From Streptomyces sp. NBC_00341 (GTDB lineage Bacteria; Actinomycetota; Actinomycetes; Streptomycetales; Streptomycetaceae), in NCBI RefSeq assembly GCF_041435055.1, contig NZ_CP108002.1:8432001-8496000 (forward strand): a stretch of DNA of 64,000 nt. The letters run 5' to 3'. Shown one piece after another: positions 1 to 64,000 of this stretch; the stretch's first letter is position 1, and each line of letters opens with the position of its first letter. Under the pieces are notes generated by a model that worked only from the letters and a program-made list of their open reading frames with translations, was not told where the DNA came from and searched no databases. A program made the position numbers and the translations under genes.

Positions 1-815
1 GTGCAGCGGATGACCGATCTCAGGCCCGACAGCAGCGCCCTCGCGCGCGCCTCGTACACCTGGGAACTGCGGGGCGACACGGCGCGGGCGCGCGACCTGA
101 TGAACAAGTCCCTCCAGGCGGCCGGTACTCCGGCGGACAAGGCGTTCGCCCTGACCCACCTCGCCACCCTCGCCCTGGAGACCGGAGACCCGCGCTCCGC
201 GCTCCGGCTGGCCGGCACCGGGCTCGCCGCACTGCCCGGCGACGCCGCCCTCCTGGAGGCGCGGGCACGCGCCCACACCGCGCTCGGCGACACCCGGCAG
301 GCCGTCACCGACTTCACCGCGGCCGTCGCCGCCGCGCCCCTGCCGCAGTACCTCCTCGGGCTCGGCGACCTCCAGCGGTCGCTCGGACACCGTGCGGAGG
401 CCGAGGAGCAGTACGACGTACTCAGGGCGCAGGAGACGCTGAGGAAGGCGAGCGGCGGGGTACCGGACGCGGACGCGGTGCTCTTCGAGGCCGACCACGG
501 CAGCCCGCGGACCGCGGTCGCGATGGGGCGCGCCGCACTGCGGCAACGGCCCTTCATCGCGGTCCACGACGCGTACGGGTGGGCCCTGCACCGGGCCGGA
601 CGCGATGCCGAGGCAGTCGAACAGGCAGACCTCGCACTCGCGCTGGGCACCGTGAGCGCACCGTTCCGCTACCACCGGGCGCTCATCAACCAGGCGCTCG
701 GCCGGACCGATGCGGCCCGCACGGACCTTCGCCTGGCCCTGGAGACCGATCCCCACTTCCATCCGGTGGACGCCCTCCGGGCCCGCACCGCGCTCAGCAG
801 AATCGAAACCGTCCG

Positions 816-819
<4 letters not shown>
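1..819 (+). CDS. TPR-repeat protein (5' truncated by window edge)
   Basis: This is the C-terminal 272 residues of a tetratricopeptide-repeat protein. The frame is open from base 1, so the true start probably lies upstream. Degenerate helical repeats of about 34 residues are visible, with the usual small residues at the helix contacts (for example around residues 11-45, 78-112 and 195-255). TPR arrays bind other proteins; no catalytic motif is present and the partner is unknown. The stop codon TGA (817-819) overlaps the ATG of the downstream metal-transporter gene, so the two are probably translationally coupled. The TPR assignment is firm; the role is not. Confidence 0.8.
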
Positions 820-2588
<1,769 letters not shown>

Positions 2589-3389
2589 TCAGCCGAGCGT
2601 GATCCGCCGGAAGCGGGCGAGGGAGAGCGCCATGAACACGGCGACGACGGCCCCGGCGCAGAGCAGTGCGTACGGCAACGCGTGCACGACGGGCCACGCC
2701 CCGCTCTCCGGCATCCCCACCGGCGGCGGGTTGCCGAACAGCCCGCGCACAGCCGTCGCCGTGGCCGAGACCGGATTCCACTCGGCGACGCTGCGCAGGG
2801 GGCCGGGCATCGTGTGCGTCGAGACGAAGGCCGACGACACGAAGGTGACGGGGAAGAGCCAGATCAGGCCCGCGCTCTGGGCGACCTCCACGCTCCGCGC
2901 CAGCAGACCGATGGCCGCCCCGACCCAGGACATGGCGAACGCGAAGAGCAGCACGAGCAGATAGGCGAGGACCGCGTCGGCCACGGACCCGGTGATGCGC
3001 CAGCCCACCAGCAGACCGCACAGCGACGTCACGGCCAGGGTCACCGCGCTCATGACCAGATCCGACAGCGTGCGGCCGAGGAGCACGGCGAGCCGGGGCA
3101 TCGGCAGGGCGCGGAAGCGGTCGACGATGCCCTTGTCCATGTCGTTGGCCAGCCCCAGGGCCGTGAACGCCGCGTTGAAGGTGACCGCCTGGGCGAAGAT
3201 CCCTCCCATCAGGAAGGTGCGGTAACCGGCGCCGCCGAGGCTGCCCCCGAACACGTATGCCAGAAGCAGTACGAACATCACCGGCTGCACCAGGGCGGCG
3301 ATCACCGAACCCGGTGTGCGGCGCAGGTTGAGCAGATTGCGCCAGGCGACGATGGTGGCGTCGCGGCCCAGCCGGCCGATCCCGGTCAT
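2589..3389 (-). CDS. ABC-2 type transporter permease (DrrB-like)
   Basis: A 266-residue polytopic protein with six predicted hydrophobic segments and the ABC-2 membrane fold typical of DrrB-type drug exporters. Its ATG overlaps the stop of the ATPase gene by four bases, the usual arrangement of DrrA/DrrB pairs, so both are made from one message. It is the last gene of the NRPS operon and most simply exports the NRPS product or protects the producer from it. Its stop abuts the stop of the convergent NicO gene with no spacer. Confidence 0.85.
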   Translation of the reverse strand: MTGIGRLGRDATIVAWRNLLNLRRTPGSVIAALVQPVMFVLLLAYVFGGSLGGAGYRTFLMGGIFAQAVTFNAAFTALGLANDMDKGIVDRFRALPMPRLAVLLGRTLSDLVMSAVTLAVTSLCGLLVGWRITGSVADAVLAYLLVLLFAFAMSWVGAAIGLLARSVEVAQSAGLIWLFPVTFVSSAFVSTHTMPGPLRSVAEWNPVSATATAVRGLFGNPPPVGMPESGAWPVVHALPYALLCAGAVVAVFMALSLARFRRITLG

Positions 3390-4399
3390 CGCGCCGCCTC
3401 CCCGCCGCCGACCGCACCGACCGGCGGCGCGTTCTGCCCGCGCGCCGGATCGGGCTGCCCGGTCAGGGCCATGAACACGTCGTCCAGGGTCGGCGGGGCG
3501 AGCACCACGTCCCGGACCCGGATCTCGGCCAGCCGCAGCCGTCCGAGCGCGTCCTCCAGGGTGAGGGCGCCGTGCTCGGTGGTGACGGTGAGCCGCCCCG
3601 TCCGCTGGTCGAGCACCGGGAGGTGCGGGCCCAGGCCCGCCAGGATCTCCGCGGCCATCGGCCCGAGGTGCGGCTCGTGCACGGTCAGCGACAGCCGCTC
3701 GCCGCCGACCCGGCCCTTCAGCTCCGTGGCGGTGCCCCGTGCGACGACCCGGCCGTGCTCGATGACGACGATGGTGTCCGCCAGCTGATCGGCTTCCTCC
3801 AGGTACTGCGTGGTGAGCAGGACCGTGGTGCCGCCCGCGACGAGTTCCTGGATCGAACGCCAGGTGTCGGCGCGGCCCCGTGGGTCAAGTCCGGTGGTCG
3901 GCTCGTCCAGGACGACGACGACCGGACGGGCGACGAGAGCGCCCGCCAGATCGAGGCGGCGGCGCATGCCACCGGAGTAGGCGCCGCTCGGCCGGTCTGC
4001 GGCCTCTTCGAGGTGGAAGCTCTCCAGCAGCTGCCCTGCTCTGCGCCGGGCGGCATGCCGGCCCATTCCGTAGAGACGGGCGACGAGATACAGATTCTCA
4101 CGCCCCGTCAGCTTCTCGTCGACCGCCGCGTACTGGCCCGAGAGGCCCAGGTTCTTCCGGACGCTCTCGGGGTCCTTGCGGACGTCGTGCCCCGCCACCC
4201 AGGCCTCTCCGCCGTCCGGCCGGAGCAGGGTGGAGAGGATCCGTACCGCCGTGGTCTTGCCCGCCCCGTTGGGCCCGAGCACACCCAGAACGGTGCCGGG
4301 CGCCGCTTCCAGGTCCACCCCGGCCAGAGCGTGTCTGTCGCCGTACCGCTTGGTGAGCCCCTCGGCACGTATCGCCGGCTGGTTCTGCCGCTCGGTCAT
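3386..4399 (-). CDS. Daunorubicin-resistance-type ABC transporter ATP-binding protein (DrrA-like)
   Basis: A 337-residue ATPase. It has Walker A GPNGAGKTT near residue 41, a signature SGGMRRRLDLAGAL, Walker [13 protein letters not shown] and a switch His in the QYLEEAD region. The C-terminal extension of about 100 residues (DALGRLRLAEIRVRDVVLAPPTLDDVFMALTG) is characteristic of DrrA-family proteins that pair with ABC-2 permeases. ATG 4399 was chosen over an upstream in-frame extension because a GAGAGGC ribosome-binding sequence precedes it and the recognisable protein begins there. It lies 38 bp after the MbtH gene, pointing to a role in export or self-protection for the peptide product. Confidence 0.88.
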   Translation of the reverse strand: MTERQNQPAIRAEGLTKRYGDRHALAGVDLEAAPGTVLGVLGPNGAGKTTAVRILSTLLRPDGGEAWVAGHDVRKDPESVRKNLGLSGQYAAVDEKLTGRENLYLVARLYGMGRHAARRRAGQLLESFHLEEAADRPSGAYSGGMRRRLDLAGALVARPVVVVLDEPTTGLDPRGRADTWRSIQELVAGGTTVLLTTQYLEEADQLADTIVVIEHGRVVARGTATELKGRVGGERLSLTVHEPHLGPMAAEILAGLGPHLPVLDQRTGRLTVTTEHGALTLEDALGRLRLAEIRVRDVVLAPPTLDDVFMALTGQPDPARGQNAPPVGAVGGGEAAR

Positions 4400-4437
4400 T
4401 GTTGCCTCTCGTCGTGCGGTCGCGGTGATCGGGCGGG

Positions 4438-4644
4438 TCAGGCCATGGCGGCGCGGGCACTCCTGGGGGTCAGATCCGTCCAGTGCACCTCGACGTAGTC
4501 CAGGCACGCGGCGTGGTCGGCGGGTCCGTACACGGCCCGCCACCCTGCGGGAATCTCGGCGAAGGAGGGCCACAGAGCGTGCTGGTCCTCGTCGTTGACC
4601 AGGACACGGTGCTGGGTCTGCGGGTCGTCGAAGGGGTTGGTCAT
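4438..4644 (-). CDS. MbtH-family NRPS accessory protein
   Basis: A 68-residue protein with the MbtH signature in full: N-x-E-x-Q-x-x-x-W-P, P-x-G-W, and the C-terminal W-T-D-x-x-P (here [21 protein letters not shown]). MbtH proteins bind the adenylation domains of NRPSs and are often needed for their solubility or activity. ATG 4644 overlaps the NRPS stop (TCA, 4641-4643) by four bases, so the chaperone is translated together with the synthetase it presumably serves. Family assignment is very secure. Confidence 0.95.
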
Positions 4645-7600
4645 CGGGTCTCTCCCTGTGTGGTGTCGTGGCCGGCGCCGAGCGCGGCGGCCAGCGTGGT
4701 CCCGATCCGCGCGCGGGCGTCGGGCTGCATCATCTGGGCGTGCGCGCACGCCACGTCGTGGTTCTCGACCGGGCCGCTGATGTACGGAGCCCAGAGGCCG
4801 AGTCCGAAGGTGTCGGCGGGACGGCCCTCGGTGGCGGTGAAGAAGAGGGCCGGGCCCTCGAAGCGCCGGGGGGTGTACTTCCGCATCAGCCGGGCCTGGC
4901 CGGCGAAGTTGTCCACCATCGCGTCGATGACGGCGGGCTCCAGCGAACCGAGCGGGCTCCCGTTGCGACGGAACGCGTCGCGGACGGCGCTCGCCTCGAC
5001 CGCGCCCTCCCGGCCCGGGCCCTCCTCGCCCACCCCCATGTTGGACAGCAGCGCCCGGAACACCGTGTCCCGGTCAGCGTTGTCGAGGTCGTCCAGCGGG
5101 GCGAGCGGGAAGGCGTCCAGAATGGCGAGCAGCGCCACCGGCTCCCCGGCCTCCTGGAGCTGGACCGCGACCTCCTGCACCACGTTGCCGCCGAAGGACC
5201 AGCCCATCAGGTGGTAGGGCCCGGCCGGCTGGACGGCGCGGAGCTCGCGCACGTAGACGGCGGCCATCTCCTCGATGCTCTCCGGGAACGGTTCGCCGCC
5301 GTCCAGATTCGGCGTCTGCAGCCCGTACACGGGCTGGCCGGGATCCAGATGGGGCAGCAGACCGGCGTAGGACCAGGCGAGTCCGCCCGCCGGGTGGACG
5401 CAGAACAGCGGGGGCCGGCTGCCCGTGGTCCGCAGCGGCAGGAGCGTCGCCAGCGGACTGTCCTGTGCGCCGTCGAGGAGCCGTTCCGCGAGCCGGGCCA
5501 CCGTCGGTGCCTCGAACAGACTGCGGATGCTGAGTTCGACGCCCAGAGCGGTCCGGATGCGTCCGGTCAGCCGGGTCGCGAGCAGCGAGTGACCGCCCAG
5601 CGCGAAGAAGTCGTCGTCGATCAGGACGCGTTCGACGCCGAGCACCTCGGCGAACAGCGTGCACAGCACGTCCTCGCGAGGGTTGCGCGGGCTGCGTCCC
5701 GCGGTGTCCGTCACGCCGAGGGGCACCGGGCGGGTCAGGGCGTTCCGGTCCAGCTTCCCGCTCGGGGTGAGCGGCAGGCGGTCCAGGGACTGCCAGCCGG
5801 ACGGGACCATGTAGCCGGGCAGGTGCCGGGCCGCGTACTCCCTGAGCGCCGCGAGGCGTTCGGGCTCCGCCGGGGCCCGCTCACCCTCCGGCGGGACGGA
5901 CAGCACCACGTGGGCGTCGAGCCGGGCCCCCGCCGCGCCGTCCTCGTGGGCGACCACGGCGGCGGCCACGACATCGGGATGCGCCGTCAGTACCGTCGCC
6001 GCCTCGTCGGGTTCGACCCGGAAGCCGCGGACCTTGATCTGTCCGTCACTGCGGCCGGTGAAGAGCAGTGAGCCGTCCGGTGCGCGCACCGCGCGGTCGC
6101 CCGTGCGGTACATCCGGCTGGACGCGGGGCCGTAGGGGTCGGGGACGAAGCTGCGGGCGGTCTCGGCCGGCCTGTCGTGGTAGCCGTGCGCCAGGCTCTG
6201 TCCCGAGAGGTACAGGTCCCCGGTCACCCCCAGCGGTACCGGGCGCAGCCTCTCGTCGAGCAGCGCGACCCGGGTGCCGGACACGGGCCCGCCGAGCACC
6301 GGGCGGACCGTGTCGGAGATCCGGGCGACCAGGGTGTCTACGGTGGCCTCCGTGGGGCCGTAGAAGTTCCAGCTCTGCACCTCCGGAATGCCGTGCAGCG
6401 TCGTCCAGAGCGCGGCCGGGACCGCCTCGCCGCCGAGGATCAGGGCTGTTGGGCGATGGCCCGTTCCGGGGGCGAGCAGTCCCGCCTCCAGAAGATGGCC
6501 GACGTGGGTCGGGGTCGACTCCAGCACGTCGAGCCCCCGGGAGCGCACGACGTCCACCAGGGCCTCGGAGTCGCGCCGGATGCCGTCGTCCAGCAGGTGG
6601 AGTTCGTGGCCGTCGATCATCCACAGCACGGGGTCGAGGGACGCGTCGAAGGACAGCGCCGCGGTCAGCGCGACCCGTAGGCGTCGTCCGCCGCGGGCCC
6701 GGACGGCGGGTGCGAAGACCTGGTGGCGGTGGTGGTCCAGCAGCCGCGCGAGCGAGCCGTGTCCCACTCGTACTCCCTTGGGGCGGCCGGTGGAACCCGA
6801 GGTGTGGATCAGGTACGCGGCGTCGCCCGGGGCCGGACGGACCGTGGGCGGGGGAGTGGCGGTGGCCGGTTCCGGTTCCGCGGCGCCGCCGAGCACCAGG
6901 GGGCGCCACGGGCCGGTCGGCCGGTGCCCGGTCGCGTCGGCGACGACGACCAGCGCGGGCCGGGCGTCGTCCAGCACCGCTTCGATCCGGCCGTCCGGGA
7001 GGCTCGCGTCGAGCGGTGCGTAGAGCGCGCCCGCCTTCAGCACACCGAGCAGCGCCGCGACGGAGTCGAGGGACCGGGGCAGCAGCACCGCGACGCACGC
7101 ACCGGGCCGGACGCCCTCGGCGCGCAGCAGGGCAGCGATGCGGTCGGAGCGGGCGTCGAGCCGTGCGAAGGTCGCCTCGCCGTCCGGGGCGACGACCGCG
7201 ACGGCCTCGCCGTGTGCGGCGACGGTTTCGGCGAACCGGCACAGGACGGTCCCGGCCTCGGTCGCGCCGTTGCCGCCGTCGCCGAGGGCGAGCAGCCGGG
7301 ACCACTCCGGCGCGGCCAGCACGGGCAGTTCGGCCAGTCGGGTGTGCGGCGCGTCGACGGCGTGCGCCGTCAGCGTGAGGAACCACTCGGTGATCCTGCG
7401 AGCGGTGGCGGTGTCGAAGAGGTCCCTGCCGAACTCCAGCGTGCCGTCCAGGTACGTGCCGTCGTCGGCGTCGCCGTCCTGTCGCTCGGTGAAGCTGAAC
7501 GACAGGTCGAACTTGGCCGCCGCCGTGTCGACCTCGTGGACCCGGGTGCGCAGTCCGGGCAGCTCCGCGTGGGGCGGCAGGGTGTTGTTGAGGGTGAGCA

Positions 7601-10600
7601 TCACCTGGAAGAGCGGATGGCGGCTGAGCGAGCGCGCCGGCCGCACCTCCTCCACCAGCCGCTCGAACGGAAGGTCCTGGTGGGCGTAGGCGGCGAGATC
7701 GGTCTCCCGCACCCGGGCCAGCAGCTCCTCGAAGTCCGGGCCGCCGCTCAGGTCGGCGCGCAGGGCCAGGGTGTTCACGAAGAACCCCACCAGCGGCTCC
7801 AGTGCCTCGTCGGTCCGGCCCGCCACGGGGGTACCGATGGTGATGTCGTCACCCGAGCCGGTCCGGTGCAGTACGGCGGCCAGCGCGGCGTGCAGCACCA
7901 TGAAGGTGCTGGAGGCCGACTTCCTGGCCAGCCGCACGATGCCCGCGGTCGTCGCCGCGGGAACACGGAAGGCGACCGAACCGCCCCGGCCGCTCGGCGC
8001 GACCGGCCTGGGGCGGTCGGCGGGCAGCGGTGTCTCCTCCGGCGCGCCCGCCATCTCCGCCTTCCAGTAGGCCAGTTGGCTGGACATCAGCGAGTCGGGG
8101 GTATCGGTCTCCCCCAGCAGGTCGCGTTGCCACAGGGCATAGTCCGGGTACTGCACCGACAGCGGTGCCCTGCCTGGCGGCCGCCCGGCGGTCCGGGCCG
8201 TGTAGGCCTCGGCCAGGTCCCGCGCCAGTGGGCCCATCGACCATCCGTCGGCCGCGATGTGATGCACGACCAGGAGAAGCGTGTGGCGCTCCTCCGACGT
8301 GCGGAACAGCTCCGCGCGCAACGGGATCTCACGGGCCAGGTCGAACGGACGCCCCGCCGCCTCGCGCAGTGCCGTCCGGACATCGGCTTCCGGCACCGCT
8401 CGGACGGGCATGGCGGGCCGTGCGCCGTCGGGGGGAAGGACGGCCTGGAACGGCTCGCCGTCGCCCACGCCGATGAGGGTCCGCAGGCTCTCGTGCCGGG
8501 CCACCAGGTCCGTCACGGCCAGGCGCAGCGCCGAACGGTCCAGTACGCCGCCCAGCTCCACGGCGAAGGCGATGTGGTACGAGGCACCCTCCGGATCCAA
8601 CTGGTTGAGGAACCACAGCCGTTGCTGGGCCGGAGACAGTGCGGGACGGGCGGGACGCACCGCCGGGCGCAGCGCGGGCCTTGCCCCGAACGCCCCGTCC
8701 AGGCGTTCGGCGAGGGCCGCCGGGGTGGTGGACTCGAAGAGCGCGCGCAGCGGGAGTTCCACCCCGAAGGCGGTCCGGACGCGGCCCACGAGGCGGGTGG
8801 CCAGCAGCGAGTGCCCGCCCAGTTCGAAGAAGTCCTCGTCCCTGCCGACGTGCTCGTGGCCGAGGCACTCGGCGAACAGCGCGCACAGGATCTCCTCCCG
8901 CGGCGAGCGCGGCGGCTCTGCCGTCGCCGCGTCCGCGTCCCGGCGGGACGGCGCGTCCCCGCCCGGCGGGAGCGCCCGGAAGTCGACCTTGCCGTGCGGT
9001 GTCAGGGGCATCGAGCCGAGGTGCGTCACAGTGGCCGGCACCATGTACGCGGGCAGCCGTTCCGCCACGAAGGAACGCAGCTCGCGCGCCGAGGGACGGC
9101 TGCCGTCCCTCGGGACGACCCAGCAGGCGAGCCGCCCGCCGCCGTCCGCCCCCGCGACCACGGCGACCGCGCACCGGTCCACGTCCGGATGGCCGCCGAG
9201 CACGCTCTCGACCTCGCCGGTCTCCACCCGGAAACCCCGGACCTTGACCTGGCCGTCGGCCCGCCCCACGAAGACCAGCAGCCCGTCCTGCCGCCGCACG
9301 AGGTCACCGGTGCGGTACATCCGGGCACCGGGAGCCCCGTACGGGTCGGGGACGAACCGGGACGCGGTGGCGGCCGGGAGGTTCTCGTAGCCGCGGGCCA
9401 GCCCTGCCCCCGACACGTAGAGCTCGCCGGTCGTGCCCGGGGCGGCCGGCCGCAGCCGTGCGTCCAGCACCCGGGCCCGGGTACCCGCGACCGAACGGCC
9501 CAGGTGCGGGCGGACGCCGGGGGAGACCCGCCCCATCACGCTGTCGACGGTGGTCTCGGTGGGTCCGTAGAGGTTCCACACGGTGACGTCGCGGAGCGCG
9601 GCGAGCTTCTCCCAGAGCTGTTCGCCCAGGGCCTCGCCGCCGAGCGCCACCACCTTCGGGCGGCGTCTGCCGGGGTCGAACAGGCCGTTCGCCGCGAGTT
9701 GTCCGAGGAAGGACGGGGTCGTCTCGATGACGTCGATCGCGCGGTCGTGGACCAGAGCGGCCAGGGCCTCGGGATCCCGTCGGGTGGTGTCGTCCACCAG
9801 GTGGAGTTCATGGCCGGCGATCATCCAGAGCAGTGGGTCCCAGGAGGCGTCGAAGGTCATGGCCGCCGTCAGCGCGACCCGTAGCGGACGGCCGTCGTTG
9901 AAGGCCTCCGCCGGTTCCATGAGCCGCTCGCGGTGGCTCGCGTACAGGTTGGCCAGGGCGCCGTGCTCCACCGTGACGCCCTTGGGCAGCCCGGTGGAGC
10001 CCGAGGTGTGCAGCACGTACGCGGCGTCCCCCGCGCGTGGCGGAGGCGGCAGCGGACCCCCGGCGGTGTCCCCGGGGTCCGGGCCGTCCAGCAGCAGCCG
10101 GGGCGTCGTCGCCGGAAGGGCGCTGTCCGTACCGGTCGTGGTGAGCAGGAGCCGGGGCGCGGCCGTGTCGAGGATGAGCCCGTTGCGGGCCGCCGGCTGG
10201 TCGGGGTCCAGCGGTACGTGGACGGCCCCGGCCCGCAGTACGGCCAGCAGCGCCACGATGTGCCCGGTGGTACGGGGCATGGCGACGGCCACCCGGTCGC
10301 CGTGGCCGGCCCCCGCCCGGCGGATGCGCCGCGCGAGATGCTCGGTGCGGGCCAGCAGTTCACCGAAGGTGAGCCGCCCGTCGGACGCGACCACGGCGGT
10401 GCGGCCGGGCTGCAGGGCGCCGCGCGCGGCGAGGACGTCCAGCACCGTCCGGTCCGGGATGCCGCTGTCCGAGGATCCCGGCAACGGGCGGGTGCCGACT
10501 AGCCGCGACGGTTCGTCGAGGGCCTGGGCGCGCTCGGCCGGGGTGAGGAAGCAGATGTCGTCGGCGGGCCCGTCCGGACCGGCCAGCAAGGCGGTGAGCA

Positions 10601-13600
10601 GCCGGGAGAAGTGCTCGGCGAACCGTTTCGCCGTGGACGGGTCGAAGAGGTCGTGGCTGAACTCCAGCTCCCCCTCGATCCCGGCGGGCGCCCCCGCGCC
10701 GTCGAAGCGCTCGGCCAGGTCCCAGGTGAGATCGAACTTGGCCCCCGTGCCGCGCACCGAGGACTCGTGGCTGACCGCGAGGCCCGGCAGCACCGGGCGG
10801 GGAACGGGGGTGTTGTTGAGGCTGAACATGACCTGGAAGAGCGGATGCCGGGAGGTGGAGCGCTCCGGGGCCAGCGCCTCCACGACACGCTCGAAGGGCA
10901 GATCCTGATGCGCGTAGGCCGCGAGGTCGGTGCGCTTCACCCGCGCCACGAGCTCCCGGAAGCTCGGCGCTCCGGAGGTGTCGGCCCGGAGCACCAGGGT
11001 GTTGACGAAGAACCCGATCAGTTCGGAGAGGTTCTCGTCGGTGCGGCCCGCCACCGGGGTCCCGATCGCGATGTCGTCGCCCGCACCCAGCCTGCTCATC
11101 AGGGCCGCGAGCGCGGCGTGCAGCACCATGAACCCGCTGGCCCCGCTGTCGGCGGCCAGATCCAGGAGCGCCCGGTGCGCGGCCGGGCCGACGACGACGG
11201 GGACGCGCCCGCCACGGCCGGATGACCTGGCCGGACGTGCCCGGTCCGCGGGGAATCCGGACTGCTCGGCCAGGCCCTCCAACGCCGCGGTCCAGTGGGC
11301 GAGCTGGCGTCCCGCCACGCTGTCCGGCTGCCCGGGGTCCCCGAGCAGGGACCGCTGCCACAGCGCGTAGTCGGCGTACTGCACCGGCAGCGGCTCCCAC
11401 CGGGGCGCACCCCCGAAGGCGCGGGCGCTGTACGCAGCGGAGAGGTCCCGCAGCAGCGGGCCGACCGACCAGCCGTCCGCGGCGATGTGGTGGAGCACCA
11501 GCAGCAGCACGTGCTCATCGGGCCCGGCCGGGAACAGCTCCGCGCGCAGCGGCAGTTCGCGGTCCAGCGCGAACGGGGCGGGGTCCGGCCGTACGTCCTG
11601 CGCGTCGCAGGCCTCCCGCACCAGCAGGAGAGAACCGGCCTCGCCCGGTTCACGTACGCGCTGCCGGACCCCCTCGGAGTCCTCCGAGAAGACCGTGCGA
11701 AGGCTCTCGTGCCGCGCGACGACGTCATCGAGCGCCGCGCGGAGGGCGTCCCGGTCCAACGCGCCGGACAGCCGCAGCGCCAGCGGCATGTGATAGGCCG
11801 CACCGGCGCCGCCCATCGCCTCCGTCACCCACAGCCGCTGCTGCCCGAACGAGGCGGGCAGCCGCCGCGGGCGGGGAAGCACCGGGCCCACCGCGGGGCG
11901 TGCGGGCGGCGCGGTGTCCAGCAGCGCGACGAGCCCGGCCGGTGTGGGCGCCTCGAACAGGGCCCGGATCGGCAGCTCGACGCCGAACTCGGCCCGGATC
12001 AGGCCCACCAGACGGGTGGCCAGCAGCGAGTGTCCGCCGAGCAGGAAGAAGCCGTCGTCCCGGCCCACCTCGGCCAGGCCGAGGCACTCGGCGAACGCGG
12101 CGCACATCCGCTCCTCCTCGGCCGTGCGCGGCGCGCCGCCCCGGACGGCCACCGGGTGGGCCCGGGGCAGCCGGCCGGCGTCCAGCTTGCCGTTCGGGGT
12201 GAGCGGCAGCCGTTCCACCGTCGCGTAGGCGGACGGCACCATGTGGCCCGGAAGGACCCGGGCCAGGGCGTCCCGTACGGCTTCGAGACCGAGGGCGGCA
12301 CTCGCGTCGGCGGGCACCAGATAGGCGGCGAGGCGCTCCTCGCCTCCCGGCACCGCGACCGGCGTCACCGCTGCCTCGCTCACCCCGGGCAGCTGCCGCA
12401 GGGCCGCCTCGATCTCGCCGGTCTCCACGCGGTGACCGCGGATCTTGATCTGGCCGTCACTGCGGCCGAGGAACTCCAGCATTCCGTCGTCGCCCCACCG
12501 CGCGAGGTCCCCGGTGCGGTACATCCGGGCGCCGGACGGCCCGAACGGGTCCGGCATGAAGCGTTCCGCGGTGAGTCCGGGCCGGCCGGAGTAGCCGCGG
12601 GCCACGCCCTCGCCGGAGAGGTACAGCTCACCGCTGCCGCCGCGCGGTACCGGGTGGAGCGAGGGGTCGAGCACATAGGCACGGGCGCCGGTGACCGGCC
12701 GTCCGATGACCGGGTTCCGGCCGGCTATCCGGGTCGTGACCGCGTCGACCGTGGCCTCTGTCGGCCCGTAGAAGTTGAAGACGAGGAGGTCGTCCCGCTC
12801 GGAGAGCTCCCTCCACAGGGCCTCGTCGACGGGTTCGCCGCCGAGAGCGATGACGCGGGGCCGGTGGGCGGGGGCGGTGAGCAGGCCGGCGGTGAGCATC
12901 TGCCGCAGATAGGTGGGCGTCGTCTCGATGGCGTCGATCCGTTCCCGCACGAGGTGGTTCACCAGCGCCTGGGGGTCGCGCCGGACGTCGTCGTCGATGA
13001 TGTGCAGCTCGTGTCCCGCCGCCATCCACAGGACGGGGTCCCAGGACGCGTCGAAGGAGGTGGCCGCCGTCAGGGCGACCCGCAGACCTCGGCCGTAGGT
13101 CGCTTCCGCCAGGGAGTGGGACTCCTGCCGGTGGTGTTCGAGGAGATTGCTGAGCGAGCGGTGTTCGACGACGACGCCCTTGGGCCTTCCGGTGGAGCCC
13201 GAGGTGTAGATGACGTACGCGGCGTCCCTCGGCCCGGGGCCGACCGGGGTGCTCACATCGGGTTCCTGCCGGACGAGTTCCGGATCCACCAGCGGCAGCG
13301 CCCGTGCGGGATCGATGAGGTGCGCGGACCCGGAGCTCGCGACCAGCGCGGCCGGGGCCGAGTCCTCGATCATGAAGGCGAGCCGCTCCGCCGGATAAGA
13401 GGGGTCGAGCGGCAGGTACGCGGCTCCCGCGCGCATCACCGCCAGCATCGCCACGACGAGTTCGGTGGAACGGGGCAGGCCGACGGCGATCTTCGCGCCC
13501 GGCCGGGCCCCGGCGGCGGCCAGCACCGCGGCGAGGGCATCGACCCGGCCGTTCAGCTCCGCGAACGTCAGCCGGGTGTTCCCGGAGACGACCGCGGTCG

Positions 13601-15071
13601 CGTGCGGGGTGGCCAGGGCCTGCCGGTCGAGTTGCTCGGGCAGGGTGACCGGCACGCCGCCGGTGCTGTCGGGGGAGGCGCGGTGCGGTGCGGCGAGGCC
13701 CGGGACCAGCCGGCGTTCGGCCTCGCTGAGGAAGTTCAGCGACCCGATCGTGCGGGAGGGGTCGTCGGTGAACTGCTCGATCAGCCGGCACAGCCGGCGG
13801 TGGTGCCCGGCCAGCTCCTCGGGTGTGTAGCGGGCGGAGTTGCCGTGCAGGTCGATGTGGAGCCCGCCGTCCGCGTACGAGGCGTGCACGGCGACGGCGA
13901 GATCGTCCACCGGGCCGATGGACAGGTTGTGCAGGGTGGCCCGGTGCGGACCGAAGCTGAGACCGTCGTCGAACGCCAGGATGTTGACCGTGGGGCCGCT
14001 CAACGGCACATCCGTACCGGCGAGTCCGAGGTCCTGCCGGAGCTCCTCCGTCGCGTACCGCTGATGCCGCAGTACCTTGCGGGCCTCCGCAGAGGCCCGC
14101 TTCGCCACGTCGGACACCCGGTCCGACGGGGCGAGCGCCAGGCGCATCGGCAGGATGGAGCTGAGCATGCCCGGTGTGGCACGGGCCAGGGGGGTGCGCC
14201 GGGCGGTGACCGGCAGGCCCAGGACGGCCTCGCCGACTCCGCGGCTCCGGTGCGTGTAGACGGCCAGCGCGGTCATGAAGAACGTCGGCCAGCCCACCCC
14301 CGACTCCCTGGCCGCTGCCCGCAGCCGGTCCGCCCGGTCGGGCGACACCTCCGCGCGCATCCGCAGCGACCCGGAGCCGGACGCCGGCCCGTTGGCGTCC
14401 GGCCTGGCGGGAACGGGGGAGTCCGTCAGGTAGCGCGTCCAGAACTCGCGGTCAGCGGAGTGCTGCCCGGACGCCAGGTAGGCGTCTTCCTCGTCGATGA
14501 GCGGCGCGAGCGCGCCGCCGGCCGGCCGCGGCGGATCCCCCTCGGACGGCATGAGCGCGGCGGTGTACGCCTCGGCGATCCGGGCGAGGGCCAGGGCGGC
14601 GCCGTAGCCGTCGAGCGCGAGGTGGTGCACCTGCTGGTGGAAGAGATGCCGCGTGTCCGTGAGGCGGTAGAGGGTCAGACGCACCAGCGGGCCGGTGGCG
14701 ATGTCCGCGGGCTGCCGCAGCGCCGTCTCCATCCGCCGCAACGCCTCACCGTGGGGGTCCTGGTAGCCGGAGAGGTCGACCAGCGGGACATCGAGCGGAG
14801 GCCGGTCCGTGGCGCCGTTGCGGTGGACCCGCTGGAAGGGAGCGCCGTCACGCTCCACGAAGGTCACCCGTAGCGCTTCGGTGCCGTCCGCCACACGGCC
14901 GACCGCGGTCCGCAGGACGGCTGGGTCCAGCGGCCCCCGGACATCGGCGTACTCGGCCACGTTGTACGCCGCGCTGTCCGCGCCGATGCGCTGCGCGAAC
15001 CAGATGCCACGCTGGGCCGAGGTCAGCGGAAGGTCATCATGCGAAGTCGTGTTCTGCGGTGCGTGGGTCAC
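4641..15071 (-). CDS. Trimodular NRPS, C-A-T-C-A-T-C-A-T-TE
   Basis: A 3476-residue nonribosomal peptide synthetase. Approximate domains: C1 15-440 (HHLALDG near 149), A1 460-960, T1 985-1050 (LGGHSL), C2 1075-1510 (HHIAADG near 1197), A2 1530-2030, T2 2060-2125, C3 2145-2590 (HHIAADG near 2274), A3 2610-3100, T3 3130-3195, TE 3215-3460 (GWSFGG, late His in NHDVACAH). No epimerase or methyltransferase domain is seen. The A-domain pocket residues, read by alignment to GrsA from memory, are DADEILFVDK, DADEVLLVDK and DADELLFVDK, so all three modules probably load the same or very similar monomers. Glu278 with Asp331 recalls ornithine/diaminobutyrate codes. C1 and the TE look like those of EntF, suggesting an acyl or aryl starter loaded in trans. 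GTG 15071 is preceded by AGAGGTGAG. The product is unknown. Confidence 0.93.
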
Positions 15072-15518
15072 GCGTTCTCACCTCTGTGGAAGGCCTGCGG
15101 TGCGGGGACGGCTCGCGGCGGAGCGCCGGGGCAGGGCGGAATGAAGGCGGGGCGGTCCCGTGCGGCGGCCGGTCCCCCGGCGATCGGCCGCCTCGAAACC
15201 GCGCCCTCGACCTGGGCTGACGCGCGTTCACGCATCGCTGCTGTGAACCACACCTCTGACGCACCAGCACGGCCCGACACACCTCCGGAAATGCCACCGT
15301 CGCCCCAATTGGGCTGTCACATCAGTCGTTCGAAGTCACAAAGGTGTTGGATTGGTGATGTGACGCGCGACACAGCGTGAGAGGGCAGGGGTTTGCGCTT
15401 CACGAGTGCGTATCAGTCGAACGAGTAATCAATTCGAGCCATCGGGCAAGCCGGGAGCCCGGCGGCCTCGAATGGTCCATGTCGAATGTCGAGTACTCAT
15501 GAGATCTCTGGAGCGTTC
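15072..15518. other. Intergenic region upstream of the NRPS and the small secreted peptide
   Basis: A 447-bp region between divergent genes with no convincing ORF. It is clearly richer in A/T than the coding DNA around it (15300-15480) and must hold both promoters. It contains a 10-bp palindrome CCCAATTGGG (15304-15313) and a separated inverted repeat (15316-15364). No 19-bp iron box of the IdeR/DmdR type was seen by eye. Confidence 0.6.
15316..15364. promoter_or_regulatory. Inverted repeat, possible operator of the NRPS or peptide gene
   Basis: GTCACATCA at 15316-15324 is matched perfectly by TGATGTGAC at 15356-15364, with 31 bases between the arms. A further GTCACA copy lies at 15335-15340. 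The spacing is long for a single dimer site but suits two sites or a looped operator. A CCCAATTGGG palindrome sits immediately before it. Function is inferred only from symmetry and position. Confidence 0.4.
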
Positions 15519-15824
15519 ATGAATATCCCCTCAGCAGTCCCGCGTTGGTGTGCGGCCCTGGCAGCCGCGGGAGTACTGGTGATCACCTCTGCGGCAGGAG
15601 CGGGAGCCGCGGGCGCGGCCGGGCGGACGGCGCCGGCCGACGGCTCCATACGGGCGGCGCAGCCCGCCTGGGCCACGTCCGCCTACCGCGGTGTACAGGG
15701 CGGCAACCTCTGCCTGCTGTCGCGTTGTTCGGTCGGCGGCTCCGCCGAGGACGGGAACGCGGGACCGAGCAATACGCAGGGCTTCAACCTGTGCCTGCTG
15801 GCCCTGTGCACCGTGCGTCCCTGA
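15519..15824 (+). CDS. Small secreted peptide with duplicated NLCLLxxC(S/T)V motif
   Basis: A 101-residue protein with an N-terminal signal sequence (residues ~10-35, Ala-rich, Ala-x-Ala cleavage likely near 25-35). The mature part of about 65 residues carries two copies of one motif: NLCLLSRCSV (63-72) and NLCLLALCTV (90-99), 27 residues apart and each preceded by Gly. Each copy has two cysteines spaced CX4C, so disulfides within or between copies are possible. ATG 15519 was chosen because GGAG lies five bases upstream; an in-frame ATG at 15486 lacks this. The family is not recognised. It could be a surface-active or morphogenetic peptide, or a ribosomal-peptide precursor, but there is no direct evidence. 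It diverges from the NRPS and converges on an ABC exporter. Confidence 0.75.
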   Translation: MNIPSAVPRWCAALAAAGVLVITSAAGAGAAGAAGRTAPADGSIRAAQPAWATSAYRGVQGGNLCLLSRCSVGGSAEDGNAGPSNTQGFNLCLLALCTVRP

Positions 15825-15830
15825 CCCGGC

Positions 15831-15876
15831 AGCCCGGTGGCCCGGGAGGTCCACGGACCTCCCGGGCCACCGGGCT
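15831..15876. terminator. 22-bp perfect hairpin, probable bidirectional terminator
   Basis: Arms 15831-15852 and 15855-15876 are exact reverse complements over 22 bases with only two bases between. The hairpin lies seven bases after the small-peptide stop and before the stop of the convergent ABC exporter, so it probably ends both transcripts. There is no U-tract, as is common in Streptomyces. Confidence 0.85.
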
Positions 15877-15924
15877 GCTCATGCCTCGACCGGCGTGATC
15901 CGGACGTAGGACTTCAGGCGCGTG

Positions 15925-17727
15925 TCACGGCCGGGCCGGCTGGAGCCCCGCGTACACCCCGCCGCTGTCCAGCAGTTCGCTGTGCGAGCCGATCTCCGCG
16001 ATCCGGCCGCCCTCCATCGCCACGATGCGGTCCGCGTTCCGGATCGTCGAGAGGCGGTGGGCGACGACGAAGACGGTCCGGCCGTGCACCAGACGGGAGA
16101 GCGCCTCCTGGACGAGGGCCTCCGAGCGGTTGTCGAGTGCGGAGGTCGCCTCGTCGAGCACCAGCACCCGGGGGTCGCGGATCAGCGCCCTGGCGATCGC
16201 GAGCCGCTGCCGCTGCCCGCCCGAGAGCCGTGCGCCCCGCTGGCCGACGACCGTGTCCAGGCCGAGCGGCAGCTCCCGTACGAACTCCAGGGCGTTGGCG
16301 TCCGCCAGGGCGCGCGTCAGCGTGGCCTCGTCCGTGTCGCCCATCCCGTACGTCACGTTGTCGCGGATGCTGCCCTCGAACAGGATCGACTCCTGCGGCA
16401 CCACCGAGAGGAAGCGCCGGTAGCTGCGCAGGTCGAGCCCTGCCATGTCGGCGCCGTCGAGCAGGATGCGGCCGGAGGTGGGCCGGATGAAGCCGATGAG
16501 CAGGTTGAGGACGGTCGACTTGCCCGCGCCCGAGGCGCCCACCAGCGCGATGGTCTCGCCCGGCCGCGCGGAGAGGGTGAATCCGTCGACCGCCGGGTCC
16601 GCTTCGTCGTAGGCGAATCCGACGTCCTCGAAGTCGATATGGCCGGTGACCCGCTCCACCTGCACCTTCCCCGCGTTCTGCTCCAGGTCCGGGGCCTGGA
16701 GCACCTCGCCGGCCGAACGCACCGACTCCAGGCCCTTGGTGAGCACGGGGGCCAGGCCGAGCAGCGTGGTCACGGAGCCGGTCAGCACGGTGAAGAAGGA
16801 GCTGAGCATCACCACGTCGCCCGCGGTGACCGCCATCCACCCGTGATACGCGACCAGGGCGGAGCCCGTCAGGCACAGCACCCCGAGCGTGTTGAGGATG
16901 ACCCAGGCCAGCGAGCCGAACCGGCCGTTGACCGTGTCCAGGCGAAGCCCGGCCGCGAACACCTGGCGGAGCGAACCGTCGACCCGGCCCAGCGCGGTCC
17001 GCTCCAGGCCGTGGGCGCGGGTGATGGGGATGAGCGTGGTCATCTCGCCCACCCGGGAGGAGAGCTGCTCGACCTCGCGGCGGAAGGACTCGTTGTGGCT
17101 GCGCAGCCGCGCGCGCAGCTTCATCACCAGGAACCCGGCGGCCGGCACCACGACGAGGAAGACGGGCAGGAACGCCGGGACGCGCAATCCGATGACGACA
17201 AGGCCGCCGGCCAGGGTCACCACGGCGCCGAGACCCATGTCCGCGCTCTGCTGCATCATCTGTTCCACGGACTCCACGTCGCGGACCACCTTCGCCTGCA
17301 GGACGCTCGAACTGACCCGGGCGTGGTAGCCGATGGACAGCTGCTGCATCCGGCGGCACAGCGCGGAGCGCAGGGTGATGCCCATCCGGCGGATGCTTCC
17401 GCCGAGGAGCCGTACGTACCACTGGTGGAGCGGGTAGTTGATGACGAGGATGAACAGCAGGATGCCGGTGGACTCCCAGAGTCCGGACTCGGGGCCGTGC
17501 TGGACGACTATGTCGAGGACGGTCGCGGTGATCAGCGGAAGCAGCCAGATCGGGCTGTGCTTCACGACGAAGACGAGCACCGCGATTGCCAGCCGGCCTC
17601 GGTCGGGGTGGAGCAGATGACCGAGGGTGCGTACCGGGTTCTCACCGCGGTAGCGGTGGTCCAGGTGGTCGAAGGGGGCCAGGGATTCGGCGGAGACGGG
17701 CGCAAGCGCTTTCGGCATGGAGTCCAT
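15925..17727 (-). CDS. ABC exporter, fused membrane and ATPase domains
   Basis: A 600-residue half-transporter. The N-terminal ~330 residues form the six-helix exporter membrane domain (hydrophobic segments near residues 50-75, 85-105, 160-205, 270-310). The C-terminal ATPase domain has Walker A GASGAGKST, signature LSGGQRQRLAIARAL, Walker B VLVLDEATSALD and the H-loop VAHRLS. There is no C39 peptidase domain. ATG 17727 was taken as the start; ATG 17718 is also possible because GGTGGG lies at a better distance from it. The gene converges on the small secreted peptide across a shared terminator. Substrate is unknown: a drug, lipid, or a product of the adjacent cluster. Confidence 0.85.
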   Translation of the reverse strand: MDSMPKALAPVSAESLAPFDHLDHRYRGENPVRTLGHLLHPDRGRLAIAVLVFVVKHSPIWLLPLITATVLDIVVQHGPESGLWESTGILLFILVINYPLHQWYVRLLGGSIRRMGITLRSALCRRMQQLSIGYHARVSSSVLQAKVVRDVESVEQMMQQSADMGLGAVVTLAGGLVVIGLRVPAFLPVFLVVVPAAGFLVMKLRARLRSHNESFRREVEQLSSRVGEMTTLIPITRAHGLERTALGRVDGSLRQVFAAGLRLDTVNGRFGSLAWVILNTLGVLCLTGSALVAYHGWMAVTAGDVVMLSSFFTVLTGSVTTLLGLAPVLTKGLESVRSAGEVLQAPDLEQNAGKVQVERVTGHIDFEDVGFAYDEADPAVDGFTLSARPGETIALVGASGAGKSTVLNLLIGFIRPTSGRILLDGADMAGLDLRSYRRFLSVVPQESILFEGSIRDNVTYGMGDTDEATLTRALADANALEFVRELPLGLDTVVGQRGARLSGGQRQRLAIARALIRDPRVLVLDEATSALDNRSEALVQEALSRLVHGRTVFVVAHRLSTIRNADRIVAMEGGRIAEIGSHSELLDSGGVYAGLQPARP

Positions 17728-17849
17728 CCCACCGTGCTCGCGCCGTGCGCGGCAACTCCGTTCCACGGACAGGACAGGGCAGGGCAACGGACAGGACAGG
17801 GGCCGCCGCGCACCCGGCCGGTCCGCCGGGTACGCGGCCCCGCCCGGCC

Positions 17850-19091
17850 CTACGGGACGCGGAGTTCGCGCGGTGACGGTTCCGGCTCGGGGGCAGGGGC
17901 GGGGGCGTCGCGGCCGGCCCGCCCCAACGAGGCGATCGCGCTGGTGATCAGGCCCGCCAGCAGCCCCCAGAACGCGGAGCCGATGCCCAGCAGCGTCACT
18001 CCGGAGGCCGTGGCGAGGAAGGTCACGACAGCCGCCTCCCTGGACGACTTGTCGGCCAGGGCCGTGGACAGGGAGGACTCGATGGTGGCGAGCAGGCCGA
18101 TCCCGGCGATCGCCAGGACCAGTGCGTGCGGCATCGCGGTCAGCAGCGAGGCGACGGTCGCGCCGAGCAGGCCCACGCAGAGGTAGAAGACGCCCGCCCA
18201 GACCGCCGCCAGGTAGCGCCTGTCGCGGTCCGGATGGGCCTCCTCGCCGGTGCAGATGGCGGCCGTGATGGCGGCGAGGTTGAGGCCGAACGCGCCGAAC
18301 GGTGCCAGTACGGCGTTGGCCGCCCCGGTCCACGTCATCAGCGGGGACACCGGTACGTCGTAGCCGGCGCCCCGGATCACCGCCACCCCGGGCAGGTTCT
18401 GGGACGCCATCGTGACCACGAACAGCGGGGCGCCGACGCTGATGAGCACCTTCCAGTCGAACTCCGGGGTGACGAACACCGGGGTGGCCAGGGCGAACCG
18501 GACCTTGTCCGGCTGCCAGCCGCCGGTGAACAGGGTGGCCACCACCCCGGCTCCGAGCGCCAGCAGCACCGCGTACCGGGGGAGCAGTCGCCGCCCCAGC
18601 AGGTAGAGCACGAACATCGGGAAGGCGACCGCGAAGCTGCCGTGCATCGTGCTGAACAGGCCGGTGCCGAACCGCAGCAGGACCCCCGCCAGCAGTGCGG
18701 CCGCCAGTGGCACCGGGATGCGGCCCATGACGCGGCTGAACCAGCCGGTCACCCCGCTGAGGAGGATGAGCAGCCCGGAGAAGACGAACGCGCCGATCGC
18801 CTGGGCCATGGAGACACCGCTCAGGCCGGTCGCGAGGAGCGCCGCACCGGGTGTCGACCACGCGGTGACGACGGGGGCCCGGTAGCGCAGCGACAGCCCG
18901 ATGCAGGTACAGGCCAGGCCGACGCCGAGCGCGAGCATCCAGGAGGAGATCTCGCGCGAGTCCGCCCCGGCCGCCTTCGCCGCGGTGAAGACCAGGGCCG
19001 CTGAGCTGGTGACCCCGACCATGACGGCGATCAGTCCGGCGGCCACGGCCGACGGTGGTGCGGCCGAGCGAATGCGGGCGATCACGAACAT
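17850..19091 (-). CDS. benE: BenE-family transporter
   Basis: A 413-residue polytopic membrane protein with about 12 hydrophobic segments across its whole length. It matches the BenE family of benzoate/proton symporters, with family-like stretches such as TPGAALLATG, GLNLAAITAAICTGEEAHPD and ATIESSLSTAL. BenE proteins import benzoate or related aromatic acids. It starts at the divergent intergenic region shared with the XRE/cupin regulator, which most likely controls it through the tandem operator. No aromatic-degradation genes are adjacent, so the true substrate is uncertain. Confidence 0.88.
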   Translation of the reverse strand: MFVIARIRSAAPPSAVAAGLIAVMVGVTSSAALVFTAAKAAGADSREISSWMLALGVGLACTCIGLSLRYRAPVVTAWSTPGAALLATGLSGVSMAQAIGAFVFSGLLILLSGVTGWFSRVMGRIPVPLAAALLAGVLLRFGTGLFSTMHGSFAVAFPMFVLYLLGRRLLPRYAVLLALGAGVVATLFTGGWQPDKVRFALATPVFVTPEFDWKVLISVGAPLFVVTMASQNLPGVAVIRGAGYDVPVSPLMTWTGAANAVLAPFGAFGLNLAAITAAICTGEEAHPDRDRRYLAAVWAGVFYLCVGLLGATVASLLTAMPHALVLAIAGIGLLATIESSLSTALADKSSREAAVVTFLATASGVTLLGIGSAFWGLLAGLITSAIASLGRAGRDAPAPAPEPEPSPRELRVP

Positions 19092-19161
19092 GAGTGAGCC
19101 ACTTCCCCTGTGCGGTGCGGGACGCCGTTGACCTGCGGCGGGACCGGCGTGCCGCGAGCGT

Positions 19162-19193
19162 GTTCCGTATACGGAACGTTCTGTTTATGGAAC
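19162..19193. promoter_or_regulatory. Tandem palindromic operator between benE and its regulator
   Basis: Bases 19162-19177 are GTTCCGTATACGGAAC, a perfect 16-bp palindrome. Bases 19178-19193 are GTTCTGTTTATGGAAC, a second copy keeping the GTTC and GGAAC ends. The two abut exactly, placing them one and a half helical turns apart. The element lies between the starts of benE and the XRE regulator and is the obvious binding site for that regulator, giving control of both genes. Confidence 0.8.
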
Positions 19194-19247
19194 ACTAGAG
19201 AGGCGGGCCGACGCCCGTCAACCGGGAACGGAGGTGGGTGGACGCCG

Positions 19248-19844
19248 ATGGGGCTGAACGAGGACGTGGGGCGCAGGCTGCGAGCGCTGCGGCACCAACA
19301 GGACCTGTCCCTCTCGGAGTTGTCCCGGCGCTCGCGGGTCGGAAAGGGCACGCTCTCCGAGCTGGAGAGCGGTCGGCGCAACCCCACCCTGGAGACCCTG
19401 TACGCACTCGCCACCGCGCTCGGCCGGCCGCTCAGCGCGCTGCTCAGCGATCCGGCGCCGAAGGGCCGCCCCGGTCCGGGACCAGGCGGCGGTGCGGTGT
19501 TCGGCGCCGGCCCCGACGGCAGCCTCCCCGGGGTCTCGGGCAGCGCCGTCACCGCGGTTCTGCTGGAGCGGCACGAGGACGCGGCGGCGGTCACCGATGT
19601 CTTCCGGGTCATCATCCGGGCGGGCGCCACCCAGGAGTCGGAGGCGCACGTCCCGGGCACGGGGGAGAGCCTGATGGTGCTGGCGGGCACCGCGGTCGTC
19701 GGCCCGCCGCACGACACCCGGACGGTCGGCCCCGGTGCGTCCGCGCAGTGGCGGGCCGACGTGCCCCACATCTACCGCGCACCGGAGGCCGACGTGCACG
19801 GCATCCTCTTCGTGCGCTACCCGACGGCGGCCCCCGCCGGGTGA
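19248..19844 (+). CDS. XRE-family regulator with C-terminal cupin domain
   Basis: A 198-residue transcription factor. Residues 5-65 form an XRE/Cro helix-turn-helix (DLSLSELSRRSRVGKGTLSELESGRR), and residues ~110-190 form a cupin-like sensor domain, a common layout for regulators of small-molecule transport or catabolism. ATG 19248 was chosen because the DNA-binding domain begins there; GGAGGTGGG lies upstream, though 10 or more bases away. It is divergent from benE and probably binds the tandem palindromes between them. Its last 28 bases overlap the end of the convergent ABC-F gene. Confidence 0.87.
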   Translation: MGLNEDVGRRLRALRHQQDLSLSELSRRSRVGKGTLSELESGRRNPTLETLYALATALGRPLSALLSDPAPKGRPGPGPGGGAVFGAGPDGSLPGVSGSAVTAVLLERHEDAAAVTDVFRVIIRAGATQESEAHVPGTGESLMVLAGTAVVGPPHDTRTVGPGASAQWRADVPHIYRAPEADVHGILFVRYPTAAPAG

Positions 19845-21448
19845 AGCCGGATGCCGCGGCCCTGCCAGCGCCTGCGCAGCCAGCGGTCGTGACTGGCCAG
19901 CACGACGGCGCCCGGCCCCGTTCCCAGCGCCTCCTCCAACTCGTCGCAGAGCCGCGGGGACAGGTGGTTGGTGGGCTCGTCGAGCAGCAGGAGCTGCGGA
20001 GGCCGGGCCGTCAGCAGGGCCAGCGCGAGCCTGCGGCGCTGGCCGGCCGACAGCTGCCCCACCTGCTTGTCCAGATCGCCCTCGTGCATCAGGCCGAGCG
20101 AGATGAGCGGCACCTCCTCTGCCCGGTCCATGCCCAGGGCACGTTCGTACGTGTCACGGACGGTACGGTCCGGCCGGGCGAACCGGGTGTCCTGCGCGAG
20201 CAGCCCGACCGTCAGCCCCGGCCGCCTGCTCACTTTGCCCTCCGGGCCGAGCCGCCCCGCGAGCACGGCGAGCAGCGTCGACTTCCCCGCGCCGTTGCCG
20301 CCCGTGACCAGCAGCCGTTCGGTCGCCGCCACATCGAGCCGGTCGACCGCCAGGCGGCCCGGCACCCGCACCCCGCGCAGCGATACGAGGGTGCCTTCGG
20401 CCGACGCGCCGGCGAGCCCCGAGTGCCGGAACCGCAACGGCTGCGGAGGCTCTCCGGTCCGGTGGCGCTCCAGCTCCGCCAGCCGGCGCGAGGCGTTGCG
20501 GACCCGGCGCGCGATCTGGCTCTGCACCCGGCCCGCGCGCAGGCCGTACCCCATCTTCTCGCTGTCGCGCGGGCCCCGGTCCGGCGCGACCTGCCGCGCC
20601 GTCACATCCGCAGAGCGGCGCAACGCCTCGATCTCCTCCTGCTCCTCGGCGTGACGCCGTTCCCAGCGCGCCCGCTCCGCCCGCTTCACGGACAGGTAGG
20701 TGCTGTAGCCGCCGCCGTACCGCACGGGACCGTCGACGGCCGGATCCAGGTCGATCAGATCCGTGCAGACCGCGTCGAGGAAGGCCCGGTCGTGACTGGC
20801 GATCACGACGGGCCCCGGCATCCCGCGCAGCTGCTCCTCCACGAAGGCGGCGGCCTCGTCGTCGAGGTGGTTGGTCGGCTCGTCCAGCAGGAGGGCCGAA
20901 GGGCGCCGCACCAGCAGCGCCGCCAGCGACAGCCGGCCGCGCTCGCCACCGGAGAGCGATTTGAGGGTGCGTTCGTACGGCAGAGCCGCGAGCCCGAGCC
21001 CGGTGAGCAGGACGGCGGCGCGCCGGTCGGCGTCCCAACTCTGCCGCTCCTGCGCCAGTTCCAGCCGCCGGCCGTACGTCGCCAGCAGTTCGGGGTACCC
21101 GGGGGAGTCCTGCGGGGTACGGGCCAGCTCCTTGGTGAGCCGGTCGATGGCCGCGAGGTCCTCCCGGGCCTCGCGCAGGGCGTCGTCCAGCACGTCGGCG
21201 ATCGTCGACGTGGCGTCGAAAGCCATCTCCTGGTGCAGGAAGCCGACATCGGCGGGCCGGGTGACGCTGCCGCCGTCGGGCTCGTCCACACCGGCGAGCA
21301 GGCGCAGCAGAGTCGACTTGCCGACACCGTTCTCCCCGATCAGGCCGATGCGGTGGCCGGGCGCGGCGGTGAGTGACACCCCGTCGAGTACGCGCTTGGA
21401 GCCGAGGGTGCGCACGATGTCGTGTGCGAGCAGTGCGGGTGAGGTCAT
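19817..21448 (-). CDS. ABC-F ATPase, probable ribosome-protection/antibiotic-resistance type
   Basis: A 543-residue soluble protein with two ABC ATPase domains and no membrane segments. Walker A motifs are GENGVGKST and GGNGAGKST, with signatures LSGGERGRLSLAALL and LSAGQRRRLALALL. A charged linker of about 80 residues rich in Arg and Glu joins the domains. ABC-F proteins bind the ribosomal E site; several in Streptomyces give resistance to macrolides, lincosamides or related drugs. ATG 21448 was preferred to an upstream extension because the ABC domain starts close after it. It follows a second ABC-F gene by 81 bp and is probably co-transcribed with it from the attenuated promoter near 23.4 kb. 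Confidence 0.87.
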   Translation of the reverse strand: MTSPALLAHDIVRTLGSKRVLDGVSLTAAPGHRIGLIGENGVGKSTLLRLLAGVDEPDGGSVTRPADVGFLHQEMAFDATSTIADVLDDALREAREDLAAIDRLTKELARTPQDSPGYPELLATYGRRLELAQERQSWDADRRAAVLLTGLGLAALPYERTLKSLSGGERGRLSLAALLVRRPSALLLDEPTNHLDDEAAAFVEEQLRGMPGPVVIASHDRAFLDAVCTDLIDLDPAVDGPVRYGGGYSTYLSVKRAERARWERRHAEEQEEIEALRRSADVTARQVAPDRGPRDSEKMGYGLRAGRVQSQIARRVRNASRRLAELERHRTGEPPQPLRFRHSGLAGASAEGTLVSLRGVRVPGRLAVDRLDVAATERLLVTGGNGAGKSTLLAVLAGRLGPEGKVSRRPGLTVGLLAQDTRFARPDRTVRDTYERALGMDRAEEVPLISLGLMHEGDLDKQVGQLSAGQRRRLALALLTARPPQLLLLDEPTNHLSPRLCDELEEALGTGPGAVVLASHDRWLRRRWQGRGIRLHPAGAAVG

Positions 21449-21529
21449 GGTGGTCCCATCCAACGTGATCGGTTCGCGGCCCGCCGGGCGGTCGGCCTCG
21501 GGCGCGGGCCAGGACGGCACGTCAGCGGT

Positions 21530-23164
21530 TCACATCTGCGGAGCCCCGGTCTCCAGCAGCTCGCCGTCCGCCAGCCGCAGCCACCGGTCCACCCCGATCC
21601 TGGTGAGGAAGGGCTCGTCGTGGCTGACGACCACGAACGCTCCCCGGTACGAGCTGAGCGCGCCCTCCAACTGCTCGGCGCTGGTCAGGTCGAGGTTGTT
21701 GGTCGGCTCGTCCAGGAGCAGCAGTTGCGGCGCCGGTTCGCCGCACAGGACGCAGGCCAGGGTGGCCCGCAGCCGCTCGCCACCGGACAGCGACCTGACG
21801 GCGAGGTGGGCGCAGTCACCCCGGAAGAGGAAGCGCGCGAGCAGGTTCATCCGTTCCGCCTCCGGCCGGTGCGGGGCGGACACGGCGAAGTTCTCCGCCA
21901 CCGTACGGTCGAGGTCGAGCAGGTCGAGCCGCTGCGACAGGTAGGCGATCCGCCCTTCGGACCGCCTGATCTCGCCGCCCTCCGGCTGGAGTTCGCCGTT
22001 GATCAGACGCAACAGGGTGCTCTTCCCCGCACCGTTGGGACCGGTGAGCGCGATGCGCTCCGGGCCGCGGATCGTCAGATCGACGCCTTGGCCTGCGAAC
22101 TGTTCCCGCCCGCCGAGGCGTACCCTCACCCGCTCGGCGAGCAGGACGGTGCGTCCGGCGGGGACGACGGTGTCCGGCAGTTCGAGGGTGAGGCGCTGCT
22201 CGTCGCGTACCGCGCGACCGGCCTCGTCCAGCCGCGCCCTGGCCTCACCGACCCGGGCGGAATGGGTCTGACCGGCCCGGCCCGCGGACTCCTGGGCGCC
22301 CCGCTTCATGTTCCCCGCGAAGATGCGCGGAAGACCGGCGTTCTTGAGATTGCGGGCCGCGTTGCTCGCCCGGCGCTCGGCGCGCTCGCGGGCCTGCTGC
22401 ATCTCCCGCTTCTCCCGCCTCAGTTCCTGCTCGGCGTTGCGCACGTTCTTCTCGGCCACCTCCCGCTCGCCCCGCACGGCTTCCTCGTAGGCAGTGAAGT
22501 CACCTCCGTAGAGGCGTAGTTCGTCGCTCCCGAGTTCAGCGATGCGGTCCATACGGCCGAGCAGCGCACGGTCGTGGCTGACGAGCAGCAGGGTGCCGCC
22601 CCAGGCGTCGAGCGCGTCGTGGAGCGAGTGCCGGGCGTCGAGGTCCAGATTGTTGGTCGGCTCGTCGAGCAGCAGTACGTCGGGCCGCTTCAGCAACTGG
22701 GCCGCCAGGCCGAGGGAGACGACCTGCCCGCCGCTGAGCGTGCCGATGTTCCGGTCGAGAGCGAGGCCGGCCAGGCCGAGCCGGTCCAGTTGCGCCCGGG
22801 TGCGCTCCTCGATGTCCCAGTCGTCACCGATGACGGCGAAGTGGTCCTCGCCCACATCGCCGGATTCGACGGCGTCGAGGGCCCGGATCACGGCGTCGAC
22901 CCCCAGGACCTCGGCCACCGTCAGGTCACCGGTCAGCGGCAGGCTCTGCGGCAGGTAACCGAGGGTCCCGCCCACCGAGACGGAGCCCGCGGTGGGGCGG
23001 AGTTCACCGGCGATCAGCTTGAGCAGGGTGCTCTTGCCGGACCCGTTGGGAGCGACGAGACCCGTACGGCCGCCCCCCATCGCGAAGGACAGGTCGTGGA
23101 AGACAGGGGTGTCGTCGGGCCAGGAGAAGGAGAGACCCGAGCAGATGATGGAAGCGTCGGACAT
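21530..23164 (-). CDS. ABC-F ATPase, first gene of tandem pair behind a leader peptide
   Basis: A 544-residue duplicated ABC ATPase. Walker A motifs are APNGSGKST and GPNGAGKST, with signatures [15 protein letters not shown] and [15 protein letters not shown], and Walker B/D-loops [12 protein letters not shown] in both halves. The inter-domain linker is a long Arg/Glu-rich helix (around residues 225-270), the element that reaches into the ribosome in ABC-F proteins. The architecture matches resistance or translation-factor ABC-F proteins; the drug is not predictable. The upstream leader ORF with hairpin (23286-23324) suggests induction by ribosome-targeting drugs. Confidence 0.88.
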
Positions 23165-23285
23165 GCGGGAGACCTCGCGTGTGATTCCGGGACGGCACGG
23201 AGTGCGGCCCCGGGAGCAATGGACAGAGGGAACAACGACATGGCCACTTCGGCTGCGCTCCTGGGCGCCCGCCGGTGGCCGTCAG

Positions 23286-23304
23286 CTCCGGGTATCACCC
23301 GGAG
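23286..23304 (-). promoter_or_regulatory. Hairpin overlapping the leader-peptide stop codon, candidate attenuator
   Basis: CTCCGGGT (23286-23293) and ACCCGGAG (23297-23304) form a perfect 8-bp stem with a three-base loop. On the transcribed (minus) strand the leader's TGA lies at the loop, so a translating or stalled ribosome would directly block or permit this stem. A second 7-bp inverted repeat (23342-23357) lies just upstream of the leader's ribosome-binding site. Confidence 0.6.
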
Positions 23305-23324
23305 ATGTCGTCGTCACCCGCCAT
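23295..23324 (-). CDS. Nine-residue leader peptide upstream of the ABC-F genes
   Basis: A short ORF reading MAGDDDISG then TGA. It is preceded by a near-consensus ribosome-binding site GGAGGAG (23332-23338 on the complementary strand) seven bases before the ATG. That signal is stronger than those of most genes in this window, which argues the ORF is translated. It lies 130 bases ahead of the first ABC-F gene, and its last codons form one arm of a hairpin. Short upstream ORFs of this kind control several resistance ABC-F genes by ribosome-mediated attenuation. The peptide sequence itself has no known homologue that I recognise. Confidence 0.6.
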   Translation of the reverse strand: MAGDDDISG

Positions 23325-23341
23325 GTCTGATCTCCTCCGTA

Positions 23342-23357
23342 CACGCTGAACAGCGTG
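23342..23357. repeat. 7-bp inverted repeat in the 5' region of the ABC-F transcript
   Basis: CACGCTG (23342-23348) and CAGCGTG (23351-23357) are perfectly complementary around a two-base loop. It sits between a possible -10-like TAGGGT on the minus strand (near 23363-23368) and the leader ribosome-binding site. It may be an RNA hairpin in the leader or a protein-binding site. Confidence 0.4.
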
Positions 23358-23429
23358 ATCACCCTAGCAGGCAGCCCGCCACCGGGCCTTGCTTCCGGGG
23401 CGGGCTCACCGGATGTGGCACCGGACGCG

Positions 23430-24716
23430 TCACCCGGGCCCGGAAGAGGAACCGATGACGACCGTGCGCGCCCACGCGGGCGGCGAGTCCGGCACGTAGT
23501 CGGGATCGTCCTCGCGCCACGACCTGCGGGTGTGCTGCCGGGGGAACAGCCCCACCACCGTCCGGCAGGCCGGCCGCGCGGCGGGCCACGGCGTCTGCCC
23601 GTCCGTGAGAGCCACCACCACGTCCGGACGGGGCCGCGCCCGCAGCGCCCTGGCGAAACCCGAGCGCAGGTCCGTACCCCCGCCGCCCACCAGGGGAATG
23701 CCCTCCGCGCGGCACAGCGGGTGCGCGATCCCGGCCGCCGCGTCGCACGACAGGACGCTGACCAGGTCCCGGCGGCCGCCGACGCTGCGGGAGATGGCGG
23801 CGACCTCGAGGAGAGCGCTGCCCAGTTCGGCGTCACTGACCGAACCGGAGGTGTCGATGATCACGGTGACCCGCGGTGGCCGGCGACGCAGGCTCGGAAG
23901 TACGGCGCCGGGCACCCCGGCCGAGCGCCGGGACGGGCGGCCGTAGGTGTAGTCCTGACCCGTACCGGGGCCGGAGGCCGCCGAGCGGATGGCCGCCCCC
24001 AGCAACTCCCGCCACGCCTGGGGCGGGTGGAACGCCTCCTCCGCCCACCGCTGCCACCCCTGCGGAGCGTCCCCGGGCCGGCCGGTGATGCCCTGGGCCA
24101 CCCGGAAGCGGACCGCGTCCTGCTCCTGGGCGCTGAGGCCGTGCGCGCCGTCCGGCCCCAGGTCCCACTCCCGCTCCAGCCCGTCGGCCCCGCTGCCGCA
24201 GTCCAGCCAGGCCATGCTCTCGGTGTGCCGCCCGAGGCGGAACTGCCGCAGGTAGTCCTCCATCAGCTCCCCCGCGGGAAGCCCGAGGGTCTGCGGGCGG
24301 ACCGCGCCTTCCGGCCGGGCCAGCCCCTCGCCGAACACGTCGTCGTTGATCTCGCAGTCCGCGGCGATGTTCATCCGCAGCCGTTCCCCGGGGCCGGTCA
24401 GCCCGCGCTCGCGCGCGACCCGGTCGCCCCGCCCGTGGTGGTCGCGCAGCAGGTGCGAGATCTCGTGCACCCACACCCCGGCCAGCTCCTCCACCGGGGT
24501 CGCCGCCACGAACGCCGGGGAGACGTAGCACCGCCAGTGCCGGTCGACGGCCATCGTCGGCACCCGCCGCGATTCGACGGTGTGCAGCGCGAACAGCGCC
24601 GTCGCCAGGTAGGGGCGGACCCGGGCGGCGTGCAACCGGGCGGCGAAGAGCTTGTCGAGGTCCAGCGGGACCGGCGCGGCGGGCGTTCCGGGAGTCCCCG
24701 GCGTCCGGGGCGTCAT
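23430..24716 (-). CDS. VWA-domain protein with metallopeptidase-like N-terminus (DUF2201-like)
   Basis: A 428-residue protein in two parts. The N-terminal half holds a zincin-like motif, HEISHLLRDHH (HExxH, near residue 83). The C-terminal half is a von Willebrand A-type domain with a MIDAS start DTSGS (near residue 291) and a later GGGGTDLR. This layout matches DUF2201-type proteins found beside MoxR ATPases. MoxR/VWA pairs are thought to act as chaperone systems for metal or protein-complex maturation; whether the HExxH is catalytic is unknown. ATG 24716 overlaps the stop of the MoxR gene by four bases, so the two are coupled. Confidence 0.8.
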   Translation of the reverse strand: MTPRTPGTPGTPAAPVPLDLDKLFAARLHAARVRPYLATALFALHTVESRRVPTMAVDRHWRCYVSPAFVAATPVEELAGVWVHEISHLLRDHHGRGDRVARERGLTGPGERLRMNIAADCEINDDVFGEGLARPEGAVRPQTLGLPAGELMEDYLRQFRLGRHTESMAWLDCGSGADGLEREWDLGPDGAHGLSAQEQDAVRFRVAQGITGRPGDAPQGWQRWAEEAFHPPQAWRELLGAAIRSAASGPGTGQDYTYGRPSRRSAGVPGAVLPSLRRRPPRVTVIIDTSGSVSDAELGSALLEVAAISRSVGGRRDLVSVLSCDAAAGIAHPLCRAEGIPLVGGGGTDLRSGFARALRARPRPDVVVALTDGQTPWPAARPACRTVVGLFPRQHTRRSWREDDPDYVPDSPPAWARTVVIGSSSGPG

Positions 24717-25978
24717 CGGCGGGCCTGCTCGGCGGACGCCGTCCGGGCCGCCGCCCGATCCGCCCGGCGGGACAGCGAGACGACCCCGGCCAGCTTTTCG
24801 ATGGAGGCGGGGACGTCCCAGTCGTCCTGGCGCAGCGAGGCGAGTGTGGTCGCGGGGACGACCACCAGATCCGGGGCCCCGGTCTCCAGCGCCCGGACCA
24901 GGAGCTCCCACGCCGCGTCCCAGCGGGGCCTCGTAGGGCGGTTGCGGACCGCGGCCACCACCCCGTCGAGCACGGCCTGCCGCAGGTCCCCCCGCTCGGG
25001 CAGCGCGGCCCGCGCCGGGTCGGCGAGCAGGGTCTCGGGATCGGGGAGGTCCATCCGGTCCAGGCTCGCGAGCAGCTCCAGCCCCGGACCGTCCCCCACC
25101 GTGCCCCGCACCAGTGCGGAGAGCACGTCCCGGGAGGAGCCGGCCGCGGTGGCGAAGGCGATCAGCGACAGCGTCATGTCCCAGGTACGGGGCGAGGGCC
25201 AGGGACCGCCCCGGCGGGCCTCGTTGCTGGGCAGCCGGTGCACGAGCGCGGGGCGGGCGGACAGCAGCCCGCACACCGCGCGGCGGGCGAAGTCCACCGC
25301 CTGCGGCAGTCCGCCCGGGGAGAGCCGCGGCAGCGTCGCACGGGGCCAGGTCCCGCCGAGGCCGCGCACCACGACCTCGTGGTCGTGGGCCCACTGGAGG
25401 TGGACGAACCGGTTGGCCAGGGGCGGGCTCAGCTCCCAGCCGTCGGCGGCCGAGGACCGCGGATTGGCGGCCGCCACGATCCGTACCTCCGGGGGCAGTT
25501 GCAGGGACCCGATCCGCCGTTCGAGCACGAGGCGGAGCAGCGCGGCCTGGACGGCGGGGGCGGCGGTGGAGAGTTCGTCCAGGAACAGCAGCCCGCGGCC
25601 GGCCCGTACGAGCCGTACGGCCCAGTCCGGCGGGGCCATCGGAACTCCCTGTTCCGCGGGGTCGTCCCCGACGATGGGCAGCCCGGAGAAGTCGGACGGC
25701 TCGTGCACGCTGGCGATGACGGTGGTCAGCGGCAGGTCCAGGGAGGCGGCGAGCTGGGTGAGGGCGGCGGTCTTGCCGATTCCCGGCTCGCCCCAGAGGA
25801 TCACCGGCAGGTCGGCGGCCACGGCCAGGGTCAGCGCCTCCAGCTGGGCGTCGGGGCGCGGTTCGGTGCCGGTGTCGCGCAGCAGGGCGAGCAGTTCAGC
25901 GGCGACGTCGAGCTGGCGGTGGGCGTCGACCGGTTCGGCCGAGGTGCCGGGAGTCGCGAACGGTGCGTGTACGGGCAT
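24713..25978 (-). CDS. MoxR-type AAA+ ATPase
   Basis: A 421-residue AAA+ protein. Walker A is GEPGIGKT (near residue 63), Walker B is LLFLDELS, and sensor 1 lies in VAAANP. The C-terminal third is a less conserved helical region. MoxR ATPases remodel client proteins together with VWA partners; here the partner gene follows directly with an ATGA overlap. A gene of unknown function lies 117 bp upstream on the same strand, and the three form a likely operon. Confidence 0.85.
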   Translation of the reverse strand: MPVHAPFATPGTSAEPVDAHRQLDVAAELLALLRDTGTEPRPDAQLEALTLAVAADLPVILWGEPGIGKTAALTQLAASLDLPLTTVIASVHEPSDFSGLPIVGDDPAEQGVPMAPPDWAVRLVRAGRGLLFLDELSTAAPAVQAALLRLVLERRIGSLQLPPEVRIVAAANPRSSAADGWELSPPLANRFVHLQWAHDHEVVVRGLGGTWPRATLPRLSPGGLPQAVDFARRAVCGLLSARPALVHRLPSNEARRGGPWPSPRTWDMTLSLIAFATAAGSSRDVLSALVRGTVGDGPGLELLASLDRMDLPDPETLLADPARAALPERGDLRQAVLDGVVAAVRNRPTRPRWDAAWELLVRALETGAPDLVVVPATTLASLRQDDWDVPASIEKLAGVVSLSRRADRAAARTASAEQARR

Positions 25979-26095
25979 GTCTGATCACCTGTCGGTTGTC
26001 GGTTCGTGGTGGGGCGCGCGGTTATGAGGCGCGCGCGGGCAGGGTGAACGCATGGAGGGCGCGGTCGGGGGCGTGCGGCAGGGCAGGCCCCGGGG

Positions 26096-27523
26096 TCAGC
26101 GGGAGGTTGCCTGGCGCGGGCGTGGGGTGTGGTCAGGGGAAGGGAAACGGGGACGGGATCGCGGACGGTCCGTAGGGACCAGGTCGGGCGCGGAACCGGG
26201 CCCGCCCCCGATCAGGCCGGCCCTGAACAGTCCGTGGGTCACCCGCCGCCGCGCGGCCGCCTCCAGCTCGTCCCGCAGAGCGCCGTTGCGCAGCACCGCG
26301 CCGGGGCCCAGCAGGCCCTCGACGACGGCCAGTGCTCCGGTGATGTCGCCGTGGACGAGCCGTTCCCGGACACCGCTGAGGCAGTGCGGACGGCGGTGCG
26401 CCTCGTCGATGGCCCGCAGACAGGGGAGCGGGGTACCGGTCAGGGCGACCAGCAGCTCCTCGCGGCGGATCTCGGCCGGATCGTGGTCGAGCGGCGCCAG
26501 CACCCCGTTGACCAGGCCGATCCGGTGCCGGGAGCCCCGGCACTCGACGAGGCGCGGTCCGTCCGCCGGGTCCGGATCACGGCGGTCGCCGACCCGTGCG
26601 TGGTCCGGTGCCAGGGCGGCGGCGACCAGCGGGTGCAGCCGTCCGGCCTCGACCGCACCGGCACGGAGCAGTTCCAGGTCGGGTGGCACCCAGGCCGCCG
26701 CGTCGGGCAGGACCGGCAGCGCGGCGGCTGCCCCGTCGAAGGGCGACGTCGAGATCCGCAGGGCGGTCGGCCCGTCCCCGTCCACCACCGGGTCCAGGAG
26801 CAGCCGGTGCCGGGCCCCGCACCGCACGGTGACGGGACCGGCGGGCAGCCCCTCGGCACGGAGCAGAATCCCTGCCTCGTCCGCCCACCGGTCCACGGCG
26901 AAGCGGTGCAGCCGCGGCTTCGGCCCCGGCAGCCGGCGATCCGGTCCGGGACGTCCGTCGGCGGGCGGGTGATCGGCCCCGGAACGGCTCCGCAGCTCGC
27001 CGGCCCGGCGCGCGTCCCACAGGTGGCGGTGCAGATCGAGCCGGAACCGCCGGTTGGGGTGGGGGTGCGGGTGCCGGCGCGCACCCGCATCGGAGAGGGA
27101 ACCGTCCCACAGCGCGAGGCTGATCCGCTGACCGCCGTCCGCCCAGGCCGGCGGGGTCCGGATCACGAGCTGCAGCGGGCACGGACCGTCCCGGCCTCCG
27201 GCGTCGTACCGGGCCAGGGCCATGGTCAGCCCCGGGCGCAGCAGCCCGTCAGGAGCGATCCTCGGCAGATGCCAGCGCAACAGGTCGGGCGCCAGATGCC
27301 GCAGATCGGCCCGGATCCGGGCAGCGACCTCACCGCCGTGGGCACGCGCCACGGAACGCAGATTCAGGTCGACGTCGATGCCTGCGGCGGCACATGCCCC
27401 TGCCCAGTCACCGACGGAACGGCGGGTGGTGGCAGTCTCGATCATGGAGGGCGGGACGGCGAACTCGCGCACGCGCAGCCAGTAGGAAATACGGGAATCC
27501 CGATTCGCGGTCTCAGTGAGCAT
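26096..27523 (-). CDS. Unknown protein upstream of the MoxR/VWA pair
   Basis: A 475-residue protein that I do not recognise. It has no signal peptide and no clear transmembrane segment. It is rich in Arg, His and Pro, with a His/Pro/Arg patch near residue 150 and a basic, disordered C-terminal tail from about residue 440. Several W/L-rich stretches suggest a folded N-terminal half. ATG 27523 is favoured over GTG 27529 because AAGGTGAG lies at a suitable distance. Position and strand suggest it is the first gene of the MoxR/VWA operon and could be its client or adaptor, but this is inference from context only. Confidence 0.7.
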   Translation of the reverse strand: MLTETANRDSRISYWLRVREFAVPPSMIETATTRRSVGDWAGACAAAGIDVDLNLRSVARAHGGEVAARIRADLRHLAPDLLRWHLPRIAPDGLLRPGLTMALARYDAGGRDGPCPLQLVIRTPPAWADGGQRISLALWDGSLSDAGARRHPHPHPNRRFRLDLHRHLWDARRAGELRSRSGADHPPADGRPGPDRRLPGPKPRLHRFAVDRWADEAGILLRAEGLPAGPVTVRCGARHRLLLDPVVDGDGPTALRISTSPFDGAAAALPVLPDAAAWVPPDLELLRAGAVEAGRLHPLVAAALAPDHARVGDRRDPDPADGPRLVECRGSRHRIGLVNGVLAPLDHDPAEIRREELLVALTGTPLPCLRAIDEAHRRPHCLSGVRERLVHGDITGALAVVEGLLGPGAVLRNGALRDELEAAARRRVTHGLFRAGLIGGGPGSAPDLVPTDRPRSRPRFPSPDHTPRPRQATSR

Positions 27524-27647
27524 CAGCACTCACCTTGCGCGGACGGGTCCCCCAATCTGTGAACAGAGTGAGTCATCATCCCGGTGATCGTATCGCCTGT
27601 GACAACGAACCGCCACGGATTTCTCTTGAACTTCCGGTCGGCGGGGC

Positions 27648-28418
27648 TCAGTCGGGAAGCGAGAGCCCCATGGTGACGCGCATCGCCGTGGACAGCAGCC
27701 CGGCCCGGACCCGGGTGGTCCGGTACATCCGGTCCGACCGGAAGGAGATGCCGAGCGAACCGATCTGGTCACCGCTGTACACGGGCACGGCTATGCAGGT
27801 CGTACCGGGCGCGTACTCCTCCCGGTCCATGACGACCGGCGCCCCCGGTGCGGAGTCGAGCTGCCGCAGCAGCTCCTCCCTGCGCGTGATGGTGCGGGGC
27901 GTGAGGTCGGTCAGCGGGTGCCGGGAGAAGTACTCGGCGCGCGCCGCCCCGTCCAGTTCCCGCAGCACGCTCTTCCCGAGAGCCGTGGCGTGTCCGGCGT
28001 CCTGGAACCCGACCCACAGGTCCACGCGGGGCGTCCGGGCGCTGTCGACGATCTCCATGACCCGGATCTCGCCCTCCTCGTACAGCGTCAGGTAGACCGC
28101 GGCCGAGAGCTCGTCCCGCAGGGTCTTCAGGACGGGCCGGATGCGGCCGGGCAGCCCGCGCCCGACGCCCGCGGCGCCCGGCGACGCGCGGTCGGGGGAG
28201 AGGGCGAACGCCCCGTCGGCCCGCTCGGTCAGGTAGCCGTCCCTCGCGAGCACCCTCAGCAGCCGCTCGACCGTGGCCACCGGCAGGCCCGCCTCCCGGG
28301 CCAGCTGCTCCACGGGGACCTCCGAGGAGTGCGACCCCGCCGCCTCCATGACTCGCAGGGCGCGCTCGACGTACGCGATGAGCTCGGGGCCGGCCTCGTC
28401 ACCCATGCCCATAAGCAT
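27648..28418 (-). CDS. IclR-family transcriptional regulator
   Basis: A 256-residue regulator. The N-terminal winged helix-turn-helix spans about residues 12-75 (VEQLAREAGLPVATVERLLRVLARDGYL), and the rest is the IclR effector-binding domain, with typical stretches VGFQDAGHATALGKSVLREL and CIAVPVYSGDQIGSLGISF. IclR proteins sense small carbon compounds. Three in-frame ATGs lie within 12 bases of the start (28418, 28412, 28406); the first is annotated. The divergent neighbour is a VOC protein gene 273 bp away, which it might control. Confidence 0.88.
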   Translation of the reverse strand: MLMGMGDEAGPELIAYVERALRVMEAAGSHSSEVPVEQLAREAGLPVATVERLLRVLARDGYLTERADGAFALSPDRASPGAAGVGRGLPGRIRPVLKTLRDELSAAVYLTLYEEGEIRVMEIVDSARTPRVDLWVGFQDAGHATALGKSVLRELDGAARAEYFSRHPLTDLTPRTITRREELLRQLDSAPGAPVVMDREEYAPGTTCIAVPVYSGDQIGSLGISFRSDRMYRTTRVRAGLLSTAMRVTMGLSLPD

Positions 28419-28691
28419 GGACCCGGTGCCGGAACGCGGCAATACGTCCTGCGCACGGCCCTGACCTGGGGCGCGTCCGAGCGACGAAGGGCTGCCGAGC
28501 GGTCCGGGACGGTCGGCCGGACCGGTCAGGAATGGAGAAGCGCGGTCACCGGGCCGCAGCTAGCGTGATGGCCAGACACCGAGCGCCCGGACACCGGGCG
28601 CAGACCGCGACCGCAGGGCCCGTACCCCGGCGTCGGCCCGGCGCGACCGTCCACACGGGGCCGATGTGCCCCACGAACCACAGGAGCGACC

Positions 28692-29048
28692 ATGACCGGC
28701 TCTGCCACTCAGGGAATCAAGACCGTCCTGCACCCCGTGTCCGATCTGGCGGCCGCCAAGGCGGTGTATACGGCCCTGCTCGGCGTGGCGCCGACGGCGG
28801 ACGCGCCCTACTACGTCGGTTACGAGGCCGGGGGCCAGCACATCGGGCTGGTGCCGGACGGGGGAGGCCAGGGCGCGGCCTCGCCCGTGACCTATTGGGA
28901 GGTGCCCGACATCGAGGCGAAGCTGGCCGAGGTGACGGCCGCGGGCGCCACCGTGAAGGAGTCCGCGCACGATGTCGGCGGCGGACGCCTGGTGGCGACC
29001 TTCACGGACCCCGACGGCAACGTGCTCGGACTGCTCCAGGACAGCTGA
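28692..29048 (+). CDS. VOC-superfamily (glyoxalase/bleomycin-resistance fold) protein
   Basis: A 118-residue single-domain VOC protein. The paired beta-alpha-beta-beta-beta modules are visible, ending in the usual FTDPDGNVLGLLQ. Members include glyoxalases, dioxygenases, isomerases and antibiotic-binding proteins; the exact activity cannot be assigned. A GGAG precedes the ATG by five bases. It lies upstream of the DrrC/UvrA-like gene on the same strand (188 bp gap) and opposite an IclR regulator. Confidence 0.82.
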   Translation: MTGSATQGIKTVLHPVSDLAAAKAVYTALLGVAPTADAPYYVGYEAGGQHIGLVPDGGGQGAASPVTYWEVPDIEAKLAEVTAAGATVKESAHDVGGGRLVATFTDPDGNVLGLLQDS

Positions 29049-29236
29049 GCCACGAGCGCCGTGGCCGGCGGCCCCGGCCCGGGAGAATCCGGGCGGTGGA
29101 GCGTTGCCACGGCCGCGCCGGCCACGTACAACCATGCGTACCGCCCTCGGCCGGCCGGATCGGGCCGGATGGGTGCCGCGACCACGTCATCATGGCCCGG
29201 CCTGCCGGCCGACAGACAGATGGAGAACCGATAAGC

Positions 29237-31621
29237 ATGGCCACCAGGAAGGACGCGGCGTCGTCCGCGCCGCACGCTGCCGACATCCACGATGTGATCC
29301 GCGTGCACGGCGCGCGCGTGAACAACCTCAAGGACGTCAGTATCGAGATCCCGAAGCGGCGGCTCACGGTCTTCACCGGGGTCTCCGGCTCGGGCAAGAC
29401 CTCGCTGGTGTTCAACACGATCGCCGCGGAGTCGCAGCGGCTGATCAACGAGACGTACAGCGCCTTCGTCCAGGGCTTCATGCCGACGCAGGCACGGCCC
29501 GAGGTCGACGTCCTGGACGGGCTGACCACCGCGATCATCGTCGACCAGCAGAAACTGGGCGCCGATCCGCGGTCCACGGTCGGCACGGCCACCGACGCCA
29601 ACGCGATGCTGCGGATCCTCTTCAGCCGCCTCGGGAAGCCGCACATCGGCCCGCCCGGCGCGTACGCCTTCAACGTCCCCTCGGTCACCGCGAGCGGCGC
29701 CATCACCGTCGAGCGCGGCGCGAAGAAGGCGGTCAAGGCGACCTTCAACCGCACCGGCGGCATGTGTACGCGCTGCGAGGGCCGGGGCGCCGTCTCCGAC
29801 ATCGACCTCACCCAGCTCTACGACGACTCCAAATCGCTCTCCGAGGGCGCCTTCACCATTCCCGGCTGGAAGTCCGACAGCTTCTGGACCGTCCGGGTCT
29901 ACGCCGAATCGGGCCTGCTCGACCCCCACAAACCGATCCGCGAGTTCACCAGGAAGGAGATGCGGGACTTCCTCTACCGGGAGCCGGTCAAGGTGAAGGT
30001 CGAGGGGGTGAACCTCACCTACGAGGGCCTGATCCCCAAGATCCAGAAGTCGTTCCTGTCCAAGGACAAGGAAGCGCTGCAGCCGCACATCCGCGCGTTC
30101 GTGGAGCGCGCGGTCACCTTCACCACCTGCCCCGAGTGCGACGGCACCCGGCTCAGCGAGGGCGCCCGGTCCTCGAAGATCAAGCGGATCAACATCGCCG
30201 ACGCCTGCGCGATGCAGACCAGCGACCTGGCCGCCTGGGTCCGTGACCTCGACGAGCCCTCCGTCGCACCGCTGCTCACCGCCTTGCGGCAGACCCTCGA
30301 CTCGTTCGTGGAGATCGGGCTCGGCTACCTCGCGCTCGACCGGCCGACAGGCACCCTGTCCGGCGGCGAGGCACAGCGCGTCAAGATGATCCGCCACCTC
30401 GGCTCCTCCCTCACCGACGTCACCTATGTCTTCGACGAGCCCACCGCCGGCCTGCACCCCCACGACATCCAGCGGATGAACAGGCTGCTGCTGCGCCTGC
30501 GCGACAAGGGCAACACGGTGCTCGTCGTGGAGCACAAGCCGGAGACGATCGCGATCGCGGACCATGTCGTCGACCTCGGCCCCGGCGCGGGTACGGCGGG
30601 CGGAACCGTCTGCTTCGAGGGCACCGTCGAGGGACTGCGGGCCGGAGACACCGTCACGGGCCGCCACTTCGACGACCGGGCCACTCTCAAGGACACCCGG
30701 CGCAAGCCCACCGGGGCGCTGGAGGTTCGGGGCGCGGACGCGAACAACCTGCGGGACGTCGACGTCGACATCCCGCTCGGGGTCCTCGCCTTGATCACCG
30801 GCGTCGCCGGCTCCGGCAAGAGCTCACTGATCCACGGCTCGGTCTCGGGACTGGACGGGGTGGTGTCGATCGACCAGGGCGCGATCCGCGGCTCGCGACG
30901 GAGTAACCCCGCGACGTACACCGGGCTGCTCGACCCGATCCGCAAGGCGTTCGCCAAGGCCAACGATGTGAAGCCGGCCCTGTTCAGCGCCAACTCCGAG
31001 GGCGCCTGCCCCGGCTGCAACGGCGTCGGGGTCGTCTACACGGACCTCGCGATGATGGCGGGCGTCGCCACCGTCTGCGAGGAGTGCGAGGGGAAGCGGT
31101 TCCTGGCCTCGGTGCTCGAATACCGCCTCGGCGGACGTGACATCAGCGAGGTGCTGGCCATGTCGGTGACCGAGGCCGAGGAGTTCTTCGGCAGCGGCGA
31201 GGCGCACACGCCGGCCGCGCACCGCGTCCTCGACAGACTGGCCGACGTCGGGCTCGGCTACCTCAGCCTGGGCCAGCCGCTCACCACCCTGTCCGGCGGT
31301 GAGCGGCAACGGCTCAAGCTGGCTACGCACATGGGCGAGAAGGGCGGAATCTACGTCCTCGACGAACCGACCACCGGCCTTCACCTCGCAGACGTCGAGC
31401 AGCTGCTCGGCCTGCTCGACCGGCTGGTGGACTCCGGGAAGTCCGTCATCGTGATCGAACACCACCAGGCGGTCATGGCGCACGCCGACTGGATCATCGA
31501 CCTGGGCCCCGGCGCCGGTCACGACGGCGGCAGGCTCGTCTTCGAGGGCACCCCCGACGACCTGGTCGCGGACCGCTCCACCCTCACGGGCGAGCACCTC
31601 GCGGCCTACGTGGGAGCCTGA
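29237..31621 (+). CDS. UvrA-like ABC ATPase, DrrC/UvrA2-type drug-resistance protein
   Basis: A 794-residue UvrA-family protein, shorter than the ~950-1000 residues of housekeeping UvrA. It has two ABC domains with Walker [10 protein letters not shown] (48-56) and GVAGSGKSS (about 521-529), signatures [12 protein letters not shown] and [12 protein letters not shown], and zinc-type cysteine clusters [20 protein letters not shown] and CEECEG. The reduced length is typical of DrrC-like proteins that protect producers from DNA-binding drugs such as daunorubicin. ATG 29237 has GGAG 11 bases upstream. Its last 16 bases overlap the end of the convergent transferase gene. A general repair role remains possible. 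Confidence 0.88.
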
Positions 31622-32460
31622 GGCAGCGAGTCGACGGCGGCCGCCCCGCCCGCGACGTCCGGAGCCGTCGGAGCCCCTGGTGTCTCCGGCATCTGCGGTG
31701 TATTCGGGAAGGCGGGGTGGCCGCAGAGGCGGCGTACGTACTCCCGGAGCCGGGCGCGGTCGCCGAGGGCGTCGACCGGGCCGAGATGGACGAGCGCCAC
31801 CCACAGGTCCACATCCCCGGCCGTCAGCTGCTCGCCCAGCGCGTAGGGGCGCCGGGCGAGGGACCGGTCCAGGAGGTCCAGGGCCGCAGAGCGCTCCGAG
31901 GACCCCGCGTGCGGGGTGACGTCCCGGTCCAGCAGCTCGCGCAGGGCCTCGATGCCGTCGGCGAGCTCCGGCGGGCGCAGCGCCGAGGGACAGGCCTCGT
32001 CATGGCCGGAGAGCAGGCCTGCCAGATCGCGGAGTATGTCGGGCGTGTGGTTGCTGACGATGCGTCCGCTCCAGCGGTCGCACAGCGCGGGCGCGGTCAG
32101 CGGCCCGTCGTAGTGGTGCAGCGTGGCCTCGTACGCGCCGCGCAGCGAGGCGTACGCCTCGGGTGTCCCGGCGGGGTGCCCCAGGAACGTGGTGGCGACC
32201 GAGTCCCGGAGACCGAGCAGGCCGAGGGTGATCGAGATACGCAGCGAGCGCGGACAGCCCGCCGACAGGAACAGCTCGTAGCGGTGCGGAGCGGGATAGA
32301 AGCCGCCGGCCAGACCGACGCCGATACGGCTGTGGATACGGGAGGAGGGTACGGCGATCTTGGGACGGGGATGCGTGGCGCACGGACTCGGGCCGGATGA
32401 GATCGAGCCGCACGTGAGGGAGTTGCCTGTGCTGGAACTGCGCGAAGCTGTCTCGGGCAT
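31606..32460 (-). CDS. Glutathione-S-transferase-like enzyme (glutathionyl-hydroquinone reductase-like)
   Basis: A 284-residue protein. The segment HRYELFLSAGCPRSLRISITLGLLGL (residues ~60-85) aligns with the thioredoxin-fold active site of ECM4/YqjG-type glutathionyl-hydroquinone reductases, where the Cys is catalytic. The C-terminal helical domain contains the usual LLDRSLARRPYALGEQLTAGDVDLWV. ATG 32460 has AGGAG a few bases before it. Streptomyces lack glutathione, so a mycothiol- or ergothioneine-linked role is more likely than a glutathione one (inference). A leader peptide (32683-32748) precedes it, suggesting sulfur-linked regulation. Confidence 0.75.
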   Translation of the reverse strand: MPETASRSSSTGNSLTCGSISSGPSPCATHPRPKIAVPSSRIHSRIGVGLAGGFYPAPHRYELFLSAGCPRSLRISITLGLLGLRDSVATTFLGHPAGTPEAYASLRGAYEATLHHYDGPLTAPALCDRWSGRIVSNHTPDILRDLAGLLSGHDEACPSALRPPELADGIEALRELLDRDVTPHAGSSERSAALDLLDRSLARRPYALGEQLTAGDVDLWVALVHLGPVDALGDRARLREYVRRLCGHPAFPNTPQMPETPGAPTAPDVAGGAAAVDSLPQAPT

Positions 32461-32560
32461 GACACTCCTGTGGAGATCCCGGTGGGAACGAGGTAGCCGC
32501 CGCCTTGTGGGCACCAGCGGCCGGATGGGGAACGGCTGCGCTCGCGCACCGGTCCGAATC

Positions 32561-32675
32561 ACGACAGCGCGGGCGTGCACGCGTCATCGAGACCGTGCGG
32601 ACCTGTACGCGTCATCGTGACAGCGCGGACCTGTGCGCGTCGTCGCGAACCGTGCGGACCTGTACGCGTCCGGTG
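32561..32675. repeat. Tandem 28-bp repeat, about 3.7 copies
   Basis: Units at 32581-32608, 32609-32636 and 32637-32665 share GCGTC-TCG-GA-C-GCGGACCTGT-C, with partial copies before (from 32561) and after. The units are contiguous, without spacers. They lie in the probable 5' untranslated region between a leader peptide and the transferase gene on the minus strand, so they would be transcribed. Confidence 0.8.
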
Positions 32676-32682
32676 TTCCGGG

Positions 32683-32748
32683 CTAGTAAGCGCTGGAGAC
32701 ACGCAGCAGGTCGATGTGCAGGCGCCTCGTCAAGCCGTTCCTGGACAT
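32683..32748 (-). CDS. Short leader peptide with HIDLLRVSSA motif
   Basis: A 21-residue ORF reading MSRNGLTRRLHIDLLRVSSAY. The R-x-H-[IV]-D-L-x-R-V-x-S-A core is shared with two other short ORFs in this window (33184-33318 and 37286-37399) and matches a family of short Streptomyces ORFs commonly annotated as putative leader peptides near sulfur-metabolism genes. Unlike the others, it ends in Tyr rather than Cys. It lies 223 bp upstream of the transferase gene on the same strand, with a tandem repeat between. A regulatory role by attenuation is inferred. Confidence 0.65.
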   Translation of the reverse strand: MSRNGLTRRLHIDLLRVSSAY

Positions 32749-33183
32749 GTCCCACCCGTCCCGACTCCGGGGCCCGCGAGACGCGGGACCACGCTTGCCC
32801 CGCCGCACCGGCGGGACCCGGTCGTCACCCGGGGCACCCCGTCGCGGTGGAAGGGTTGCCTGCCAGCGGGCCGGGGCCGATGGACCCCGTGAGCAGGACG
32901 GATCCCGCACGGGGGCGCTGACAATCGTGACCGTCCACGTCAGTTTCGGTGCGCCGGGTGACGCCGTCAAGGAGGCCACAGGGGCCATCTCGCCTGTTGG
33001 TCACCCGCGTTGACATTCCTGTCGGCCCATGCATAACTTGCGGCGCGGAACGGCTCCGGGTAGCGGCGATACGCCCGGCTTGTCGGCCGGCGCCCCAGCA
33101 CACCGAGGGGTGCCGCAGTTGAGGACCGGACGGTGTCCGGCAGACGCGAGGCCCCGCGGGGCGGATCGGTGACGGTGAGAGCG
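32749..33183. other. Divergent promoter region of the organosulfur operon and the transferase gene
   Basis: A 435-bp region between two divergent leader peptides with no convincing gene. A good plus-strand promoter lies at 33010-33039. No minus-strand promoter stands out, and no clear inverted repeat of operator size was seen. Confidence 0.5.
33010..33039 (+). promoter_or_regulatory. Predicted vegetative-type promoter of the organosulfur operon
   Basis: TTGACA (33010-33015) is a perfect -35 hexamer, followed after 18 bases by TAACTT (33034-33039) as a -10 element. Transcription would start near 33047 and pass through the leader peptide (33184) into the ABC transporter genes. Confidence 0.65.
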
Positions 33184-33318
33184 ATGCACGCAGCTGAGGG
33201 GATGGCTGCCTGGCGGTCCCGAGGCCGCGTCGTGCTCTGCGCGGACCGCTCCGTCGACCTCCAGCGTGTCAACAGCGCGCTGTGTACCGCCGCTTGTCGC
33301 GCTCTTCGTCAAGGCTGA
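33184..33318 (+). CDS. Leader peptide upstream of the organosulfur ABC transporter
   Basis: A 44-residue ORF whose C-terminal half reads DRSVDLQRVNSALCTAACRALRQG. It shares the VDLxRVxSALC core with the other two leader ORFs in the window and carries several cysteines (one at LC before the core, then two after it). Cys codons near the end would let ribosome speed report cysteine supply. GGTGAG lies just before ATG 33184; ATG 33202 is an alternative. It sits between the promoter at 33010 and the permease gene at 33487. Confidence 0.65.
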   Translation: MHAAEGMAAWRSRGRVVLCADRSVDLQRVNSALCTAACRALRQG

Positions 33319-33486
33319 CGGCCCTCTGACTCCCTGACGTCCACCGCTGCCGCGGTGCGTCCCCTCCCCGCCCGGCCCCCTGCTCCGCGCTGTGCTGCCC
33401 GCGCCCTGCCGCGTCGTTCCCGACGACCGGCGTGGCGAGGCGCTGCCGTCCGCGGTCCGGGCCGTCCGCATCCGCTGGAGCCCTCC

Positions 33487-34491
33487 GTGAGTGAATCCCC
33501 CGGCGTCGCTGTGTCCTCCGGGTCAGCGCCGCCCGCCGAGGCGGCGCCCCGCCCCGGGCCACCCGTCGTGCCGAAACCGCCGGTCCCGCAGCGGGTCCGC
33601 CCGCTGCTTCGGCCCGGACGCTGGATCGTCACCGTCGTCGTCCTGGTGCTGGTCGCCCAGATCGTCCACGGGCTGGTGGCCAACCCCTTCTACCAGTGGG
33701 ACCGGTTCCAGTACTGGTTCCTGCGCCCCACCATCCTTGACGGCCTGCTCGTCACGCTCGAAGTCGCCCTGTTCAGCGCCGTGCTGGGGCTTCTCGGCGG
33801 TGTGCTGCTGGCCCTGGCCCGGCTCTCCCCGAGCCCGGTGCTGCGCGCGGTCAGCTGGGTCTACACCTGGCTGTTCCGATCGGTCCCGCTGATCGTGATC
33901 CTGCTGTTCCTCTACAACTTCAGCGCGCTCTACCGGACGCTGAGCGTGGGAGTGCCGTTCGGCCCGGCGTTCTTCAGCTTCGACGAGTCACGCCTCGCCA
34001 CCGACATGGCCGTCGCCGTCATCGGTCTCAGCCTGAACGAGGCGGCGTACGCCTCCGAAGTGGTGCGCGGCGGCATCCTCTCCGTCGACCAGGGCCAGCA
34101 CGAGGCGGCAGCCGCCCTCGGCCTCCCGAAGCGGTACCGGTTCGCGAAGATCGTCTTCCCGCAGGCCCTGCGCTCCATCACCCCGAACTACGTCAACCAG
34201 CTGATCGGCCTGATCAAGGGCACCTCACTGGTCTTCTACGTCTCACTGCTCGACCTCTTCGGCTCCGTACAGAGCATGGGCAGCACCTACCCCGGCGACA
34301 TCGTGCCGCTGCTGCTGGTCGCCACCGCCTGGTACCTGATCCTCACCAGCGTGGTGTCCGTCATCCAGTTCTACGTCGAGCGGTACTACTCGCGGGGCGC
34401 GCTGCGCACCCTGCCGCCCACACCGCTGCAGAGGCTGCGGACCGGCCTGGGCGATCTGCGGGCACGGGTCCGGAAGGAGACAGCGATATGA
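33487..34491 (+). CDS. Polar amino-acid/sulfur-compound ABC transporter permease
   Basis: A 334-residue membrane protein of the HisM/GlnP family. After a Pro-rich N-terminus (residues 1-40), about five to six helices follow. The permease EAA loop is visible as [29 protein letters not shown] 33487 is preceded by GGAG with six bases between. It opens the operon of transporter, acetyltransferase and four LLM monooxygenases. The family takes up amino acids; the context suggests cystine or an S-substituted cysteine. Confidence 0.85.
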
Positions 34492-35339
34492 CCGCGGAGG
34501 CGACGACCGGAACAGCGGAAGCGGCCGAGCCCGCCGGTACACCGGGTGAGGCCGACGCAGTCGCGGCGCCCCCGGTGCGCCCCGCCGCGGTCGAGGTGCA
34601 CGACGTGCACAAGTGGTACGGCTCCCAGCGCGTTCTCGACGGCGTGGCGCTGACCGTGCGGCCCGGGGAGGTCACGGTCGTCCTCGGACCGTCCGGCTCG
34701 GGGAAGTCCACCCTCCTGCGGGTGATCAACCACCTGGAGAAGCCGGAGATCGGCCATGTCAGTGTGAACGGCGAGCTGATCGGCGTACGCAGGCACCGGG
34801 GGCGTCTCAAGGAGCTGAGCGAGCGCGCCATCCTGACGCAGCGCAGCCGGATCGGGTTCGTCTTCCAGAACTTCAACCTCTTCCCGCACCTCACGGTGCT
34901 GGACAACGTGGCAGCCGCGCCGGTCGCGACCGGGAGACTCACCAAGCCCGAGTCCCGGGAGCTGGCCCGCGACCTGCTCGACCGGGTGGGACTCGCGGAC
35001 CGGGCAGCCGCCTACCCCCGCCAGCTCTCCGGCGGACAGCAGCAGCGCGTGGCCATCGCCCGAGCCCTCGCCCTGCGGCCCGGGGTCATCCTCTTCGACG
35101 AGCCGACCTCGGCGCTCGACCCCGAACTGGTCGGCGAGGTACTGGCCGTGATCAAGTCCCTGGCCGGCAGTGGCACCACCCTGCTGGTCGTGACGCACGA
35201 GATCGGCTTCGCCCGCGAGATCGCCGACCGGGTGGTCTTCATGGACGGCGGCCGGATCGTCGAACAGGGCCCGCCAGAGCAGGTGCTGGACCACCCGAGG
35301 CACGAGCGGACCAGGGACTTCCTGAGCAAGGTGCTCTGA
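34488..35339 (+). CDS. Amino-acid-type ABC transporter ATPase
   Basis: A 283-residue GlnQ/HisP-type ATPase. Walker A is GPSGSGKST, the signature is [17 protein letters not shown], Walker B is [12 protein letters not shown], and the H-loop is VVTHEIGFA. An extra N-terminal stretch of about 30 residues is low-complexity Ala/Glu/Pro. Its ATG overlaps the permease stop (ATGA), so the two are coupled. It powers uptake together with the permease and the lipoprotein encoded next. Confidence 0.9.
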
Positions 35340-35411
35340 CCTCGCCGACCGTTCCACCCGCCGACGCCCCGTCTCCGTACACCCTCACCGCACCCGACAA
35401 GGACAGCCACC

Positions 35412-36437
35412 ATGCGTACCCCCATCCTCCGCAGCAGACTCCGCCGAGGTGTCGCCGCCTCCGCCGCGTTCGCCTCGCTCGCCGCCGGCCTCGCCGCGTG
35501 CGGCGGTGACGGCGACGCCGCGACCAGGACCGGCAGTGCGCCGGCCGGAACGGTCACCGTCGGCGCGCTCTCCAACGGCGCCGCCGAGGAGACCCGGCTC
35601 AAGGTGCCGGAGGTGAAGTCGATCAGCGCCGAGCTGCCCAAGTCGGTGGCCGATCGCGGCAAGCTGGTGATCGGCGTGGGCGCGCTGCCCGCCGGATTCC
35701 CGCCTCTCGCCTACGTGGGCGAGGACCAGAAGACCCTCACCGGCGCCGAACCCGATCTCGGCCGGCTGGTTGCGGCGGTCCTCGGACTCGAGCCCGAGCT
35801 GAAGAACTCGACCTGGGAGAACATGTTCGTCGGCATCGACAGCGGCAAGGTCGACGTGGCCCTGTCGAACGTCACCGACACGGAGGAGCGCAAGAAGAAG
35901 TACGAGTTCGCCTCCTACCGGCAGGACAACCTCGCCTTCGAGGCCCTGAAGAAGAACACCTGGAACTTTGACGACGACTACCGGAACCTGGCCGGCCGGA
36001 CCGTCGCCGTCAGCGCCGGCACCAACCAGGAGCGGATCCTGCTGGAGTGGAAGGCGAAGCTGGCGAAGCAGGGCCGCAAGCTCGACGTCAAGTACTACCA
36101 GGACAACAACGCCACGGCCCTGGCACTGGCCAGCGGGAAGATCGACCTCTCCTTCGGGCCCAATCCCGGCATCGCCTACCACATCACGCAGACCTCGAAG
36201 ACCCCCAACCCGACCCGCAACGCGGGCAAGTTCTCCGGGGCGGGCGCGACGCTCCAGGGGCTGATCGCGGCAACCGCGAAGAAGGACAGCGGACTGGCCA
36301 AGCCGCTCGCCGACGCGATTAACCACCTGATCAAGAACGGCCAGTACGCGAAGTGGCTCGCCGCCTGGAACCTCTCCAACGAGGCTGTGCCGTCCTCCCT
36401 GGTCGACCCGCCCGGACTGCCGCTCGACAACTCCTGA
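35412..36437 (+). CDS. Family 3 solute-binding lipoprotein
   Basis: A 341-residue extracytoplasmic binding protein. The signal peptide ends in a lipobox LAAC with Cys30 as the lipidated residue. The mature protein shows the family 3 fold: GKLVIGVGALPAGFPPLAYVGEDQKTLTGAEPDLGRLVAAVLG near the start, then DVALSNVTDTEERKKKYEFASY. The usual Arg that clamps the ligand carboxylate is not clear from reading alone. It delivers the substrate to the permease/ATPase encoded just upstream. Ligand class is inferred as a cysteine derivative from the operon. Confidence 0.87.
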   Translation: MRTPILRSRLRRGVAASAAFASLAAGLAACGGDGDAATRTGSAPAGTVTVGALSNGAAEETRLKVPEVKSISAELPKSVADRGKLVIGVGALPAGFPPLAYVGEDQKTLTGAEPDLGRLVAAVLGLEPELKNSTWENMFVGIDSGKVDVALSNVTDTEERKKKYEFASYRQDNLAFEALKKNTWNFDDDYRNLAGRTVAVSAGTNQERILLEWKAKLAKQGRKLDVKYYQDNNATALALASGKIDLSFGPNPGIAYHITQTSKTPNPTRNAGKFSGAGATLQGLIAATAKKDSGLAKPLADAINHLIKNGQYAKWLAAWNLSNEAVPSSLVDPPGLPLDNS

Positions 36438-36515
36438 CCCACGTCCGCGCCCCGCTCCGGCCGGGTCCGGACATTTCTCCCGCCCATGTCCCAGATACGG
36501 AGACCCCGCGCCGCC

Positions 36516-37241
36516 ATGTCCACCAGCGTCCATCACGCCCCGCCACCGAGAGCGGTACCCCCGCACATCCTGGACAACGCCGCCTGGGCCGCGCTGACCG
36601 GTCCGCACGCACACCTCGCCGAGCGTGTCGGCCGGGCCGCCCGCTACCCCACGGACGTCTCCCCGTTCAGCGCCATCGAGGACCCCGCCGACCCGCGGGC
36701 CTGGGACGATCTGGCCGCCCTGGTCGGACCCGGCGCCGTCACCCCCGTCTCCGGGGCGCGCACGGTCCCCGACGGCTGGAGCGTCGAACGCGGCGGCGAC
36801 GGCGTCCAGCTGGTCGACACCGCTCTGTACACAGAACCCGCACCCGAGGCGGAACCGCTGGGGCCCGCCGACGTGCCCGAGATCCTCGAACTGATCGCCC
36901 TCACCCAGCCGGGCCCCTTCCTGCCCCGCACCATCGAACTGGGCGGCTACCTGGGCATCCGGGACCGAGGACGACTGATCGCCCTCGCCGGAGAGCGCCT
37001 GCACCCGCCGGGCTGGACGGAGATCAGCGCCGTCTGCACCCACCCGGACCACCGCGGCCGGGGACTGGCCACCCGGCTGGTGCGCGCGGTCGCGGCGGGC
37101 ATCCGGGAGCGCGGCGACACCCCCTTCCTCCACGCGGCAGCGGACAACACCCAAGCGATCCGGCTCTACGAGTCGATCGGATTCACCCTGCGCCGCCGCA
37201 CCCGGTTCCTGCTCGTCCGGGCCCCGGGGGAGCGAACGTGA
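36516..37241 (+). CDS. GNAT-family N-acetyltransferase
   Basis: A 241-residue protein. The C-terminal ~130 residues form a GNAT domain with the acetyl-CoA loop HPDHRGRGLATRLV (R/Q-x-x-G-x-G/A type) and the closing NTQAIRLYESIGF. The N-terminal ~110 residues are less conserved. In the Bacillus ytmI and yxe operons the acetyltransferase N-acetylates S-modified cysteine before flavin-dependent cleavage; the same step is inferred here. The start could be ATG 36486 or 36516; neither has an ideal ribosome-binding site. Confidence 0.8.
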   Translation: MSTSVHHAPPPRAVPPHILDNAAWAALTGPHAHLAERVGRAARYPTDVSPFSAIEDPADPRAWDDLAALVGPGAVTPVSGARTVPDGWSVERGGDGVQLVDTALYTEPAPEAEPLGPADVPEILELIALTQPGPFLPRTIELGGYLGIRDRGRLIALAGERLHPPGWTEISAVCTHPDHRGRGLATRLVRAVAAGIRERGDTPFLHAAADNTQAIRLYESIGFTLRRRTRFLLVRAPGERT

Positions 37242-37285
37242 GGCAGCCGCGTCCCGCGCTCCGCCGCCCCGCCGCGAGCCCCGTC

Positions 37286-37399
37286 ATGCCGGACCGCCGG
37301 CTCCTGTACTCCCCGTTCCTGTACTTCCGGCGGCGCATCCTCCACTCCCGGCACTACGTCGACCTCCTGCGCGTCGCCGGCGCACTCTGTCGCCCCTGA
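37286..37399 (+). CDS. Leader peptide inside the organosulfur operon, before the monooxygenases
   Basis: A 37-residue ORF ending HSRHYVDLLRVAGALCRP. The RHxVDLLRVxxALC core matches the two leaders at 32683 and 33184. It lies in the 231-bp gap between the acetyltransferase and the first LLM monooxygenase, the only large gap among the enzyme genes. This suggests the monooxygenase block has its own leader-based control or its own promoter. No strong ribosome-binding site is visible ahead of ATG 37286. Confidence 0.6.
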   Translation: MPDRRLLYSPFLYFRRRILHSRHYVDLLRVAGALCRP

Positions 37400-37472
37400 C
37401 CTGTTGCCCCCGTAGCCGCCCCCGTACCGGGGCCGACTTCATCGTCCGGTCGATCAGGAAGGCACCGATCCC

Positions 37473-38687
37473 GTGTCCTCTTCACCCACTTCCCTGCATC
37501 TCGCCGTGGCCCTGGACGGCGCGGGCTGGCACCCTGCCGCCTGGCGCGAACCCGTCGCCCGCCCCGGTGAACTCCTCACCGCCGCCTACTGGACCGATCT
37601 GGTCGCCGAGGCCGAACGCGGACTGCTCGACCTCGTGACCATCGAGGACGCGCTCGGCCTCCAGTCCTCGTCCCGCACCGAGCCCGACGGGCGCACCGAC
37701 CAGGTCCGCGGACGGCTGGACGCAGTCCTCATCGCGGCCCGGGTCGCCCCGCTGACCCGGCACATCGGGGTGGTCCCGACGGTGGTCGCCACCCACACGG
37801 AGCCGTTCCACATATCCAAGGCCATCGCCACCCTCGACTACGTGAGCACCGGGCGCGCGGGCCTGCGGCTCCAGGTCACGGCCCGAGCGCACGAGGCCGC
37901 GCACTTCGGCCGCCGGACCTTCCCGCCGTTCGGCCCCGACGACTACCGCACGCCCGCCGGACGGGAGCTGGTGAACGGACTGTTCGACGAGGCCGCCGAC
38001 TACGTCGAGGTCGTGCGACGGCTCTGGGACAGCTGGGAGGACGACGCCGAGATCCGGGACGCCACCACCGGACGCTTCATCGACCGCGCGAAGCTGCACT
38101 ACATCGACTTCGAGGGCACGCACTTCCGGGTCAAGGGCCCCTCGGTCACACCCCGGCCGCCCCAGGGCCAGCCGATCGTCAGCGCCCTGGCGCACGCCAC
38201 CGTCCCGTACCGGCTGGTGGCCCGCTCCGCCGACATCGGCTACGTCACCCCGCACGACGCCGGCGAGGCCCGTGCCGTCGTCGAGGAGATCCGCACCGAA
38301 CAGGCAGCGGCCGGCCGCGCCGACGAGACCGTGCACATCTTCGGCGACCTGGTGGTCTTCCTGGACGACGACCCCGCGGTGGCCGCCGCCCGCCGGGAGC
38401 GCCTGGACGAGCTCGCCGGCGAGCCCTACACCAGCGACGCCCCGGTCTTCACCGGAACGCCCGCCGGCCTCGCCGATCTGCTCCAGGACCTGGCGGCGGC
38501 CGGACTGACCGGATTCCGGCTGCGCCCCGCCGTGGCCGGCCACGACCTCCCGGCGATCACCCGGGGCCTGGTCCCCGAGCTCCAGCGCCGTAACGCCTTC
38601 CGCCGGGAGTACGAGGCCGACACCCTGCGCGGGCTGCTGGGGCTCACCCGCCCCGCCAACCGCTACGCCGCCACCGCGACCGCCTGA
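37473..38687 (+). CDS. LLM-class flavin-dependent monooxygenase (1 of 4)
   Basis: A 404-residue luciferase-like TIM-barrel protein. Recognisable parts are the N-terminal strand HLAVALDGAGWHPAAW, the central STGRAGLRLQVT and the C-terminal FTGTPAGLADLLQDLAAAGLTGFRL. The layout and length fit the NtaA/SnaA/DszA side of the family, which uses reduced FMN and oxygen to cleave C-S or C-N bonds. No flavin reductase gene is seen in the operon, so FMNH2 must come from elsewhere. GTG 37473 follows the internal leader peptide. Substrate is inferred as an N-acetylated S-substituted cysteine. Confidence 0.82.
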   Translation: MSSSPTSLHLAVALDGAGWHPAAWREPVARPGELLTAAYWTDLVAEAERGLLDLVTIEDALGLQSSSRTEPDGRTDQVRGRLDAVLIAARVAPLTRHIGVVPTVVATHTEPFHISKAIATLDYVSTGRAGLRLQVTARAHEAAHFGRRTFPPFGPDDYRTPAGRELVNGLFDEAADYVEVVRRLWDSWEDDAEIRDATTGRFIDRAKLHYIDFEGTHFRVKGPSVTPRPPQGQPIVSALAHATVPYRLVARSADIGYVTPHDAGEARAVVEEIRTEQAAAGRADETVHIFGDLVVFLDDDPAVAAARRERLDELAGEPYTSDAPVFTGTPAGLADLLQDLAAAGLTGFRLRPAVAGHDLPAITRGLVPELQRRNAFRREYEADTLRGLLGLTRPANRYAATATA

Positions 38688-38706
38688 GCCGGAAGGACCC
38701 CCGATC

Positions 38707-40080
38707 ATGAGCAAGCCCCTCAAGCAGATCCATCTCGCGGCCCACTTCCCCGGAGTCAACAACACCACCGTGTGGAGTGACCCGGAGGCCGGCAGCCACA
38801 TCGAGTTCAGCTCCTTCGCGCACTTCGCCCGGACATCCGAGCGCGCGAAATTCGACTTCCTCTTCCTCGCCGAAGGCCTCCGGCTTCGCGAACAGGGCGG
38901 TGAGATCTACGACTTGGACGTCGTGGGGCGGCCCGACACCTTCACCGTCCTCGCCGCGCTCGCCGCCGTCACCGAACACCTGGGCCTGACCGGGACGATC
39001 AACTCGACCTTCAACGAGCCCTACGAGGTGGCCCGCCAGTTCGCCAGCCTCGACCACCTCTCGGGCGGGCGCGCCGCCTGGAACGTGGTCACCTCCTGGG
39101 ACGCCTTCACCGGCGAGAACTTCCGGCGCGGCGGCTTCCTGCCGCAGCAGGAGCGCTACTCCCGGGCCAAGGAGTTCCTGGCCACCACGAACGAACTCTT
39201 CGACTCCTGGCACGGCGACGAGATCCTCGCGGACCGGCGGACGGGCACGTTCCTGAGCGATGCGAAGGCCGGGGCCTTCGTGCACAAGGGGCAGCACTTC
39301 GACATCGAGGGACAGTTCAACGTGCCGCGCTCACCGCAGGGGCGGCCGGTGATCTTCCAGGCGGGCGACTCGGAGGAGGGCCGTGACTTCGCCGCGTCGA
39401 GCGCGGACGCGATCTTCAGCCGGTACGCCACCCTCAAGGAGGGGCAGGCCTTCTACACGGACGTCAAGGGCCGCCTCGCCCGGTACGGCCGCCGGCCCGA
39501 CCAGCTGCTGATCCTCCCGGCGGCCACCTTCGTCCTCGGCGACACCGACGCCGAAGCGGAGGAACTGGCCCGCGAGGTACGCCGCAGCCAGGTCAGCGGC
39601 GCCACCGCGATCAAGCACCTCGAATTCGTCTGGAACCGGGACCTGTCCGGGTACGACCCGGACGGCCCCCTCCCCGACATCGACCCCGACCCGGGCGAGC
39701 ACACCGTCGCCCGCGGCCGCGCCCAGGTGCGGATGTACCGCGACCCGTCGGCCATCGCCCGCGAATGGCGGGAGCGCGCGGCCGCCAACAAGTGGTCCAT
39801 CCGCGACCTGGTCATCGAGACCGGGAACCGCCAGGCCTTCGTCGGCTCCCCGTCCACCGTCGCCACCACGATCAACGACTTCGTCCAGGCCGATGTCTCC
39901 GACGGCTTCATCCTCGCCCCGCACATCACTCCTGGCGGCCTCGACGCGTTCACCGACCGGGTCGTCCCGCTGCTCCAGGAACGGGGCGTGTACCGGACGG
40001 AGTACGAGGGCACCACCCTGCGCGACCACCTCGGCCTCGACCACCCCGACGACGCCCGCGACGAGCGTGAGGCGTCATGA
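38707..40080 (+). CDS. NtaA/SnaA/DszA-type LLM monooxygenase (2 of 4)
   Basis: A 457-residue monooxygenase with the hallmarks of the NtaA/DszA/CmoJ group: AHFPGVNNTTVWSDP near the start, LDHLSGGRAAWNVVTS in the middle, and SPQGRPVIFQAGDSEEGRDFAA. Members cleave dibenzothiophene sulfone, nitrilotriacetate or N-acetyl-S-alkyl-cysteines. This is the best candidate for the C-S bond cleaving enzyme of the operon (compare Bacillus YtnJ). It starts 19 bp after the previous gene, with GGAAGG upstream, and its stop overlaps the next ATG. Confidence 0.87.
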   Translation: MSKPLKQIHLAAHFPGVNNTTVWSDPEAGSHIEFSSFAHFARTSERAKFDFLFLAEGLRLREQGGEIYDLDVVGRPDTFTVLAALAAVTEHLGLTGTINSTFNEPYEVARQFASLDHLSGGRAAWNVVTSWDAFTGENFRRGGFLPQQERYSRAKEFLATTNELFDSWHGDEILADRRTGTFLSDAKAGAFVHKGQHFDIEGQFNVPRSPQGRPVIFQAGDSEEGRDFAASSADAIFSRYATLKEGQAFYTDVKGRLARYGRRPDQLLILPAATFVLGDTDAEAEELAREVRRSQVSGATAIKHLEFVWNRDLSGYDPDGPLPDIDPDPGEHTVARGRAQVRMYRDPSAIAREWRERAAANKWSIRDLVIETGNRQAFVGSPSTVATTINDFVQADVSDGFILAPHITPGGLDAFTDRVVPLLQERGVYRTEYEGTTLRDHLGLDHPDDARDEREAS

Positions 40081-41204
40081 AGTTCCTCGCCATCACCCTG
40101 ATCGTGCACGGCCCGCACCCCGTGACCGGCGTGCGGAAGCCGACCAGCGACCGCTTCCGCGAGGTGCTCGACAACGCGCTCCTCGCGGAGGAACTGGGCT
40201 TCGACGGCTTCGGGGTGGGGGAGCGGCACGAGCGGCCCTTCATCTCCTCCTCGCCACCGGTCGTGCTCAGTCACATAGCCGCTCTCACCTCCCGGATCCG
40301 GCTGTTCACGGCTGTCACCACGCTCAGCCTCCTCGACCCGGTGCGCGCCTACGAGGACTACGCGACGCTGGACCACCTCTCCGGCGGGCGGCTCGAACTG
40401 ATCATCGGCAAGGGCAACGGCGCCGCCCAGCGGGACCTCTTCCAGATCACCCCCGAGGACCAGTGGGACCGCAACGCCGAGAGCTACGAGGTGTTCCGGC
40501 AGATCTGGCGCCAGGACAAGGTCACCGCCGCCACCCGCTTCCGTCCGGAACTCAAGGACGCCGAGGTCTGGCCCCGGCCTCTTCAGCAGCCCGTCCGGAT
40601 CTGGCACGGCAGCGCGACCAGCAGGGAGTCCGTCGATCTCGCCGCCCGCTACGGCGATCCGCTCTTCTCCGCCAACGTCAGCAACACCATCGAGCCCTAC
40701 GCCGAGCTGATCCGCTACTACCGCGAGCGCTGGGAGCACCACGGCCACGACCCGGCGGACATCGCGGTGGGCGCGGGGACGGCCGGCATCTATGCGGCCC
40801 GGACCTCACAGGAGGCGCTCGCCGCCTACCGGCCGGTGTTCGAGGGGAACCTCGCCTTCCAGAAAAAGCTGGGCCTGGAACCGGTGTTCACCACCCTGGA
40901 GGATTTCGTGGAGCGCAGCTCGGCGCTGATCGGCAGTCCGCAGCAGATCCTGGAGAAAGTGCACCGCTACCACGAGCAGTTCGGTCACACGGTCCTCCAT
41001 CTGCACGCGGACGCGGGCGGGCTGACGGATGCTCAGCACCGGGACTCGCTCGCGCTCTTCCAGTCGGACGTCGCACCCGTGCTGCGCCGGGAGATCCCTG
41101 ATCCGCCGTTCGCCTGGGGCCCCGTGCTCGCCGAGACCGAGCCTGAGGCCGCACCCGAGCCCGAGGCCGCACCCGCCCCCGCGCCCGTTGCCGTCGACCG
41201 CTGA
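40077..41204 (+). CDS. Bacterial-luciferase-like LLM monooxygenase (3 of 4)
   Basis: A 375-residue LLM protein of the shorter luciferase type: FDGFGVGERHERPFISSSPPVVL near the N-terminus, then TLDHLSGGRLELIIGKGN. The C-terminal 35 residues are a Glu/Pro/Ala-rich tail with no fold. ATG 40077 overlaps the upstream stop by four bases, so it is coupled to the NtaA-type enzyme. It could act on a related thiol adduct or a later intermediate. Confidence 0.83.
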   Translation: MKFLAITLIVHGPHPVTGVRKPTSDRFREVLDNALLAEELGFDGFGVGERHERPFISSSPPVVLSHIAALTSRIRLFTAVTTLSLLDPVRAYEDYATLDHLSGGRLELIIGKGNGAAQRDLFQITPEDQWDRNAESYEVFRQIWRQDKVTAATRFRPELKDAEVWPRPLQQPVRIWHGSATSRESVDLAARYGDPLFSANVSNTIEPYAELIRYYRERWEHHGHDPADIAVGAGTAGIYAARTSQEALAAYRPVFEGNLAFQKKLGLEPVFTTLEDFVERSSALIGSPQQILEKVHRYHEQFGHTVLHLHADAGGLTDAQHRDSLALFQSDVAPVLRREIPDPPFAWGPVLAETEPEAAPEPEAAPAPAPVAVDR

Positions 41205-41218
41205 GGAGTCCTCGCGTC

Positions 41219-42343
41219 ATGTCCGACATTCCCCTCGGGGTCCTCGACCTGGTCCCGGTCCCCTCCGGGTCCACCGCCTCGGAGGCGCTCCGCAACTCCA
41301 TCGACCTGGCGCGGCAGGCCGAGAGCTTCGGGTACGCCCGGTACTGGGTCGCCGAGCACCACCTCAACCCGGGTGTGGCCGGTACCTCGCCCGCGGTCGT
41401 CCTCGCCCTCACGGCCTCCGCGACCACGTCCATCCGGCTCGGAGCGGGCGCCGTCCAGCTCGGCCACCGCACCGCCCTGTCCACGGTCGAGGAGTTCGGC
41501 CTGATCGACGCGCTGCATCCCGGCCGGCTCGACCTGGGCCTCGGCCGCTCCGGCGGACGCCCGCCCGGCGGCGCCGCCCCGCGGCCGTCCACGACCCCGG
41601 TGGTCGACGGGCGCACGCCAGGCGGCCTCCGCATCCCGCCCCGCTTCTCCTTCGAGCATCTGCTCGGCTCGCCCCGCGTCGCGCTCCAGCGCAAGCTGCT
41701 CCAGCAGCCGCACGCCGAATCGCAGGACTACGGCGAGCAGATCGACGACATCCTGGCGCTCCTGGCGGGCACCTACCGTTCCGAGGACGGCATCGAGGCC
41801 CATGCCGTCCCGGGGGAGGGCGCCGAGGTGGAGCTGTGGATCCTGGGCAGCAGCGGCGGGCAGAGTGCCCGGGTCGCGGGCCGGTCCGGGCTGCGGTTCG
41901 CGGCCAACTACCACGTCAGCCCCGCCACCGTGCTGGAGGCGGCAGAGGGGTACCGCGCCGCGTTCCGGCCCTCCGACGTCCTCGCCGAGCCCTACGTCAG
42001 CGTGTCCGCCGACGTCGTGGTCGCGCAGGACGACGAGACCGCCCGCGAACTGGCCACCGGATACGGTGCCTGGGTCCGCAGCATCCGTTCGGCCGAGGGC
42101 GCCATCGAATTCCCCACGCCGGACGAGGCTCGCGCCCACATCTGGACGGACGCGGACCGTGCCCTGGTCCAGGACCGCCTCGACACCCAGTTCGTCGGCT
42201 CCCCGGACCGGGTCGCCGACCGGCTGGCCGAACTTCAGGAAGCCACCGGCGCCGACGAGTTGCTGATCACCACGATCACCCACGGACACGAGGACCGGGT
42301 GCGGTCGTACGAGCTGCTGGCCGAGGAGTGGCGCAAGAGGTGA
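41219..42343 (+). CDS. YtmO-like LLM oxidoreductase (4 of 4)
   Basis: A 374-residue LLM protein starting PLGVLDLVPVPSGSTASEAL and continuing YWVAEHHLNPGVAGTSPAVVL, the pattern of the MsnO8/YtmO group. In Bacillus the corresponding gene lies in the ytmI operon for S-modified cysteine use. A low-complexity insert (RSGGRPPGGAAPRP region) follows the barrel core. It is the last gene of the operon and converges on the blaB-like gene with an 11-bp gap. Confidence 0.83.
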   Translation: MSDIPLGVLDLVPVPSGSTASEALRNSIDLARQAESFGYARYWVAEHHLNPGVAGTSPAVVLALTASATTSIRLGAGAVQLGHRTALSTVEEFGLIDALHPGRLDLGLGRSGGRPPGGAAPRPSTTPVVDGRTPGGLRIPPRFSFEHLLGSPRVALQRKLLQQPHAESQDYGEQIDDILALLAGTYRSEDGIEAHAVPGEGAEVELWILGSSGGQSARVAGRSGLRFAANYHVSPATVLEAAEGYRAAFRPSDVLAEPYVSVSADVVVAQDDETARELATGYGAWVRSIRSAEGAIEFPTPDEARAHIWTDADRALVQDRLDTQFVGSPDRVADRLAELQEATGADELLITTITHGHEDRVRSYELLAEEWRKR

Positions 42344-42354
42344 GGCGGACGCCG

Positions 42355-43269
42355 TCAGGTGCCCTGATGCCCTCGTAGTTCCTCCACCGCGGCCCGCGCG
42401 GCGGCGCCGATCACGGCGTCGGCGCGCGGCAGTCTGCTGTCGGCCCTGGCCGCCTGGGTGAACACCACCGCGGTGTAGGTGCTGCCGTCCGCGAGTTCGA
42501 CGACGCCTGCTTCGTGCCGGAGCGAGCCGAAGGTGCCGGTCTTTCCGTAGACGGTGACGTCGTCGTAGGGAAAGCCGGAGGCGAGCCGGTGCGTCCACGG
42601 CTGCCTGCGCATGACCTCGCGCATGAACGCGCAGCCTTCGGCGGAAGCGGCCTCGTCCGTCCAGATCGCCCGCAGGAGCCGGGCCATGTCCGCCGGTGTG
42701 CCGGACGCCTTGGAGGCCGGGTCGTACACACCCGCCGGCACCACGGTGTCGTTGTCCGCCACATGGGCCAGGGCCGCGTCCAGGGAAGGCGCCCCCGTCT
42801 CCGCGACGAGCCTGTTGAACGTCGCGACGACACCGCCGTGGATACGGGTGTCCGGCATGCCCAGGTCGCGGCAGAAGGCGTCGACCACATCGGCGCCGAC
42901 CGCCCGCAGGACGGCGGCGGCCGCGGTGTTGTCGGAGACGGTCATCATCAGCGTCACCAGATCGCGCAGTGACATGGTGACGGGGTCGTGCAGGACGGAG
43001 ATGCCGGTCGGACCGGGGACCCGGTCGGCCGGCTCCAGGGTCACCCGGTGGCGCGGGTCGAGCCGCCCCGTGTCCGCGAGGCGGCAGAAGGCGGCCATCA
43101 GCGGCACCTTGTAGACCGAGCCCAGCGGCAGCTGCTCGCCGGGCTCGATGACCACACGGGCCGAGGGGCGGTGCAGTTCCGCCACGTGCAGCCAGCCCCG
43201 GACGCCCGCGTCGTCGAACATCTCGCGGATGGCGCGCTCCACGCCGCCGCCGTGCCGGGGCCGGGTCAC
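42355..43269 (-). CDS. blaB: BlaB-like regulatory serine hydrolase (class A beta-lactamase fold)
   Basis: A 304-residue protein of the penicillin-recognising serine enzyme superfamily. It has SVYK (Ser51 to Lys54), SDN (112-114) and KTG (243-245), but no clear Glu166 equivalent and no signal peptide, so it is probably cytoplasmic and not an efficient beta-lactamase. This matches BlaB of Streptomyces cacaoi, which is needed for induction of the secreted beta-lactamase but is not one itself. GTG 43269 overlaps the LysR gene stop by four bases. The organisation blaA-blaB divergent from the enzyme gene is the same as in S. cacaoi. Confidence 0.8.
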   Translation of the reverse strand: MTRPRHGGGVERAIREMFDDAGVRGWLHVAELHRPSARVVIEPGEQLPLGSVYKVPLMAAFCRLADTGRLDPRHRVTLEPADRVPGPTGISVLHDPVTMSLRDLVTLMMTVSDNTAAAAVLRAVGADVVDAFCRDLGMPDTRIHGGVVATFNRLVAETGAPSLDAALAHVADNDTVVPAGVYDPASKASGTPADMARLLRAIWTDEAASAEGCAFMREVMRRQPWTHRLASGFPYDDVTVYGKTGTFGSLRHEAGVVELADGSTYTAVVFTQAARADSRLPRADAVIGAAARAAVEELRGHQGT

Positions 43270-44138
43270 GGTGCCACCTTCCGGGCCAGGGCATCCTCCA
43301 GCAGCTGCGCCGTCCCGGCGGTCTCCCGCGCACCCGGGCGCCGCGGGTCCCAGGCCACCCGCAGCCGCAGGGGGAGCGGCGGGTCCGTTGCGGCGCGGCG
43401 CTCCACACCGGACGCCGTCAGCGCGTCGTCCGCCGTCACCAGTTCCGCCTGACCCGCCGCCACGAGGGCGAGCCCGGCGCGTTCGTCGGACACCACCACC
43501 GTGTCCACACGGCGGCCCCGGCTGGCCAGGGTGTCGATGAACAGGTCATGGGCCGCGGGCGCTTCGGCACGCGGGCGTACCGCGACGGGCAGCCGTGACG
43601 CCGTCGTCCCACCGGTTCCGCGGGCCCCGGCGGGGGACAGCACCCAGGTCGGCAGCAGGATCACCCGTCCCGCGGCGAGGCCGTGCAGCACGGACGGGTG
43701 CCGGATCACGGCGATGTCGACCCGTCCGGCCGCGACGTCACCGAGCAGCGCGGCCGTCGACGCCGTCACCATGCCGATCCGGGCGCGCTCACCGGCCCGG
43801 ACCGGCGCCGCGGCCACCTCCGCGGCCAGCGGCGCCGGCACCTCCGGGGCCAGCCCGATCCGCAGCCGCCGCCCGTCCGCCCGCTGACGGGCACCGGTCT
43901 CGCGGAGCTCCGCGAACGCGGCCAGGGCGCGGCGGGCGTGCGGAAGCAGCAGGGCACCCTCCTCGGTGAGGAACACTCCCCGCTCACGGTCGAACAGACG
44001 GACCCCGAGCAGCGCCTCCAGTCTGCGCAGACCCTGCGACAGCGGCGGCTGGGTCATGCCCACACGCTGGGCGGCGGCACCGAAGTGTTCCTCCTCCGCC
44101 AGGGCGACGAAGATTTCCAGGTGCCGTTCGGTGAGCAC
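43266..44138 (-). CDS. blaA: LysR-type regulator of beta-lactamase (BlaA-like)
   Basis: A 290-residue LysR-type protein. Residues 1-60 form the winged helix-turn-helix (HLEIFVALAEEEHFGAAAQRVGMTQPPLSQGLRRLEALLGVRLFDR), followed by a two-lobed effector domain. GTG 44138 is supported by a consensus AGGAGG six bases upstream. It is divergent from the class A beta-lactamase and co-transcribed with the BlaB-like gene, which identifies it as the likely activator of beta-lactamase expression, as in S. cacaoi. Confidence 0.85.
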   Translation of the reverse strand: MLTERHLEIFVALAEEEHFGAAAQRVGMTQPPLSQGLRRLEALLGVRLFDRERGVFLTEEGALLLPHARRALAAFAELRETGARQRADGRRLRIGLAPEVPAPLAAEVAAAPVRAGERARIGMVTASTAALLGDVAAGRVDIAVIRHPSVLHGLAAGRVILLPTWVLSPAGARGTGGTTASRLPVAVRPRAEAPAAHDLFIDTLASRGRRVDTVVVSDERAGLALVAAGQAELVTADDALTASGVERRAATDPPLPLRLRVAWDPRRPGARETAGTAQLLEDALARKVAP

Positions 44139-44270
44139 TCCGTACCTCCTGGCATGCTGCGATATGGCTTATGAATGGGCTCAATGCCGAGATGGTATTC
44201 GACATGCGGTGCGGCGGCGGACTTGAATCCGGGACAGACACGTCCCATCGGAACAGAAAGCCCGTATGCC
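44139..44270. promoter_or_regulatory. Divergent control region between blaA and the beta-lactamase gene
   Basis: A 132-bp region, relatively A/T-rich around 44160-44205 (ATATGGCTTATGAATGGGCT). LysR regulators bind T-N11-A dyads in such divergent regions, and one would be expected here. Several overlapping imperfect dyads can be drawn, but I cannot single one out. Confidence 0.5.
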
Positions 44271-45209
44271 ATGCACACTCGAACTTCGCTGTCCCGCCGT
44301 GCCGTTCTGACCGGCCTCGCCGCCCTCCCACTCGTCGGCTGCACCAGCGGCCCGGAGGCATCACCGAAACCGTCCGGTTCCGGTAGGCCGTCGGCCTCGT
44401 CGTCGCCCCCGGCCGATCCCCGTACCGAGCGGGCATTCCGCGATCTGGAGCGGAAGTTCGACGCCAGCCTCGGCGTCCACGCGCTCGACACGGGCAGCGG
44501 CCGGACCGTCACCCACCGGCCCGATGAGCGATTCGCCTACGCCTCCACCTGCAAGGCGCTGCTCGTCGGCGCCGTACTGGACAGGAACTCGCTCCGGCAG
44601 ATGGACCGGCTCGTGCGCTACGGCCGCGACGATCTCGTCAGCGCCTCACCGGTCACCGAGCGGCACGTCGCCACCGGGATGACCCTGCGCGAGCTGTCCG
44701 ACGCGGCCATCCGGTACAGCGACAACACCGCGGCCAACCTCCTCTTCCACGAGCTGGGTTCCCCCCGCGCCCTCCAGGACGCCCTCCGCGCGCTCGGTGA
44801 CGACGTCACCCGCTGCGACCGCTATGAGACCGCGCTCAGCGACGCCACCCCCGGCGACCTCCGGGACACCAGCACGCCCCGCGCCCTCGCCACCGGGCTG
44901 CGCGCGTACGTCCTCGGCAACACCCTCCCCGCGGACAGGCGGGCCGTACTGACCGACCTGCTCAGGCGAAACACCACAGGTGACAACACGATCCGCGCGG
45001 GCGTGCCGGACCACTGGCAGGTGGGCGACAAGACGGGCACGGGCGGCTACGGCACCCGGAACGACATCGCCGTCATCTGGCCCCCCGGCGCCGCCCCGAT
45101 CACCCTGGCCGTCCTCTCCCGCCGCGACGCCAAGGACGCCGAACGCGACGACGCGCTCATCGCCGGCGCCGCGAAGGTCGCGCTCGACGCCATCGGGGCG
45201 CTCGGGTAA
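44271..45209 (+). CDS. blaL: Class A beta-lactamase, twin-arginine lipoprotein
   Basis: A 312-residue class A beta-lactamase that hydrolyses penicillins and possibly cephalosporins outside the cell. The N-terminus has SRR followed by a hydrophobic stretch and a lipobox LVGC (Cys24), so it is probably Tat-exported and lipid-anchored. Catalytic motifs are STCK (Ser92-Lys95), SDN (150-152), Glu186 within ETALS, and KTG (254-256). The residue at the Asn170 position reads Ser190. Expression is probably driven by the divergent LysR gene and modulated by the BlaB-like protein. Confidence 0.9.
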   Translation: MHTRTSLSRRAVLTGLAALPLVGCTSGPEASPKPSGSGRPSASSSPPADPRTERAFRDLERKFDASLGVHALDTGSGRTVTHRPDERFAYASTCKALLVGAVLDRNSLRQMDRLVRYGRDDLVSASPVTERHVATGMTLRELSDAAIRYSDNTAANLLFHELGSPRALQDALRALGDDVTRCDRYETALSDATPGDLRDTSTPRALATGLRAYVLGNTLPADRRAVLTDLLRRNTTGDNTIRAGVPDHWQVGDKTGTGGYGTRNDIAVIWPPGAAPITLAVLSRRDAKDAERDDALIAGAAKVALDAIGALG

Positions 45210-45279
45210 CCGGCCGTCCGCGTCCCGCTCGGTCCGGCGCTAGCATCAGCATCCTCACCGACCGCTGGAGCAGACTGCC

Positions 45280-46155
45280 ATGCCCTTGCCACGCCTCGGA
45301 GTCGTCATCGTCACGATGGGCACTCGCCCCGTGGAGCTGGCCGCCCTGCTCGCCTCTGTGGAGAAGCAGGACGTGCCCGCGGCGCGAGTGGTCCTGGTCG
45401 GCAACGCGACGCCCCTCACAGACATCACGGCGGACGTGACCAGGATCCCGCTGGAGGAGAACCTGGGCTGCCCCGGCGGCCGCAACGTCGGGATCGGGGC
45501 GCTGAGCGACTCGGGGGAGGTGGACGTCGTCATCGAACTCGACGACGACGGCCTGCTCATCGCCCCCGACGTGTTCCGCCGGGTTCAGCGGCTGTTCGCG
45601 AACGACCCCGGGCTCGGCATCGTCGGGTTCCGGGTCGCCGACGAGAACGGGGTGACGGAGCGTCGCTGGGTGCCCCGGCTGCGCGCCGACGACCCGATGA
45701 AGGGTGGCCCGGTGACCGCCTTCCTCGGGGGTGGGCACGCCTTCTCGATGCCGATGCTCGACGGGATCGGCCACTGGCCGGCGGAGTTCTTCTTCGGGCA
45801 CGAGGAGTCCGACCTCGCCTGGCGCGCCCTCGACGCGGGCTGGACGATCCTGTACGAGCCCGAACTCGTCCTCCAGCATCCGAGGACGTCCCCGGCCCGG
45901 CACCCGACCCACTACCGCTTCACCGCCCGCAACCGGGTGTGGCTGGCCCGCCGACGACTCCCGGTCCCGCTGATCCCCGTCTACCTCGGTGTCTGGATCT
46001 CCCTGACCATGGCACGGATGCGCTCGGCCGCCGGTCTGCGGGCCTGGTGGGGCGGTTTCTTCGAGGGGCTGCGGACGCCGTGCGGGCCGCGCGGGCCGAT
46101 GAAGTGGCGCACCGTGTGGCGCATGACCCGGCTGGGCCGCCCGCCGGTCCTCTGA
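45280..46155 (+). CDS. Family 2 glycosyltransferase
   Basis: A 291-residue GT-A-fold protein. The N-terminus GVVIVTMGTRPVELAALLASVEKQ and the acidic motif ELDDDG (near residue 87), which binds metal and nucleotide-sugar, are typical. A hydrophobic segment near residues 225-250 suggests membrane association. It may modify a cell-wall or capsular polymer. It stands alone between the bla system and the DeoR operon, so its acceptor is unknown. GGAG precedes ATG 45280 by nine bases. Confidence 0.83.
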   Translation: MPLPRLGVVIVTMGTRPVELAALLASVEKQDVPAARVVLVGNATPLTDITADVTRIPLEENLGCPGGRNVGIGALSDSGEVDVVIELDDDGLLIAPDVFRRVQRLFANDPGLGIVGFRVADENGVTERRWVPRLRADDPMKGGPVTAFLGGGHAFSMPMLDGIGHWPAEFFFGHEESDLAWRALDAGWTILYEPELVLQHPRTSPARHPTHYRFTARNRVWLARRRLPVPLIPVYLGVWISLTMARMRSAAGLRAWWGGFFEGLRTPCGPRGPMKWRTVWRMTRLGRPPVL

Positions 46156-46430
46156 CCGACCCGAAACGGGCAGCGGCCCGGGGCTCCGGCGGGGGAGTGC
46201 CGACCGCCACGGGCGCCGTTCGGGCGCACGCGGGGCCTCGATCGGGCAGGAGTCCGGGCGGAGGCGGCCGGTCCATGCGGCTTGACCAGCCGATACGGCC
46301 TCGCGGAAACGGGCACGAACGGGCACAGGTGACGCGGTGAAGAGCCTGGTCGCCGTGGGTCCCCTGCTTGTACAAACGATTCATGAGCCCGAACGGGGCC
46401 CGAGTCGCAGCGAACGCAGGGAAGTGTGTC

Positions 46431-47192
46431 GTGGACACCGACGAGCGCCGACGAGAGATCCTCAAGATTGCCAGACGCGAAGGGTCGGTGGACGTCACCG
46501 CACTGGCCGGCACGCTTCAGGTGGCCAAGGAGACCGTCCGGCGTGATCTGCACATCCTGGAGGAACACGGTCTGGTACGCCGCACCCACGGCGGCGCCTA
46601 CCCGGTGGAGAGCGCGGGCTTCGAGACGACGCTGGCCGCCCGTACCAGCCGTCTCGTTCCCCAGAAGTCCAGGATCGCGGCGGCCGCGGCGGACCTGCTC
46701 GGTGACGCGGAGACGGTCTTCGTCGACGAGGGCTACACCCCCATGCTCGTCGCCGAGGCGCTGCCCAGGGACCGGCCCCTGACCGTGGTCACCGCGTCCC
46801 TCGCCGTGGCGACCGCGCTCGCGGACGCCGAGAAGACCACGGTGCTGCTCCTCGGCGGCCGGCTGCGCGGTTCCACGATGGCCACCGTCGACCACTGGAC
46901 GACCCGGATGCTCGCGGGATTCGTCATCGACCTGGCGTATGTCGGGGCGAACGGGATCTCCCGCGAATACGGGCTGACCACGCCCGACCCGGCCGTGAGC
47001 GAGGTGAAGGCCCAGGCCATGCGCAGCAGCCGGCGCCGGGTCTTCGCCGGAATCCACACCAAGTTCGGCGCCGTCAGCTTCTGCCGCTTCGCCGAGGTCG
47101 GTGACTTCGAGTCCATCGTCACCGACACCGGTCTGGCCTCGGCGGAGGCGCAGCGCTACTCGCGTCTGGGCCCCCAGGTCATCCGCGCCTGA
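46431..47192 (+). CDS. DeoR-family transcriptional regulator
   Basis: A 253-residue repressor. Residues 1-58 form the DeoR helix-turn-helix (VDVTALAGTLQVAKETVRRDLHILEEHGLVRRTHGGA), and the rest is the sugar-phosphate-binding domain (GGRLRGSTMATVDHW, ANGISREYGLTTPDPAVSEVKAQAM). GTG 46431 was preferred over upstream ATGs because AGGGAAG lies at the right distance and the family length fits. It precedes the polyol ABC transporter operon and most likely represses it, with a sugar phosphate as inducer. Confidence 0.87.
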   Translation: MDTDERRREILKIARREGSVDVTALAGTLQVAKETVRRDLHILEEHGLVRRTHGGAYPVESAGFETTLAARTSRLVPQKSRIAAAAADLLGDAETVFVDEGYTPMLVAEALPRDRPLTVVTASLAVATALADAEKTTVLLLGGRLRGSTMATVDHWTTRMLAGFVIDLAYVGANGISREYGLTTPDPAVSEVKAQAMRSSRRRVFAGIHTKFGAVSFCRFAEVGDFESIVTDTGLASAEAQRYSRLGPQVIRA

Positions 47193-47305
47193 CGCACCCT
47201 GCGGCACAGCCCGACCGCCCCGCCCCATGCCAGCCGACCGAGACGGCTGACATGACCCTTACAACTTGAAGAAGTCCCTCGATGACGAGTGATCAGGAGA
47301 ACCAC

Positions 47306-48670
47306 ATGCCCCACCTTCAGCAACATCGAAGCAGGCTGAGTGTGCGTCTGGGCACGGGCGCCGCCCTCACGGCGCTGCTCGCCGGGTGCAGCGGCGCCGG
47401 CGGCGGCAGCTCGTCCGGTGACAGCGAGTCGATCAACGTCCTCATGGTGAACAACCCGCAGATGGTCCAGTTGCAGAAGCTCACCGCGGCCAACTTCACG
47501 AAGGAGACCGGCATCAAGGTCCACTTCACGGTGCTGCCGGAGAACGACGTACGCGACAAGATCACCCAGGACTTCTCCAACCAGGCGGGCCAGTACGACG
47601 TGGCCACCATCAGTAACTTCGAGGTGCCGTTCTACGCGAAGAACGGCTGGCTGCACCCGCTCGACTCGTACGCCTCCAAGGACAAGGCGTTCGACCAGGG
47701 CGACATCCTCAAGCCGCTCCGCGACTCCCTCACCGCACAGGACGGCAAGCTCTACGCCGAGCCGTTCTACGGCGAGTCGTCCTTCCTCATGTACCGCAAG
47801 GACGTCTTCGCGGAGAAGAACCTGAAGATGCCCGCCAAACCCACCTGGCAGCAGGTCGCAGACCTGGCGGCCAAGGCGGACGGCGCCAGGAGCGGCATGA
47901 AGGGCATCTGCCTGCGCGGACTGCCGGGCTGGGGCGAGGTCATCGCCCCGCTCACCACCGTCGTCAACACCATGGGCGGTACCTGGTTCGACAAGGACTG
48001 GAACGCGAAGCTCGACACACCCGAGTTCAAGAAGGCCGTCCAGTTCTACGTCGACCTGGTGAAGAAGCACGGCGAGGCGGGCGCGCCCCAGTCCGGCTAC
48101 GCCGAGTGCCTCAACAACATGACGCAGGGCAAGACGGCCATGTGGTACGACGCCACCGCGGGCGCCGGATCACTGGAGGCCTCCGGCTCCCCGGTCAGGG
48201 GCAAGGTCGGATACGTGGCCGCACCCGTCGAGAAGACCGACACCTCCGGCTGGCTCTACACCTGGGCCTGGGGCATGCAGAAGGCCTCCAAGAAGACCGA
48301 CAGCGCCTGGAAGTTCATCTCCTGGGCCTCCGGCAAGGGGTACGAGAACCTCGTCGGGACGAAGGTCGGCTGGCCCGACGTGCCCGCGGGCAAGCGCGCC
48401 TCCACGTACTCCAACCAGGACTACCTGAAGGACGCCGCCGCGTTCGCGAGCGTCACCCGGCAGGCCATCGCCGGCGCGAACCCCCGCGACCCCGGCACCC
48501 AGCCGAGGCCGACCGTCGGCATCCAGTTCGTCGACATCCCGGAATTCACCGACCTCGGCACCAAGGTCTCGCAGGAGATCAGCGCCGCCATCGCCGGCCG
48601 CCAGTCGGTGTCCGACGCCCTCAAGACCTCGCAGACACTCGCCGAGAAGGTCGGCAAGGAGCAGCGGTGA
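47306..48670 (+). CDS. Polyol/sugar ABC transporter binding lipoprotein
   Basis: A 454-residue family 1 solute-binding protein. The signal peptide ends in LLAGC with Cys28 as the lipidated residue. The mature protein (VLMVNNPQMVQLQKLTAANFTKETGIKVHFTVLPENDVRDKITQDF) resembles sorbitol/mannitol-binding proteins such as SmoE. ATG 47306 is supported by AGGAG six bases upstream. Its stop overlaps the GTG of the first permease. With the dehydrogenase and kinase downstream, a sugar alcohol is the likely ligand. Confidence 0.87.
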   Translation: MPHLQQHRSRLSVRLGTGAALTALLAGCSGAGGGSSSGDSESINVLMVNNPQMVQLQKLTAANFTKETGIKVHFTVLPENDVRDKITQDFSNQAGQYDVATISNFEVPFYAKNGWLHPLDSYASKDKAFDQGDILKPLRDSLTAQDGKLYAEPFYGESSFLMYRKDVFAEKNLKMPAKPTWQQVADLAAKADGARSGMKGICLRGLPGWGEVIAPLTTVVNTMGGTWFDKDWNAKLDTPEFKKAVQFYVDLVKKHGEAGAPQSGYAECLNNMTQGKTAMWYDATAGAGSLEASGSPVRGKVGYVAAPVEKTDTSGWLYTWAWGMQKASKKTDSAWKFISWASGKGYENLVGTKVGWPDVPAGKRASTYSNQDYLKDAAAFASVTRQAIAGANPRDPGTQPRPTVGIQFVDIPEFTDLGTKVSQEISAAIAGRQSVSDALKTSQTLAEKVGKEQR

Positions 48671-49650
48671 GTGCCCCCGTATCCACCCCGGACGTCTCGT
48701 CGCCCGGCGCGCCGGATGACGCCGCCCCGCCCCGCAGGACCGTAAAGGCCCCCGGCCGGGCGCGCGTCTGGGCCACCCGCGCCCCGCTGCTCCCCGCCCT
48801 GGTCTTCCTGATCGCCGTCACCCAACTGCCGTTCGTGGCAACCGTGGTGGTCTCGTTCTTCGACTGGAACTCGCTCTCGCCCGACCAGCGCAGCTTCAGC
48901 GCGTTCGCCAACTACAAAGAGGTGTTCAGCGACCCGAGCCTGCGCGACTCGGTGGTCACCACGGTCCTGCTCACCGCCAGTGTCGTGATCGTCAGCGTCG
49001 TGCTCGGACTCCTGCTCGCCCTGCTGCTGGACCGCAAGTTCATCGGGCGGGGGTTCGTGCGCACCCTGCTGATCACACCCTTCCTGCTGGTGCCCGTCTC
49101 GGCGGCGCTGATGTGGAAACACGTCCTGTACAACCCGGAGTACGGGCTGCTGAACGGGGCCTGGGCCTGGTTCACCGGACTGTTCGGCGCCGACAGCCCC
49201 GCGCAGCCCGACTGGATCTCCGACATGCCGCTGGCCGCGGTCGCCACCGCCCTCGTCTGGCAGTGGACCCCGTTCATGATGCTCATCCTGCTCGCCGGGC
49301 TGCAGAGCCGGTCCGCAGAGCAGATGGAGGCCGCCCGGCTGGACGGCGCCAACGCCTGGCAGATGTTCTGCTTCCTGACCCTGCCGCACCTGCGCCGCTA
49401 CCTGGAACTCGGCGTGCTGCTCGGCTCGATCTACATCGTGCAGAACTTCGACGCGGTGTTCACCATCACCGCCGGCGGACTCGGCACGGCCAACCTCCCC
49501 TACACGATCTACCAGACCTTCTACCAAGCCCATGAATACGGACTGGCGTCCGCCGCGGGCGTGGTCGTGGTGATCGGCACCATCGTCGTCGCCACCTTCG
49601 CCCTGCGCGTGGTCTCGTCCCTCTTCAGCGAGGAGGCGAACCGGACATGA
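48667..49650 (+). CDS. Polyol/sugar ABC transporter permease 1
   Basis: A 327-residue MalF-type permease. A Pro/Ala-rich cytoplasmic start is followed by six helices, with the EAA loop at EQMEAARLDGANAWQMFCFLTLPHLRRY. GTG 48667 overlaps the binding-protein stop by four bases, and its own stop overlaps the next ATG. It pairs with the following permease. No ATPase gene is in the operon, so it probably uses a shared MsiK-like ATPase, as many Streptomyces sugar transporters do. Confidence 0.88.
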   Translation: MSAPVSTPDVSSPGAPDDAAPPRRTVKAPGRARVWATRAPLLPALVFLIAVTQLPFVATVVVSFFDWNSLSPDQRSFSAFANYKEVFSDPSLRDSVVTTVLLTASVVIVSVVLGLLLALLLDRKFIGRGFVRTLLITPFLLVPVSAALMWKHVLYNPEYGLLNGAWAWFTGLFGADSPAQPDWISDMPLAAVATALVWQWTPFMMLILLAGLQSRSAEQMEAARLDGANAWQMFCFLTLPHLRRYLELGVLLGSIYIVQNFDAVFTITAGGLGTANLPYTIYQTFYQAHEYGLASAAGVVVVIGTIVVATFALRVVSSLFSEEANRT

Positions 49651-50540
49651 GCAGTACCCTGACCGCCGCGCCCACCACCCGGCCGGGCCGCGCGGAACAC
49701 GCACGAACGGCGCGCAGGGGCAGGCGCCGCTCCACCGCCCTCGGCGTGGTCGCCTGGATCGTCGGCATCGTCTTCTGCGCACCCGCGCTCTGGATGCTGC
49801 TCACCTCCTTCCACTCGGAGGCCGACGCCGCGACCAATCCGCCGTCGCTCGGCGCGCCCCTCACCCTCGACGGCTACCGGGTGTTCTTCGGCGCCGGGGG
49901 AGGGGCCAGTCCCTGGCCGCCGCTGATCAACTCCGTGACCGCATCGGTCTTCTCCACGCTCTTCGTGCTCGTACTCGCGCTCCCCGCCGCGTACGCGCTC
50001 TCCATCAAGCGAGTGGAGAAGTGGACGGACGTGATGTTCTTCTTCCTGTCCACGAAGATGCTGCCGGTCGTCGCGGGGCTGCTGCCGGTGTACCTGTTCG
50101 CCAAGAACACCGGGATGCTGGACAACATCTGGTTCCTCGTCATCCTCTACACGTCGATGAATCTGCCGATCGCGGTATGGATGATGCAGTCCTTCCTGGC
50201 GGACGTGCCGGTCTCCATCATCGAGGCCGCCCAGGTCGACGGGGCCCGGCTGCCGACCGTGCTGACCAGGGTGGTGGCGCCGGTCGCCGCACCCGGAATC
50301 GCGGCCACCTCCCTCATCTGCTTCATCTTCAGCTGGAACGAACTGCTCTTCGCCCGGGTGCTCACCGGGGTGACGGCCCAGACCGCGCCCGTCTTCCTGA
50401 CGAGCCTCGTCACCAGCCAGGGGCTCTTCCTCGCCCAGCTGTGCGCCGCGTCCGTCGTCGTGTCCCTGCCGGTGCTCGCCGCCGGCTTCGCCGCTCAGGA
50501 CAAACTCGTCCAGGGCCTTTCTCTTGGAGCTGTCAAATGA
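49647..50540 (+). CDS. Polyol/sugar ABC transporter permease 2
   Basis: A 297-residue MalG-type permease with six helices and the EAA loop IIEAAQVDGARLPTVLTRVVAPVAAPGI. Its ATG overlaps the end of permease 1 (ATGA), and its stop overlaps the dehydrogenase ATG. Together the two permeases form the membrane channel for the lipoprotein-delivered polyol. Confidence 0.88.
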   Translation: MSSTLTAAPTTRPGRAEHARTARRGRRRSTALGVVAWIVGIVFCAPALWMLLTSFHSEADAATNPPSLGAPLTLDGYRVFFGAGGGASPWPPLINSVTASVFSTLFVLVLALPAAYALSIKRVEKWTDVMFFFLSTKMLPVVAGLLPVYLFAKNTGMLDNIWFLVILYTSMNLPIAVWMMQSFLADVPVSIIEAAQVDGARLPTVLTRVVAPVAAPGIAATSLICFIFSWNELLFARVLTGVTAQTAPVFLTSLVTSQGLFLAQLCAASVVVSLPVLAAGFAAQDKLVQGLSLGAVK

Positions 50541-51526
50541 GGGCTGCGATCATCGAGTCCATCGGCAAGGTGTCGGTCGAGACCGTCCCCGACCCCACCC
50601 CCGGTCCCCGGGACGTCGTTGTCGCCGTCCGGGCCTGCGGACTCTGCGGCACCGATCTGCACATCCTGCAGGGCGAGTTCGCCCCCGCGCTGCCGATCAT
50701 CCCCGGCCACGAGTTCGCCGGCGAGATCGTGGAGACCGGCTCCGGGGTGACCGAACTGGCCGTCGGGGACAAGGTCGCCGTCGATCCGTCGCTGCACTGC
50801 CACGAGTGCCACTACTGCCGCAGCGGGCGCGGGAACCTCTGCGACAACTGGAACGCGATCGGGGTCAGCAAGCCCGGCGGGGCAGCCGAGTTCGCCGTCG
50901 CCCCGGTGGCGAACTGCGTGAAGCTCCCGGACCACGTCGACGTGGCCACCGCGGCGCTGATCGAACCGCTCTCCTGCGCGGTACGCGGCTACGACGTGCT
51001 CAGCTCCACGCTGGGCGCCAAGGTGCTCATCTACGGTTCCGGCACCATGGGACTGATGATGCTGGAGCTCGCCAAACGCACCGGCGCCGCCTCCGTCGAC
51101 ATCCTGGACGTCAACCCGGACCGGCTGACCACCGCCGTCAGGCTCGGCGTCTCGCGCTCCGCCGCCTCCGCGGACGAACTGGAGACGGTAAGGGGCTGGG
51201 ACGTCGTCGTCGATGCCACCGGGAACGCGGGCGCCATCCAGGACGGCCTCGGCCGGGTCGCCAAGGGCGGCACGTTCCTCCAGTTCGGCGTCGCGGACTA
51301 CGCGACGAAGGCCGTCATCGAGCCGTACCGGATCTACAACCAGGAGATCACGATCACCGGCTCGATGGCCGTGCTGCACAGCTACGAGCGTGCCGCCGCG
51401 CTGTTCGCCGCGGGGGTCATCGACCCTGCGGTCTTCATCAGCGACCGGCTGCCGCTGGAGCAGTACCCCGAGGCACTGGAGCGGTTCAAGGCGGGCCTGG
51501 GCCGCAAGATCGTGGTCGAGCCGTGA
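50537..51526 (+). CDS. Zinc-dependent medium-chain (polyol) dehydrogenase
   Basis: A 329-residue medium-chain dehydrogenase. The catalytic zinc region is CGLCGTDLHILQGEF...GHEFAGEIVETG, and the structural zinc is held by four cysteines (CHECHYCRSGRGNLC). A Rossmann GSGTMG motif binds NAD(P). In this operon it most likely oxidises the imported sugar alcohol (sorbitol, mannitol or arabitol type) to a ketose. ATG 50537 overlaps the permease stop, and GGAG lies seven bases upstream. Confidence 0.88.
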   Translation: MRAAIIESIGKVSVETVPDPTPGPRDVVVAVRACGLCGTDLHILQGEFAPALPIIPGHEFAGEIVETGSGVTELAVGDKVAVDPSLHCHECHYCRSGRGNLCDNWNAIGVSKPGGAAEFAVAPVANCVKLPDHVDVATAALIEPLSCAVRGYDVLSSTLGAKVLIYGSGTMGLMMLELAKRTGAASVDILDVNPDRLTTAVRLGVSRSAASADELETVRGWDVVVDATGNAGAIQDGLGRVAKGGTFLQFGVADYATKAVIEPYRIYNQEITITGSMAVLHSYERAAALFAAGVIDPAVFISDRLPLEQYPEALERFKAGLGRKIVVEP

Positions 51527-52500
51527 CCGGTGGTCCCGATGCCGTCCTGGTGATGGGCGAGGCCCTCATCGACCTGGTGCCGTCCGCGGACGATCCGCGG
51601 ACGCACCGGGCCCAGCCCGGCGGCGCACCAGCCAACGTCGCCGCCGGGCTGGCCCGGCTCGGCACCCCCAGCTGGTTCGCGGGCGGGCTCGGCGGCGACG
51701 GATTCGCCCGCCTGATCGAGGAGCGGCTGGCCTCCGCCGGTACGCGACTCGACCTGTGCGCCCGCTCGGTGCTGCCCACCGCACTGGCCGTGGCGGACCC
51801 GGGCCCCGACGGCACCGGCTACCACTTCCACCTGGACGACACCGCCACCTTCCGGCTGCCGGAGCGTACGGCCGAGGTGGGCCGCTTCGGCGCCGTGTAC
51901 GCGGGCGGGCTCGCCGCGGTCGTCGCGCCCGCCGCAGGGGCGGTCGCCGCGACCGCGCGCGCCGGGGCCGAGCACTCCGTCCTGGTGGTCGACCCGAACG
52001 TGCGCGAGGACCGCACCCTCGACCAGGCGTCCGCCGTGCGCCGGCTGCGGGAGCTGTGCGGACGGGCCAGGATCCTCAAGGTCAGCGACGAGGACGTGGC
52101 CGTGCTCTGGCCGGGCGCGTCCCCGGAGGAGACCTGCGAGCGGCTGGCCGGGGAGAACCGGCTGGTGGTCCTCACCCGGGGCGCGGCGGGCAGCACAGCG
52201 TTCACCCCGGACCTGGAGCGGGCTTCGGTTGCCGCTGAGCGGGTCGAGGTGGTCAACACGATCGGCGCGGGTGACGCGTTCATGGCCGGGATGCTCAACT
52301 GGCTGAGCGACGCCGGGGCGTTCCGCGCCGGCGGCGCCGTACGGCTGTCGCGCGACAGGGCCGCGGAGATGCTGACGTTCGCCTCCCGGGTGGCGGCCTC
52401 CGTGGTCGCGCAGTCCGGGACGGAGCCGTCGCGGCCGCTGACAGCGGGCCCGGCTCAGGAGACGCCCACACCCCCGCTCAGGCCGCAGGCTCGATGGTGA
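51523..52500 (+). CDS. PfkB-family carbohydrate kinase (fructokinase-like)
   Basis: A 325-residue ribokinase-fold kinase. The N-terminal signature GGAPANVAAGLARLG and the C-terminal NTIGAGDAFMAGML with the catalytic Asp are intact. It probably phosphorylates the ketose made by the dehydrogenase, completing entry into central metabolism. GTG 51523 overlaps the dehydrogenase stop by four bases. Its last 23 bases overlap the end of the convergent molybdoenzyme gene. Confidence 0.88.
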   Translation: MTGGPDAVLVMGEALIDLVPSADDPRTHRAQPGGAPANVAAGLARLGTPSWFAGGLGGDGFARLIEERLASAGTRLDLCARSVLPTALAVADPGPDGTGYHFHLDDTATFRLPERTAEVGRFGAVYAGGLAAVVAPAAGAVAATARAGAEHSVLVVDPNVREDRTLDQASAVRRLRELCGRARILKVSDEDVAVLWPGASPEETCERLAGENRLVVLTRGAAGSTAFTPDLERASVAAERVEVVNTIGAGDAFMAGMLNWLSDAGAFRAGGAVRLSRDRAAEMLTFASRVAASVVAQSGTEPSRPLTAGPAQETPTPPLRPQARW

Positions 52501-54790
52501 CCTTGACGTGCTTCATGATCGGCTGGTCGCTCTGGGTGCTGTAGTCGCTGAGTGCGCAGAGCACGTTCATCTCGGGCATGTAACCGGCCGCGCAGCCACG
52601 TGGGATGTCGTAGGGGATGGCGAGGTAGCCGTTGAGGGACCGCGTGCTGCCGTCCTTGGCGGTGCTGGCGATGTCCACCGGGCCCATGTCCGCGATTCCG
52701 CGTTCGCGCATGTCGGCCCGGTTCATGAAGACGAGCGTGCGCAGGTTCTTGACGCCTCGGTAGCGGTCGTTGTCCGAGTAGATCGTGGTGTTCCACTGGT
52801 CGTGGGACCGCATCGTGCCGAGCGCCAGGGTGCCGGGGGCGGGGACGACGTCGGGCAGGGCGGCGGCGGAGAACTCGGCGCGTCCGGACGGCGTGAGGAA
52901 GACCAGTTCGCGGGCGGGCTGCATGATGCGGAAGCCGAGGGGCAGCCGCACCCGGCGGTTGAAGTCCTCGAAGCCGTCGAGCGCCTCGGCCATGGTGTCC
53001 CGGATGCGGTCGTAGTCCTCGATGTACCACTCCCAGGGCGTGGCGCTGTCGGGGAGGGCCGCGCGCGCCATGCCGGCGACGATTGCCGGTTCGGAGAGCA
53101 GGTGCGGTGAGGCGGGGCGCTTCATGCCGACCGACATGTGGACCATGCTCATCGAGTCCTCGACGGACGTGCTCTGGACGCCCTTGCGCTGGTGGTCCTT
53201 CTCGGTGCGGCCGAGGCACGGGAGGATGAGGGCTCGGCGGCCGTGGACGACGTGGCTTCGGTTCAGCTTGGTGCTCACCTGCACGGTCAGGTCGCAGGAG
53301 CGCAGGGCCGCGTAGGTGTAGGGGGTGTCGGGTGCGGCGAGGGCGAAGTTGCCGCCCATGGCGACGAACACCTTCACGTCGCCGCTGTGCATCGCCGGGA
53401 TGGTGCGGACGGTGTCCAGGCCGTGCTCACGGGGCGGTTCGATGTCGCAGGCCGCGGCGAGGCGGTCGAGGAACGCGTCGGTGGGGCGGTGATCGATCCC
53501 GCAGGTGCGATTGCCCTGGACGTTGCTGTGCCCCCGCACGGGGGAGGGGCCGGCGCCCTCGCGCCCCAGATTGCCTCGCAGCAGAAGGAGGTTGACGATC
53601 TCCCGGACGGTGTCGACGCCGTGTTCGTGCTGGGTCAGCCCGAGACACCAGCTGACGATGGAGCGGTCGGCCTCGCTGTACACGCGCGCGGCCTTCAGGA
53701 TGTCGGCGCGGCCCAGCCCGGACTGCTCCTCGATCTCGCTCCACGGGGTGGCCTCGCACAGGGCGCGGTAGTCCTCGAAGCCGGTGGTGTGGCGGTCGAT
53801 GAACACCCGGTCCAGCGCCTTGGGGTCGGATGCGGACTGCTCCAGGACCGCCTTCGCCATGCCGCGCAGGAGGGCCATGTCCCCGCCGATGCGGGGCTGC
53901 AGGTTCAGGGTGCTGGTCCGTGTCGCCTTGACGAGGGCCATGTCGGTGAAGTCGTGGGGCACGATGGTGCGGGTGGCGGCGGCCTCGACCATCGGATTGA
54001 CGTGGACGATCTGGGCGCCGCGACGGTAGGCCTCGGCCAGCGCGGTGAGCATCCTGGGTGCGTTGGAGGCGGCGTTGACCCCCAGGATGAACAGGGCGTC
54101 GGCACTCTCCCAGTCCTTGAGGTCGACAGTTCCCTTGCCTGTGCCGAGCGAGGCGTGCAGGGCGCGTCCGCTGGCTTCGTGACACATGTTGGAGCAGTCC
54201 GGCAGGTTGTTCGTGCCCAGTTCACGGGCCATGAGCTGGTAGAGGAACGTGGCCTCGTTGCCGAGGCGGCCGGAGGTGTAGAACGAGGCCTGGTTGGGGT
54301 CGTCCAGCCCGCGCAGGGCACTGCCGACGACCTCGAACGCGTCCTTCCAGCTGATCGGGACGTAGTGGTCCGTCCCGGGGTCGTAGACCATCGGCTCGGT
54401 GAGCCGGCCCTGGTTCTCCAGGTCGTAGTCGCTCCACTCGGAGAGCTCGGTCACCGAATGGGCGGCGAAGAACTCGCGCCCGACCCGCTTGCGGGTCATT
54501 TCCCAGGTGACGTGCTTGATCCCGTTCTCACAGATGTCCAGGTGCAGGCCTTTGGTGTCGTCGGGCCAGGCGCATCCCGGGCAGTCGAACCCGCCGTTCT
54601 CATGGTTCATCCGCATGATCGCCCGCGGGCCGTCCACGAGCGCGCCCTCGTGCACCAGGAACTGGCTCACACTCTTCGCCGCGCCCCAGCCGGCGGCGGG
54701 GTGGCGATAGGGGCGGAATTCCGGACCCGCTTCGGGGGTGGGGCCCACCTCGGGCTCCAGGCGTTCCGGATCGTCACGGTGGGGCCTCAT
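52478..54790 (-). CDS. FdhF/YdeP-type molybdopterin oxidoreductase alpha subunit
   Basis: A 770-residue protein of the formate-dehydrogenase-H-like family. Characteristic parts are GGFDCPGCAWPD near residue 70, the active-site region NNLPDCSNMCHEASG, and the C-terminal molybdopterin-guanine-dinucleotide domain (GYMPEMNVLCALSDYSTQSDQP). It lacks the full four-cysteine iron-sulfur motif of true formate dehydrogenases, as YdeP does, so its reaction is uncertain. No FdhD or electron-transfer partner is adjacent. It diverges from a DUF1345 membrane protein. Confidence 0.85.
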   Translation of the reverse strand: MRPHRDDPERLEPEVGPTPEAGPEFRPYRHPAAGWGAAKSVSQFLVHEGALVDGPRAIMRMNHENGGFDCPGCAWPDDTKGLHLDICENGIKHVTWEMTRKRVGREFFAAHSVTELSEWSDYDLENQGRLTEPMVYDPGTDHYVPISWKDAFEVVGSALRGLDDPNQASFYTSGRLGNEATFLYQLMARELGTNNLPDCSNMCHEASGRALHASLGTGKGTVDLKDWESADALFILGVNAASNAPRMLTALAEAYRRGAQIVHVNPMVEAAATRTIVPHDFTDMALVKATRTSTLNLQPRIGGDMALLRGMAKAVLEQSASDPKALDRVFIDRHTTGFEDYRALCEATPWSEIEEQSGLGRADILKAARVYSEADRSIVSWCLGLTQHEHGVDTVREIVNLLLLRGNLGREGAGPSPVRGHSNVQGNRTCGIDHRPTDAFLDRLAAACDIEPPREHGLDTVRTIPAMHSGDVKVFVAMGGNFALAAPDTPYTYAALRSCDLTVQVSTKLNRSHVVHGRRALILPCLGRTEKDHQRKGVQSTSVEDSMSMVHMSVGMKRPASPHLLSEPAIVAGMARAALPDSATPWEWYIEDYDRIRDTMAEALDGFEDFNRRVRLPLGFRIMQPARELVFLTPSGRAEFSAAALPDVVPAPGTLALGTMRSHDQWNTTIYSDNDRYRGVKNLRTLVFMNRADMRERGIADMGPVDIASTAKDGSTRSLNGYLAIPYDIPRGCAAGYMPEMNVLCALSDYSTQSDQPIMKHVKVTIEPAA

Positions 54791-54996
54791 GACTGTTGAC
54801 CTTCCGCCATTCGGGCAAATGGGTACAGAACATTACTACTGGGAAAAATATGTGGGCCGGTAGGGGCGCGCCACTCGACGTCCAGGACGGTTGGCGAATT
54901 CGCCGGGTCTGCCGGACTGCCGCCCGGCTCAGGCGCGGATAGCCTGAGACAGCCCTCGCTTCACCGCGTTGCCGAGGCAGCCCTCCCGAGGTCCCC

Positions 54997-55632
54997 ATGA
55001 GCGATTGGCTGGTGCTTTCCGCCCTTCCCCGGCTCGTCGGAGCGGCGGTCGTCGGAGCGGCGGCGGGCGCGGTCGTAGGCGTGCTGACCAGTGCGCAGCT
55101 GGGCGTCCTCGCCGCGATCGCGGCGGCGGAGACGGCCTTCGTGGTGACGGGGTGGATCGCCCTGTGGCCCATGACAGCCGCGGCCACCCATCACAACGCC
55201 CGGCGCGAGGAGTTCCGGCCCGTCATCGAGGAGCTCGCGGTCGTCGGGTCCGCCGTGTCCGGTCTCGTCGGCATCGTGGCGCTGCTTCTGGTGGGCGACC
55301 CGGGTCTGAACCATGCCGCGGCTGTCACGGCACTCTGCGGAGTGTTCATGGCCTGGGCGGCACTGCACCTGATGTACGCCGCCCGGTACGCGTACATCTA
55401 CTACCTGCCGCCGGAGGGCGGGATCGACTTCAACACCGACGACCCGCCGCGCTACAGCGACTTCCTCTACTTCAGTTACAACCTCGGCATGACCTACCAG
55501 GTCTCCGACACCGACGTCTCCAGTCCCCGGATCCGCGCGGTCGCCCTCCGGCACTGCCTGCTGTCGTACGTCTTCGGAGCGAGCATCCTGGCCACGACCA
55601 TCAACCTCGTCGCCGGAATCGTCACGGGCTGA
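54997..55632 (+). CDS. DUF1345 membrane protein
   Basis: A 211-residue protein with four to five hydrophobic segments. The segment [46 protein letters not shown] is the signature of DUF1345, a family of unknown function. GAGG lies five bases before the ATG. It is divergent from the molybdoenzyme, sharing a 206-bp control region. Confidence 0.87.
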
Positions 55633-55653
55633 CCCGCGCCGGCCGCCGGAGCC

Positions 55654-55685
55654 CCGGCGTTCATGAGCTCCGGCGTTCACGAGCA
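55654..55685. repeat. 16-bp direct tandem repeat
   Basis: CCGGCGTTCATGAGCT (55654-55669) is followed directly by CCGGCGTTCACGAGCA (55670-55685). It lies in the short gap between two convergent genes. No function is evident. Confidence 0.6.
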
Positions 55686-55714
55686 CCGGGACAACACGCT
55701 CGCCGGGCCTCGCG

Positions 55715-55894
55715 TCAACGTCTGCGCGAACCGCTACGCCCCCATCCGGTGCCGATGCCGCCCACGTGCAGGGCCAGGGCAGTGAGGCCGAGCAGCATCA
55801 CATTCACCGAGGAGAAGACGTCGTTCGTCGCGATGTCGGCGGCGTTGATCAGGAAGGCGATGAAGAAGAGCACAGCTGCGACGATTCCCAGCAT
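55715..55894 (-). CDS. Small two-helix membrane protein
   Basis: A 59-residue protein beginning MLGIVAAVLFFIAFLINAADI, with two hydrophobic helices and a basic, Gly/Arg-rich tail. ATG 55894 has GGGAG eight bases upstream, a good signal, while an upstream in-frame extension does not resemble a protein N-terminus. Such tiny membrane proteins are common in Streptomyces; the function is unknown. Confidence 0.65.
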   Translation of the reverse strand: MLGIVAAVLFFIAFLINAADIATNDVFSSVNVMLLGLTALALHVGGIGTGWGRSGSRRR

Positions 55895-56129
55895 GGTCGG
55901 GACTCCCTTTTTGATTGGGTGAAGTGTGGGTGCAGCCCGTGTGCCCCTGTTCAACACACCCATGTGTCGATAGGGCGTTCGATGCGTCGGATCGTTGGCG
56001 GTGACCGCCGGTTGGTTCGGCGACGGGCCCGGACCAATCCGTTACGACGACGGCACCGAATAGACGACATCAGCGACCGAACGCGGTTCCGGTTCTGTGA
56101 CCGGAACCGCCGGAAGGGGATGCGTCTTC

Positions 56130-56957
56130 GTGAATGCCCGCCGTTCAACCCGTCTCACCGCCTTGCTGGCCGTGCCCGCCGCGCTCACGCTCTGCGCGGC
56201 CGTGCCCGCCATGGCGCACGACGGCCATGTCGCCGGCAGTACGACGAAAGCCGCAGACGGTGACACGTACCAGATCGATCTGAACCAGTTGAACAACTCC
56301 GGCGCGAGTGGCACGGCCCTGGTGAGCGTGGAGGGCGACAAGCTCACCGTGAAGATCGAGGCCGAGGGGCTGGTGCCCGGTCAGCCGCACGCGCAGCACA
56401 TCCACGGCTCGACCGACGGCCATGACTTCCACTGCCCGGACATGAGCGCGGACAAGGACGGTGACGGCATCGTCAGCACGGCCGAGGGGCTGCCGGTGTA
56501 CGGGGACATCAACATCTCCCTGACCACCAAGGGCGACACGTCCAAGGACAGCGGTCTCGCGGTCGACCGGATGCCCGTGGCGGACAAGGACGGGAAGCTG
56601 AGCTACTCCCGGACGATCCCCGTCTCGCACGCCGTCGTCGAGCACATCAAGGATCTGCACGTCGTCCAGCACGGCATCGACCCGAACGGCAACGCCAAGT
56701 ACGACTTCGGCAAGGGGAAGAGCGAACTCGACCCGAAGCTGCCGCAGGAGGCCACCGCTCCGGCGAGCTGCGGCATGGTCAAGGGCGCCGCGGTCGGCTC
56801 CATGCCGACGGGTGGCGTCGAGACCGGAAGCGGGAGCACGGCGGGCGTGGAGTCGCCCGGACTGTTCGCGGCGGGCGGCGCGGCCGTTCTCGCGGCGGGC
56901 GGACTGTTCGTCGTACGGCGCCGCACGCGCACGGCCCACGCCCGGCACGACAGCTGA
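56130..56957 (+). CDS. Secreted CHRD-like domain protein with C-terminal membrane anchor
   Basis: A 275-residue exported protein. A signal peptide (cleavage near AMA-HD) is followed by a CHRD-like domain with HIHG and DFHCPD stretches and an EF-hand-like loop (DKDGDGIVSTAE). The C-terminus has a hydrophobic helix and Arg tail (GLFAAGGAAVLAAGGLFVVRRR), the shape of a sortase sorting signal but without an obvious LPxTG; PTGG or ESPG precede it. The class F sortase gene 68 bp downstream is probably its partner. GTG 56130 follows GGAAGGGGA. Confidence 0.8.
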   Translation: MNARRSTRLTALLAVPAALTLCAAVPAMAHDGHVAGSTTKAADGDTYQIDLNQLNNSGASGTALVSVEGDKLTVKIEAEGLVPGQPHAQHIHGSTDGHDFHCPDMSADKDGDGIVSTAEGLPVYGDINISLTTKGDTSKDSGLAVDRMPVADKDGKLSYSRTIPVSHAVVEHIKDLHVVQHGIDPNGNAKYDFGKGKSELDPKLPQEATAPASCGMVKGAAVGSMPTGGVETGSGSTAGVESPGLFAAGGAAVLAAGGLFVVRRRTRTAHARHDS

Positions 56958-57025
56958 GGCGCTCCGCACCGGCGGACGCACCGTCGGATGCCCCGTAACG
57001 GCCGGACGCAGGGACAGGTGAAGCG

Positions 57026-57736
57026 ATGAATGGGACACCCGACGAAGGCGCGCACCGCACGAGGGCCCGGCGGCGCGACGTCACACTCATCGCCCTCGCC
57101 GCCGCCCTGCTCCTGGCCGGTGGGCTGCTGCTGGCTCTGGGAACCAGCCGGCAGCAGCCCGCTCCACCCCCTGCCGCAGAGAAGGGGGGCCCGGTCGCCA
57201 CCGAACAGCCCCCGGCGACGCGGCAGGGGGCGCGGAGCCCGGCACCGTCCGGGAAGCCGCGCACCGAGGCGCTGCCCGCGTCCCGGCCCGTCAGCATCAC
57301 GATTCCCTCGCTCAAGGTGACCTCCACCCTGGAGGAGCTCGGGCTCGGCAAGGACCGGGCCATGGAGACCCCGCGGGACCCGGACAAGGCCGGCTGGTAC
57401 CGGCCCGGGGCCACGCCCGGAGCCGTGGGGCCCGCCGTGATCGCGGGGCATGTCACCTGGAACGGGGCCCCCGGGGTGTTCTTCGGGCTCGGCAAGCTCG
57501 GTCCCGGTGACCGGATCAGCGTTCGGCGCGCGGACGGGCGGACCGCCGATTTCACCGTCGACCGGACCGCGCTCTACCCCAAGGACCGGTTCCCCACCGT
57601 CGAGGTGTACCGCAACCTCGATCATGCCGGGCTCCGCCTGATCACCTGTGGCGGCGACTACTCCAAGAACGACAGCCACTACGCCGACAACGTCGTCGTG
57701 TACGCCACACTCACCGGCAGCCACGGCCACGGGTAG
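57026..57736 (+). CDS. Class F sortase
   Basis: A 236-residue membrane-anchored transpeptidase. One N-terminal helix (residues 18-42) and a Pro/Ala-rich linker precede the sortase barrel. The catalytic His is in VIAGHVTW, the Cys in LRLITCGG, and the closing strand NVVVYATL follows. Class F sortases are actinobacterial housekeeping-like enzymes with poorly known substrates; here the adjacent CHRD-like protein is the obvious candidate. No other sortase or pilin gene is nearby. Confidence 0.87.
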   Translation: MNGTPDEGAHRTRARRRDVTLIALAAALLLAGGLLLALGTSRQQPAPPPAAEKGGPVATEQPPATRQGARSPAPSGKPRTEALPASRPVSITIPSLKVTSTLEELGLGKDRAMETPRDPDKAGWYRPGATPGAVGPAVIAGHVTWNGAPGVFFGLGKLGPGDRISVRRADGRTADFTVDRTALYPKDRFPTVEVYRNLDHAGLRLITCGGDYSKNDSHYADNVVVYATLTGSHGHG

Positions 57737-58153
57737 GGCAGTCGGGCACTACTTCGGCCGTACAGGTGAAGCCGGTACCGGATCAGCTCCGGTTCCAATC
57801 CGGCGGCCCCGTGGCTCCGAATGACTGACGGAGCGGGGCTCACGGCGAGAGGTCCGCCTCAGCCGCTCGGGGCCGGGCCGGCGATCCGGCGGGATCCGGC
57901 CCTGAGCGTGCGTCACCCCCACACGTGCACCGGACCCGTCAACGGGACCCAGCCACCGCACGGGCCCGCCGTCCGGAGCCGAGACCATCGGATTCGGACA
58001 GCGGGCCGAGGAGCCGGAACTCCTTCGGTGGCCCCGTCGTCCGCTGCGCAGGTCCCGTGCCGGCTCGACAACCTCCACTCGTGAGCCGGAGCGGGACAGG
58101 CGGTCTGCCGGTGCCTGCAGCCGGCAGACCGCACCCGCCACCGTCTGCCGTAC
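57737..58153. other. Non-coding gap between convergent genes
   Basis: A 417-bp region between the ends of the sortase and GOLPH3 genes. Short ORFs here have no protein-like composition and no ribosome-binding sites. It contains the terminator at 58100-58132; I see nothing else of note. Confidence 0.55.
58100..58132. terminator. 12-bp hairpin terminator after the GOLPH3 gene
   Basis: GCGGTCTGCCGG (58100-58111) and CCGGCAGACCGC (58121-58132) form a perfect 12-bp stem with a nine-base loop. It lies 21 bp past the stop of the minus-strand GOLPH3-like gene and could also stop transcripts from the sortase side. Confidence 0.75.
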
Positions 58154-58807
58154 TCAGCTTCCCCAGCCGCCGCCGACCGCCCTGCTCGACAGGTACGAGT
58201 CCCGCAGCGCCGCGCGCAGGCCCGGAACGATGCCGTCGTACCGCGTGGCGAGCCGCTTGAGCGTCTGCTTGTGCTCGCGGCGTTCCTTACCGGTGAACAC
58301 GCTGGTCACCTCGGCCTCGGCCGCGAACACGGCCATGGTCAGCTCGTCCACCGGGAGCGATGCCGGATCGCCGTCGAGGAGTACGGCGTCGCGAATCCGC
58401 CCCTGAAGGGCGCGCACCTGTTCCGGGGCGTTGACGACGACCCGGTCGACGGGCACCAGGCCCAGTCGCTTCTCGTGGTGGACCGTGATCGCGCCCGTCC
58501 CGGCAAGCTGCTCACGGACCGGCTTCTCGGCGGTGTGGGCCTTGTTGTGCACGAACCGGAGCCAGCGCTTCGGCTTCTCCGTGGGCAGGTCGCGCCACAC
58601 CTCGGCGAGGAAGAGATCGCCCGGCGGCGTGGCGGCGCGTCGGACGACCTTGCCTCCCTCGGCGCCGAGCAGGCCGTCGACGGCCAGTTGGGTCAGCGCC
58701 CCGGCGCGCAGCAGCTGGCCGCGCCCCTGGAGGTTGGTGAGTTCGAATTTCTCGTCGTCCACGGTGTAGCAGAGCAGGTAAAGGTTCTGGGGCAGTGACC
58801 GGCGCAT
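58154..58807 (-). CDS. GOLPH3/VPS74 (GPP34) family protein
   Basis: A 217-residue soluble protein of the GPP34 family, with NLYLLCYTVDDEKFELTN at the start and repeated helical segments ending LRAALRDSYLSSRA. Eukaryotic members bind phosphatidylinositol-4-phosphate at the Golgi; bacterial members are common in Streptomyces but their role is largely unknown. It has no signal peptide or membrane helix. The gene stands alone, with a terminator after it. Confidence 0.83.
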   Translation of the reverse strand: MRRSLPQNLYLLCYTVDDEKFELTNLQGRGQLLRAGALTQLAVDGLLGAEGGKVVRRAATPPGDLFLAEVWRDLPTEKPKRWLRFVHNKAHTAEKPVREQLAGTGAITVHHEKRLGLVPVDRVVVNAPEQVRALQGRIRDAVLLDGDPASLPVDELTMAVFAAEAEVTSVFTGKERREHKQTLKRLATRYDGIVPGLRAALRDSYLSSRAVGGGWGS

Positions 58808-59243
58808 GTGTCTTCCTCTGCCTTCGTCGGAATCGCGTGGGCGCGGCGCGGCGACCCGTGCGAAGCGCCTGCCCGGTGCGAGCGAGCCGAATCATCCCGA
58901 AGCGCAGAGCGTGCGGAGTCGAAGCGCTTCCGTTCCCGCTCCAGGTCTCCCGTCCGGGACACGCGCGTTGGCACGGCGAAAGTCGGCCAGTTTGTGATCG
59001 GCGCAGGCCGTTCCCGCCGCGGGACGCGGAACCGCCGACACCGCTCGCCGGGGCCGGACCATGTGTCGTGACGTGGGGGACGGCGACCGGATGGCCACCG
59101 GTTCCGTCATCCCGCCACGCCGCCCCTGACCCTGCGTCGGACCGCCGGCTTCGATCGCGTCCGGTGTCGATTTTCAGACGAAACGATAAATCTACCGTTT
59201 CGGACGACACCGCACTGGTCGATATTGTCCCGGAAGGCCTGGT
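58808..59243. other. Non-coding upstream region of the GOLPH3 gene
   Basis: A 436-bp gap between two minus-strand genes that must hold the promoter of the GOLPH3 gene. It includes an AT-rich inverted repeat at 59179-59202 and a 10-bp palindrome GAAGCGCTTC at 58921-58930. No convincing gene was seen. Confidence 0.5.
59179..59202. promoter_or_regulatory. Inverted repeat CGAAACG-N10-CGTTTCG
   Basis: Perfect 7-bp arms (59179-59185 and 59196-59202) flank the AT-rich spacer ATAAATCTAC. The low-GC core stands out in this sequence. It could be an operator, a promoter core (TAGATT on the minus strand) or a terminator for the gene ending at 59244. Confidence 0.4.
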
Positions 59244-60602
59244 TCATTGCTTGACGGGACTGAGCACACCGCTCACGTTCAGGACTTCGTGGCACTCCTG
59301 CGCACGACGTCCGGTGGCCGGTGTCCCCGGCTTCGCACAGGTCACGTTGACGGTCACGGTGTCGTTCTCGGTGATCTTGATGGGGGTGACCCAGTGGTAG
59401 TCCTGGTTGCGGAAGGTCTCCAGCGCGATCGTGGTGATCTTGCGCCCGCCGAACGTGATCGTGAGCACTCCCTCGTCGCCCTGGAAGTTGGCGACGACGA
59501 TGTCCGTGATCCCGAAGGCGTGGTCCTCGGGCACCTTGTACGTACCGGCGTTGCTCGTTCCGCCGGATGTCTTCAGGTCGATGGTGGCCGAACTCTGCTG
59601 CCCGCCGCCCGCCGAGGTCCCGTCGCCGCCCGCGCCGGGCGTGGCTCCGGGGCTCGCTCCGGGCTGCGCACCCTTGTCGCCGCCGGACGGATTGCCCTTC
59701 TCGCCGCCCGAACCGGTGCCCGGCGACTGGCTGTCCTGCGCGCCGCCCGGATTGGGGCGCGCCTGGACCTCCTTCGTGGCGGCCTCCTTCGCCGCGCTGC
59801 GCACCGCCGGACGGACCAGGGTGAACCAGGCCAGCAGCAGCGCGAGCAGCGCCGCCAGCACGGCGAGCAGCCACTTCGGGAAGACCGGGATCTGGACGAA
59901 CTCGGCGTTCAGGGGCGGCCGGACGGCGGCCTCGTCGCGCCGTACCTCCTCCTGGCCGGCGGACTCGGCGGACTCGGTGGACTCCGAGGTGTCCACGGTG
60001 AACGGCCACACCACCGGGGAGCCGAACCACACCGGCTTGCCCGTGCGGACCCGCAGCCGGATCTCCGCCGTCTCGCCGGGCTCCAGCTTCGGCTTCGCGG
60101 GGGTGAACGTGAACCGAAGCTCCTCGCCCGCCTGGCCCGGGACGAAGCCCACCTGCGCCGGGGCGTTGCCCAGGTTGCGCACCGCGAGCCGGTAGCGGCC
60201 GCGCAGCCAGCCCCGCCGGCGGCGCGGCGCCAGCTCGGTGTGCAGCTCGCGGAACTCCTCGACGTGCACGGTGGTTTCCGGGACCCGCACCGACTCGGGG
60301 TGCTCGGCCGGCAGCACGCGCACGCCGAGAGGTATGTCGCCGGGCCTGGTCTCCGGCGAACGCGGCGGATCCAGGCGGATCGTCACCGTCTCGGACGTGC
60401 CGGGATAGAGGGAGACCCGTGGGGGTTCCACGGTGGCCCAGGGGGCGCAGTCCCCGACGACCTCCAGGCTGTACGCCTCGACGATGTCGCTGTCGTTGCG
60501 GACGGTCAGGCTGGTGGTGGCGGTGCTGCCCGGTGCCACGGTCACCGCCGGGATGTCGAGGCCGGGCGCGCTGGGGCCGGAAGGGGCTGCAGAAGGCGTC
60601 AC
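59244..60602 (-). CDS. Membrane-anchored protein with Ig-like N-terminal domains
   Basis: A 452-residue protein. Residues ~15-215 look like two beta-sandwich domains of the NEW3/alpha-galactosidase-associated type (SLTVRNDSDIVEAYSLEVVGDCAPWATVEPP, then YRLAVRNLGNAPAQVGFVPG). One transmembrane helix lies near 243-265 (WLLAVLAALLALLLAWFTLV), then a Gly/Pro/Ser linker and a C-terminal globular domain of about 110 residues with two cysteines. The N-terminal part is probably cytoplasmic and the C-terminal part outside. I do not know a function; similar proteins are annotated only as hypothetical or hydrolytic. Confidence 0.7.
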   Translation of the reverse strand: MTPSAAPSGPSAPGLDIPAVTVAPGSTATTSLTVRNDSDIVEAYSLEVVGDCAPWATVEPPRVSLYPGTSETVTIRLDPPRSPETRPGDIPLGVRVLPAEHPESVRVPETTVHVEEFRELHTELAPRRRRGWLRGRYRLAVRNLGNAPAQVGFVPGQAGEELRFTFTPAKPKLEPGETAEIRLRVRTGKPVWFGSPVVWPFTVDTSESTESAESAGQEEVRRDEAAVRPPLNAEFVQIPVFPKWLLAVLAALLALLLAWFTLVRPAVRSAAKEAATKEVQARPNPGGAQDSQSPGTGSGGEKGNPSGGDKGAQPGASPGATPGAGGDGTSAGGGQQSSATIDLKTSGGTSNAGTYKVPEDHAFGITDIVVANFQGDEGVLTITFGGRKITTIALETFRNQDYHWVTPIKITENDTVTVNVTCAKPGTPATGRRAQECHEVLNVSGVLSPVKQ

Positions 60603-60917
60603 ACCGTCACGCTAGAACCGCCGCACGTCCGCCGCGAGGAGCGCAAGGGCAAGACCCGGGCAGTCGCGGTGCCCGGGGAGTCAAGACCAACTCCACTGAA
60701 ACGGTGAGCTGTTGATCCGTACGCGCGACTCGCGAGCCCGCCGCCCGTGTCCGTGACGGCCGCTGTCCGTTCTCACGTCCCGCGGCTCCCACGTCCTTCT
60801 GCCCACGAAGCACTCCTCACGAACCCTCCGCATTTCCTCTGCTCACGAACCCTCTCCGAACGACCTCTTTCTCCACGAACCCTCTGCCCACGGACTCATG
60901 AATCAGGAACCCTGCCC
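60603..60917. other. Divergent intergenic region with direct repeats
   Basis: A 315-bp region between divergent genes. The part next to the LuxR gene (60800-60917) is strongly pyrimidine-rich on the plus strand and holds three exact repeats (60818-60884). No ORF with protein-like composition was seen. Confidence 0.55.
60818..60884 (+). repeat. Three direct repeats CACGAACCCTC upstream of the LuxR regulator
   Basis: Exact 11-bp copies lie at 60818-60828, 60844-60854 and 60874-60884, spaced 26 and 30 bases apart start to start. Degenerate versions (CACGAAGCACTC near 60804, GGAACCCTG near 60906) flank them. Regular spacing near a regulator start suggests binding sites. Confidence 0.6.
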
Positions 60918-61640
60918 ATGACCTGCCCAGAGCAGTACCGTCCGGCCGTGTCCGTCACCGCACCACGTCTCTCCGCCCAGGCACCGGCCGCGCACCGGAC
61001 CTCCCCGACCGACCGCGCGGACCAGGTGACCATCGCCGTCTACGCCGCCGACCCGGTCCTGCACGTCGGTGTCGTCCAGCAGTTACGCCGACGGCCCGAG
61101 GTGAGTCTCCTCGACGACGACGCGGCGGAACAGGCCCAGGTGTCGCTGGTCGTCGTCGACAGCGTCGACGACGACGTGGCAGCCCTCCTGCACCGGCTGC
61201 GGCACAACACCGCCACCCGCACCGGCCTCGTGGTCGGCACCCTCGGCGCGGGCGCCCTGCAACGCGTCATAGAGTGCGGCGTCTCCGCGGTACTGCGGCG
61301 CGCAGACGCGGGCCAGGACCAGCTTCTCCACCTGGTCCTGGCGATAGCCAACGGCGAGGGCGTGCTCCCTGGCGACCTGCTGGGCAAGCTGCTCACCCAT
61401 GTGGGCAGCCTCCAGCGCTCCGCGCTCGACCCCCGGAGCCTCTCGCTGTCCACGCTGACCACCCGCGAGGCGGACATGCTGCGCCTGGTGTCGGAAGGCC
61501 TGGACACCGTGGAGATAGCCCGCAAGACCGCCTACTCCGAACGGACCGTCAAGAACGTCCTGCACGAGATCATCACGCGGCTGCAACTGCGCAACCGGGC
61601 CCACGCGGTCGGCTACGCACTGCGCAACGGGCTGATCTGA
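60918..61640 (+). CDS. LuxR/NarL-type regulator with receiver-like N-terminus
   Basis: A 240-residue regulator. Residues ~38-150 resemble a degenerate receiver domain (VTIAVYAADPVLHVGVVQQL, then SLVVVDSVDDD), but the conserved phospho-acceptor surroundings are not clear. Residues ~172-236 are a LuxR helix-turn-helix (LTTREADMLRLVSEGLDTVEIARKTAYSERTVKNVLHEI). Similar proteins in Streptomyces neighbour secreted beta-propeller proteins, as here. ATG 60918 lies after AGGAA. No histidine kinase gene is adjacent. Confidence 0.83.
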   Translation: MTCPEQYRPAVSVTAPRLSAQAPAAHRTSPTDRADQVTIAVYAADPVLHVGVVQQLRRRPEVSLLDDDAAEQAQVSLVVVDSVDDDVAALLHRLRHNTATRTGLVVGTLGAGALQRVIECGVSAVLRRADAGQDQLLHLVLAIANGEGVLPGDLLGKLLTHVGSLQRSALDPRSLSLSTLTTREADMLRLVSEGLDTVEIARKTAYSERTVKNVLHEIITRLQLRNRAHAVGYALRNGLI

Positions 61641-61785
61641 CGGCGTCCGGGCACCGCGGAACTGCCCGAAAGCGCACCGCACGTTTCCCCCGGGTACGTC
61701 CCCGCCGCCCTGCCGCACCGCACGAGGGCCCGGCAGGGTGGCGGGGGACAGCCCGAAACCGCACCAGACAGCGAGGTGGACCGTG

Positions 61786-64000
61786 ATGCGCACCGCCGGC
61801 CCCGGTGGGCGGTTCCGCCCGGGAAGACTCGGGGCGTCGTTGCTGCTCCTGATCCCCCTGCTCGCGGTGACAACGGCCGCCGGGGAGGGCAGCGCAGAGC
61901 CCAGGCCGCAGGCGGCCGAAGCCGCGGCCACCCGGATCGCCTACGCCGGTACCCGCCACCGCAGCCTCGGCCAGGTGAAGACCGACACCCACAGCGCACC
62001 GCTGTTCGGCGAGGGCCCGGCCCACTTCGACCTCCAGCCGTCCGCGCTCGGGGACCAGATGGTCTTCGCGAGCCGCCGCGACGAGAAGGCACCGCAGGTC
62101 TACCTGCGGACCGCCGACGGGTCGGTGCGCAAACTGACCAGCGGCCGGTACGCCGGGCACCCCCAGCTGACCCCGGACGGCAGCTCCGTCGTGTTCGACT
62201 CCGCGGAGCCAGGGGGCGCGGACGGCGGCAAGCAGCGCGACCTGTGGATGGTGCGCACCGACGGCACCGGCCTCACCCGGCTCACCGACACCCCCTGGGA
62301 CGAGGAGTGCCCGACGGTCTCCCCGGACGGGCAGCGCCTGGCGTACTCCGGCGGCAACCAGCCTGCGGCCGGCATGCAGATCTACGTACGGCCCCTGGCG
62401 GGCGGCGACACCGCGGCTTCCCCGGGCGGCGACACCCTGCTCACAGACCCGGCCAACGGCGCGGCCACCGAGCCGGCCTGGAACCCGGTCGACGATCCCG
62501 CGCACCGCGACCAGATCGCGTACACCGCCGCAGGACCGCCGGGACCCCGGCTGCGGGTGACGGACGGGCGTACCGACGGGCCGCTGCTGGGGGGCGTACA
62601 GGCAGAGTGGCGTACCCACGGGGCAGCGTGGCTGCCCGACGGGGACGGCGTGCTGTTCCTGAGCCCGGACCGCACCTGCGACTGCGAGGGCGACTGGGAC
62701 CACGTGTTCCGGGTGCCCGCGCACTCCGACGGCACACCGGACCTGGAGCTCAGCGAGGACCGGGAGGTCGAATCGCCCACCTGGACCGGCACGGTCCAGG
62801 ACGGCGGTGTGGTGGTCGAGCGGATCTCCGCCGCCGGTCCGCACGAGGTGACGCTCCAGGACGCCCGGTCGGACGGTTCCGACCCCCGCGACCTGGGCCT
62901 GACGATCCTCAACGAGGACCCGGCCGCGGACACCGACACCGACCCCACGCACGACCCGCTCTTCCGGCCGGCCACGGGGGACCCGTGGACCGAGCGGCAG
63001 AACTACACGCCCGACGGCCGCAGGATCGTGGTGACCCGTTTCGAGGGCGAGGACGACAACCGCGTCGAGCGGATCTTGATGGTGGACGCCGACGGCTCCA
63101 ACAAGGCGTACATGAAACTCGACGGACGCGGACCGAAGGACTGGGACACCGACCCGACGTTCTCCCCGGACGGCAAGTACCTCGCCTTCACCCGGACTTC
63201 GCCCGGAGGAGTCGGCGACGCGGCGGGCCCCAGCAGCATCCTGATCGCGGACGTCGCGACCGGCGAGATCCGCGACCGGATCACCGCGCCGGCCGGGCAG
63301 CCCCAGGGCGGCGACGCCCAGCCCACCTGGTCTTCCGACGGCACCACCCTGGCCTTCACCCGCAACCAGGTGATCGACGGGGGCGGCGGCAACAAGCACA
63401 TCTGGACCGTGCCGGTGAACAATCTGGCCGCGCAGCGCGACCTGAGCGCCACGGCCTGCCCGGGGAGCTGCGAAGTCATCGACGACAGCCCGGCGTTCTC
63501 CCCGGACGGGCTCAGCATCGCCTTCAACCGGAAGAACGGCGGCGGCCTGACCGACCAGCGCAACGGCATCCTGCTGACCTCGCTGGCCGACGGCGGCTGC
63601 CAGGTACTGCTGCCCGAGGCCGCCCACAACCTCCCCGACGGCTGCCGCCAGGAGCTGCCGGACACCTCGCTCACCGGCCCCTTCCAGCCGCGCGACGCCG
63701 CCTGGACGGCCGACGGCACGGGCCTGGTCATCAGCTCCCGCGAGGCGCTCCCGGCCAACAGCCCGGAGAAGCTCTACCACCTGGACATCGCGACCTGCGC
63801 CCTCAGCCCGCTCACCACAGGTCTCCCCGGACGCCAGAAGGAACCCAGCGTCCAGCAGTCCGTGGACCTCGCGGTGCACGCGCCCGGCAACGTCCCGGCG
63901 GTGGCCGTCGGCCGCTCCACGACGATCCCCGTCGATGTGGTGAACAACGGCCCCGCCGCCTCCCCTGGCACCCGGCTGACCATCGCCCCGCCGCCCGGTG
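61786..64000 (+). CDS. Secreted TolB-like beta-propeller protein (3' truncated by window edge)
   Basis: At least 738 residues, still open at the window end. A signal peptide (LLLLIPLLAVTTAAG) is followed by a series of PD40/TolB-type blades marked by repeated (L/F)SPDG motifs: LTPDGSSVVFDS, VSPDGQRLAYS, FSPDGKYLAFTRT, SSDGTTLAFTRN and FSPDGLSIAFNRKN. The last residues (PAVAVGRSTTIPVDVVNNGPAASPGTRL) begin a DUF11-like beta-sandwich. GAGGTGG precedes ATG 61786 by six bases. Such proteins are thought to be extracellular binding or scaffold proteins. It lies 145 bp after the LuxR regulator, which may control it. Confidence 0.82.
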   Translation, partial: MRTAGPGGRFRPGRLGASLLLLIPLLAVTTAAGEGSAEPRPQAAEAAATRIAYAGTRHRSLGQVKTDTHSAPLFGEGPAHFDLQPSALGDQMVFASRRDEKAPQVYLRTADGSVRKLTSGRYAGHPQLTPDGSSVVFDSAEPGGADGGKQRDLWMVRTDGTGLTRLTDTPWDEECPTVSPDGQRLAYSGGNQPAAGMQIYVRPLAGGDTAASPGGDTLLTDPANGAATEPAWNPVDDPAHRDQIAYTAAGPPGPRLRVTDGRTDGPLLGGVQAEWRTHGAAWLPDGDGVLFLSPDRTCDCEGDWDHVFRVPAHSDGTPDLELSEDREVESPTWTGTVQDGGVVVERISAAGPHEVTLQDARSDGSDPRDLGLTILNEDPAADTDTDPTHDPLFRPATGDPWTERQNYTPDGRRIVVTRFEGEDDNRVERILMVDADGSNKAYMKLDGRGPKDWDTDPTFSPDGKYLAFTRTSPGGVGDAAGPSSILIADVATGEIRDRITAPAGQPQGGDAQPTWSSDGTTLAFTRNQVIDGGGGNKHIWTVPVNNLAAQRDLSATACPGSCEVIDDSPAFSPDGLSIAFNRKNGGGLTDQRNGILLTSLADGGCQVLLPEAAHNLPDGCRQELPDTSLTGPFQPRDAAWTADGTGLVISSREALPANSPEKLYHLDIATCALSPLTTGLPGRQKEPSVQQSVDLAVHAPGNVPAVAVGRSTTIPVDVVNNGPAASPGTRLTIAPPPG

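What the first reader, a model, noticed from the sequence alone, without database searches (positions are those of the whole stretch)
4641..15071. NRPS with three near-identical adenylation pockets
By aligning each A domain to GrsA from memory, the ten specificity residues read DADEILFVDK, DADEVLLVDK and DADELLFVDK. Only positions 299 and 322 differ, and conservatively. Glu278 with Asp331 appears in ornithine and diaminobutyrate codes (such as DVGEIGSIDK), but Asp239, Leu301 and Phe/Leu322 do not match any code I know well. The enzyme may build a homo-tripeptide of a basic or otherwise unusual amino acid.
Basis: partly seen in the sequence, partly recalled or inferred. Interest (0 to 1): 0.75.

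Follow-up and report, generated by a model that had tools for sequence, protein, structure and literature searches.

The report
Conserved homotripeptide synthetase with secreted mini-protein
A Streptomyces enzyme that probably joins three copies of one basic amino acid under a fatty-acid-type cap is inherited together with an exporter and a previously unnamed secreted mini-protein, which suggests that the product and the mini-protein work together outside the cell.

Summary
The NRPS is real: one intact 3,476-aa protein, C-A-T-C-A-T-C-A-T-TE. Corrected codes are DADEAGFVDK, DADEAGLVDK and DADEIGFVDK; "Leu301" is position 300, and 301 is Gly. The pattern is not chance: 64 orthologs keep DADE in all three modules, although A1, A2 and A3 share only about 50% identity. 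So a homotripeptide is well supported. A basic residue (Arg, Orn or Lys) is likely but unproven. C1 looks like an acyl-starter domain, so I expect an N-acyl tripeptide.

The larger find lies outside the reported coordinates. The NRPS is followed by mbtH and a two-gene ABC exporter. Divergent to it lies a secreted ~100-aa protein with two QGxNxCLLxxC repeats and no Pfam family. Intact copies sit beside the NRPS in 23 of 23 genomes examined. At three loci that lack the NRPS, the mini-protein gene is broken (two) or undetected (one). A Crp-like operator lies between the two genes in 21 of 23 loci.

Searches of the held library found neither these codes nor these peptide motifs. Product, substrate and partner function remain undetermined.

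The parts
4641..15071 (-). Three-module NRPS, 3476 aa, C1-A1-T1-C2-A2-T2-C3-A3-T3-TE
   Evidence: Pfam: 3 Condensation, 3 AMP-binding, 3 PP-binding, 1 Thioesterase; translation
13722..15038 (-). C1, starter-type condensation domain with intact HHxxxDG (VHHLALDG)
   Evidence: Solved-structure search at 1e-30: seven sequences, 7c1k family 239 bits, CDA peptide synthetase I 206, ObiF1 180, EntF 178. That the 7c1k family is the RzmA starter domain, and that all seven are starter or aryl-starter domains, is recalled
12162..13637 (-). A1, code DADEAGFVDK
10512..11879 (-). C2, elongation-type condensation domain
   Evidence: Best structure match 5u89, 432 bits
8970..10451 (-). A2, code DADEAGLVDK
7287..8669 (-). 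C3, elongation-type condensation domain
   Evidence: Best structure match 5u89, 401 bits
5727..7244 (-). A3, code DADEIGFVDK
4704..5414 (-). TE domain with GWSFGG nucleophile motif
   Evidence: Pfam Thioesterase residues 3220-3456; motif read in translation
4438..4644 (-). mbtH-like gene, 68 aa, overlapping the NRPS stop by 4 bases
   Evidence: PF03621 93.5 bits, over cut-off; present after the NRPS in 15 of 15 loci examined
3386..4399 (-). ABC exporter ATPase (DrrA type), 337 aa from the shared start
   Evidence: Pfam ABC_tran and DrrA1-3_C on the longer ORF 3386-4573; ortholog lengths; start read
2589..3389 (-). ABC-2 exporter permease (DrrB type)
   Evidence: Pfam ABC2_membrane; orthologs 75-88% identical in the other 11 cluster-bearing genomes
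15519..15824 (+). Divergent secreted mini-protein, 101 aa: signal-like N terminus and two QGxNxCLLxxC repeats
   Evidence: Conserved beside the NRPS; no Pfam family at E up to 10; signal peptide judged by eye
15359..15374 (.). Crp-like operator TGTGACGCGCGACACA between the two divergent genes
   Evidence: GTG-N8-CAC in 17 of 19 loci and in 4 of 4 further loci; consensus from PMC10033298 passages

Best explanation
This is a five-gene cassette. C1 loads an acyl group, probably from acyl-CoA, onto the first residue. A1, A2 and A3, helped by the MbtH protein, each activate the same amino acid, most likely a basic one (my order: Arg, then Orn, then Lys). C2 and C3 join them, and the TE releases an N-acyl homotripeptide. 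The DrrAB-type transporter exports it. The divergent gene makes a Sec-exported mini-protein with two Cys-x4-Cys loops. Both sides appear to be switched together by a Crp-family regulator, and the mini-protein acts with, carries or protects against the exported product. Shown by sequence: domain order, pocket conservation, gene linkage, joint loss or decay at three loci, and the conserved operator-like site. Inferred: the acyl group, the amino acid, the transport cargo, Crp control, disulfide loops and the partnership.
For: Domains and TE. Pocket codes in 64 orthologs. The three A domains form one clade, support 0.99. C1 ranks with starter domains while C2 and C3 do not. A DHB-AMP ligase is absent at 1e-120 in 7 of 15 cluster-bearing genomes, so an aryl cap is not a general need. 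Apart from the NRPS, mbtH, exporter and mini-protein genes, no flanking gene recurs in more than 4 of 19 loci; no precursor-making gene is shared, which fits a common amino acid. Intact mini-protein beside the NRPS in 23 of 23 genomes. Three remnant loci: G150 and G352 (mini-protein gene broken, NRPS not found beside it) and G090 (truncated drrB only). Crp-like site in 21 of 23 loci.
Against: No product, substrate or expression data. The code is unlike any I found in the held library, so Arg/Orn/Lys rests on pocket chemistry; bulky Phe/Leu322 differs from the published Arg pattern (Ala322). Domains of other synthetases alternate Glu278 with Asn278 (DADELGLVDK/DADNLGLVDK), so Glu278 may not mean a charged partner. 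C1 also resembles EntF. The mini-protein's model is poor (mean pLDDT 51) and gives no function. The Crp-like site is missing in 2 of 23 loci. The cluster is not common: 12 of 295 genomes sampled from this genus carry it.
Confidence: 0.5

Rival explanations
1. The three modules add a neutral polar residue such as Gln, not a basic one; the product is an acyl-tri-Gln-like peptide.
For: The same A-domain subfamily has DAQEGGLVDK members, close to the published Glu/Gln code DAQDLGVVDK; an acid at 278 and Asp331 are shared.
Against: Position 239 is Asp in all 192 ortholog domains read, which would face an amide less well than the Gln239 of the published code (inference).
Confidence: 0.2
2. A catecholate siderophore synthetase: C1 takes 2,3-dihydroxybenzoate from a carrier protein as EntF does.
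For: MxcG and EntF models match strongly (best stretches C1-A1), though below their cut-offs; this genome has a DHB-AMP ligase above cut-off at G000:C1:760920, and 8 of 15 cluster-bearing genomes have one at 1e-120, 6 of them over the cut-off.
Against: 7 of 15 cluster-bearing genomes lack such a ligase at 1e-120; C1 scores higher with fatty-acyl starter domains than with EntF; in this genome the ligase lies about 7.7 Mb away on the contig; no flanking gene recurs in more than 4 of 19 loci.
Confidence: 0.12
3. The TE works iteratively, joining several tripeptide units or cyclising them, so the product is larger than a tripeptide or a ring.
For: A TE follows identical modules, which recalls enterobactin-type trimerising enzymes (recalled).
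Against: Three modules already give the repeat; a basic side chain is a poorer nucleophile for such closure than the serine hydroxyl of enterobactin (recalled chemistry). Not tested.
Confidence: 0.12
4. The mini-protein is a passenger that stays beside the NRPS by chance or for a shared promoter only.
For: Every relative with a printed organism name is from Streptomyces, so linkage may partly reflect shared descent. A lipoprotein-like gene is also shared by 4 of 19 loci, so some neighbours do travel along.
Against: Four cysteines and QG..CLL..C in both repeats are invariant over 19 sequences at 33-63% identity to the window copy; other flanking genes differ among most loci; the gene is broken or undetected at the three loci lacking the NRPS.
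Confidence: 0.1

Closest known systems
Starter-C lipopeptide synthetases (RzmA, CDA peptide synthetase I)
   Same: N-terminal C domain ranks closest to these in solved structures (RzmA identity recalled)
   Different: Only three modules with one repeated pocket; acyl donor unknown
EntF / MxcG catecholate siderophore synthetases
   Same: Begins with C-A-T; strong model scores
   Different: Scores below the curated cut-offs; pocket differs; DHB activation not a general partner
Ornithine- and arginine-activating A domains (DVGEIGSIDK; Arg pattern with Glu239/Asp278)
   Same: Acids at 278 and 331, or at 239 and 278
   Different: Asp239 with Glu278 and Phe/Leu322; code not found in the held library
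Epsilon-poly-lysine synthase (Pls)
   Same: One kind of residue joined repeatedly (recalled; its structure 7wew appears)
   Different: Here three separate classical modules and a TE, not an iterative single module (recalled for Pls)
Chaplins and SapB surface peptides of Streptomyces (recalled)
   Same: Small secreted peptides of this genus
   Different: No Pfam match for the mini-protein; different motif; tied to an NRPS

Membership tests
Modular NRPS | Complete C-A-T modules with catalytic motifs and a TE | tested here: met
Lipopeptide NRPS (starter C) | N-terminal C domain of the starter clade | tested here: met
   By ranking in a structure-sequence search against C2 and C3; no tree with reference C domains was made
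Lipopeptide NRPS (starter C) | Fatty acyl group in the product | not testable with these tools
   Needs mass spectrometry
Catecholate siderophore synthetase | DHB-AMP ligase available in cluster-bearing genomes | tested here: not met
   Absent at 1e-120 in 7 of 15; over the curated cut-off in 6 of 15
Catecholate siderophore synthetase | EntF or MxcG curated score reached | tested here: not met
   1295 against 2400 bits and 1449 against 2300 bits
Homotripeptide synthetase | Same specificity pocket in all modules, kept across orthologs | tested here: met
Basic-amino-acid A domain | Match to a published Arg, Orn or Lys code | tested here: inconclusive
   Positions shared, counted by hand: Arg pattern 6 (A1, A2) to 7 (A3) of 10; DVGEIGSIDK 5 to 6; Gln/Glu code DAQDLGVVDK 6 (codes)
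Streptomyces Crp target | GTG(N)6GNCAC operator in the promoter region | tested here: met
   17 of 19 loci on either strand; consensus; binding itself not tested
Chaplin or other named small secreted family | Pfam domain match | tested here: not met
   6 mini-proteins, no match except YSIRK signal at E 0.74 in one

The most novel reading that the evidence does not exclude
The exported N-acyl tri-basic peptide and the disulfide-loop mini-protein form an obligate two-part extracellular system: a nonribosomal product that works only together with a dedicated ribosomal partner, both under one Crp-like switch.
Probability: 0.22. Interest if true: 0.8.

Novelty: new variant of a known kind. Interest (0 to 1): 0.52.

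Why it matters
Orthologs of this NRPS occur in many named Streptomyces, with large protein clusters labelled S. griseus and S. albidoflavus, and I found no product for it in the held library. It offers an A-domain code that can be decoded in one assay, and an unnamed secreted protein family whose genes are broken or undetected where the NRPS is missing. If the two act together, it would show how a nonribosomal product can depend on a gene-encoded partner, one easily overlooked because it is a short unannotated ORF.

Tried and rejected
Pairwise alignment to GrsA alone puts Trp/Trp/Leu at 239 (codes DAWEAGFVD, DAWEAGLVD, DALEIGFVD). Rejected after calibration on same-length domains; one search found no paper with those codes either.

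A DHB cap was considered and lowered. Fold prediction of the mini-protein gave mean pLDDT 51, pTM 0.22, so no fold search was run. Paper searches for the tripeptide, lipotripeptide, codes and peptide motifs gave nothing on this system, judged from listings (the hits in 30 and 69 are unrelated by title). One search found two papers for published reference codes and none for DMENLGLIN, so that code rests on recall.

Dropped rows: five weak hits (G101, G119, G213, G270, G302; E 1e-4 to 9e-4) were not followed; G119 is without a match at E 0.001. In one search, 65 proteins of 3300-3650 aa were taken from the 120 listed of 2004 plus the query; one (P0074) gave two domains and was left out of the tally. 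The protein search scored only the 7989 candidates sharing most words. The contig-length match of NRPS and mini-protein lists (18 shared lengths of 64 and 107, copied by hand) was kept only as a loose check. A search with C1 at E 1e-110 was too strict: it found 8 of the 12 cluster-bearing genomes. L038's NRPS match is in two pieces about 1.6 kb apart, cause not determined; it is counted as linked. My first exporter ORF call (3386-4573) hid the mbtH gene until. In one search the second search, of L067, printed nothing (probably no such file) and is not used.
Full report
What is there. The ORF 4641-15071 (minus) encodes one intact NRPS, C-A-T-C-A-T-C-A-T-TE. The window is G000:C1:8432001-8496000 of a 9.06 Mb genome. 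The protein search listed full-length relatives at up to 98% identity; those with a printed organism name at 58% or more are Streptomyces, two of them under the label [Kitasatospora] papulosa.

The pockets. Aligned to GrsA (checked identical to 1amu), 301 is the first Gly of GGE. Position 239 is harder because these domains lack one residue after FDAS relative to GrsA. MAFFT put the gap before Trp; HMMER put it there against one LgrA domain and later, giving Asp239, against the other. I used a domain of the same length in this genome, L017 (L008 is its like in another genome): it reads DMENLGLIN, the hydroxyornithine code as I recall it, only if the residue after Trp is 239. L011 then reads DGED, as in the published Lys and Orn codes DGEDHGTVVK and DGEDHGTVTK. 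In that register the codes are DADEAGFVDK, DADEAGLVDK and DADEIGFVDK.

Beyond chance. Of 65 proteins of ortholog length, 64 gave three domains; every one of the 192 starts DADE. A2 is DADEAGLVDK in 63 of 64, A1 DADEAG[FY][VI][DN]K in all 64, A3 DADE[IVALC]G[FLY][VI]DK in all 64. The locus DNA agrees wherever domains were readable. A1, A2 and A3 are about 50% identical pairwise, and two domains elsewhere in this genome as similar to A1 have other codes. In a tree of 15 orthologs with other A domains each of A1, A2 and A3 is its own clade and together they form one clade, support 0.99. I infer that the modules duplicated long ago and the pocket was kept.

Which amino acid. Not decided. A 2025 survey (PMC12283262, section 11 and passages read) reports Arg-activating domains as mostly Asp235, Ala/Val236, Glu239, Asp278, Ile/Val/Leu299, Gly301, Ala322, Val/Ile330, Thr/Asp331; PMC3992020 (passages) gives DVGEIGSIDK for ornithine; the Gln/Glu code DAQDLGVVDK is also near. 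By hand count the Arg pattern shares 6 to 7 of 10 positions, the Orn code 5 to 6, the Gln/Glu code 6. Three carboxylates (239, 278, 331) favour a cation; no precursor-making gene is shared at the locus, which favours a common amino acid. Phe/Leu322 and the E/N swap at 278 in other synthetases speak for caution.

Starter. C1 (470 residues) matches seven solved-structure sequences at 1e-30: the 7c1k family 239 bits, CDA synthetase 206, ObiF1 180, EntF 178; that these are fatty-acyl or aryl starter domains is recalled. C2 and C3 match other, elongation-type entries. A DHB-AMP ligase is lacking at 1e-120 in 7 of 15 cluster-bearing genomes and over the curated cut-off in 6 of 15. I therefore prefer a fatty-acyl-type cap.

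The cassette. Across loci the conserved unit is the NRPS, an mbtH gene (found late; 15 of 15 loci), a DrrA-type ATPase and a DrrB-type permease, and a divergent gene for a secreted mini-protein. Of the other flanking genes in 19 loci none is found in more than 4: a lipoprotein-like gene and one other each occur in this genome and three more loci. In one search drrA was present in 12 of 12 loci with room for it and drrB in 11 of 12; the twelfth runs off its contig, and that genome has a drrB on another contig. One search adds three loci with both.

The mini-protein. 101 aa in the window, signal-like N terminus, then two repeats. Over 19 aligned sequences QG, CLL and C of both repeats are invariant, including four cysteines; the Asn of the first repeat is not. 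The order of the QGG and QGF repeats is swapped in some lineages. No Pfam family in six tested. A profile search gave 107 relatives; those with a printed organism name are Streptomyces, as hypothetical, secreted or uncharacterised proteins. The AlphaFold model is poor, with short strands at the two NLCL segments.

Linkage. A scan with three mini-proteins found nine loci in GTDB species genomes, all nine beside the NRPS; one of these (L039) is the same contig as G021 by length. In 295 genus genomes 13 had a hit below 1e-7: in 12 it lies beside the NRPS; G150 has a broken copy, a 23-residue drrA-like match and no NRPS match in the 8.8 kb fetched. A wider profile on 147 order genomes gave four new hits: three beside the NRPS, the fourth (G352) with an in-frame TGA, a drrB fragment and no NRPS match in the 17.9 kb fetched. 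Intact: 23 of 23 distinct assemblies linked. From the other side, 13 of 295 genomes have a DrrB of 75% identity or more: 12 are the same cluster-bearing genomes; G090 has only a truncated DrrB, no NRPS match in the 17 kb fetched and no mini-protein match.

Switch. Between the two divergent genes lies GTG-N8-CAC in 17 of 19 loci. After thinning near-duplicates by hand it is 13 of 14, against 2.7 expected from 200 dinucleotide shuffles (maximum 9). Four loci not used before (L038, L077, L078, L079) all have it, 21 of 23 in all. The Streptomyces Crp consensus GTG(N)6GNCAC and the GlxR site GTG(N)8CAC are as quoted in PMC10033298 (passages). Two loci (L061, L063, close relatives) lack it. Crp binding is inferred.

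Standing in print. PMC3992020 (passages) lists several NRPS clusters of S. albus J1074 as unknown or lipopeptide; whether one is this cluster was not determined. I found no paper with these codes, the peptide motif, or a triarginine, trilysine or triornithine NRPS product in the held library.

Verdict. An intact homotripeptide synthetase of undetermined, probably basic, specificity within a conserved cassette that includes a new secreted partner family.

Noticed in passing
window 32786-32932 (-): A SAM-IV riboswitch (66.9 bits) lies ahead of a minus-strand ORF 31606-32580 whose only Pfam match is a glutathione S-transferase C-terminal domain, an odd partner for this riboswitch.
   Followed up: no
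window 33355-42343 (+): An ABC importer (permease, ATPase, binding protein), an acetyltransferase and four luciferase-like monooxygenase genes in a row, perhaps for organosulfur use.
   Followed up: no
window 42355-45209: Two beta-lactamase-family genes flank a LysR regulator.
   Followed up: no
window 15925-17727 (-): A 600-aa ABC exporter beside the mini-protein; among the loci only the close relative L032 shows a weak drrA-type match at that place.
   Followed up: partly
G000:C1 8428000-8428650 (L029:16000-16650), left of the window: A lipoprotein-like gene that also lies near the cluster in G005, L035 and L036, with a look-alike ORF next to the G150 remnant.
   Followed up: partly
L027/L028 (G005): The NRPS ortholog is split into two overlapping ORFs of about 2178 and 1319 aa; a true split or a frameshift.
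   Followed up: no
G000:C1:746123-762494 (L030 holds 738001-758000): A second NRPS region in this genome with a DSDDVGIVD A domain and a nearby DHB-AMP ligase above cut-off, likely a catecholate siderophore cluster.
   Followed up: partly
P0064, P0077, P0078, P0080 and like: Other synthetases of about 4.5 kaa, named ones from Streptomyces and Kitasatospora, carry DADELGLVDK or DADNLGLVDK domains, possible relatives for decoding the substrate.
   Followed up: no
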